Below, piece after piece: positions 1 to 34,383 of a stretch of DNA of 34,383 nucleotides. Made by a program: the position numbers and the translations under genes. Numbering within the stretch: the first letter of the stretch is position 1; each line of letters opens with the position of its first letter. The notes under the pieces were generated by a model. The model did not search any database. It was not told the origin of the DNA and worked only from the letters and a program-made list of their open reading frames with translations. This stretch comes from Bacillota bacterium (GTDB lineage: Bacteria > Bacillota > Clostridia > Oscillospirales > Oscillospiraceae): positions 1-34,383 of the forward strand of contig JAUNCL010000024.1 in assembly GCA_030535235.1 (NCBI GenBank). Direction: 5' to 3'.

Positions 1-525
1 CAGGGCCCTCCAGAGGAAGGTCACGATCTGAGCGCGGGTGCAGTCATCGTTGGGGCTGAAGGTGGTGTCGGTCGTACCGGTGGTAATCCCGTTCTCCACG
101 GCCCACAGGACTGCGTCAGAGTAGTAGGCGTCATCCGCCACGTCGGTGAAGGGGTTGGCTCCATCGGCGTCGGGAGACTCCTGAGAGCGCCACAGGAAGG
201 TGACGATCTGCCCGCGGGAGCAGGTTGCATCGGGGCTGAAGGTGGTGTCGCTGGTGCCCTTGGTGATGCCGTTCTCCACGGCCCACAGGACCGCGTCGTG
301 GTAGTAGCTGCCCTCGGCCACGTCGGTGAAGATCATCTCGCTGCTCTCCGGTTCGGGAGAACCGGCAGCACGCCACAGGAAGGTGACGGCCTGGGCGCGG
401 GTGCAGGTGGCGTTGGGTGCGAAGTGGGTCTCATCCACGCCGCTGGTGATGCTGTTCTTCACAGCCCACAGAACCGCGTCATAGTAGTAAGCGTCAGCGG
501 GGACGTCCACGAAGAAGTTCAGCAT
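1..525 (-). repeat. Tandem SLH-encoding repeats, exact 180-bp period
   Basis: The three SLH units are similar at DNA level. The block beginning gttctccacggcccacag recurs at 92, 272 and 452, an exact 180-bp (60-residue) step. Each unit encodes DAVLWAV.N.IT.G, then F.P...C.R.Q.VTFLWR. The spacing and nucleotide similarity point to internal duplication. The unit at base 1 is cut by the window edge. Confidence 0.9.
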
Positions 526-3500
526 GGAGTTATCCTCCATGAAGGTAGCCTTAACCGTGACATTGGATGCGGGCATGGTGAAGGTGTACTTGCCGTTCTT
601 CTCGGTGAGCTTCAGCTCGCCGCCGTTCTTGTCGGTGACGGTCAGGGTCTCCAGGGTGTAGCCCTTGTCGGGGGTGACGGTCAGCGTGACGGTGTCACCC
701 TTGGCGGCAGCCTTGTTGTCAGCAGTGACTTTGCCGTTGACGCTGTCCTTGATGACGACGGTTTCAGCCGGTGCGATTGCACCGCCGCCGCCACCGCCGG
801 CGGGCGGGGTGGTGGTCTTGCTCCAGCCGATGGCGAAGGGGGACAGGCTGGTGACGGTGAAGCTGATGCCGGTCTCGGTCTTTGTGGGTGTGATGCGCTC
901 GGTGTCGCCGATTGTATGGCCGTTCATGTTCGTGGTGAACATGTGGATGACGGTGAAGTCGTAGCTTCTGTCTGTACCGCCCAGTTCAGAGTACGGGATG
1001 GACACGGTGATGCCGCCGGCGGGGAAGTTGTCTTTATCAGCCTCTATCCAGTTGTTGCCGCCGTCCGTGGTATACTTCAGCACAATGTCGAACAGAGCCG
1101 TCTGGCTATCGGGGACCTTGCTGTCGATCTGCTTCACCTCTGCACGCAGAGCGGTCTGCAGCGTTTCCACATCCTTGTACTGACTCTGCAATGCGTTGGG
1201 AACCTCGCTCAGCGGCTCCTTCACTGTCTGGAAAGCTACCGACTCCACGCTCAGGGCGATGTTCTTCACGTTGGCCACGGTGATGGTGAAGCTGCCGTCG
1301 CCGTTGTTCCGGATGGTCAGCTTGTTCTCGGGGCCGCTGGTGCCAGTGGAGGTCAAGCAGTCAGTGCCGTTGACGATCAATTTCGTCAGATACTTACTGC
1401 TGTCGGGGGTGACGGTGAAGGTCACAGCGCCGCGGTCGCGAATCTGGTTTGCCTCGCCGTAGTCCGAAGGCATCTTCTTGATATTGCTGATGGTGTAGCC
1501 CGTGCCGTTGCCCGGGATACTGTGCAGCATCAGCGGTTCAAACTCCACAGTGACCTCAGTGGCTTTGCTCAGGTTCTCAATGGTCAGGGTGTTGGACAGG
1601 TTGTCCTGCACCACGCCGTTGACCTTCCACTCCTTGACCATATAGCCATCGGCGGGGTCCGCGGTCAGCACAACATTCTTGCCCTTCTCGATGCTGATGC
1701 CGGTGGAAGCGTCGATGGTGCTCAGGATCTTGCCGTAGCCCGCCTTGGCGGTCAGAGAACCGCCTTCAGAGTTCACGACCACGGTCTTGAACTCCACCAG
1801 CTGGCTGGCCGCGAATTTGGCGGCCACGGTGTGGGCTTCGGTCACATCGTTGAGAGTCAGGGTCATGCTGCCGTTGCCCTGATCTGTGCTGTCCAGAGTC
1901 CAGCCGGTCAGGTACTGGTAGGCGTCGGGTGCAGCAGTCAGCACCACGTTGTCATGGCGGCTGACGGTCAGCTTGTTATTTGTGATCTCTGCGGCTTCGC
2001 CGTTGACGGTGGCCGTCACGGTGCCGAGGCCGGTCACGTTTACAATGATGTCGTAGGTGGGGATGGTCTCAAATGCCACATACACACTGGCGTTGGCAAG
2101 CAGGTTTTCAAGGGTGTAGCTGTTCTGCTCAAAGGTGGTGCCGGGGATCGGCGCCGTACCATCCGCATTGCTGTACCAGCCCTTGACCCGATAGCCGTCG
2201 GCGGGCTTGGCGGTAAAGGCCACGTTGCTGCCGGCGGCGGCAGTATTATCAGCGTCCAACCGCCGGGCGGACAGGGTGCCGTTTTCACCGATGACGCCAT
2301 AGGTCACGGTGTAGCGCACCTCGTTCAGTGTGTAGATGGCTTCGACCACAGTATCCTTGGTGATGGTCAGGGTCAGGGATTCTGTCATCTCCTCTGAGGC
2401 CGCACCGTCTACGGTCCAGCCGGCGAAGATGTAGCCGGTGGCGTCGGCGGGGGCGGCGGTGAAGGTGACGGAGGTGTCGCCCACCACTCTGTCGCCGCTG
2501 GTGATGGCGGTCCCATTCGCCTTGGCGGAGACGGTGCCGTTTTTGCCGGAGAAGGTGACGGGGTAGGAGCTGCGGATGATCTTGACCTTCACGTCCGCGC
2601 CCACATTGGCGGTCACGCTGTAAGCGTAGGTCAGGCCGGTCTGTCCGTCAACTTTCACGTTGTTGACATACCAGCCCTCCACCTCGTAGCCGTCGGCCAG
2701 GTCGGAGACCGTGAAGGTGATAACACCGTTGGCCGTGGGCTTGTTGCCGCTGGGGAAGCTCGACGGGAGGGTGGTGCCGTTGGCCTGATAGACGGCGCTG
2801 AGGGATGCTTTGTCGGTCATCCCGGTGCTGTCAAAGCCGTAGGTCACTGCCTCGCCCACGGGGTCGAACTGGACCTGGACGGTCTGGTTGGCCGGGGCGC
2901 TGCCGGTGATGGTCAGAGTGGGCGCCGCGCTCTGTTCCTTGCCGTTCACAATCCACTTGCCGATCTTGTAGCCGGTATCCGGCTCAGCGGTGAAGGTGAC
3001 AACGGAGTCGCGGTAGACGGTTTCAGTGCCGTCTTTGTCGTTGGTTACGGCATAATCGCTCATGCCTTTGCGGGTGACGGACATGGTCAGCGTGCCGTCC
3101 AGGCCGCTGGCATCCGTGCCGTTCTTATCCACCACGGAGTGGCTGACCGTCACGGTGGGAATCTCCGTCCAGACGGGCACGATGGTCTGGTTCGTCTGTA
3201 CGTTGGAAATGGTGTAGGTCTTGTCGTCGGTGGTCGTGCCGTTGCCGTCGGTATAGGCGGCGGTGATGTCAGTTCCCAGATTGCCCACCTCGTAGCCCGT
3301 GCTGGGTTTGAGGGTGACGGTCAGTTCGGTGCCGAGGTCCACATAGCCGCCATTGTCCACGGGGGTATTTGCCGTGCCATTCACCGTTCCCTTGACGCTG
3401 ATCGCGCCGCCGGTGGGATTTGTCCACGAGACGGTGGGCTTCTTGGCCACGGTGACGGTGACGGCAGTATTGTCGGTCAGGGTCAGGGTCGCGGACTTGT

Positions 3501-6500
3501 TGTCCTCAGCCGGTGTGACATTATTGCTCCAGCCAGTCACATAGTAGCTGCCATCCAGGTCCAGGGTGAAGGTCACGGGGCTGTTGACGGCGTAGCTGTT
3601 GCCGCTGGTGAGGGAGGTATTGCCGCTCTTGGCGGTCAGTTTGGGGATGTTGCCGTCTGTGATCTCACCGGTACCTTCCATGACCTTCCAGCTCAGTTCA
3701 TAGGTCTGGGCCACAGCGATCACCACGCGGACATAGAGTTCCTCGCCGTGCTCATAGACCGTGATGGAATTCTGTCCGCCGGAGTTGGTCACGGTGGTCC
3801 AATGTATGTGGTCGGTGCTGGTCTGCCACTCCTGAACCACGGCGGAGGCGCTGTTGTCGATCGCCGCGGTGAAGGTCAGGGCGTCGGACCGGGGGACGCT
3901 CCCGAGGGCGCTGTCCGCGAGGGTATTCCCCTCCGCGTCGGTCACAGTGAGGGTGGCGGCGGTGTAGAGCACGCCCTTCGCATCCACGGCGGAGGCGGTC
4001 ACACGGGTGGTCTCCTCGGCGGTAAAGAGAACCTGTACGTCATAGTCCTCGGCGATGTTCTTCAGGGTGAGGATGTTCTCGCGGTAGAGCGCATCCGCGC
4101 CCTCCCACTTGTACTCTCCGCCGTTCACGAGCCACTTCTCCACCATCATGCCCTCCGCGGGCGCGGCGGTGAAGGTGACGGCGGCGTTGTGAGCCACGGA
4201 AGCGCCGCTGGTCAGCGGGGCGCTGCCGGCCGTCACGCGCAGGCTGCCGTTATCGCCGGCGCTGTAGGTGATCTGGTGGGTCTCGTTGGTGAAGGAGGCG
4301 GAAACGGAGATCTCCTTCTTGCCGGAGGTGTTGAGCGCCTGCATACCCGCTGCGGTGAACTCCAGCGTGTTGCCGTACCGGCTGGTGTAAGAGGTGTACC
4401 AGCTCTGCGCCACCGGGGAGCCGTCAAGCGTTACCGTCCAATCGTCCACAAACCAGCCCTCCGCCGGCTCGGCCACGAACTTGAGCCGGTAGTCCATGCT
4501 GATCTGGCTGCCGTCGCTGAAGGCGAACTCGGTGCCCATGGGGTCGATGTAGCGGGCGTAGACCTCGCCGTTTTCACCGGCGGAGAAATGCACCGCGATC
4601 GATCTGCTGAAGTAGTAGATGGTGCCGGTGTTGATGGTGACGCTGTAGCGGGAGAGGAACTCCGCCTTTTTGGCAGCGTCATTGACAAAATCCGGGGTAA
4701 CGGTGTAGGAGCCGGTCGCTGCGTTGGAGGCGATCGCGCCGCTGCTGTTGTACAGGCCGCAGGAGACCTTCATGATGCCCTCCAGGCTGGGGCTGGTGAG
4801 CGTGCGTCCCTGCGCGTCGGTAACGACCAGCTTGATGTCGTTATAGTCCGGGATGGTGTCGGTGCCCTCCCAGGTGGGCGTAACGGTGATGGGAACCTTG
4901 CTCACCGCCAGGATGGAGGAGGCCACAAGACTGCCGTCCACCAGAGCAGAGAACAGGTAGCTGCCCGCCGCGCCGGGGGTGTAGCTGGCGTCGCAGGCGG
5001 TGTTGTTCACCTTATAGCTGACGCCGCGTCTTACTGCGGTCCAGGTGTCATCGGTGCGCTGTTGCAGCTCCAGTATGACGGGTGCGGCGTTGTAGCTGAT
5101 GTTGGTGACCTGCGCGCCGTTTTGCTTCACAGCGAGCCGGTAGTTATTGCCGGGGTCTTCAGCGCGGTAGTAGCACTCGCCCGTGCTGGCCTTCGTGGCC
5201 GTGGTGGCGGAGGAGGAGGCCACGATGCGGTAGAGTCCGGAATTCGGCGCCGTCCACGTGGCCGTGCCGTTGGTGGCCGTGATCTGCGTCACCGCGCCGG
5301 TGTCCGTGTTGGTGATGGTGAAGAGCACCTGCGTGCTGACCGCGGCGCCGGTCTTGTCGGTGACGGCGGACTGCAGGGTGATCTGCTCACCGGTGCGCGG
5401 GGTGGAGACGGGCGTGGTATATGCCACCCTCTCCTCCACGGTGACGGCCGTCAGCTTCGCGCTGTCGACATATTCAGTCTCACCGCGGTAGAGCTTCGTG
5501 CCGGGGACGCGCCATATGGTCTGATACAGCGCAAAGTCCGCCTCGCCCTCCGCCTTGGAATAGACCGCGTAGCGGTCGTACTCCGAGGAGACGACGACCG
5601 TTTCGCCGTTGACGGTCTCTGTCAGCTCCGCGGCGTCGAGGATGAGGAGGCTGTCGCTCTCGTAGTACACCATGCGCAGATCGGCGCCGCTGTCGGGCTG
5701 CGGATCCGCTTTCGTAAAGGAGACTGTCTCGCCATCGACGGATCTGGTGTAGTACAGGCCGTCCTTCGCGCTGCGCCAGTACGCCGTCAGGCCGGCATCT
5801 GTCACAGCGTACTGCTTCACATAGATCGTGCCGTCATCACCGGGCTCCGAGACCGTATCCACGCCGGTGAAGTCGTTGGGGACGGGGTATACCTCGTCGG
5901 TATCGCCGCTGCGGTAGTAATAGCTGTCGCCCTCCGGCGTCAGCCGATCACCCGGCGTGTAGCTCACGCTCTCTCCGACGGTGTTCGCGGCGGCGGCGTA
6001 ATAGGTGCGGCTGCCCGTATCGCTCTCGTCAAGCACGGCGACGTACACGGGGTTGTTTTCGGGAGCTGTCGCGTCCTGATAGATCGTGTAGATCTTGCCG
6101 TCCTTTTCGGCGCTGGCCGGAACCTGCACGGAGCTGTAGCTTTTCTCCTCCGAGATCGCCGTATAATTTGCCAGACCCACATACGGGTCGGTGATGCTTC
6201 CGCTGATGCCGGTCTGCCCGGCCACGGCCACCGTCGTGGTGGTGGTCAGGCCGTTGAGATCCAGCGTGACGATGGGCGAATAATAGGTCTCGATATCGCC
6301 GGCCGAGGAGGTCGTTGTCACCACGCAGCGCAGATAGGCGCCGCTGAGGCTCTTGTCGATGGTCCTGAGGGTCAGGGAGCTGCTTGTCGCGCCGGAGACC
6401 GATCCGATCGCCGTGCTGGGCAGAGCGCTCACGGTGCGCCAGCCGTTCTTGATGCCCTCCGCGTCATTTTCAAGGAGCTGCCACTGATAGGAGGCGCTGC

Positions 6501-9500
6501 CGCCGCTTATGCCGGATACCTGGGCGGAGAGGCTCGCCTCGGCGCCGGTGCTCTGCAGGATATTGTCGCTGGTCAGCGAGGCGCCCACCAGCTTGAGCCG
6601 GACGGTGCTCCCCTCCGACTGGGTGCGCACGGTGATGGGGGCGCTGTCCACGGACTCACTGTTGTTCAAGTAGCTCACGCCGCGCACCACATAGGTATAG
6701 GTCTCGCCGGGCTTGAGGCCGGTGAGCGTAAAGGAGGTCTCATCGCCCTGTACCGCGCCCACGAGCACATATTGGGGGGCAGTCTCACGAATGCGGTAAA
6801 TGCGGTACTGATCGGCCTCGCGGAGGCCGCTGGACCAGCGCAGGGTGATGCTGTCGGTGGTGATGCTCTCCGCCGTCAGCCCCTCGGCGGGGGAGGGCGG
6901 GGCCACCACGTCCTTGACCAGATAGCCGATCACGGGCACGGTGCCGCCGTTGAGCTCGCAGTTCCATGCGGCAAGCTTCCACCGGAAGTTATAGCCGGGC
7001 GTCTCAACGCAGCTCACCGCGCCGGATTTGGTAACGGAGCGGCCGTTAATGTGGGTCTGTTCGCGGGCGTAGGCAAAGCCAAAGGTGGCGCTGGCGGTGA
7101 CGCCGCCGATCTTGGCAAAGATATTCAGCGAGACCCCCAGATCATAGGAGAAGGTTTTTTCCGTCTCCTTACCGCCGGTCCAGTATTGCATCATGGAGCC
7201 GGAGCCCTGATACTGCGCCCAGCCGCCGGAGGAGTCGCCGTTGCTGCCGTCGACGGCCCCCATCCCTGGCCCATTATACTGCAGCGCATTCGTCATCCCC
7301 TTTGTGCTGCTGCGGTAGCTGGCGGGGTTGCCGGACTCACCCAGCTTGACGATGTTGTCGTCGATGAGGTCAAGGTCGTCGTACTGCGCCGCCGCCTCGT
7401 TGTAGTCATCCACGGAGATCATGTTGGTGGCGGGCTGGCCGACCTGCTCCACCAACAGCTTCTTGCCGTCCTGATCCACATACCGGTAGGTGACAACCGG
7501 GCAGCGGTAGACCACCACCGCGTTATCGCCGGTGTCGTTTCTGAATTCTATCCCCCACTCCTCAGAGGTGGACTTGGCGGTGGTCCAGTTGTAAGCGCGC
7601 TCGATGGCCACCTCAAAGCCGCCGCCGCTCTGGGTGAGGTCGCTTTCAAATTCGTAGCCCACGGAGGAGCCCACCTTGAAGCCGAAGGTGTTGGAGTAGC
7701 CCGATACCGTCGTACTGCTGAGACCGTAGGTGGTCTCGCTGTTGTTGAAGGAGTCCTCGATCTCGGCAAAGTAGGGCGAGGTCTCCAGAATGGCCAGCAC
7801 GTCGGGCTTGCTGTAGTCCCGGGTGATCTCTTCCAGCTTGACGAGGATGCTGTCGTCATCCGTGTCCAGCGGGGCAAGAGAGACGTAGAAGTGGCCCTTG
7901 TGCTCGGTGAGGTAGCCGGAGCGCTTGCTGTCATACTTGTCGCTCCAGGAGTCGTCATCGCCGCAGGTGGCCTCGTTATGGTAGAAGTACACCTGAGAAT
8001 AGGCGTTGTTCTTGCCGCTCTGCTTCATGGCCGTGACACAGAGCAGCTGCTCGCGCCCCTCGTCGTTGCCGTCGAAGTTGCCGGCGGTGACGGCGGCGAC
8101 CGTGGTGTTGGTGAGCACGCGCCCGCCCGGAGCGAAGTCGTCCTTACTCTTGAAGCCGGCGTGGGTGTATTCCTCTTCCAGCTCCTCGCCCTCACTGTCG
8201 CTGCGGTACACCGTGCCGGAGATGAATACCGCCTCCGCCGAGCCGATGCCGCGATCGGCATAGGCCTGCACCTGCAGAAGGCCGTTCACGTCCTCGCTCT
8301 CATAGAAGCCGCCCCTCGTCCAACTGTTGGAACCGAGCGACTGGTTGAAGGCTTCTCCATATTCGCAGATGACGTTGACCGCGCTCATGGACTTACCGTT
8401 CGCGGAATAGGTGAACTTATTGCTGGTACTATCCGTGACGCTCTTCACCTGCACGACGGACACGCCGATATCGTCGTCGCCGCCCACGTTGATGTGCTGC
8501 GTATTGCTCCGCTCGTCGTCGATAAAGCCGGCGGTGACGATCTCGGGGTAGTCCACGTCGGAGCCGACGGACATGATGACATTGCCCACCGTGGAGGAGG
8601 CCCAGACGACGCGCTTGTAGCTCTTATCTTCTATGTAGATGCCGGGAGCACGCTGACCGTCAGAAGCACACTTGCCCTGAGCTTGGTAGCTGAGATTCCA
8701 TTTGCCGTCCCCGGTCGGCGTGATGCCCGCCGTCTTGCCGTTCAGCCGATCGTAGATAAAGACCTGGGACTGCAGCTGCGTATCGCCGCTGGTCACGTCG
8801 TTCATGCCGGCGGTGACGATCAGCTCGTCAAAGCCGTCCTTATCCACGTCCTCCGCCACCAGATCCACCATGGGCTGGTTGTGCATCTTGTCGATCATGT
8901 TGATCTGGTTGTTGCCCAGCAGCGTGAGCACGTTTGCCGCGACGGTGGACTTTTCCTGGAAGTTGTAGGTATCAAAGGAAAATTCCTTGATGAACGGGCT
9001 GGTCCCATTCTTGGTATTCTTGTTGGCGTCGGTCTGCGGGACATAGACCACAATGGTGTCCTTGCCGTCGCCGTCAAAGTCGCCGGCCGCGATGGAGAAC
9101 GCACCGTTGATCTGGTGGATCTGCATACCGCCGAGCTGGGCAACATTTTCAAACACCCACTGCACCACGCCGACCTGACGGTTGCTGCTGTCGGTCACAT
9201 AGAGATAGAGCGTGTTGCCGCTGGCGTTCAGCGCCAGATTGGCCACATACTCCTTCTTGCCGGTGCCGTAGAGGTCCATGGCCGCCGTGGCCACGGCCTT
9301 GTAGTTTTCGGTACGGGAGGTGAGCTGGCTCTGCCCGAATTTGTCGATCTTATCACGGATCGCTTCAACGGTCGTTCCCTCCGTACCGTTCCAGTCGAAC
9401 AGGCCGGTCAGGCGGGTGGCGCCGTCGTAGCCCATGGAGAAGAACAGCTCGTTCTTCTCCGACAGGGTCGTCCAGGTATTGTAGCCAGCGCCGAAGGGCA

Positions 9501-9666
9501 GGTTGGCCTCCGCCTCGGCCTTTTCCGCTGCGGTCCAGTCCGACAGGGTGATGCCGAAGGCGTCCACGGTGTCATCGTCCGCCGCCAGCGCCGACACGGC
9601 CGTGGCGGGCAGCAGAGACAGCACCATCACAAGGACCAGCGCCAGGCTCAATAGTCGCTTTTTCAT
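1..9666 (-). CDS. Giant secreted multi-repeat S-layer-anchored surface protein (3' end beyond window)
   Basis: The reading frame is open from the ATG at 9666 to base 1, giving 3,222 residues with no stop, so the C-terminus is cut. Residues 1 to about 28 form a signal peptide (MKKR, hydrophobic core, ALA cleavage site). FG-GAP/VCBS-like Ca-binding motifs follow near residues 187-208 (DFDGDGKD), 264-284 (DVDKDGFDE) and 521-546 (NFDGNDEG). An Fn3 domain lies near 919-1010, an Ig-like domain near 1033-1130 and a Big_1-like domain near 1420-1485. About a dozen divergent InlB-B repeats (pattern VTFTA.PA.GY.V..W.VNG) fill about 1690-2720. A Gly-rich linker near 2953-2968 and one more repeat precede three SLH repeats from about 3048. 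SLH domains normally bind pyruvylated cell-wall polymer, so it is probably a cell-surface adhesin or sensor; its ligand is unknown. The start overlaps the stop of the upstream two-helix gene (ATGA), implying coupled translation. A 2,171-residue open frame on the opposite strand is a shadow. Confidence 0.93.
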   Translation of the reverse strand, partial: MKKRLLSLALVLVMVLSLLPATAVSALAADDDTVDAFGITLSDWTAAEKAEAEANLPFGAGYNTWTTLSEKNELFFSMGYDGATRLTGLFDWNGTEGTTVEAIRDKIDKFGQSQLTSRTENYKAVATAAMDLYGTGKKEYVANLALNASGNTLYLYVTDSSNRQVGVVQWVFENVAQLGGMQIHQINGAFSIAAGDFDGDGKDTIVVYVPQTDANKNTKNGTSPFIKEFSFDTYNFQEKSTVAANVLTLLGNNQINMIDKMHNQPMVDLVAEDVDKDGFDELIVTAGMNDVTSGDTQLQSQVFIYDRLNGKTAGITPTGDGKWNLSYQAQGKCASDGQRAPGIYIEDKSYKRVVWASSTVGNVIMSVGSDVDYPEIVTAGFIDDERSNTQHINVGGDDDIGVSVVQVKSVTDSTSNKFTYSANGKSMSAVNVICEYGEAFNQSLGSNSWTRGGFYESEDVNGLLQVQAYADRGIGSAEAVFISGTVYRSDSEGEELEEEYTHAGFKSKDDFAPGGRVLTNTTVAAVTAGNFDGNDEGREQLLCVTAMKQSGKNNAYSQVYFYHNEATCGDDDSWSDKYDSKRSGYLTEHKGHFYVSLAPLDTDDDSILVKLEEITRDYSKPDVLAILETSPYFAEIEDSFNNSETTYGLSSTTVSGYSNTFGFKVGSSVGYEFESDLTQSGGGFEVAIERAYNWTTAKSTSEEWGIEFRNDTGDNAVVVYRCPVVTYRYVDQDGKKLLVEQVGQPATNMISVDDYNEAAAQYDDLDLIDDNIVKLGESGNPASYRSSTKGMTNALQYNGPGMGAVDGSNGDSSGGWAQYQGSGSMMQYWTGGKETEKTFSYDLGVSLNIFAKIGGVTASATFGFAYAREQTHINGRSVTKSGAVSCVETPGYNFRWKLAAWNCELNGGTVPVIGYLVKDVVAPPSPAEGLTAESITTDSITLRWSSGLREADQYRIYRIRETAPQYVLVGAVQGDETSFTLTGLKPGETYTYVVRGVSYLNNSESVDSAPITVRTQSEGSTVRLKLVGASLTSDNILQSTGAEASLSAQVSGISGGSASYQWQLLENDAEGIKNGWRTVSALPSTAIGSVSGATSSSLTLRTIDKSLSGAYLRCVVTTTSSAGDIETYYSPIVTLDLNGLTTTTTVAVAGQTGISGSITDPYVGLANYTAISEEKSYSSVQVPASAEKDGKIYTIYQDATAPENNPVYVAVLDESDTGSRTYYAAAANTVGESVSYTPGDRLTPEGDSYYYRSGDTDEVYPVPNDFTGVDTVSEPGDDGTIYVKQYAVTDAGLTAYWRSAKDGLYYTRSVDGETVSFTKADPQPDSGADLRMVYYESDSLLILDAAELTETVNGETVVVSSEYDRYAVYSKAEGEADFALYQTIWRVPGTKLYRGETEYVDSAKLTAVTVEERVAYTTPVSTPRTGEQITLQSAVTDKTGAAVSTQVLFTITNTDTGAVTQITATNGTATWTAPNSGLYRIVASSSATTATKASTGECYYRAEDPGNNYRLAVKQNGAQVTNISYNAAPVILELQQRTDDTWTAVRRGVSYKVNNTACDASYTPGAAGSYLFSALVDGSLVASSILAVSKVPITVTPTWEGTDTIPDYNDIKLVVTDAQGRTLTSPSLEGIMKVSCGLYNSSGAIASNAATGSYTVTPDFVNDAAKKAEFLSRYSVTINTGTIYYFSRSIAVHFSAGENGEVYARYIDPMGTEFAFSDGSQISMDYRLKFVAEPAEGWFVDDWTVTLDGSPVAQSWYTSYTSRYGNTLEFTAAGMQALNTSGKKEISVSASFTNETHQITYSAGDNGSLRVTAGSAPLTSGASVAHNAAVTFTAAPAEGMMVEKWLVNGGEYKWEGADALYRENILTLKNIAEDYDVQVLFTAEETTRVTASAVDAKGVLYTAATLTVTDAEGNTLADSALGSVPRSDALTFTAAIDNSASAVVQEWQTSTDHIHWTTVTNSGGQNSITVYEHGEELYVRVVIAVAQTYELSWKVMEGTGEITDGNIPKLTAKSGNTSLTSGNSYAVNSPVTFTLDLDGSYYVTGWSNNVTPAEDNKSATLTLTDNTAVTVTVAKKPTVSWTNPTGGAISVKGTVNGTANTPVDNGGYVDLGTELTVTLKPSTGYEVGNLGTDITAAYTDGNGTTTDDKTYTISNVQTNQTIVPVWTEIPTVTVSHSVVDKNGTDASGLDGTLTMSVTRKGMSDYAVTNDKDGTETVYRDSVVTFTAEPDTGYKIGKWIVNGKEQSAAPTLTITGSAPANQTVQVQFDPVGEAVTYGFDSTGMTDKASLSAVYQANGTTLPSSFPSGNKPTANGVITFTVSDLADGYEVEGWYVNNVKVDGQTGLTYAYSVTANVGADVKVKIIRSSYPVTFSGKNGTVSAKANGTAITSGDRVVGDTSVTFTAAPADATGYIFAGWTVDGAASEEMTESLTLTITKDTVVEAIYTLNEVRYTVTYGVIGENGTLSARRLDADNTAAAGSNVAFTAKPADGYRVKGWYSNADGTAPIPGTTFEQNSYTLENLLANASVYVAFETIPTYDIIVNVTGLGTVTATVNGEAAEITNNKLTVSRHDNVVLTAAPDAYQYLTGWTLDSTDQGNGSMTLTLNDVTEAHTVAAKFAASQLVEFKTVVVNSEGGSLTAKAGYGKILSTIDASTGISIEKGKNVVLTADPADGYMVKEWKVNGVVQDNLSNTLTIENLSKATEVTVEFEPLMLHSIPGNGTGYTISNIKKMPSDYGEANQIRDRGAVTFTVTPDSSKYLTKLIVNGTDCLTSTGTSGPENKLTIRNNGDGSFTITVANVKNIALSVESVAFQTVKEPLSEVPNALQSQYKDVETLQTALRAEVKQIDSKVPDSQTALFDIVLKYTTDGGNNWIEADKDNFPAGGITVSIPYSELGGTDRSYDFTVIHMFTTNMNGHTIGDTERITPTKTETGISFTVTSLSPFAIGWSKTTTPPAGGGGGGAIAPAETVVIKDSVNGKVTADNKAAAKGDTVTLTVTPDKGYTLETLTVTDKNGGELKLTEKNGKYTFTMPASNVTVKATFMEDNSMLNFFVDVPADAYYYDAVLWAVKNSITSGVDETHFAPNATCTRAQAVTFLWRAAGSPEPESSEMIFTDVAEGSYYHDAVLWAVENGITKGTSDTTFSPDATCSRGQIVTFLWRSQESPDADGANPFTDVADDAYYSDAVLWAVENGITTGTTDTTFSPNDDCTRAQIVTFLWRAL

Positions 9667-10001
9667 ACTCTTTCCTCACTTCCTTCCGTACGTCCTGTAC
9701 GGTTTGTTGATTTGTTTTTCAGCCGGATACAGAGCACGGTCACAGTCACGCCAACGACAAAGGCCAGAAGACCAGTGACGACATACGTCACCGCGCCGTC
9801 CCGCAGCAGCACCCCGCCGTAGCCGTATGCCACCGCCGCGATGCCCGGCGTCTGTACGCTTCTGAAAAGAACGCCGATACCGGCGAGAAGAAACAGGCTG
9901 CACACGGTCAGGCAGGAAAGCAGCCGGGCTTCCTGCCGCTTTCGGTACTGCCGTGTCCTGCTTCGGATCTCCCGCATCCGGGTTTCCGTCTTGCCGGTCA
10001 T
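9663..10001 (-). CDS. Small two-helix membrane protein, paralogue of the sigma-operon two-helix protein
   Basis: This 112-residue protein has a basic, Arg/Lys-rich N-terminal segment (about residues 1-26), a first membrane helix (about 27-46), a short outside loop and a second membrane helix (about 70-92), then a charged tail. A strong GGAGGGAGG ribosome site lies about 8 bases before the ATG, and the stop overlaps the start of the giant SLH protein (ATGA). It clearly resembles the product of 11394-11744: both have RT....K in the N-terminal arm and a second helix of the form GL.AF..GV.VTVL...RL. The shared architecture, and the partner's location behind a sigma factor, suggest a role in signalling or in assembly of the surface protein; this is inference. 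I do not recognise a named family. A 156-residue frame covering the same bases (to 10146) lacks this similarity and was not chosen. Confidence 0.82.
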   Translation of the reverse strand: MTGKTETRMREIRSRTRQYRKRQEARLLSCLTVCSLFLLAGIGVLFRSVQTPGIAAVAYGYGGVLLRDGAVTYVVTGLLAFVVGVTVTVLCIRLKNKSTNRTGRTEGSEERV

Positions 10002-10089
10002 TCGATAAACCTCCCTCCGTATCGTTCTTAGGGTACAAAACCCCTCTATTTATTAAAAGACATGAAATCAAAAATCCTTCCACCAAAAA

Positions 10090-10137
10090 TGAAAATTTTT
10101 TCAAAAAATTTGAGCCGCCCCATTTCTGAGGCGGCTC
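10090..10137 (-). terminator. Rho-independent terminator of the sigma-PrsW operon
   Basis: The arms GAGCCGCC (10112-10119) and GGCGGCTC (10130-10137) form a perfect 8-bp stem with a 10-base loop. Read on the minus strand it is followed by AAATTTTTT. It lies just after the prsW-like stop codon and separates that operon from the two-helix/SLH unit. The gap from here to 10001 shows no convincing sigma-A promoter on the minus strand. Confidence 0.88.
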
Positions 10138-10151
10138 GTCACGCAAAGCGG

Positions 10152-10793
10152 TTATTCAACTGTGATTTTGAGCCTGGGAAGCAGGAGCTTTCCCGCAAAT
10201 AAAAGGGCGATCAGGACCGACGGAAACAGATAGCCCGCGGTCTGCCAGGCCCCCGCCCCGGAGATCAGCAGGTTATAGGTGGCATGGAACACGATGCAGG
10301 CGCCCAGCAGGCCCATCGTTCCGGTAAAGACCAGCCACCGGCGGCGGAACACATAAGACAGCCCGAACCCGATCAAAATGCCGCAGAGGATGTGCAGCGC
10401 CCCGGCGGACAGCCCGCGGATCAGCAGAAACATCAGGTTTTCCGCGCCGTTCTCCGTCAGATAGCACGCATTTTCAAAGGTGGCAAAGCCCACGGCAAGG
10501 GCAACGGCGGCTTCGGGCAAAGTCCGGACCTTGGGCTCAAAAATCAGAACGTAGAAAAGCAGCGGCAGCAGCTTCATCACTTCCTCGCACACCGGCGTAA
10601 TCTCAACGACGGCAACGGTGGCGCTGACGCCGTAATGCCCCATGAAGAAGCTGTTGACATAGGCGGACAGCAGGCAGACGCTCATTCCGGCCATCATGAA
10701 CAGCATGAAGACCCGGGTGCGCCCCCCGATAAACAGGATGCAGAGCACCAGCGGTATGGCAAGGCAGACGAAAATATTCTCAATATAGATCAT
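10152..10793 (-). CDS. PrsW-family intramembrane glutamic-type protease
   Basis: This 213-residue polytopic membrane protein carries the PrsW/CPBP-like signature residues: E70-E71 with K74 (PVCEEVMK), E107-N108 (FATFEN), H134 (HILCG) and H170...N174 (FHATYN), all within or beside hydrophobic helices. In Bacillus subtilis, PrsW makes the first cut in the anti-sigma factor RsiW and so releases SigW (established knowledge). Here the gene is the last of a four-gene operon that starts with an ECF-type sigma factor. The obvious inference is that it cleaves a co-encoded membrane partner of that sigma factor. The start overlaps the stop of the upstream gene by ATGA and has a GGAGG site about 10 bases before it. 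It is close to the usual family length. Confidence 0.88.
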   Translation of the reverse strand: MIYIENIFVCLAIPLVLCILFIGGRTRVFMLFMMAGMSVCLLSAYVNSFFMGHYGVSATVAVVEITPVCEEVMKLLPLLFYVLIFEPKVRTLPEAAVALAVGFATFENACYLTENGAENLMFLLIRGLSAGALHILCGILIGFGLSYVFRRRWLVFTGTMGLLGACIVFHATYNLLISGAGAWQTAGYLFPSVLIALLFAGKLLLPRLKITVE

Positions 10794-11404
10794 TTCCCCG
10801 CCACCTCCCGGAGGGCCAGCGGCAGCAGCGCCGCAAAGGAAAGGGTCAGCGTAATGTCTACGGCGAAGTAGAGATTGAAGCGGGTAAAGTCCGGCATAAA
10901 AACGGACACCACAAACAGAAGCATCTGCAATCCCACGCAGAGCAGCAGCCAGCAGTCAACCAGCCCTCCGTCGTCTCTGCGCCGGAGCCGCCACACCGTC
11001 AGATATACGATGGCGGAGAAAACCCCGGAAAATGCCGCAGAGACAAAATAGGACGGGCCGAACATCCGAACCACCAGAACAACCGCTGCCGTCAGCAGGG
11101 CGCAGACCAGGGCTGGCAGGGAAAAAAACGGCCTTACCCGGTCTGTCCGCACCATCTGGAAGGACAGCAGGAACAGATACGCCGCCAGCCAGGAAAACTC
11201 CGAGACATAGAAAACCTGGGGTACGTTGCCGAAAATGAAAAGGTGCAGCACCCAATAGAGGGTTCCCATGGAAACGCAGGCAAAAAACAGGGCCAGGATC
11301 AGGAAGCGGCGGTCTTTGCGCCGGAGCGTCGCCGCAATCGCTGCCAGCGCCGCACACAACAGCACGGCAATTTGAAAACAGTTGTCGATCAGTTCAAAGT
11401 TCAT
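10790..11404 (-). CDS. Seven-helix membrane protein of the sigma-PrsW operon, unknown function
   Basis: This 204-residue protein is almost entirely hydrophobic, with about seven predicted membrane helices (roughly residues 7-26, 33-56, 66-84, 92-114, 120-142, 148-170 and 176-198) separated by short basic loops such as RRKDRR and RRRDDGG. I recognise no catalytic motif or named family. It overlaps the upstream two-helix gene by 11 bases and the downstream prsW-like gene by 4, so it is almost certainly co-translated with them. It could be a receptor, a scaffold or an anti-sigma helper, but the sequence alone does not decide this. Confidence 0.8.
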   Translation of the reverse strand: MNFELIDNCFQIAVLLCAALAAIAATLRRKDRRFLILALFFACVSMGTLYWVLHLFIFGNVPQVFYVSEFSWLAAYLFLLSFQMVRTDRVRPFFSLPALVCALLTAAVVLVVRMFGPSYFVSAAFSGVFSAIVYLTVWRLRRRDDGGLVDCWLLLCVGLQMLLFVVSVFMPDFTRFNLYFAVDITLTLSFAALLPLALREVAGK

Positions 11405-11744
11405 CGTCCGAATTCTCCCGCTGTTCTCTCTCGTTCCTGCGGTGCAGGCGGTACAAAAGCACCGTCACGAACACGCCGAGCAGAAAGGCCATCAGCCCCA
11501 TGAGGATATAGCCCAACGCCGCGTGGCTCCCAACAAGGCTTGCCGCGCCGGAGGCGTGGTGTACTTCACCGCCGGGAACGCCCACCACCCAATCGGGTAA
11601 AAACGAGCCGATCCCAACGACGAGGATCAGGCAGGCCGCGATACAGAGCATATCCAACGCGCGATGTTTCTTCGTTTGGCGTTCCTTTTTTATTTCTGCC
11701 GTCCGCTTATGAATCAATTCGGCGCGCTCTTCATTCGTCCGCAT
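11394..11744 (-). CDS. Two-helix membrane protein behind the sigma factor (candidate anti-sigma partner)
   Basis: This 116-residue protein has a highly charged cytoplasmic N-terminus (about residues 1-28, rich in E, K and R), a first helix near 30-50, an outside loop containing HHASG, a second helix near 74-98 and a charged tail RLHRRNERE. The ATG lies inside the 3' end of the sigma gene (14-base overlap) and has a near-ideal AGGAGGG site 8 bases before it. Small membrane proteins immediately downstream of ECF sigma genes are often anti-sigma factors, and a PrsW-like protease is encoded two genes further on; that role is inference because no known anti-sigma fold is evident. It is paralogous to the 9663-10001 product. 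Confidence 0.82.
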   Translation of the reverse strand: MRTNEERAELIHKRTAEIKKERQTKKHRALDMLCIAACLILVVGIGSFLPDWVVGVPGGEVHHASGAASLVGSHAALGYILMGLMAFLLGVFVTVLLYRLHRRNEREQRENSDDEL

Positions 11745-12267
11745 AGGTAAATCCCTCCTGTTCCAGGATCGCTTTTAGGCTTTGCTTCCCGCGGTAGACC
11801 AGCTTTGTGATCTGCCCCTCGCTTTGATTCATAACCGCTGCCGCATTGCGGTAGCTCATATCCTCAAAGTAGACCAGATAAAGGGCTTCCCGGTATTCCG
11901 CCTTCAGTTTTTCCAGGGCGGCATAGAGCTGACGGCTGCGCTCGCTGCGATAAAGCTCCGTGTCAGCAAGCATGTGGCTCTGAGGCTCAAAGTCCAATTC
12001 CTCAAAACGCAGAAAGCGGAGCCTGTGCTTTTTCCTGTGGCGCAAGGCGAGATTTCGCGCCGTTTTATACAGATACGCTTGAAAGGCTCCCTCACCTGTG
12101 ATCGGACGCTCCTTTGCAAAAATCTGTGAAAATGCTTCGATCATCAAGTCCTCGGCCTCGTGCATATCCTTGAGATAACCATTTATATACAGCGTCAGTG
12201 GGTCGCCGTATTTTTCAACCAGCAGATCGGCGGCGTCTTGCTCTCCGTCAAGATACCGCCGGTACAC
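11731..12267 (-). CDS. ECF-type RNA polymerase sigma factor
   Basis: From the GTG at 12267 the protein has 178 residues. Region 2 spans about residues 8-80, including the LTLYINGYL...AEDLMIEAF core and the basic stretch RNLALRHRKKHR. Region 4 is a helix-turn-helix near 115-170 (REALYLVYFEDMSYRNAA). It has no region 1 or 3, as usual for ECF-like factors, and its regulon is unknown. The start is doubtful: the GTG has no ribosome site within range, while a good GGGAGG (12294-12299) sits 8 bases before an in-frame ATA at 12285 and 11 before an ATT at 12282. The frame has no ATG before the upstream stop at 12319. The extended N-terminus would read about (M)IISDETVYRR. A sigma-A promoter lies at 12366-12394. 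Confidence 0.88.
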   Translation of the reverse strand: MYRRYLDGEQDAADLLVEKYGDPLTLYINGYLKDMHEAEDLMIEAFSQIFAKERPITGEGAFQAYLYKTARNLALRHRKKHRLRFLRFEELDFEPQSHMLADTELYRSERSRQLYAALEKLKAEYREALYLVYFEDMSYRNAAAVMNQSEGQITKLVYRGKQSLKAILEQEGFTYADE

Positions 12268-12365
12268 GGTTTCGTCTGAAATTATGGTTGCCGCCTCCCT
12301 TCGTGTTTTATGCGGGGATCAGAGGGCTTTTCCGCCTCCGACGGGATCGCCCGTTTCCTACATGT

Positions 12366-12394
12366 ATTTTATCTTTGAAGTTACAATAATGCAA
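12366..12394 (-). promoter_or_regulatory. Sigma-A-type promoter of the sigma-PrsW operon
   Basis: On the minus strand, TTGCAT (12389-12394) is separated by exactly 17 bases from TAAAAT (12366-12371). The predicted start site is near 12359, giving a leader of about 75-90 bases before the sigma gene. Confidence 0.65.
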
Positions 12395-12413
12395 GGCAAT
12401 TGCTTGACAATTT

Positions 12414-12498
12414 TCAGTCTGTCGGGAAACCGGTTGCCGCATAACGTGCAACCGGTTTTTTCGACAGACTGACCCGCTCAGCTGAGCGGGTGTTTTTG
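12414..12498 (+). terminator. Two tandem rightward terminator-like hairpins without a rightward gene
   Basis: The first structure has outer arms TCAGTCTGTCG (12414-12424) and CGACAGACTGA (12462-12472) enclosing a perfect 10-bp inner stem, AACCGGTTGC (12428-12437) against GCAACCGGTT (12448-12457), followed by a T-run on the plus strand. The second is a perfect 20-bp palindrome at 12472-12491 (ACCCGCTCA core), followed by GTTTTTGTG. Both have T-runs only on the plus strand, yet both flanking genes are on the minus strand. They may end an unseen plus-strand RNA, or act as a barrier or DNA site. The remaining bases to 12562 show nothing recognisable. Confidence 0.6.
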
Positions 12499-12562
12499 TG
12501 TGGGTTGGTTTTATCAGGCAGAGCGCTGGGGACTGGGATGTGACAGGCTGCGGGCCGATATG

Positions 12563-13591
12563 TCAGTCATAGTGATTGATGGTATGCTTTTTGGGCTCCA
12601 TTTTGTTCCATAGCTTTTCCAGCCACCAGCCGGTGAACAGACGGGAGAAGAGACGGCCCATGAAGTCATTGCCAAAGACCAGCAGGATCACCAGGGCGGC
12701 GGCCAGGGTGTGCAGAGGTGTAAAACTGTCCGTCAGCCCGAAGTGGGCCATGAGCTTGAGGGGGAAGGCGTGGAGGAGGTAGACCGCCAGGGTGTTTTTC
12801 CCCGCCGTACTCATCACCGGAATCTGCCGGTTCAGGGCGGGGGCCGCCACCAGGAGGAAGAAGGCTAACCACAGCAAGGCGATGGCTTGAATCAGGATCT
12901 TGGTGGCGATGCCGTACCCCAGGGTCTCGAAGGAATGGGAGCCGTAGAAAACCGCTTTGGGGAAGGGACAGAAAAAGGCCAGATAGACCGTGGCCGCCAG
13001 GACGCCCAGGGTCAGGGCCACAGACACCGGCTTTCTGGAAAAGGTCAGAATCGCATGCTTGTAGTCCCTGGCGTAGTACCCCAGGGCGAAGAAGGGGAGG
13101 AAGGAGAAGAGCCGCCCCAGGGAGAGGAATTTCCCAATGGTGGGGTCCAGCCCGTAGCACACGGACAGGAAGAAAAAGAGGGTCAGGACGCAGCCCCGCC
13201 GGCGCTTGCCCCGCAGATTGAACAGGGGGATGAGCAGATAGCAGAACAGGCAGACCATCAGATACCACAGGGACCAGGAGGGGGTGGTGTATTTTAGCTG
13301 GATGGGCGCCCCGGCCAGAAGACCATGGATGAACACCCGGTGGAGGGTCTGAAACAGGAGGTACAGATAGGCCAGGTGAAAGATGATGGTCCGCCGCTTG
13401 TAGACCGCGAACCAGCCGGTGATGAAGAGAAAGACCGGCATGTGGAAGGAGTAGATCACCCGGTACAGGCTGTCGTTCCACCCGCCCCACGCAGGAGAGA
13501 TGGTCAGCAGATGCCCCAGCACAGCCAGGAAGATCAGGATGCATTTCAGATTGTCAAAGCAGTAGTCCCGGCGCTTCATGGACAGAGGCAT
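12563..13591 (-). CDS. Membrane acyltransferase, acyltransferase family 3
   Basis: This 342-residue polytopic membrane protein has about ten helices. The N-terminus shows the family pattern: R..Y.DNLK.ILIFLAVLGH carries the conserved His near residue 27, and a SFHMPVFLFITGW segment follows. Members (Acyl_transf_3, as in OatA N-termini, NodX and many polysaccharide O-acetyltransferases) move acyl groups to extracellular sugars or cell-wall polymers. The acceptor here is unknown. Its own promoter (TTGCAT-17-TATAAT at 13638-13666) makes it a single-gene unit. The ATG at 13591 has a GAAGG-type site; a second ATG four codons later (13579) is possible. Confidence 0.85.
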   Translation of the reverse strand: MPLSMKRRDYCFDNLKCILIFLAVLGHLLTISPAWGGWNDSLYRVIYSFHMPVFLFITGWFAVYKRRTIIFHLAYLYLLFQTLHRVFIHGLLAGAPIQLKYTTPSWSLWYLMVCLFCYLLIPLFNLRGKRRRGCVLTLFFFLSVCYGLDPTIGKFLSLGRLFSFLPFFALGYYARDYKHAILTFSRKPVSVALTLGVLAATVYLAFFCPFPKAVFYGSHSFETLGYGIATKILIQAIALLWLAFFLLVAAPALNRQIPVMSTAGKNTLAVYLLHAFPLKLMAHFGLTDSFTPLHTLAAALVILLVFGNDFMGRLFSRLFTGWWLEKLWNKMEPKKHTINHYD

Positions 13592-13637
13592 GGGAAGGAC
13601 CTTCTTTCGGAATAGGGTTCAAAAGGACTGTCTGGGT

Positions 13638-13666
13638 ATTATACCATTCCTCGGAAGTCGATGCAA
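13638..13666 (-). promoter_or_regulatory. Sigma-A promoter of the acyltransferase gene
   Basis: On the minus strand TTGCAT (13661-13666), a 17-base spacer and a perfect TATAAT (13638-13643) lie about 45 bases before the ATG. The -35 hexamer is identical to that of the sigma operon promoter. Confidence 0.78.
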
Positions 13667-13684
13667 GGCGACAGACGGGGATAG

Positions 13685-13720
13685 ACAAAAAAGGAGCGAG
13701 ACGGCTGTCTCGCTCCTTTT
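13685..13720 (-). terminator. Rho-independent terminator of the hydrogenase operon
   Basis: A perfect 12-bp stem, AAGGAGCGAGAC (13691-13702) with GTCTCGCTCCTT (13707-13718), has a 4-base loop and is followed on the minus strand by TTTTTTG. It lies about 25 bases after the hydA stop. Confidence 0.93.
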
Positions 13721-13742
13721 GCGATGGCTGAAAAGAGGGGGA

Positions 13743-15560
13743 TTACTTTTCCACCACGAAGTTTTCCTTGGTGAGTTCGTTGTACATACCACGCTTGACG
13801 TAGTGGGTGTGCAGGTACTCGTGAGAGGCATGACCGCCGGGCTCGCCCCACTCCTTGTAGAACTCCATGAGGGACTTGTTCTCGTGGGACTTACGGACCA
13901 GCTTGCGCTCGTCCTCGCCGTAGATGGCTTCCAGTCTCTTCTGGCGGACGATGTTGATGTCCTGCTTGGGTCTCGGCTGACCGCCGCCGGTGATGCAGCC
14001 GCCGGGGCAGCCCATGACCTCAATGAAGTGGTAGGGAGAGGTACCCTGCTTGACCTGCTCCATGAGCTTCCGGGCGCCCTCGTAGCCGCTGGTGACGGCG
14101 ATCTTGACCTCAAAGCCCTCGGCAGCCTTCCACTCGGGCTTCACGTTCTCCAGCTTGATGGTGGCCTCGCGGATCTGGTCCAGACCCACGATGGGGGAGA
14201 CGTGGAGGTTGGGGAAGGGCAGCTCACGGCCGGTGATGATCTCATAGACGGTGCGCAGGGCAGCCTCCATCACGCCGCCGGTGACGCCGAAGATGTCGGC
14301 TGCGCCGGAGGAGAAGCCCAGAGGTGCGTCGAACTCCTCCTCGGGCAGGGACAGGAAGTCGATGCCCATGGTCTTGATCAGGTCGCCCAGCTCGCGGGTG
14401 GTGATGACGGCATCCACGTTGGGCACGCCGTCGTTCATCATCTCGGGACGGGCGCACTCGGTCTTCTTGGCGGTGCAGGGCATGACGGAGACCACATACA
14501 TGTCCTCGGGCTTCTTGCCCAGCTTCTTGGCGTAGTAGCTTTTGATGACTGCGCCGAACATCTGGTGGGGAGACTTGCAGGAGGACAGGTGATCCAGCTC
14601 GGTGGGATAGTTGTGCTCAATGAACTGGATCCAGCCGGGGGAGCAGGAGGTCATCATGGGCAGGGTGGCCACGCCGCCGGTGACAACGGCACGGAAGCGC
14701 TTCAGGAACTCGGTGCCCTCTTCCATGATGGTCAGGTCAGCGCCCCAGTTGGTGTCAAAGACGTCGTCGAAGCCCATGCGGCGCAGGGCGGCAGCCAGCT
14801 TGCCGGTCTCGCAGGAGCCGGCGGGCAGGCCAAAGCACTCGCCGATGCCCACGCGGACGGCGGGGGCGGGCTGAACCACCACATACTTGTTGGGGTCGTT
14901 CAGGGCCTTCAGGACCCGGTCCTTGTGGCTGGTCTCCTTCAGAGCGCCCACGGGGCAGACCACCACGCACTGTCCGCAGAAGGTGCAGGCGGTGTTGCCG
15001 ATGGACAGACCCAGACCGGGGGTGATGACGGTGTCAAAGCCGCGGTTCTCAGCAGTGAGAATGGAGGTCGTCTGAATGTTCTTGCAGACGTTGACGCAGC
15101 GGCGGCACAGAATGCACTTGTTGGGGTCACGGGTGAGGGACTCGCTGACGTCGATGGGCAGCAGCTTGCGCTCGCCCTCGTAGGGGGAGTCCTCCACGCC
15201 CAGCTCACGGCCCAGAGCCTGCAGTTCGCAGTCCTGGTTCCGGGCGCAGGTCAGGCACTTCTTGTCATGGTTGGACAGAAGCAGCTGATACATGGTCTTG
15301 CGGGCGTCCTGGACCCGCTCGTTGTTGGTTTCAATGACCATGCCGTTCTTGGCCTCCACCATACAGGAGGCCTGGAGATTCTTGGCGGGCGGGCTGACCT
15401 GCTCCACCACGCAGATGCGGCAGGCGCCATACTTGTTGATGCCCTCCAGATAGCACAGCTTAGGGATGTGAATGCCGTTGAGCTCGGCGGCCTGCAGAAT
15501 GGTGCTGCCCGCCGGCGCGATACATTCCTTCCCGTTGATCGTGAGTTTAATATCTGCCAT
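13743..15560 (-). CDS. hydA: [FeFe] hydrogenase catalytic subunit of an NAD(P)-linked bifurcating-type complex
   Basis: This 605-residue protein begins with a 2Fe-2S ferredoxin domain (C36, C47, C50, C66). A His-Cys3 cluster (H98, C102, C105, C111) and a two-cluster 4Fe-4S ferredoxin domain (C149/152/155/159 and C192/195/198/202) follow. The H-cluster domain carries L1 TSCSPGW (304-310), L2 MPCTAKK (360-366) and L3 EVMGCPGGC (514-522). It would reduce protons or oxidise H2, passing electrons to or from the flavin subunits encoded just upstream (5-base gap to hydB). L1 has Ser where the classic motif TSCCPGW has its second Cys; I recall this variant from HndD-type subunits. The operon order NuoE-like, NuoF-like, HydA fits trimeric NAD-linked hydrogenases. 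The product is cytoplasmic, with no signal peptide. Confidence 0.95.
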   Translation of the reverse strand: MADIKLTINGKECIAPAGSTILQAAELNGIHIPKLCYLEGINKYGACRICVVEQVSPPAKNLQASCMVEAKNGMVIETNNERVQDARKTMYQLLLSNHDKKCLTCARNQDCELQALGRELGVEDSPYEGERKLLPIDVSESLTRDPNKCILCRRCVNVCKNIQTTSILTAENRGFDTVITPGLGLSIGNTACTFCGQCVVVCPVGALKETSHKDRVLKALNDPNKYVVVQPAPAVRVGIGECFGLPAGSCETGKLAAALRRMGFDDVFDTNWGADLTIMEEGTEFLKRFRAVVTGGVATLPMMTSCSPGWIQFIEHNYPTELDHLSSCKSPHQMFGAVIKSYYAKKLGKKPEDMYVVSVMPCTAKKTECARPEMMNDGVPNVDAVITTRELGDLIKTMGIDFLSLPEEEFDAPLGFSSGAADIFGVTGGVMEAALRTVYEIITGRELPFPNLHVSPIVGLDQIREATIKLENVKPEWKAAEGFEVKIAVTSGYEGARKLMEQVKQGTSPYHFIEVMGCPGGCITGGGQPRPKQDINIVRQKRLEAIYGEDERKLVRKSHENKSLMEFYKEWGEPGGHASHEYLHTHYVKRGMYNELTKENFVVEK

Positions 15561-15565
15561 TTCAC

Positions 15566-18500
15566 TTACCTCCTGTCGCAGCGCAGGCAGCGGCTTGCCT
15601 CAGCACGGGCGTCCAGCTCATGCATGCCCAGGTTACGCTCGCAGAAGCTGCCCACGGCCTCTTCCGCTTCAAGCTGTCTGGTCAGGAAGCGGTTGTGCGG
15701 GACAATGTCGCCTTCAATGTGATAATCGGTGATCTCCTGTTCAAAGCCCTTGGCCAGCTCGCCGGTGCCGCCCAGATACTTGTCGATGCCGGATGCGGCC
15801 ACCTTGGCCTCGTGGACGGCGTTGACGATATCCTTGGGGCCGCGGTGGGCGTCGCCGCCCACGAAGACGCCGGGCATGGAAGTGGCCTGGGTGTAGTGGT
15901 CAGCCACCACGCGGTCGCCATTCAGGCGGATGGAGCCCTTGATAAAGGCGGTGTCGGGGGTCTGGGAGATGGCGGGGATAGCGATGTCGAATTCCTCCAC
16001 ATAGCTCTCGCCGCTGGCCACGGCCTTGCGGCGGCCGGAGCTGTCGAACTGACCCAGCTTCTGCTTCATGATGCAAATGCTGGTGAGCTTGCCGCCGATG
16101 CCGATGAAGTCGGTGGGGTTGACCAGGGTGCGGATCTCGACACCCTCTTCCAGGGCGTCACGGATCTCGATCTTGTCAGCGGGCATGTCTTCCATGGTGC
16201 GGCGGTAGAGCATGACCACTTCCTTGGCCCCCAGACGGACGGCGGTACGGGCGGAGTCGATGGCGGTGTTGCCGCCGCCGATAACGGCTACCTTCTTGCC
16301 GGTGAAGTCCAGGTCGCTCTTCATGATGACCCGCTTCAGGAAGTCCAGGCCGTGGTAGACGCCCTCCAGATCCTCGCCGGGGATGTCCAGACGGAGGGTC
16401 TTCTGAGCGCCGATGGCGATGAACATGGCGTCGTAGTTCTCACGCAGGGCACGGAAGGAGACGTCCACACCCACCTTGGTGTTCAGGATGATGTTGACGC
16501 CGGTCTTCTTGATGTTGCCGATCTCCCGCTCGATGATGTTCAGAGGCAGACGGTAGTCGGGGATGCCGTAGGTCATGATGCCGCCGGCACGGTCCTCAGC
16601 CTCGTAGACGTCCACGTGATAACCCAGGCGGGCCAGATAGTAGGCGCAGGTCAGGCCGGAGGGGCCGGAGCCGATGACGGCTACGTTCTTATCCAGCTTG
16701 GCCACGGGCTTCAGGTCCTCGTCGGAGGGGAAGTTGTGCTCGTATGCCCAGTCGGTGGCGAAGCGCTTCAGCTCGCAGATGTTCATGGCCTCGTCCACGC
16801 TGCCGCGGCGGCAGCGGCTCTCGCAGGGATGGGTGCAGACACGGCCGCAGATACCGGAGAAGGGGTTGTCGCGGAGCATGACCCGGGCGGCGCCCATGTA
16901 GTCGCCGGTGGCGATAAGGCTCATGTAGCCGGGGATGTTGATGCCGGCGGGGCAGGTGTTCTCGCAGGGGCTGGAGACCAGATCGCCGCAGACGCCTGCG
17001 GAGCAGAGCTTCTCCACGATGTGCTCCTCGTACTCCTTGCGGAAGTACTTGATGGTGGACAGTACGGGGTTGGGTGCGGTCTGACCCAGGCCGCACATGG
17101 CGGTGTCCTTGATGACAGCGCCCAGGTGTTCCAGGGTCTCGATGTCGCCGGGCTTGCCGTCGCCGGCCACGATGCGGTTGAGGATCTCCAGCATCCGCTT
17201 GGTGCCGATACGGCAGGCGGTACATTTGCCGCAGGATTCCTCCTGAATGAAGTCCAGATAGAAGCGGGCGGTGTCCACCATGCAGGTGTCCTCGTCCATG
17301 ACGATCAGACCGCCGGAGCCCACGATGGAGCCCAGGGCTGCCAGGGACTCATAGTCCAGGGGGGTGTTGATGTTTTCAGCGGTGATACAGCCGCCGGAGG
17401 GACCACCGGTCTGGGCGGACTTGAACTTCTTGCCGTTGGGGATGCCGCCGCCGATGGAGTAGATGACCTCGGACAGGGGGGTGCCCATGGGGACCTCCAC
17501 CAGACCGGTGTTGATGATGTTGCCGGACAGGGCGAAGACCTTGGTGCCGGGGCTCTGCTCGGTGCCGTACTGACGGAACCAGTCTGCGCCGTTGAGCATG
17601 ATGGCGGGGACGGTGGCCAGGGTCTCCACGTTGTTGATGATGGTGGGCTTGCCGAACAGGCCGCTCTGGAAGGGGAAGGGAGGCTTCTGCCGGGGCTCGC
17701 CGCGCTTGCCTTCCACGGAGGCCATCAGGGCGGTCTCCTCGCCGCAGACGAAGGCGCCTGCGCCGATGCGGATCTCGATATCAAAGTTGAAGCCGGAGCC
17801 GAAGATGTCCTGACCCAGGATGCCCTCTTCCCGTGCCATCTCCAGGGCTGCCTGGAGACGTTCCACGGCGATGGGGTACTCTGCGCGGATGTAGACCACG
17901 CCGTGCTGGGCGCCGATGGCGTAACCGCCGATCAGCATACCCTCGATGACGCTGTGGGGGTCGCCCTCGAAGACGGAGCGGTCCATGAAGGCGCCGGGGT
18001 CGCCCTCGTCGGCGTTGCAGATGATGTACTTTTCGTCACCGGGCTGGTTGTAGGCGGCCTCCCACTTGACGCCGGCGGGGAAGCCTGCGCCGCCGCGGCC
18101 TCTCAGACCGGACTTCTTCAGCTCCTCGATGACTTCCATGCGGTCGCCCTTTTCCAGGATGCGGGCCAGAGCCAGGTAGCCGTCCTTGGCCACATAGCTG
18201 TTGATGCAGTTGACGTCGATCAGGCCGCAGTTGCGCAGAGCGATACGGACCTGATCCCGGAAGAAGGCCACGTCGTGGATGTTGGCCACGCGCTTCTTCT
18301 GGATGCTGTCGTAGAAAGTATATTCCAGAACGGGCTCACCGCCGATGAAGTGCTTCTGCACCACGTCACGGACCCGGTCGGGGGTCATTTCGGTATAGTA
18401 GGTCTCATCGGGCAGGACGTAGACCACGGGGCCCACGGCGCAGGTGCCCATGCAGCCGCGCTCGATAACGGCCACGTCGCCGGTCAGACCGGCCTTTTCC

Positions 18501-18649
18501 AGCTCCTCTACCAGGGCGTCCCGGACGTCCTTACAGCCGGAGGACATACAGCCGGTGCCATAGCAAACCATGGCCAGGTGGCTGTACTGGCCCAGCTTTT
18601 CCTGGTAGAGTTCCTTCATTTTCTGAAGGTCAGCGATACTTTTAATCAT
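15566..18649 (-). CDS. hydB: HydB/NuoF-like flavoprotein fused to a GltD/NfnB-like FAD-NAD(P) module
   Basis: This 1,027-residue protein is a fusion. Residues 1-105 form a thioredoxin-like 2Fe-2S domain (C29, C34, C66, C70). Residues about 120-545 are the NuoF core: FMN/NADH site GRGGAGFPAG (184-193), CGEETAL (302-308), an SLBB-like region and a 4Fe-4S site (C473, C476, C479, C519). From about 549 a complete GltD/NfnB-like module follows: an Fe-S domain (C554, C562, C566 and C601/605/609/613), an FAD site GSGPSGL (660-666), a second nucleotide site GGGNTA..S.RTA (791-803), and a GVFVGGDA motif near 927. HydB subunits are usually about 600 residues; in NfnB the extra module handles NADPH and bifurcating FAD. 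A combined NADH/NADPH role is inference. The start overlaps hydC by ATGA. Confidence 0.92.
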   Translation of the reverse strand: MIKSIADLQKMKELYQEKLGQYSHLAMVCYGTGCMSSGCKDVRDALVEELEKAGLTGDVAVIERGCMGTCAVGPVVYVLPDETYYTEMTPDRVRDVVQKHFIGGEPVLEYTFYDSIQKKRVANIHDVAFFRDQVRIALRNCGLIDVNCINSYVAKDGYLALARILEKGDRMEVIEELKKSGLRGRGGAGFPAGVKWEAAYNQPGDEKYIICNADEGDPGAFMDRSVFEGDPHSVIEGMLIGGYAIGAQHGVVYIRAEYPIAVERLQAALEMAREEGILGQDIFGSGFNFDIEIRIGAGAFVCGEETALMASVEGKRGEPRQKPPFPFQSGLFGKPTIINNVETLATVPAIMLNGADWFRQYGTEQSPGTKVFALSGNIINTGLVEVPMGTPLSEVIYSIGGGIPNGKKFKSAQTGGPSGGCITAENINTPLDYESLAALGSIVGSGGLIVMDEDTCMVDTARFYLDFIQEESCGKCTACRIGTKRMLEILNRIVAGDGKPGDIETLEHLGAVIKDTAMCGLGQTAPNPVLSTIKYFRKEYEEHIVEKLCSAGVCGDLVSSPCENTCPAGINIPGYMSLIATGDYMGAARVMLRDNPFSGICGRVCTHPCESRCRRGSVDEAMNICELKRFATDWAYEHNFPSDEDLKPVAKLDKNVAVIGSGPSGLTCAYYLARLGYHVDVYEAEDRAGGIMTYGIPDYRLPLNIIEREIGNIKKTGVNIILNTKVGVDVSFRALRENYDAMFIAIGAQKTLRLDIPGEDLEGVYHGLDFLKRVIMKSDLDFTGKKVAVIGGGNTAIDSARTAVRLGAKEVVMLYRRTMEDMPADKIEIRDALEEGVEIRTLVNPTDFIGIGGKLTSICIMKQKLGQFDSSGRRKAVASGESYVEEFDIAIPAISQTPDTAFIKGSIRLNGDRVVADHYTQATSMPGVFVGGDAHRGPKDIVNAVHEAKVAASGIDKYLGGTGELAKGFEQEITDYHIEGDIVPHNRFLTRQLEAEEAVGSFCERNLGMHELDARAEASRCLRCDRR

Positions 18650-19176
18650 GCTCCAGCACCTCCTTCGGCGACGGTCTCAGGGGCGTCGGCATACAGGGCC
18701 AGAATACCTCTGAGCTTTGCAGGGGTGACCTGCTTGTAAACGTCATCATCCACCATCATGGCGGGGGCCAGACCGCAGGCGCCGATGCAGCGGGCGATCT
18801 CGAAGGTGAACTGGCCGTCCTCGGTGGTGCCGCCCACCTCCACATTCAGCTCCTTCTTAATGGCGTCAACCACCTTCTTGCCGCCGCGGACGTAGCAGGC
18901 GGTACCCTGGCACATGCGGATGGTGTGCTTGCCGCGCTTCTGGGTGGAGAAGAAGGAATAGAAGCTCACAACGCCGCTGACCTCAGAGATGGGCAGGTTC
19001 ATCCCGTCGGCGACAAATCGCTGGACCTCCATGGGGAGATATCCGTAAATCTCCTGGGCTGCGTGGAGGACCATGATCAGAGCGCCTTCCTTTTCTTTGT
19101 ACTGCTCGATTACCTGGGCGATCTGCTCAAATGCACTGTCGTGATCGCATTCACAGGTCGTGTGTTTCGGACTCAT
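18646..19176 (-). CDS. hydC: HydC/NuoE-like 2Fe-2S subunit of the hydrogenase complex
   Basis: This 176-residue protein has the NuoE-type helical N-terminal part (residues about 15-80, with G.LP.EV and GVVSFYSFF) and a thioredoxin-fold 2Fe-2S domain with C89, C94, C130 and C134 (CQGTAC and CIGAC). It would accept electrons from the FMN of HydB. It is the first gene of hydCBA. AAAGGAG lies about 7 bases before its ATG, and its stop overlaps the hydB start (ATGA). A leader of about 185 bases with a two-tier hairpin separates it from a Rex-controlled promoter. Confidence 0.94.
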   Translation of the reverse strand: MSPKHTTCECDHDSAFEQIAQVIEQYKEKEGALIMVLHAAQEIYGYLPMEVQRFVADGMNLPISEVSGVVSFYSFFSTQKRGKHTIRMCQGTACYVRGGKKVVDAIKKELNVEVGGTTEDGQFTFEIARCIGACGLAPAMMVDDDVYKQVTPAKLRGILALYADAPETVAEGGAGA

Positions 19177-19199
19177 AAGGCTCTCTCCTTTACAGTAGT

Positions 19200-19246
19200 T
19201 TGCATATTCTTTTCCCCGAAGCGGGCCCGGGGAGTCAGTTATGCAA
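19200..19246 (-). promoter_or_regulatory. Two-tier hairpin in the hydC leader
   Basis: The outer arms TTGCATA (19200-19206) and TATGCAA (19240-19246) enclose inner arms CCCCG (19214-19218) and CGGGG (19228-19232). The structure ends about 10 bases before the hydC ribosome site. It may affect translation or mRNA stability. I match it to no known riboswitch. Confidence 0.45.
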
Positions 19247-19344
19247 GCGGGACAGGAGGAACGACCCAGGAGGAAGGTGGTGGGATTGCAAAATAAGAGG
19301 TGGCTTCCTGCATCTGTGAATATTCCTGCTATCCAGATGTTAAA

Positions 19345-19364
19345 GTTGTTAAAATTTTAACAAC
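19345..19364. promoter_or_regulatory. Rex (NADH/NAD+ redox repressor) operator
   Basis: A perfect 20-bp palindrome with core TTGTTAAAATTTTAACAA matches the Rex consensus TTGTTAANNNNTTAACAA at every fixed position. It begins just after the -10 box of the hydCBA promoter and covers the predicted start site (about 19361), so bound Rex would block transcription when NADH is low. Rex control of hydrogenase and fermentation genes is established in clostridia. The rex gene itself is not in this window. Confidence 0.9.
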
Positions 19365-19367
19365 TAC

Positions 19368-19396
19368 ATCTTACCCCCAAATCCCAGGTTTGTCAA
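19368..19396 (-). promoter_or_regulatory. Sigma-A promoter of hydCBA
   Basis: On the minus strand a perfect TTGACA (19391-19396), a 17-base spacer and TAAGAT (19368-19373) precede the Rex palindrome. Confidence 0.85.
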
Positions 19397-19624
19397 TCAA
19401 GGGGGAAAGGGGAAAAAGTACAAAAAACTACGCAAAAATCTGTAGAATTGATCATAAATTGAGAATGATATACTTAAAATGCTGGCATTTTTAAAGAAAT
19501 AGTAAAGAATGTAAAAAAATATGCAAAAAAACTTTCTCTCTGCGGTTCCGCTCTTTCGTTTTTTTGTAAACAGGCGCAAAAATGAAAGGAATCTTTCATA
19601 AAGTGGGAGAGACCGGATAGGACA
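19397..19624. other. AT-rich intergenic stretch upstream of the hydrogenase promoter
   Basis: No gene is supported here. The stretch is much richer in A and T than its surroundings. It contains small inverted repeats: AAAATGC..GCATTTT near 19478, GCGGTTCCGC near 19540 followed by a plus-strand T-run, and ATGAAAG-gaat-CTTTCAT at 19582-19599. These could be weak terminators or protein sites; I assign none. Confidence 0.5.
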
Positions 19625-19664
19625 TAAAAAAGGATCTGCCGCATCCTACACAGCTTGCGGCAGA
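19625..19664 (-). terminator. Rho-independent terminator after the DUF4234-like gene
   Basis: The arms TCTGCCGCA (19635-19643) and TGCGGCAGA (19656-19664) form a 9-bp stem with a 12-base loop. On the minus strand the stem is followed by TCCTTTTTT. It lies 16 bases after the stop at 19681. Confidence 0.88.
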
Positions 19665-19680
19665 CCCTTCATGGATGGGT

Positions 19681-20569
19681 TCACAGCCCCAGAATCTGGG
19701 CTTTTTTGGCGTCGTAGTCCTCCTGGGTGATGAGGCCGTCGTCCAGCAGGGATTTGTAGGTCCGCAGCCGGTCGGCCAGCTCCTCGTCGGTTGAGGGGGT
19801 GGCGCGGGGGGCTTCCCCGGTGGTCTCCAGCCGGCCGGAGAGCCGGTTCATCTTCTCCTGCATGAGGACCGGGGGCAGGATGGGCACGAAGAAAGCCAGC
19901 ACCAGACAGAGTACCTGCAAATCCGACAGGACGCCCCGACTGTCCGCCAGCCGGTCCAGCCGCTGGGCGCTCTTGTAGCTCCAATAAATATGGTAGAAGG
20001 GGACGAAGAGACAGAGCAGAAGCTGGTTCACAGGGGTCCGGGGCGGCTCCTCCTCCACCTGGTTCAGATACCGGGTGGTCCGATAGTTCCAGATGAAATA
20101 CCAAACGGAGAAGGTGAAGATCAGCAGCAGCACATGCTTGAGCATGTCGCAGTAGCCGTCCCAGGGCGGCGGCCAGACCGGGCAGGAACCAGAGCCGTTC
20201 CGTCAGGGGCTGGTGCTCGGAGAGGGACTCCAGTGTGGCGCAGGCCGCCCAGGTCAGCAGGCAGAGGGAGGCTGCCAGAGTCAGGATACACCCCAGAAAG
20301 CTCCACACACTGGTGAAGCTGCGGGGAAGGTATGCCAGGTTCAGCAGGCACAGGGCGGCGGCTGCGATGGGCAGCATGATGTCCCGCCGGCGGAAAAAGA
20401 GCACAGCGGAGAGAAATCCGTAGACGCCGAAGCCCAGCAGAGAGAGAAAGATCAGGGAAGCGGGGAAGTAGTTCAGCCCGCCGCACAGCTGAAAGAGATA
20501 TCCCAGGGCGGTCAAAGCCGTCAGGATGGCTGTGGCCAGGGGAATGGGAGCAAGGGAGCGCTGCTGCAT
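19681..20569 (-). pseudogene. DUF4234-like membrane protein with C-terminal SHOCT domain, interrupted by a one-base frameshift
   Basis: Frame 1 starts at the ATG at 20569, with AAAGGAG 8 bases before it, and encodes about 137 residues with several membrane helices, ending ...FLPGLAAALG. From about 20157 the sense continues in another frame (GYCDMLKH, then WYFIWNYRTTRYLN and FVPFYHIYWSYKSAQRLD, as in DUF4234-like proteins) to 19681. It ends with a SHOCT-type tail (LDDGLITQEDYDAKKAQIL). Dropping the single base at 20158 joins the halves into about 295 residues, so this is one gene with a one-base insertion or a sequence error. No slippery site suggests programmed frameshifting. Read without correction, frame 1 runs to 19646 as a low-complexity Pro/Arg/Gly-rich tail. 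SHOCT proteins are often membrane-associated, of unknown role. It has a good promoter and terminator. Confidence 0.78.
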
Positions 20570-20600
20570 AACGACAGCTCCTTTCACATTGATACCTCTT

Positions 20601-20629
20601 ACTATAAAGGATGGGGAAACCCTTGTCAA
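20601..20629 (-). promoter_or_regulatory. Sigma-A promoter of the DUF4234/SHOCT gene
   Basis: On the minus strand TTGACA (20624-20629), a 17-base spacer and TATAGT (20601-20606) lie about 30 bases before the ATG. It diverges from the polA promoter. Confidence 0.88.
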
Positions 20630-20644
20630 TTCCTGTCTGGAGAA

Positions 20645-20673
20645 TTGATTTTTTTCTGAAACCTTGTTACAAT
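20645..20673 (+). promoter_or_regulatory. Sigma-A promoter of the polA operon
   Basis: TTGATT (20645-20650), a 17-base spacer and TACAAT (20668-20673) precede polA by about 55 bases. Confidence 0.75.
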
Positions 20674-20726
20674 ATCCTATTATGTTACCTGAGCGGGGAT
20701 GACCCCGCAGCAAAGGAAGTGAAGCC

Positions 20727-23381
20727 ATGAAGCTGCTGGTGATCGACGGCAACTCCATCGTCAACCGTGCCTTTTTCGGCATGCACCCGCTGACCAATCA
20801 GAAGGGATTCCCCACCCACGCCATTTTCGGGTTCCTGAACATCCTCCGCCGCATGGAGGAAGAGGTGGACCCCGACGGCCTCTGCGTGACCTTTGACCGG
20901 AAGGAGCCCACCTTCCGCCACCTGGCCTACGAGGGCTACAAGGCCCAGCGCAAGGGGATGCCCGAGGAGCTGGCCGTCCAGATGCCTGTGCTGAAGCAGG
21001 TGCTGGACGCCATGAACATCCCCCGGTATGAGCTGGCCGGGTGGGAGGCCGACGACCTCATCGGCACCATCTCCCGGAAGTGCGAGGCCGCTGGCTGGGA
21101 CTGCCGGGTGGCCACCGGGGACAAGGACTCCCTCCAGCTGGTCACCGACCACACCTATATCGAGCTGGTCACCAGCCGCATGGGGAAGACCACCACCAAG
21201 GAGATGGACCCCGGAGCCTTCCGGGAGACCTACGGCTTTGAGCCTCCCCAGATGGTGGATTTCAAGGCCCTCATGGGGGATCCCTCGGACAACATCCCCG
21301 GGGTGCCCGGGGTGGGGGAGAAGACCGCCATGGCCCTCCTCCATGAGAACGGCACCCTGGAGGAGATCTACCGCCGCCTGGATGCGGAGACCCTCAACGC
21401 CAAGCCCGGGGTGAAGAAAAAGCTGGCTGAGGGCCGGGAGAGTGCCTTCCAGTCCTTCGACCTGTGCACCATCCGGTGCGACGCCCCCATGGACTTCGAC
21501 CCTGAGGAGACGTTGAAAAAGCCCGCCAACGCTACCCTCCTGCGGGAGATTTTCCAGGAGCTGGAGTTCTACAAGCTCATCGCCCAGATGGGCCTGGACG
21601 CCGCCGAGATCCCCAAGGGGGAGTGCGCCCACTGTGAGGGGACCTGCGACATGGAGCTGGTCACGGAGGCGGCCCGGGTCCGGGAACTGCTGGACCTGTG
21701 GCAGGGGCAGACGGTCTCCCTGCTGACCCTCCCCGACCTGTCCGGCCTGGCGGTCTGCTGGGGGGAGAGCGGGGAGAAGGCCGGACTGTTCTTCCAGGAC
21801 AAGACCCCGGGCTACGAGGACTTTTTAAAGGCGTTCTTTGGCCCCGGCATCCAAAAGCTGGGGTATAACAGCAAGGATGTGATGACCCAGACCCTGAAAC
21901 GGGGCTATCCGGCCGAGGGATTCCTGTTTGACGCGGCCATCGCCGCCTACCTGCTGTCCCCCACCGACGGCAGCTACGACCTGGACAAGGTGGGGGCCCA
22001 GTATTTCGCCGAGAGCTTTCCGCCGGCCAAGGACTACCTGAACTCCAAGGCCTGGAAGGACGAGGAGACCACTGCCAAAGCATACGGAACCATGGCCAGC
22101 CACGCCGCCCTCATTCTGGCCCTCTACGAGGTCCTGCCCCCCAAGCTGGAGGAGCTGGGCCTGATGCGGGTTTACCAGGAGATCGAGCTGCCCCTCTGCC
22201 CGGTGCTGGCGGAGATGGAGGTGGCGGGGATGCTGGTGGACGACCAGGCCCTGATCCAGTTCGGCGAGGTCTTAAAAACCGGCATCGCCGCCCTCCAGGA
22301 GGAGATCTTCCGGCAGGCCGGGGAGACCTTCAACCTGAACTCCACCCAGCAGCTGGGTCACATCCTCTTTGAGGTCATGGGTCTGCCGCCGGTGAAGAAA
22401 ACCAAGACCGGCTACTCCACCAGCGCAGAGGTGCTGGAAAAGCTCCGCCCGGCCCACCCCATCATCGACAACATTCTGGAGTACCGCCAGCTCACCAAGC
22501 TGAACTCCACCTATGTGGAGGGTCTGTCCAAGGTCATCGGCCCCGACGGCCGCATCCACACCTGCTTCCAGAACACCGTTACCGCCACGGGCCGGTTGTC
22601 CTCCACGGAGCCCAACCTTCAGAACATCCCCGTCCGCACAGAGCTGGGTGCCCAGATCCGGAACATGTTCATCGCCCCGGAGGGCTGGGTGCTGGTGGAC
22701 GCCGACTACTCCCAGATCGAGCTGCGGCTGCTGGCCCACATGGCAGGGGATCAGAACATGATCGACAGCTTCCTCTCCGGGGAGGATATCCATGCCCGGA
22801 CGGCCTCTCAGGTCTTCGGGGTCCCCGTGGAGGAGGTCTCCTCCGAGCTTCGCCGCCGGGCCAAGGCGGTGAACTTCGGCATCGTCTACGGCATTTCCGG
22901 CTTCTCCCTGGCCCAGGACATCGGAGTCACCCAAAAGGAGGCCAAGGAGTATATGGAACGCTACCTGGCCACCTTCGCCGGGGTCCGGGAGTATATGTAC
23001 AACATTAAAAAGAAGGGCAAGGAGGACGGCTACGTGTCCACCCTCATGGGCCGCCGCCGCTGGCTGCCGGAGCTCCAGTCCTCCAACTTCAATCTCCGCT
23101 CCTTCGGCGAGCGGGTGGCTCTGAACATGCCTATCCAGGGAACCGCCGCCGACGTGATGAAGCTGGCCATGATCCGGGTCAACCACCGGCTGAAGGCCGA
23201 GGGCCTCCGGGCCAAGCTCATCCTTCAGGTCCACGACGAACTCATCGTGGAGTGTCCCGAAGAGGAGCAGGAGACCGTGAAAAAGCTCCTCTGCGAGGAG
23301 ATGGAGGCCGCCGGGCAGTTCTCGGTTCCTCTCATCACTGACGCGGGGGCCGGACGAAGCTGGGCAGAGGCCAAGGGATAA
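20727..23381 (+). CDS. polA: DNA polymerase I
   Basis: This 884-residue protein has the normal three-part layout. Residues 1 to about 270 are the 5'-3' exonuclease/flap domain (D7, ADDLIG, GDKDS near 131, GDPSDNIPGVPG). Residues about 305-480 occupy the 3'-5' exonuclease position. Residues about 480-884 are the polymerase: motif A DADYSQIELR near 658, motif B around K...NFG..YG near 713, motif C VHDE near 835. The proofreading domain lacks the D.E motif of exo I (its first strand reads VSLLTLPDL), so it is probably inactive, as in other Firmicutes Pol I enzymes. The role is Okazaki fragment processing and repair synthesis. It is the first gene of a run that continues with rimI, a GNAT gene and tsaD; the gap to rimI is 24 bases. 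Confidence 0.97.
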   Translation: MKLLVIDGNSIVNRAFFGMHPLTNQKGFPTHAIFGFLNILRRMEEEVDPDGLCVTFDRKEPTFRHLAYEGYKAQRKGMPEELAVQMPVLKQVLDAMNIPRYELAGWEADDLIGTISRKCEAAGWDCRVATGDKDSLQLVTDHTYIELVTSRMGKTTTKEMDPGAFRETYGFEPPQMVDFKALMGDPSDNIPGVPGVGEKTAMALLHENGTLEEIYRRLDAETLNAKPGVKKKLAEGRESAFQSFDLCTIRCDAPMDFDPEETLKKPANATLLREIFQELEFYKLIAQMGLDAAEIPKGECAHCEGTCDMELVTEAARVRELLDLWQGQTVSLLTLPDLSGLAVCWGESGEKAGLFFQDKTPGYEDFLKAFFGPGIQKLGYNSKDVMTQTLKRGYPAEGFLFDAAIAAYLLSPTDGSYDLDKVGAQYFAESFPPAKDYLNSKAWKDEETTAKAYGTMASHAALILALYEVLPPKLEELGLMRVYQEIELPLCPVLAEMEVAGMLVDDQALIQFGEVLKTGIAALQEEIFRQAGETFNLNSTQQLGHILFEVMGLPPVKKTKTGYSTSAEVLEKLRPAHPIIDNILEYRQLTKLNSTYVEGLSKVIGPDGRIHTCFQNTVTATGRLSSTEPNLQNIPVRTELGAQIRNMFIAPEGWVLVDADYSQIELRLLAHMAGDQNMIDSFLSGEDIHARTASQVFGVPVEEVSSELRRRAKAVNFGIVYGISGFSLAQDIGVTQKEAKEYMERYLATFAGVREYMYNIKKKGKEDGYVSTLMGRRRWLPELQSSNFNLRSFGERVALNMPIQGTAADVMKLAMIRVNHRLKAEGLRAKLILQVHDELIVECPEEEQETVKKLLCEEMEAAGQFSVPLITDAGAGRSWAEAKG

Positions 23382-23405
23382 TCCCATCCGAAAGGAGAAC
23401 CAACC

Positions 23406-23852
23406 ATGAACTATAAACTGGTCCCTATGGACCGTTCCCACCTGGCTGGAGTGGCGGAGCTGGAGCGGCTGTGCTTCTCCACCCCCTGGAACGAGGCCAT
23501 GCTGGAAGAAGAACTGTACAACGACACCGCCTCCTTCATCGTGGCGGAGGGGGAGGACGGTTCCGTTCTGGGCTATGCCGGTCTCCATGTGATTCTGGAC
23601 GAGGGCTACATCGACAATGTGGCCGTCCGGCCCTCCTGCCGCCGGATGGGCATTGCCGACCGGCTGCTGGATGTATTCGTCCGGTTCGGCCAGGCCAACC
23701 TGGCCTTTCTGACCCTGGAGGTCCGTCCCTCCAACACCGCCGCCGTGGCCCTCTATGAAAAGAACGGCTTTCGGGAGGCCGGCCGCCGGAAGGGGTACTA
23801 TGACAACCCCAAGGAGGACGCCCTCCTGCTGACCCGGGAGTTCACGCGATGA
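23406..23852 (+). CDS. rimI: Ribosomal protein S18 alanine N-acetyltransferase
   Basis: This 148-residue GNAT protein starts with the RimI-like order L..MD...L..V..LE..CF..PW. It has the acetyl-CoA loop VRPSCRRMGIADRLL (about residues 77-91) and the C-terminal part LEVRPSN.AAV.LYEKNGF.E.G.R.GYY. RimI acetylates the N-terminal Ala of ribosomal protein S18, and its gene often lies beside tsaB/tsaD/tsaE genes for tRNA t6A synthesis; tsaD is two genes downstream here. AAAGGAG lies about 8 bases before the ATG. The stop overlaps the next start (ATGA). Confidence 0.93.
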   Translation: MNYKLVPMDRSHLAGVAELERLCFSTPWNEAMLEEELYNDTASFIVAEGEDGSVLGYAGLHVILDEGYIDNVAVRPSCRRMGIADRLLDVFVRFGQANLAFLTLEVRPSNTAAVALYEKNGFREAGRRKGYYDNPKEDALLLTREFTR

Positions 23853-24496
23853 CCCTCCGGGAATTGGAGTTAGAGGAGCTGCAATGGCTCCATGACCGGG
23901 AGCTGCGGGAGGCCTTTCCCGCCGAGGAGCTCAAGCCCTACGCCGCCATGGAGGCCCTGTGCCGGTCGGGGCTGTATCACCCCGTGGGGGCCTGGGAGGG
24001 GGAAACCCTGCTGGGCTACGCCATCCTGTGGGAGAGCCCCGGGGGAAAGTATGTCCTCATCGACTACCTGGGGGTCACCGCCAGCCGGCGGAACGGCGGC
24101 CTGGGCGGACAGATCTTGCAGCTGCTGAAGGAAAAGTTCCGGGATTGGGACGGCATCATCGTGGAGTCCGAGGCCCCCGATGGCGGGGAACAGGACTCCC
24201 TGCGAAAGCGGCGGATGGACTTTTACCGCCGAAATGGCTATGCCTTCCTGGACTATGACTGTGTCCTCTTCGGGGTCCACTACGCGGTCTGCCTGTGCTC
24301 CCCCAACGGAAAAGGCACCCGGACGGGGGCCATGGAGGCCCACAAGGCCTTGTACCGCCGGCAGTTTTCCCAGTGGGCCTATGACCGCTACATCCAGATC
24401 CCCCGGGACCCGTACCACCCCCTCCAGCCGCCGGAGTCCTGGGCGGAGCAGACCACCCTTCCCGGGTTGGAAGAGAGAAAGGAAGAAACCCTATGA
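23849..24496 (+). CDS. GNAT-family N-acetyltransferase, substrate unknown
   Basis: This 215-residue protein carries a GNAT fold in its first 150 residues: GYAILWESP, then YLGVTASRRNGGLGGQIL as strand 4 and the acetyl-CoA loop, and a later FYRRNGYAF segment. The last 60 residues (about 155-215) include a hydrophilic region with Q...WAYDRYIQIPRDPYHP and are outside the core fold. It is translationally coupled on both sides (ATGA with rimI and with tsaD), so it is made with these two proteins. It may modify a protein or small molecule, but nothing in the sequence names the substrate. Confidence 0.88.
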   Translation: MTLRELELEELQWLHDRELREAFPAEELKPYAAMEALCRSGLYHPVGAWEGETLLGYAILWESPGGKYVLIDYLGVTASRRNGGLGGQILQLLKEKFRDWDGIIVESEAPDGGEQDSLRKRRMDFYRRNGYAFLDYDCVLFGVHYAVCLCSPNGKGTRTGAMEAHKALYRRQFSQWAYDRYIQIPRDPYHPLQPPESWAEQTTLPGLEERKEETL

Positions 24497-25506
24497 TTAT
24501 TCTTGCAGTGGAATCCTCCTGCGACGAGACGGCAGTGGCCCTGGTGAAGGACGGCCGGGAGGTTTTGGCCGACTGCATCGCCTCCTCGGTGGAGATGCAC
24601 AAGATTTACGGCGGCGTGGTGCCTGAGCTGGCCTCCCGGAAGCACATTGAGGTGATTGCCGGCCTGGCCGACCAGGCCCTGGCCCAGGCGGGGCTGAGCC
24701 GGAAAGACATCGACGCCGTGGCGGTGACCTATGCCCCCGGCCTCATCGGCGCGGTGCTGGTGGGGGTGAATTTTGCCAAGTCCGTGGCCTTTGCCCTGGG
24801 GGTCCCTCTGATCCCCGTCCACCATGTCCGGGGCCACATTGCCGCCAACTACATCGCCCACCCGGACCTGGAGCCCCCCTTTGTGTGCCTGTGTGTCTCC
24901 GGCGGCACCTCCCTCATCGTGGATGTGAAGGGCTACACCGACATGGAGATTTTGGGGGCCACCCGGGATGACGCTGCCGGGGAGTGCTTCGACAAGATCG
25001 CCCGGGTCATGGGCTTAGGCTATCCCGGCGGGGGCCCCCTGGACCGGGCCTCCCAGGGAGGCAACGACAAGGCCTTCGTCCTGCCCAAGGTCCACGTCCA
25101 GGACGCCCCTCTGGACATGTCCTTCTCCGGCCTGAAGACCGCTATGCTGAACCTGATCCACAACGCCCAGCAGAAGGGAGAGGAACTGCCTGTGGCCGAC
25201 CTGGCAGCCTCCTTCTCCGCCGCCGTCAGCGACGAGCTGGTCCCACGGACCATGGCCGCCGCCCGGGACCTGGGCTACGGCAAGGTGGCCGTGGTGGGCG
25301 GCGTGGCCGCCAACTCCCGGATCCGGGGGGATCTGGAAAAGGCCTGTGAGCAGGCGGGGTGCAGGCTCTATCTGCCCCCCTTAAAACTCTGCGGGGACAA
25401 CGGGGCCATGATCGGCAGCCAGGGGTATTACGAGTATCTGGCCGGGACCCGGGCGGGGACTGACCTGAACGCCTTTGCCAACCGGGACATCTCGTTGGGC
25501 TATTAA
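24493..25506 (+). CDS. tsaD: tRNA N6-threonylcarbamoyladenosine (t6A) synthase subunit
   Basis: This 337-residue ASKHA-fold protein matches TsaD in length and motifs. They are ESSCDETA (7-14), the metal-binding HVRGH (H111, H115), SGGTS near 136-140, GGGPLDRAS, and the C-terminal CGDNGAMIG. With TsaB, TsaE and TsaC it transfers threonylcarbamoyl to A37 of tRNAs that read ANN codons. The operon holds no tsaB, tsaC or tsaE; they must lie elsewhere. The start overlaps the GNAT stop by ATGA. A tRNA-Thr(CGT), itself an expected t6A substrate, follows downstream. Confidence 0.97.
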   Translation: MIILAVESSCDETAVALVKDGREVLADCIASSVEMHKIYGGVVPELASRKHIEVIAGLADQALAQAGLSRKDIDAVAVTYAPGLIGAVLVGVNFAKSVAFALGVPLIPVHHVRGHIAANYIAHPDLEPPFVCLCVSGGTSLIVDVKGYTDMEILGATRDDAAGECFDKIARVMGLGYPGGGPLDRASQGGNDKAFVLPKVHVQDAPLDMSFSGLKTAMLNLIHNAQQKGEELPVADLAASFSAAVSDELVPRTMAAARDLGYGKVAVVGGVAANSRIRGDLEKACEQAGCRLYLPPLKLCGDNGAMIGSQGYYEYLAGTRAGTDLNAFANRDISLGY

Positions 25507-25523
25507 AAACGGTTGTACACCGG

Positions 25524-25567
25524 TTGTGCACACCTGATGTGGAAAAGTCGGTGGAAAATGTGAATAA
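25524..25567. promoter_or_regulatory. Cluster of DnaA-box-like sequences after tsaD
   Basis: On the minus strand, 25559-25567 reads TTATTCACA, an exact DnaA box (TTATNCACA). Within 35 bases are TTTTCCACA (minus, 25539-25547) and TTGTGCACA (plus, 25524-25532), each one mismatch from the consensus. Three sites in 44 bases between two transcription units could bind DnaA as a regulatory or titration site. This is not an origin: no dnaA/dnaN context or AT-rich unwinding repeats were seen. The bases from 25568 to 25667 hold only an imperfect hairpin (ATACCGGG near 25601 with CCCGGTAT near 25637). Confidence 0.4.
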
Positions 25568-25667
25568 CTCTTTGTAGAATTTTCTGGATTTTGCGGGGAA
25601 TACCGGGAAAAAGGGGCCTTTTTTCAAGGGGTCCGCCCCGGTATACCCGATGTATAGCGGGAGATAG

Positions 25668-25696
25668 TTGACAAAAAGAAACTTCTGTGGTAAAAT
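25668..25696 (+). promoter_or_regulatory. Sigma-A promoter of tRNA-Thr
   Basis: A perfect TTGACA (25668-25673), a 17-base spacer and TAAAAT (25691-25696) lie about 37 bases before the tRNA. Confidence 0.88.
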
Positions 25697-25733
25697 AATA
25701 ACCTACCATCCGCGTACAATGTGCAAAGGATGT

Positions 25734-25809
25734 GCTGGTGTAGCTCAGTTGGTAGAGCATCTCACTCGTAATGAGAAGGTCGCGTGTTCGAGTCACGTCA
25801 CCAGCTCCA
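25734..25809 (+). tRNA. tRNA-Thr (anticodon CGT)
   Basis: The acceptor stem pairs GCTGGTG with CACCAGC (25799-25805). A D-arm follows, then the anticodon stem TCTCA/TGAGA with loop CTCGTAA and anticodon CGT, then the T-arm containing GTTCGAG. The discriminator is T and CCA is encoded (25807-25809). U36-A37 is present, as expected for a t6A-modified tRNA. It has its own promoter and terminator. Confidence 0.97.
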
Positions 25810-25850
25810 CGCCTCCCTTCGGGTCCGCCTGAGGGGAGGCGTTTGTATTT
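25809..25850 (+). terminator. Terminator of tRNA-Thr
   Basis: The arms ACGCCTCCC (25809-25817) and GGGAGGCGT (25834-25842) form a 9-bp stem followed by TTGTATTTG. The stem begins at the last base of the encoded CCA. Confidence 0.75.
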
Positions 25851-25871
25851 GTCGTCAAAGCGAACAGGAAC

Positions 25872-25912
25872 GAAAAAACGCCACTGGGTCCTTCCGTTGA
25901 TCCAGTGGCGTT
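25872..25912 (-). terminator. Terminator of the downstream SGNH hydrolase-like gene
   Basis: The arms AACGCCACTGG (25877-25887) and CCAGTGGCGTT (25902-25912) form an 11-bp stem. On the minus strand it is followed by TTTTTTCG. It lies 18 bases after the stop at 25931. Confidence 0.9.
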
Positions 25913-25930
25913 TGACGCGGTTGTGTTGTC

Positions 25931-26581
25931 TCAAATTTCACCCTTCAGGTTCTTGACCCAGGCGTTGGCCAGGGTGGTCATGCCAGCCTCGTTGGGATGG
26001 AGCAGGTTGATGGACTCGTAGGTCACACCCTGGGCGGCCAGATCAGCCAGCTTGCAGCCGGCCTCCTTGACGCAGTCCCGGATGATCTCGTTGTAGACCT
26101 CGATGTTGTCCAGGTCATTGGGCTTGATCATCTCGTAGAGGACGGGGCCAGCCCCCTTGACCAGGGTGCCGCACCAGATCTCCGCCTCGGGGAAGAACTT
26201 TTTCAGGTTTTCCAGCATCTTGGCGTAGTCCCGGCGGAAGGGCTCCACCTCGATGTTGTCGATGACGTCGTTGATACCGGTGTAGACCAGGATGATCTCG
26301 GGGGTGACGTCACCATCCTGGAGCTTGCGGATACGGCCGGGGAGGAAGGCGGGGTACTGGCCGGTCATGCTGACGTAGGAGCCGTGGGCGGAGCCGTTGC
26401 CCACAAAAGAGCCGCCCATCAGCTTTGCGGTCTTCATCCACCAGGTGCCATCGGCGGTGTCGAAGCCGGAGGTGGCAGCGGAGCGGTCAAAATAATAGCT
26501 CAGGGTCGTGTCAGTGACCCCGGCGAAGGTGCTGATCCCGTCTCCATGGACGGAAATGCGAGGGGATACGTGTTGAGACAT
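25931..26581 (-). CDS. SGNH/GDSL hydrolase-like protein lacking catalytic Ser and Asp (probable pseudoenzyme)
   Basis: This 216-residue protein aligns over its full length with its neighbour at 26927-27574. Family block I reads HGDGIS instead of GDSIS: the nucleophile Ser is Gly15 (codon GGG). Block V reads INLLHPN instead of MDGLHPN, so the Asp partner is Asn192 while His195 remains. The oxyanion residues of block III (GIND, N104) are intact. With two of three triad residues gone it should not work as a normal SGNH esterase or deacylase. It may bind a ligand, use another mechanism or be decaying, although the frame is intact. An AGGAGGG site lies 6 bases before the ATG and there is no signal peptide. 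An AT-rich TATAAT-like box (26595-26600) lies just upstream, but its -35 is weak. Confidence 0.88.
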   Translation of the reverse strand: MSQHVSPRISVHGDGISTFAGVTDTTLSYYFDRSAATSGFDTADGTWWMKTAKLMGGSFVGNGSAHGSYVSMTGQYPAFLPGRIRKLQDGDVTPEIILVYTGINDVIDNIEVEPFRRDYAKMLENLKKFFPEAEIWCGTLVKGAGPVLYEMIKPNDLDNIEVYNEIIRDCVKEAGCKLADLAAQGVTYESINLLHPNEAGMTTLANAWVKNLKGEI

Positions 26582-26926
26582 GGGAATCCCTCCTATTATA
26601 ATATAATGTAAAGCAGCAGTAACAATGCAGGGGTTGGATCCTTCCCAATCATACCAGCGCCCTGCGGAAATGGCTGTTGCACCGGCATCATTTTTGGAAA
26701 AAAGAGAATAAACCCGTCAAAAATGATGGCAGCTTTCCGTACATTCCAATATAGCACAGAACGGAGAGAATTGCAATGGAGGAGGCCTGGGAATTGAAGA
26801 TGGGAAAGTATGTCCTTAAAATTCCTTGGGTTCTCTTCTTACCGAGGGTGGACTGACATAGGATGGAAGAGGGACCAGGACTTACCGTTGCCTTTTCCCG
26901 GCCGGGGGAAGTATAATGGGAGCAGC
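26582..26926. other. Intergenic region between the two SGNH genes, with one long inverted repeat
   Basis: No gene is supported here. The only clear structure is a perfect 11-bp inverted repeat, CATCATTTTTG (26686-26696) and CAAAAATGATG (26718-26728), with 21 bases between. It lacks a terminator-like T-run at the correct place and could be a repressor site for the downstream SGNH gene. The 26,750-26,926 part shows nothing recognisable and no clear terminator for the upstream SGNH gene. Confidence 0.5.
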
Positions 26927-27574
26927 TTACAGAGCGCCGCCGGATTCCAGCCAGAAGCGGGCCAGCTGCCCCATGCCCTCCCCGTTGGGGTGGAGGCCGT
27001 CCATGGAGGCATAGCGCCGGTCCAGACGGGCGATGTCGGCCAGCCGGTATCCTGCCTCGGCCACGGCAGTGCGGATGGCCTCATTATAGGGCTCCAGTCG
27101 GTCCCGCACATGGCCCAGCTGATGGGTGAAGGGGGTGGCGCTGAGATAGCCGGTGGTGAGGGTCCCGCAGGTGACTTGCGCCTGGGGATAGGCCGCCCGG
27201 ATGCGGTCCAGCATGGTTCGGTAGTCCGCGCCGAAGGCCTGGGGATCGGCGTACATGTTGACGTCATTCAGCCCGGCCAGGACCAGGATGTGGTCAGGGG
27301 TCACGCCCTCCACCGCCAGTTTGCGGATGCGGCTGGGGGAGCAGGCGGGCAGGCTGCCCACCATGGAGACCGTGCTGCCCGACCAGGAGTTGTTGGCCAG
27401 GAGCCGGCCGCCCATGGCCCGGATGACCTGCATCCACCAGGTGTCCTCCGGGGAGGAGACCCCGGTGATGTCCCCAAAGGAGGGGCCGTAGTACACGCCC
27501 CCCGGCGGGGTAAAGCCGTCAAAGGTGCTGATGGAGTCCCCCAGCACAGAGATGTATTTTTTTGTATCTGACAT
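26927..27574 (-). CDS. SGNH/GDSL-family hydrolase
   Basis: This 215-residue protein has all SGNH blocks: GDSIS with Ser14 as nucleophile, a block II Asn/Gly region (NNSWSGS), GLND (block III oxyanion Asn) and DGLHPN with Asp192 and His195. Such enzymes cleave carboxyl esters of lipids, sugars or cell-wall polymers; the substrate is not evident. No signal peptide is seen, so it is probably cytoplasmic. The ATG at 27574 is chosen because GGGAGG lies 9 bases before it; a longer frame from 27619 has a poor N-terminus. An extended -10 (TGGTATACT, 27610-27618) lies upstream. It is the intact paralogue of the 25931-26581 gene, in the same orientation. Confidence 0.9.
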   Translation of the reverse strand: MSDTKKYISVLGDSISTFDGFTPPGGVYYGPSFGDITGVSSPEDTWWMQVIRAMGGRLLANNSWSGSTVSMVGSLPACSPSRIRKLAVEGVTPDHILVLAGLNDVNMYADPQAFGADYRTMLDRIRAAYPQAQVTCGTLTTGYLSATPFTHQLGHVRDRLEPYNEAIRTAVAEAGYRLADIARLDRRYASMDGLHPNGEGMGQLARFWLESGGAL

Positions 27575-27609
27575 GTGTGTCCGCCTCCCAACGACAAAGT
27601 TCCGACACC

Positions 27610-27618
27610 AGTATACCA
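27610..27618 (-). promoter_or_regulatory. Possible extended -10 promoter of the SGNH hydrolase gene
   Basis: The minus strand reads TGGTATACT, an extended -10 element, about 36 bases before the ATG. No good -35 lies at 17-18 bases. Confidence 0.4.
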
Positions 27619-27665
27619 AGCTTTGGAAGAAAAGGGAAGCCGCCGGCAGAAAAAAGCGAACTTGG

Positions 27666-27691
27666 AAATTTATCGAAGAATAAATAAATTT
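27666..27691. promoter_or_regulatory. Inverted repeat between the SGNH and rnf promoters
   Basis: AAATTTAT (27666-27673) and ATAAATTT (27684-27691) are perfect inverted arms 10 bases apart. They lie about 20 bases upstream of the rnf -35 box, in the shared divergent region. This is not a Rex site. It could be an activator or repressor site, or a chance AT repeat. Confidence 0.3.
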
Positions 27692-27712
27692 GTTGGGAAA
27701 AGCACTGGACTT

Positions 27713-27741
27713 TTGGCGCGGTTGGCTTTATTATATATAAT
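27713..27741 (+). promoter_or_regulatory. Likely sigma-A promoter of the rnf operon
   Basis: TTGGCG (27713-27718), a 17-base spacer and a perfect TATAAT (27736-27741) lie about 78 bases before rnfC. The -35 is imperfect. Confidence 0.65.
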
Positions 27742-27818
27742 GTTTTAGTCTCCCTGCAGGCTGATTCAAAAAATTGGGGAATAAGAGAATTTGGCAAGGA
27801 AAAAACAGAGGTGATGCT

Positions 27819-29138
27819 ATGAAGCAAAAGTTTTACGGCGGCGTCCACCCCGCCGAACACAAGGAAGCTACTGAGCAGAAACCGATCCAGCAGCTCGCCA
27901 AGGCCCCGGCCCAGGTCGTGATCCCGATGTCCATGCACATCGGCGCACCCTGTAAGCCCGTGGTCCAGAAGGGCGACACTGTGACCGTCGGTCAGCTGAT
28001 CGGTGCCACCGCAGGCCTCGGCGCTCCCATCCACGCCAGTGTTTCTGGTAAGGTCGTTGCTGTCGAGCCCCGCCCCGGTACCGGCGGCGTGCCCACGCTT
28101 TCTGTCGTGATCGAGAATGATTTTCAAAACACCCTTTGCCCCGACTGCAAGCCCCGCGAAAACGTGGATGCCCTGACCTCCCAGGAGATCATCGACATCA
28201 TCCGTGACGCAGGCTGCACCGGTATGGGCGGCGCGGGCTTCCCCACCCACGTTAAGATCAGTTCTGCGGTTGGCAAAGCAGACACCATTATCGTCAATGG
28301 TGCAGAATGCGAACCCTACATCACCGCCGACCATCGCCTGATGCTGGAGCACGGCGAGAAGATCATCGGCGGCGTCCGGTTCATCATGAAGGCCCTTCAG
28401 CTGGACCATGCGTACATCGGCATCGAAGACAACAAGATGAACGCTGTGGAAAACCTGAAGAAGCTGGTCGGCGATTCCAAGGATATCACCGTGCAGGCTC
28501 TGCACACCCGGTATCCCCAGGGCGCTGAGAAGCAGCTCATCCAGGCCATCACCGGCCGTGAGGTGCCTCCCGGCAAGCTCCCTGCTGACGTGGGCTGCTG
28601 CGTGTTCAACGCTGCAACCACCGCCGCGGTCTACGACGCCGTGGCCCTGGGTCTGCCCGTCTATCAGCGTGTGACCACCGTCACCGGCAGCGCCGTCAAG
28701 AACCCCGTGAACCTGCTGGCTCCCGTGGGTACCTCCTTCGCTCACCTGATCGAAGAGGCCGGCGGCTTTAACGGCACCCCCGCCCGTGTCATCGGCGGCG
28801 GCCCCATGATGGGCTTCGCGCAGTATGACATGAACGTCACCATGGGCAAGGCCAGCAACTGCGTGCTGTGCCTGAGCAAGGAAGACCTGCCCGCAACCAG
28901 TGAAAATCCCACCTGCATCCGCTGCGCACGCTGCGTCAATGCATGTCCCATGCATCTGACCCCCCTGTTCATGAACATGTTTGCAAAGGATCGCCGCTGG
29001 GCCGAGGTCGAGGAGTACCGCATCATGGACTGCATGGAGTGCGGCTGCTGCCAGTACATCTGCCCCGCCAGAATCCCGCTGGTGCAGCAGTTCCGTACCG
29101 CAAAGTTTGCTATCCGCCAGCAGGCGGCAAAGAAGTAA
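27819..29138 (+). CDS. rnfC: Rnf complex subunit RnfC
   Basis: This 439-residue subunit is the NADH-side, membrane-associated part of the ferredoxin:NAD+ oxidoreductase. The N-terminal part (KFYGGVHP...K) and a barrel-sandwich domain precede the flavin/nucleotide domain with CTGMGGAGFPTHVK near residue 133. Two 4Fe-4S cluster motifs follow: C..C around 348-351 with C..C..C...CP near 366-377, and C..CG.C...CP near 404-415. The ATG at 27819 is chosen because GAGGTG lies before it; a TTG start 15 codons earlier is unlikely. It is the first gene of rnfCDGEAB, with 12 bases to rnfD. Confidence 0.96.
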   Translation: MKQKFYGGVHPAEHKEATEQKPIQQLAKAPAQVVIPMSMHIGAPCKPVVQKGDTVTVGQLIGATAGLGAPIHASVSGKVVAVEPRPGTGGVPTLSVVIENDFQNTLCPDCKPRENVDALTSQEIIDIIRDAGCTGMGGAGFPTHVKISSAVGKADTIIVNGAECEPYITADHRLMLEHGEKIIGGVRFIMKALQLDHAYIGIEDNKMNAVENLKKLVGDSKDITVQALHTRYPQGAEKQLIQAITGREVPPGKLPADVGCCVFNAATTAAVYDAVALGLPVYQRVTTVTGSAVKNPVNLLAPVGTSFAHLIEEAGGFNGTPARVIGGGPMMGFAQYDMNVTMGKASNCVLCLSKEDLPATSENPTCIRCARCVNACPMHLTPLFMNMFAKDRRWAEVEEYRIMDCMECGCCQYICPARIPLVQQFRTAKFAIRQQAAKK

Positions 29139-29150
29139 GGAGGGGACAGC

Positions 29151-30221
29151 ATGGAACAATATAAACTGAGCGTGGCCTCCTCCCCCCACGCATCGTCTCC
29201 TGTCGGGACAAAGAACCTGATGCGCGATGTCCTCATCGCCCTCATTCCCGCTATGGTGATGGGCGTCTGGGTGTTCGGTCCTCGTGCCCTGACCATGACC
29301 CTGGTGTCCGTGGTCTTCTGCGAAATCTTTGAGTGGGGCTACTGCAAGCTGATGCACAAGCCCAATCCCATCGGCGACCTGTCCGCCGCCATCACCGGCG
29401 TGCTGCTGGTCTTCGTCTGCCCTGTCACCCTGCCCTACTGGACCATCATCATCGGCGACTTCTTCGCCATCGTGATCGTCAAGCAGCTCTTCGGCGGCCT
29501 GGGCACCAACTTCCTGAACCCCGCACTGGCCGGCCGTGCCTTCCTGATGCTGAGCTATCCCGTGCCCATGACCACCTGGGTGCTGCCCGGCAAGGAAAAC
29601 TGGGTGGGCATGCTCTCCGCAGCAGACGCTGTGACCGGCTCCACCCCCCTGTCCGTTGACTTCATGAAGAGCGCGGAAAACGCCTCTGCCGCTGTGGAGC
29701 AGTTCTCCATGAGCGACATGTTCATCGGCAACATCGGCGGCTGCGTGGGCGAGGTCTCCGCCATCGCCCTGCTCATCGGCGGTATCTACCTGATCGCCAA
29801 GGGCGTCATCCGCATCCGCATCCCCGCCGCCTACATCCTGACTGTGGCCGTCCTGACCCTGGTCTTCTCCCGTGCTCCCGAGGGCTACAACATCTTCCTG
29901 TGGATGCTCCGTGAGCTCTTCGCCGGCGGCCTGTTCCTGGGCGCCTTCTTCATGGCGACCGACTACGTCACCAGCCCCAACACCCCCAAGGGCGAGATCA
30001 TCTTCGGCATCGGCGCTGGCCTGCTGGTGGTGTTCATCCGCTACTTCGGCGGTTATCCCGAGGGCGTCTGCTACTCCATCCTGGTCATGAACATCTGTGT
30101 CTGGCTCATCGACAAGTACACCCTGCCCAAGCGCTTCGGTGTCACTGCCGAGATGCGTAAGGCAGAGAAGGAAAAGGCCAAGGCAGCAAAGAAAGCAGCA
30201 AAGGAGGGTTCCGAGGCATGA
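29151..30221 (+). CDS. rnfD: Rnf complex subunit RnfD (flavinylated membrane subunit)
   Basis: This 356-residue polytopic membrane protein has the RnfD/NqrB core: NLMRDVLIALIP, GDLSAAITG, FGGLGTNFLNPALAGRA, and the FMN attachment region with T165. The attachment motif reads TGST rather than the common SGAT. It helps couple electron flow to Na+ or H+ transport. The last 25 residues form a Lys/Ala/Glu-rich cytoplasmic tail (KAEKEKAKAAKKAAKE). Its stop overlaps the rnfG start by ATGA. Confidence 0.95.
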   Translation: MEQYKLSVASSPHASSPVGTKNLMRDVLIALIPAMVMGVWVFGPRALTMTLVSVVFCEIFEWGYCKLMHKPNPIGDLSAAITGVLLVFVCPVTLPYWTIIIGDFFAIVIVKQLFGGLGTNFLNPALAGRAFLMLSYPVPMTTWVLPGKENWVGMLSAADAVTGSTPLSVDFMKSAENASAAVEQFSMSDMFIGNIGGCVGEVSAIALLIGGIYLIAKGVIRIRIPAAYILTVAVLTLVFSRAPEGYNIFLWMLRELFAGGLFLGAFFMATDYVTSPNTPKGEIIFGIGAGLLVVFIRYFGGYPEGVCYSILVMNICVWLIDKYTLPKRFGVTAEMRKAEKEKAKAAKKAAKEGSEA

Positions 30222-30766
30222 GCAATGCACCCGCTAAGAAAGAACCCGGCATGGCCACCCTCGTGATCGTTCTGGCCTTGATCTGCCTGGTTATCGCAGC
30301 CCTGCTGGGTATCGTCAACGGCGTTACCGAGGGGCCCATCGCAGCAAACACCGAAAAGACCGTTCAGGACTCCCTGAAGGTGGTCATGCCTGCCGACACC
30401 TATGAAGAGGTCGAGTACACCGGCGGCGACGAAACCGTGGTGGCCGTTTACAAGGCCGGTGAGGAAGGCTATGTGGTGGAGTGCAACTCCCCCAACGGCT
30501 TCGGCGGCGCCATCGACATGATGGCCGGCATCAACACCAGCGGCGAAGTCACCGGCATCGCCATCATCTCTCACTCCGAGACCTCCGGTCTGGGCTCCAA
30601 GGCAACTGATCCTGAATGGCAGGCTCAGTTCCAGGGCGCTACCGGCACGGTCAGCGTGGCAAAGGACGGCGGCTCCATCGTGGCCATCACCGGCTCCACC
30701 ATTACCTCCCGCGCAGTCTGCGACGGCGTCAACATCGCTCGCAGCGTCGTGGAATCTCTGGGTTAA
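30218..30766 (+). CDS. rnfG: Rnf complex subunit RnfG (covalent FMN, periplasmic-side)
   Basis: This 182-residue protein has one N-terminal membrane helix (about 13-36) and an extracytoplasmic FMN-binding domain with HSETSGLGSK (119-128). The flavinylation motif is TGST (158-161), with T161 as the expected FMN-phosphate acceptor modified by ApbE. The canonical motif is SGAT; RnfD here shows the same TGST form. No apbE gene is in the window. It is coupled to rnfD (ATGA) and lies 15 bases before rnfE. Confidence 0.94.
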   Translation: MSNAPAKKEPGMATLVIVLALICLVIAALLGIVNGVTEGPIAANTEKTVQDSLKVVMPADTYEEVEYTGGDETVVAVYKAGEEGYVVECNSPNGFGGAIDMMAGINTSGEVTGIAIISHSETSGLGSKATDPEWQAQFQGATGTVSVAKDGGSIVAITGSTITSRAVCDGVNIARSVVESLG

Positions 30767-30781
30767 GGAGGGTTCGAAACA

Positions 30782-31417
30782 ATGAATGTGAAGAAACAAT
30801 TTTTTGAAGGCCTCATTACCCAGAACCCCGCACTGGTCCAGCTGCTGGGTATGTGTCCCATGCTGGCCATCACCACCTCCATGTTCAACGGCATCGGCAT
30901 GGGTGTGGCAGTTATCGTCATTCTGACCTGCTCCAACGTGGTTATCTCCGCTCTGCGTAAGATCATCCCCAGCAAGGTCCGTATCGCCTGCTACATCGTC
31001 GTCATCGCCGGTTTCGTTACCATGGTCGACCTTCTGCTGAAGGCATTTATCCCTGCTCTGTCCAAGAGCCTGGGCCTGTTCATCCCCCTGATCGTCGTTA
31101 ACTGTATCATCCTGGGCCGCGCAGAAGGCTTTGCCTCCAAGAATGGCATCGGCGCTTCCGCGCTGGACGGTATCTTCCAGGGCTTCGGCAACATGGTCGC
31201 TCTGACCATCATGTGCATCATCCGTGAGTTCCTGGGCGCCGGCACCTTCGGCGGCGGCCTGCTCAACGGCGGCGCTGGTTTCCAGATCCTGCCCGAGAAC
31301 GTGGTTGCTCTGGGCATGATCCTGCCCGTGGGCGGCTTCCTGACTCTGGGTGTTGTCATCGCGGCTGTTCAGTATTTCATGAGCAAGCCCAAGAAGTCCA
31401 AGGAGGTGGCTAAGTAA
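30782..31417 (+). CDS. rnfE: Rnf complex subunit RnfE
   Basis: This 211-residue protein of about six membrane helices starts with the RnfE signature: K..F..GL...NP..VQLLG.CP.LA.TTS. The IVVNCIILGRAEGFASKNG segment is also typical. RnfE and RnfA are homologous inverted membrane subunits that hold an intramembrane Fe-S cluster through Cys residues such as that in LGMCP. AAGGAGG lies before the ATG. The stop overlaps the rnfA start (TAATG). Confidence 0.95.
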   Translation: MNVKKQFFEGLITQNPALVQLLGMCPMLAITTSMFNGIGMGVAVIVILTCSNVVISALRKIIPSKVRIACYIVVIAGFVTMVDLLLKAFIPALSKSLGLFIPLIVVNCIILGRAEGFASKNGIGASALDGIFQGFGNMVALTIMCIIREFLGAGTFGGGLLNGGAGFQILPENVVALGMILPVGGFLTLGVVIAAVQYFMSKPKKSKEVAK

Positions 31418-32007
31418 TGGAAAATATCACTAGCCTGCTTTCCATTGCACTGGGTGCAGTCCTGATCAACAACTTCATCCTGTCCCAGTTCCTGGGTATC
31501 TGCCCCTTCATGGGCGTCTCCAAGAAGATCGAGACTGCTCTGGGTATGGGTATGGCAGTTATCTTCGTTATGGGCGTGGCATCCGCCGTTAACTGGCCCA
31601 TCAACAACTTCATCCTGGTTCCCAACGGCCTGGGCTTCATGCAGACCGTGACCTTCATCCTGGTCATCGCCTCCCTGGTTCAGTTCGTGGAAATGTTCCT
31701 GCAGAAGGCCATGCCTTCCCTGTACGAGGCACTGGGCGTCTACCTGCCCCTGATCACCACCAACTGCGCCGTGCTGGGTGTCACCCTGCAGAACGCACAG
31801 AAGGGCTACAACTTCGGCGAGGCCCTGACCTATGGTATCTTCGGCGGTATCGGCTTCCTGGTTGCTATCGTTCTGTTTGCCAGCGTCCGTGAGCGCATGG
31901 AGTTCGCAAAGAGCCCCAAGTGCTTTGAGGGCTTCCCTCTCGCTCTGGTGGCCGCCAGCTTGATCGCTCTGGCATTCATGGGCTTCTCCGGCCTGAAAGT
32001 TTGGTAA
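31417..32007 (+). CDS. rnfA: Rnf complex subunit RnfA
   Basis: This 196-residue protein of six membrane helices has the RnfA/NqrE motifs: LINNFILSQFLGICPFMGVS with the Cys for the intramembrane cluster, and LPLITTNCAVLGV. It is the inverted-topology partner of RnfE. The start shares one base with the rnfE stop. The gap to rnfB is 21 bases and contains AGGAGGCGAGG. Confidence 0.95.
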   Translation: MENITSLLSIALGAVLINNFILSQFLGICPFMGVSKKIETALGMGMAVIFVMGVASAVNWPINNFILVPNGLGFMQTVTFILVIASLVQFVEMFLQKAMPSLYEALGVYLPLITTNCAVLGVTLQNAQKGYNFGEALTYGIFGGIGFLVAIVLFASVRERMEFAKSPKCFEGFPLALVAASLIALAFMGFSGLKVW

Positions 32008-32028
32008 GAAGGAGGCGAGGAGAGAATT

Positions 32029-32988
32029 ATGAGTACTACTATTTTAGCCCCTATCGTTCTGACGATTCTGGGTATCATCTTTGGTATCATTCTGGCCGTC
32101 GCTTCCAAGGTCTTCGCGGTGGAAAAGGATCCCCGCGAGGAGGCCATTGCTGAGATCCTGCCCGGCGCAAACTGCGGCGGCTGCGGCTACCCCGGCTGCG
32201 GCGGTTACGCCAACTCTGTGGTGAAGGGCATCGCCCCCGTCAACGCCTGCGCCCCCGGCGGCGCCGAGCTGGCCAAGAAGATCGGCGAGATCATGGGTGT
32301 TGAGGTTGAGGAAGGCGCCCGTAAGATCGCCCAGGTCATGTGCACCGGCGGCGGTCACGACAAGACCCGCTATGACTATGTGGGCCTGTCCAGCTGCCTG
32401 GCTGTCTCCCGCGTGTCCTCCGGCCCCCTGCAGTGCTCCTACGGCTGCCTGGGCGGCGGCGACTGCGTGGACGCCTGTAAGTTCGACGCCATCCACATCG
32501 TCAACGGTGTTGCCGAGGTGGACAAGGATCAGTGCGTGGCCTGCGGCGCCTGCGTCACTGCCTGCCCCAAGAACATCATTCAGATGGTTCCCCTCAACGC
32601 CAAGAAGTACACCGAGCTGCGCTGCTCCTCCCATGACAAGGGCCCCGCAACCCGTCAGTCCTGCGACAACGGCTGTATCGGCTGCAAGCTCTGCGTGAAG
32701 GCCTGCCCCAAGGAGGGCGCCATTACGGTGGATAACTTCCTGGCTAAGATCAACTACGAGATCTGCATCGGCTGCGGTCTGTGCTCCCGTGCCTGCCCCC
32801 GCCAGCTGATCACTGTGGACGGCAAGGTTCTGCCGCCCAAGCCCAAGAAGGAAGAGCCCAAGAAGGAGGCCCCCAAGGCCGCTCCCGCTGAGGCTCCCAA
32901 GGCTGCCCCTGCTGAAGCTCCTAAGGCTGCTGAGGCCGCTCCCGCAAAGGAGCCCGCCCCCGCCGCCGAGGCCCCCAAGGCAGAGTAA
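32029..32988 (+). CDS. rnfB: Rnf complex subunit RnfB (ferredoxin-accepting Fe-S subunit) with long Ala/Pro tail
   Basis: This 319-residue subunit accepts electrons from reduced ferredoxin. It has an N-terminal membrane anchor (about 6-28), the four-Cys NCGGCGYPGC...C motif (C49, C52, C57, C74) and several 4Fe-4S ferredoxin motifs between 136 and 256, including C169/172/175/179 and C246/249/252/256. After about residue 268 comes a 50-residue tail of KAAPAEAP-type repeats, disordered and charged. Such tails occur in some clostridial RnfB proteins, but its role is unknown. As last gene of rnfCDGEAB it is followed by a strong bidirectional terminator. Confidence 0.95.
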   Translation: MSTTILAPIVLTILGIIFGIILAVASKVFAVEKDPREEAIAEILPGANCGGCGYPGCGGYANSVVKGIAPVNACAPGGAELAKKIGEIMGVEVEEGARKIAQVMCTGGGHDKTRYDYVGLSSCLAVSRVSSGPLQCSYGCLGGGDCVDACKFDAIHIVNGVAEVDKDQCVACGACVTACPKNIIQMVPLNAKKYTELRCSSHDKGPATRQSCDNGCIGCKLCVKACPKEGAITVDNFLAKINYEICIGCGLCSRACPRQLITVDGKVLPPKPKKEEPKKEAPKAAPAEAPKAAPAEAPKAAEAAPAKEPAPAAEAPKAE

Positions 32989-33006
32989 GTCTGCGCCAAC
33001 GAAACG

Positions 33007-33043
33007 GAAAAACGCCGGGATGGAGTTCCATCCCGGCGTTTTT
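33007..33043. terminator. Bidirectional terminator between rnfB and the DUF1540 gene
   Basis: The arms AACGCCGGGATGGA (33011-33024) and TCCATCCCGGCGTT (33027-33040) are perfect, with A-run and T-run flanks on both sides. It ends rnf on the plus strand and the DUF1540 gene on the minus strand. Confidence 0.93.
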
Positions 33044-33057
33044 CTGCGTATGGGGAC

Positions 33058-33249
33058 TCAGAAGGTGGTGCCGTGCTGCTTGTCCAGCTGGAAGGAAGCG
33101 CACTCGGTGCAGGCGGCGTCCTTGGTGGCGGGACCGCAGGTGCCAACCTGGATGGAGGACAGGGAGCAGACGCTCTTTGCGTCGTTGTGGTAAGCGCAGC
33201 TGGAGACAGAGCACTTGATGCTGTTGTTGGCATTCATGTTGCTGTTCAT
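33058..33249 (-). CDS. DUF1540-type small Cys-rich protein
   Basis: This 63-residue protein reads I.CSVSSCAYHN....C....I.VG, then C.P, C.EC.SF, matching DUF1540 peptides of Clostridia. It has six Cys (13, 18, 28, 38, 47, 50) plus a His near 21, which suggests metal binding; the biological role of DUF1540 is unknown. The ATG at 33249 has AAGGAGGG 8 bases before it. Longer frames reaching upstream are spurious. It is divergent from the 70-residue gene at 33362. Confidence 0.9.
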   Translation of the reverse strand: MNSNMNANNSIKCSVSSCAYHNDAKSVCSLSSIQVGTCGPATKDAACTECASFQLDKQHGTTF

Positions 33250-33361
33250 GGGAAAAACCCTCCTTTTCAGAAATCTGACGATAGTATGGACGGTGCCAGG
33301 GGGTTTTATACGGGAGGACACAAACTTCCCTTTTTCGCATAGGATAGGGCGAGGTGAGAGA

Positions 33362-33574
33362 ATGGACCTGAAAAACAACCAGATCACCATCCGAGAGCTG
33401 CTGGCCCACCCCGGAGCCAGAAAGGTGCTGGAGCGCCGCTTCCCCCATGTGGTGGGCCGGCCTATCGTGGCGGCCTCCGGCTCCATGACCCTGGAGCGGG
33501 CCATGAAGCTGGGGGCGGCCTATGTGCCCCAGAAGTTCCTCCAGGAGACCCTGCGGGAGCTGCAGCGGCTGTAA
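33362..33574 (+). CDS. Small conserved-looking protein of unknown function
   Basis: This 70-residue protein begins MDLKNNQITIRELLAHPGAR and ends in an amphipathic helix (FLQETLRELQRL). The ITIRELLA.P.A..VL pattern resembles the start of DUF1858-like small helical domains, but I cannot confirm a match. The ATG at 33362 has GAGGTGAGAG before it; the longer frame from 33215 would overlap the DUF1540 gene and is not preferred. It has no signal peptide or Cys. A good start signal and a following hairpin support a real gene. Confidence 0.7.
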   Translation: MDLKNNQITIRELLAHPGARKVLERRFPHVVGRPIVAASGSMTLERAMKLGAAYVPQKFLQETLRELQRL

Positions 33575-33587
33575 TAGCCACATAAAT

Positions 33588-33613
33588 ATAAGGCCGGGTC
33601 ACCCCGGCCTTGG
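33588..33613. terminator. Hairpin between two convergent genes
   Basis: The arms AAGGCCGGG (33590-33598) and CCCGGCCTT (33603-33611) have a 4-base loop. The minus-strand side is followed by ATATTTATG and the plus-strand side lacks a T-run. It is likely the shared terminator of the 70-residue gene and the CmpB-family gene, stronger for the minus strand. Confidence 0.65.
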
Positions 33614-34162
33614 TTACATAGATTCTCCGGGACGTCGAAAGGCAAGGTACCAGCGCAGGCAGTTCGTATCCCCGGTCTGCCGGAGGAGCCAGAGGGAGAG
33701 GAGCGCGTCGGCCCCAAAGACCAGGAAGAGGAGCCAGACCTGCCAGGGGGCCAGCAGCGCCGCCAGAGGGGAGAGGAGAGGGTGGAGGACATAGACCAGG
33801 AAGCAGGCCAGCAGGCCCCAGAACAGGGTGAAAAGGGGACAGATGCGGCCCCCCAGGTTTCCCGGCTGCCGGTCGTAGTCCCAGAACCGTACCCCTACGG
33901 CCAGCTCGTAAAACAGCCCCACGGCGTACTCCACCAGGGTGGCCAGGAGTCCGCCCGCCAGAAAGACCCACAGCGGTTGAGCCAGGATGAGGGGCGGCAT
34001 ATGCAGGATGGCGGCGCCCCCCAGACCGTAGACCGGACAGAGGGGGAGGAAGAGCAGACATTTGCGCCCCTGGTCCCGAATCCCCCGGAGCCGGGCGAAG
34101 GCGACCTCCAGGAGAAAGCCAAGAAAGCTGTATAGGATGAATTGCAGAAAAGCCGTTACCAT
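33614..34162 (-). CDS. CmpB-family membrane protein (putative ABC transporter permease)
   Basis: This 182-residue protein has about five membrane helices. It carries the features of the family annotated as ABC_trans_CmpB: F..YSFLGFLLEV at the start, CPVYGLGGA near 42-50, and YELAVGVRFWDYDRQPGNLGGRICP in the middle, followed by FTLFWG. The ABC-transporter label rests on family naming only; no ATPase gene lies nearby. GGCGAGGTG lies about 5 bases before the ATG. It is convergent with the 70-residue gene and divergent from tRNA-Gly. Confidence 0.87.
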   Translation of the reverse strand: MVTAFLQFILYSFLGFLLEVAFARLRGIRDQGRKCLLFLPLCPVYGLGGAAILHMPPLILAQPLWVFLAGGLLATLVEYAVGLFYELAVGVRFWDYDRQPGNLGGRICPLFTLFWGLLACFLVYVLHPLLSPLAALLAPWQVWLLFLVFGADALLSLWLLRQTGDTNCLRWYLAFRRPGESM

Positions 34163-34246
34163 GACAACACCTCGCCCTTAGACTCCCCGGAAAGTGAGGG
34201 TCTATTCCCGAGGTGTAAATTATTTTGAGAAAAAAGAAAAAATTGC

Positions 34247-34275
34247 TTGACATATCAGGATCGGCGTGCTATTAT
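34247..34275 (+). promoter_or_regulatory. Sigma-A promoter of tRNA-Gly
   Basis: A perfect TTGACA (34247-34252), a 17-base spacer and TATTAT (34270-34275) lie about 33 bases before the tRNA. Confidence 0.85.
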
Positions 34276-34308
34276 GAACAAGCTAACGGTTCAGAAAATC
34301 GTACTTAT

Positions 34309-34382
34309 GCGGGTGTAGTTCAATGGTAGAATCCCAGCCTTCCAAGCTGGTCGCGTGGGTTCGATTCCCATCACCCGCTCCA
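34309..34382 (+). tRNA. tRNA-Gly (anticodon TCC)
   Basis: The acceptor stem pairs GCGGGTG with CACCCGC (34372-34378). The anticodon stem CCAGC/GCTGG holds loop CTTCCAA with anticodon TCC. The T-arm contains GTTCGAT, the discriminator is T, and CCA is encoded (34380-34382). Further tRNAs of the same transcript may follow beyond the window. Confidence 0.97.
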
Positions 34383-34383
34383 A

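Follow-up and report, generated by a model that had tools for sequence, protein, structure and literature searches.

The window, a whole contig of 34,383 nucleotides from a gut member of the Bacillota, carries a cassette whose parts, compared across loci, are supported as one conserved module. Its order is ECF sigma factor, two-helix protein A (TM2A), seven-helix protein (7TM), PrsW-family protease, terminator, promoter, two-helix protein B (TM2B) and a giant surface protein, hereafter the cargo, with every gene on the minus strand. We think it fairly probable that the whole cassette is a self-contained membrane-to-promoter signalling circuit that works by the mechanism proposed below. The features of the window are as follows.

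12292..12350, minus strand: leftover C-terminal codons (..AIPSEAEKPSDPR..) from a small HTH gene, which precedes sigma in some relatives
11731..12291, minus strand: ECF-type sigma factor gene, start uncertain (Pfam, PDB relatives, homologue in genome G124)
11394..11744, minus strand: TM2A, two-helix membrane protein, candidate anti-sigma factor or tether (overlap with sigma, conserved N-terminal arginines)
10790..11404, minus strand: 7TM, seven-helix protein, candidate receptor (AlphaFold2 model, opsin-like fold matches, domain fusions)
10152..10793, minus strand: PrsW-family intramembrane protease (PF13367, 62 bits)
10103..10137, minus strand: terminator-like hairpin and T-run after PrsW (sequence)
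10041..10084, minus strand: promoter-like element GGTGGAAG-N14-TGTCTTT..., score 48.1, putative sigma target
9663..10001, minus strand: TM2B, paralogue of TM2A in a separate B clade, first gene of the target unit
1..9666, minus strand: cargo gene, cut off by the contig end, for a giant secreted surface protein (FG-GAP, fn3, InlB-like repeats, 3 SLH; signal peptide by eye)

The first-pass annotation had described a four-gene overlapping operon of sigma, two-helix, seven-helix and PrsW genes, and this description holds: all four are present, sigma and TM2A overlap by 14 nt, and the TM2A-7TM and 7TM-PrsW frames overlap too. Pfam identifies the first and the last gene. The sigma protein (186 codons) is short and contains Sigma70 regions 2 and 4 only, as in ECF factors (PF04542, 38.6 bits; PF08281, 48.6 bits; both over the Pfam cut-off), and its relatives in the PDB include sigma-H, SigE, SigW and sigma-E chains. 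The protease belongs to the PrsW family (62 bits against a PF13367 cut-off of 23.5), and residues E70, E71, K74, E107, H134, H170 and N174 are invariant in 15 relatives; E70, E71, E107, H134 and H170 are presumably catalytic. Against the PrsW equivalog (NF033739) it scored 30 bits, below the 225 bits that define that model. A site-2 protease (PF02163) is encoded in the window genome (E 1.4e-56).

All five small genes are held by 58 of the best 80 PrsW loci, and of the 69 loci with both sigma and TM2A, 49 show an overlap of exactly 14 nt between the two; the co-occurrence of the five small genes is therefore not chance. Contig ends plainly truncate 8 of the 22 incomplete sets, and in 14 of the 80 loci the deviation from the five-gene set is not wholly explained by a contig end. 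As the 80-locus set was picked by PrsW, the TM2 genes counted in it adjoin PrsW by construction. Among TM2 loci in other genomes of the family (E<1e-6), sigma and PrsW both lie beside TM2 in 15 of 16, the exception (L052) being a sequence that starts at a contig end 218 b before the TM2B frame. The co-occurrence check proposed earlier thus came out in favour of the system, with no TM2 homologues found regularly without sigma or PrsW in these loci. Within the 80 PrsW loci, TM2 is present and sigma not seen in L082, L107 and L114, two of them at contig ends; L087 and L089 retain 7TM-PrsW and show neither sigma nor TM2 within 9.3 and 5.8 kb upstream, and L088, L097 and L114 also have no sigma, with less or partial sequence there. 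Genome G085 has two such putative circuits, one without TM2A. Near-identical cassettes were found in two bacterial classes with differing cargo, and the cassette appears to be a compact, horizontally travelling element of gut bacteria. In the literature covered, largely outside subscription papers and seen in part, we found no description of this layout, and the sigma factor may possibly already carry an ECF group number.

A hairpin with a T-run occurs in 54 of 65 PrsW-TM2B gaps (20 shuffles: mean 2.4, maximum 4), and an element of about 44 bp precedes TM2B in 59 of 65 loci. Given this terminator-like hairpin and its own promoter-like element, TM2B and the giant gene look like a separate transcription unit. 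The window element reached a held-out score of 28.9, and none of 1180 shuffles scored higher than 11.8. When relatives were left out of the matrix, the search came back to the same site in 59 of 59 cases, in 55 of them above all 1180 shuffles. These figures replace an earlier held-out version in which 56 of the 59 sites fell in one cluster, with 58 of 59 re-found and 33 of 59 above all shuffles. A promoter shared between the operon and the region before 10001, as had been expected, did not emerge, because the element stands before TM2B and its cargo only: none precedes sigma in 71 upstream regions (best score -14.9), or in 55 upstream regions scored with held-out matrices (best 3.8). It is single in the window genome at up to 3 mismatches and occurs once per genome in six of seven genomes searched (the window genome and 5 of 6 others), with no match in the remaining one, G409; these counts come from strict patterns, which could miss weaker sites. 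The element travels with its target genes where these are rearranged: L112 has one copy ahead of the cargo and another ahead of TM2B, L110 has it ahead of a cargo that lacks TM2B, and L132 has it ahead of a large protein that TM2B follows. In two other clades a different element, shared within the clade, was seen by eye in the same place. We infer that the element is the sigma factor's own target, and the sequence comparisons support a tie of the TM2B/giant unit to sigma through this private element.

The claim that a second two-helix paralogue is coupled through ATGA to an SLH protein of more than 3,200 residues was also borne out. The TM2B stop overlaps the surface-protein ATG (ATGA, 9666), and the frame runs for 3,222 codons without a stop as far as base 1; as the window is the whole contig and ends at base 1, the C-terminus is unseen. 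Three SLH stretches (E 3.6e-32), together with the signal peptide seen by eye, identify an SLH surface protein. A signal-peptide gene lies next to TM2B in 44 of 64 TM2B loci, overlapping it by ATGA in 19 of the 64, and 20 of the 64 have no convincing secreted gene next; L081, L086 and L120, where the next frames are not credible secreted genes, were removed from the signal-peptide count. In one clade TM2B heads an LD-carboxypeptidase (S66 peptidase)/ABC transporter operon (5 loci, Pfam-tested in L078), and TM2B is retained when SLH and sortase-type cargos swap. Cargo stores sharing signal-peptide DNA found no support: the one match in the window genome is the gene itself; among four other genomes, G064 likewise matched only itself, G360 gave two matches, and G118 and G377 gave none.

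TM2A has a basic, cytoplasmic N-terminus (MRTNEER...R) of about 30 residues by sequence, and its G124 homologue is 76% identical. TM2A and TM2B share 34% identity (E 2.4e-8) and form two families in a tree of TM2 proteins, which fits one old duplication. In alignment columns, R13 is found in 99% of 70 A and 94% of 62 B sequences and R21 in 100% and 92%, respectively, 2 of the 64 B rows (L081_B0, L082_B0) having been left out of the B profile. No Pfam cut-off is passed by TM2A, 7TM or TM2B. The 12 Pfam matches of TM2A at E 1 contain no family named anti-sigma, and YxlC/DUF5345 (PF17280), which we take to be the family of the anti-SigY protein, is a lead only (12.9 bits against a cut-off of 27, E 0.13). 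Beyond curated families, the TM2 relatives among the matches listed reach E 3e-4 at best and are scattered over unrelated Pfam families; by sequence, the match among solved structures is a designed coiled coil (E 0.0037). These matches were too weak to build on. Class I anti-sigma domains (ASDI) have a cytoplasmic part of at least 50 residues in the available portion of PMC7406223, which places TM2A outside that class. A sigma-TM2A co-fold from L080, where the two lie in a single frame, gave no confident arrangement (pTM 0.49), its TM2A part having only 3 near-identical relatives, and so speaks neither for nor against contact; in the model the TM2A N-terminus runs unbroken into the first membrane helix. 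We rejected the L080 fusion as evidence of contact, as sigma and TM2A lie in two frames in its close relatives (L077, L079, L081) and a single base accounts for the difference. Where 7TM follows sigma without TM2A, TM2B is kept in all four loci with downstream DNA (L056, L092, L132, L140). An A-type N-terminus is found on TM2B in 3 of 3 TM2A-less loci of the 80-locus set, compared with 10 of 64 B proteins overall, which may reflect ancestry, as these loci belong to one clade.

The AlphaFold2 model of 7TM (pLDDT 93.1, pTM 0.90) has seven helices in an opsin-like topology, resembles microbial rhodopsins and has sensory rhodopsin II among its fold matches. In L060 and L170 the family also occurs as the N-terminal part of long proteins, the one in L060 having dCache/HD-GYP domains. 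Because of this model and the fusions to Cache/HD-GYP domains elsewhere, 7TM, to which the first-pass annotation had given no role, is probably the receptor. Microbial rhodopsins bind retinal through a lysine in helix 7; aligning the ends would put the retinal position close to residue 190 of 7TM, and lysine frequency is 0.00 at residues 177-197 in 67 sequences, the K/R at 199 being close to the cytoplasmic end. A retinal photoreceptor was rejected for want of this lysine. The window protein scored 17.4 bits against 7TMR-DISM_7TM (PF07695), under the cut-off of 29, and 3 of 67 family members matched PF07695 at E 0.1. Among the matches listed, relatives reach 4e-4 at best and are scattered over unrelated Pfam families; by sequence, the match among solved structures is a neurotensin receptor chain (E 0.009). 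These, too, were set aside as weak. Loci of the Calx-beta clade match 7TM weakly (L050, 1.7e-5; L051, 3.6e-4; L059, 9e-5) or not at all (L055, L058).

We infer that TM2 binds sigma, that PrsW does the cutting, that 7TM is the trigger and that there is feedback, in the following scheme. The opsin-like 7TM receptor would sense a cue in or outside the membrane, and TM2A would be a minimal two-helix anti-sigma factor whose short basic N-terminal helix keeps sigma inactive at the membrane. Once triggered, 7TM would lead PrsW to cut TM2A, and the housekeeping M50 site-2 protease would complete the cleavage and free sigma; by analogy, regulated intramembrane proteolysis would be the obvious route. 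Freed sigma would then recognise essentially one genomic promoter, before TM2B and the cargo, and the giant surface protein would be made. TM2B, made with the cargo and bearing the same N-terminal motif, would recapture sigma and end the response by negative feedback.

Sensory rhodopsin II pairs with a two-helix transducer, HtrII. The cassette likewise sets a seven-helix protein beside a two-helix partner, and the TM2 proteins could be transducers rather than anti-sigma factors, in which case sigma would be held by the 7TM-TM2 complex or by the 7TM loops and PrsW would end the signal. This would suit the opsin-like 7TM model and its sensory rhodopsin II match, the charges, which we read as putting both TM2 ends in the cytoplasm, and the placement of TM2A with 7TM/PrsW, apart from sigma, in L109 and L112. 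It is nonetheless unlikely, as the 14-nt overlap puts TM2A in the usual anti-sigma place and the cytoplasmic loops of 7TM are short; the likeness also breaks down at the retinal lysine and in the output, which is a sigma factor and not a kinase. The first-pass annotation had proposed that the second two-helix copy links the surface protein to the same signal. The tie itself stands, in the form of the private promoter-like element, but physical pairing as the reason for the TM2B-cargo linkage was set aside: TM2B looks like feedback on sigma, more likely than a cargo partner, because it heads a non-surface operon and stays when cargos are exchanged. If TM2B were dedicated to exporting, anchoring or folding the giant, co-translated with it and playing no part in regulation, the ATGA overlaps and neighbouring signal-peptide genes would be accounted for; we consider this decidedly improbable given, in addition, the position of TM2B behind the large protein in L132 and the N-terminal residues that it shares with TM2A.

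An ECF sigma, a protease of the PrsW family and, elsewhere in the genome, a site-2 protease recall the B. subtilis SigW-RsiW-PrsW-RasP system as outlined in the sections of PMC3498285 available, and the cassette might be that envelope-stress pathway under another name. Already disfavoured, this is very improbable: one promoter site was found for the cassette, whereas the same sections count 89 B. subtilis genes as strictly SigW-regulated (PMC3498285). In addition, PrsW scores 30 bits where the equivalog asks for 225 and lies inside the sigma operon, no element copy precedes sigma, and the operon has no RsiW-like protein, its candidate anti-sigma factor being a two-helix protein with a short cytoplasmic end; 7TM and the second TM2 are extra. 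For two further systems, the anti-sigma part of CnrY sits on a membrane protein, and we know of no PrsW or 7TM in SigM-YhdL-YhdK. In the excerpted parts of the respective papers, YhdL and YhdK are two membrane proteins that restrain one B. subtilis ECF sigma, SigM (PMC6827917), and CnrY of C. metallidurans holds CnrH through a very short anti-sigma part, a class II anti-sigma domain (PMC7406223). YhdL and YhdK are both encoded in an autoregulated sigma operon there, whereas the cassette's pair are paralogues with the second in the target unit; in the class II type, two short CnrY helices wrap sigma 2 and sigma 4, whereas the L080 co-fold models the TM2A N-terminus as continuous with its membrane helix.

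If the proposed circuit is correct, gut Bacillota have orthogonal sigma circuits, each with a single target and readable promoters, which would be useful for probing surface sensing and could be taken over ready-made as insulated switches. The short list of ECF sigma controls would gain a family of seven-helix receptors and a candidate two-helix anti-sigma factor, and there would be a testable reason for giant surface proteins changing under unchanged control. A further-reaching reading, which we hold as possible though doubtful, is that the cassette represents a new class of sigma circuit with one receptor and one promoter. A retinal-free opsin-fold receptor, a minimal two-helix anti-sigma factor controlled through PrsW and a resetting paralogue in the target operon would be passed on together from one class of bacteria to another, plugged in as a controller ahead of changing surface proteins, and would constitute a dedicated surface-antigen diversification switch in gut bacteria.

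At the upstream edge, the end previously set for the system, 12285, falls within the sigma N-terminus. The sigma start codon is uncertain because the conserved ATG position (ATG in the G124 homologue) reads ATA at 12291 in the window; the next candidate starts are ATT at 12288 and GTG at 12267. The small HTH gene was rejected as a sixth cassette part, its pattern preceding sigma in at least 8 of 69 loci, a lower bound from a pattern search.

The window, a complete contig from a 2.25-Mb draft genome, carries on its minus strand genes for an ECF sigma factor, a two-helix membrane protein (TM2A), a seven-helix protein (7TM) and a PrsW-family intramembrane protease, in that order and with every neighbouring pair overlapping. 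PrsW is followed by a hairpin and T-run and then, at 150 bp from PrsW, by TM2B, a paralogue of TM2A, to which a surface-protein gene is joined by an ATGA overlap. This cargo, as we call the gene after TM2B, contains three SLH stretches and stays open for 3,222 codons up to the contig end. Pfam recognizes the sigma factor and PrsW above cut-off; no family in Pfam or NCBIfam reaches that level for TM2A, 7TM or TM2B. The sigma gene has ATA in place of its conserved ATG (12267-12291), downstream of a good ribosome-binding site; either the start codon is a rare one or the sequence is in error. The adjoining operon (13743-19176) resembles, by eye from its translations, an electron-bifurcating hydrogenase/NADH dehydrogenase-type cluster and on that reading shows no sign of connection to the cassette.

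The first-pass annotation had proposed that these parts form one system, and they do stay together: among 17 stretches read from relatives, 16 contain TM2 genes, and sigma and PrsW adjoin these in 15, the exception (L052) starting at a contig end. An alignment scan of named genomes yielded 320 PrsW relatives, and 58 of the best 80 loci hold the full set of sigma, TM2A, 7TM, PrsW and TM2B. Another 11 lack TM2B only (six with at most 220 bp of sequence after PrsW), four have sigma without TM2A, and seven have no sigma. Contig ends clearly truncate eight of the 22 incomplete loci (L063, L064, L066, L082, L091, L107, L115, L118); the other 14 are variant, decayed or partly seen. Elsewhere, L053 appears decayed, the TM2B-cargo unit in L054 and L057 is divergent from but still next to the sigma operon, and in the Calx-beta clade the 7TM profile matches weakly (L050, 1.7e-5; L051, 3.6e-4; L059, 9e-5) or not at all (L055, L058).

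The distribution is patchy. At E <1e-6, TM2A was found in 15 of 200 same-family genomes (own counted), 14 with a credible second copy, and a single 7TM query found 12 of 200, 11 of them within those 15; both proteins were absent from the three other same-genus genomes searched. Wider searches, again counting the source genome, gave TM2 matches (E 1e-6) in 8 of the 297 genomes scanned from the order. For 7TM at E 1e-12 the class yielded 11 among 393 genomes, three of these 7TM genes having internal stops and one lying within a long frame, and the phylum 2 among 299.

Downstream of the terminator-like hairpin and upstream of TM2B lies an element (10041..10084, minus strand, in the window) of the form GGTGRRAG-N14-TGTMYCT, with an A/T-rich stretch and GTGAAAGG after it. 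A trained matrix scored above 14 in 59 of 65 regions upstream of TM2B. With every site of at least 65% identity left out, held-out matrices re-found the same site in 59/59 cases, 55 of them exceeding all 1180 shuffles; the window element scored 28.9 against a shuffle maximum of 11.8. A promoter motif common to the sigma operon and TM2B had been anticipated; only the TM2B side carries it, and 71 regions upstream of sigma were negative (best score -14.9). Scanning both strands of all 80 loci (2.35 Mb) gave 69 matches, of which only those at 6498 in L092, a minus-strand copy in L087 and second copies in L074 and L112 lay outside the place between PrsW and TM2B or cargo. Whole-genome searches allowing up to three mismatches found a single site in the window genome and in each of five others, and none in genome G409. 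We infer that the element comprises -35 and -10 boxes recognized by the cassette sigma.

What stands behind the element varies. L112 has one copy for cargo and another for TM2B, L110 has it upstream of cargo alone, in L132 a large protein intervenes before TM2B, and in L083 TM2B is absent. LytTR-type regulators follow it at L113:10766-11515 (Pfam), fused to apparent first residues of TM2B, and at L087:8236-8964 (by eye). At L074:5366-6885 the element and TM2B start are duplicated, flanking a gene (5597-6718) that by eye resembles a membrane-anchored choloylglycine-hydrolase relative, as though a second target had come under the sigma. By eye, two clades have their own elements at the same place: GTGAGAAAAA...CGACTAA in L050, L051, L055, L058 and L059, and GGAAYTTTC...GACTCTATA in L054, L056 and L057, looser in L056. 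One genome (G085) holds two systems, L055 and the TM2A-less L056, whose elements differ.

In a tree of 151 TM2 sequences, built from few columns with rough bootstrap, B (72 rows, support 99/96) stands apart from A, broken by one long-branch row (L082_B0); one old duplication is the simplest reading of this separation. Both share two arginines in a basic N-terminus and a GY...F...T pattern in the second helix, and A adds MRTxEER. This likeness fits a common cytoplasmic partner. The sole sigma-TM2A co-fold (single frame, L080) gave no confident arrangement (pTM 0.49). B carries the A-type start in 10 of 64 cases, including all three loci (of 80) with B and no A, which may reflect descent because those loci belong to one clade. 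At L081:10643-12250 the TM2B frame continues, by eye, into a dihydrolipoamide-dehydrogenase-like protein, probably a chimeric contig.

A signal-peptide gene directly follows TM2B in 44 of 64 loci, at most 60 nt away in 36 and with an ATGA overlap in 19; 12 of the 44 run beyond their contig. Of the 44, eleven carry SLH and six end in a sortase-like PxTG, L093 having both; N-terminal and middle domains vary (FG-GAP, Calx-beta, beta-helix, GLUG, DUF6273, MBG, dockerin). In L075, L077, L078, L080 and L082, TM2B instead precedes an LD-carboxypeptidase-like gene and then genes for a peptide-type ABC transporter, an assignment tested with Pfam in L078. Response-regulator-like genes (by eye) follow TM2B at L058:9331-10764. 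Cassette DNA was compared in eight locus pairs, including these loci:

L072: Oliverpabstia, Clostridia
L073: Holdemania, Erysipelotrichia
L074: Oscillibacter, Clostridia

From ~250 bp ahead of sigma to a point 29-49 nt into the cargo gene, these three are 96-99% identical, interrupted by the L074 insertion; past that point no DNA match of at least 150 nt was found, and one repeat type is still common to the L072 and L073 cargos. Similarity likewise breaks near the cargo start in L090/L106 and L099/L138 (later matches in the latter patchy and weak), and in L090/L093 a break is followed by shared pieces; cargo stays similar in L106/L138 and L101/L103. These comparisons show a controller that travels and a cargo that often changes.

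The most economical scheme would make 7TM a receptor, TM2A a minimal anti-sigma factor that binds sigma, PrsW a trigger protease working with the M50 protease that the genome encodes, the single promoter the sigma's target, and TM2B a reset providing feedback. The gene anatomy, the promoter-like element, the duplication, the cargo exchange and the 7TM fusions are direct observations; sigma binding, cleavage, sensing and feedback are the proposed steps. Nearest in working are SigW-RsiW-PrsW (PMC3498285) and SigM-YhdL-YhdK (PMC6827917); class II anti-sigma factors (PMC7406223) come closest by size. Not one of them is known to unite paired TM2 proteins with a 7TM protein and one target, and we therefore take the cassette, as far as these sources go, as a variation on known sigma signalling that is new in this combination. 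No paper turned up that connects PrsW with S-layer homology or with Oscillospiraceae, and the layout was not found in the literature searched at abstract level or in passages of PMC8103513 and PMC3482391. In the long membrane proteins at L060:507-3005 and L170:1900-4437 the N-terminal part belongs to the 7TM family; the former has dCache and HD-GYP domains besides, and its 7TM part resembles the seven-helix input domain of a c-di-GMP phosphodiesterase.
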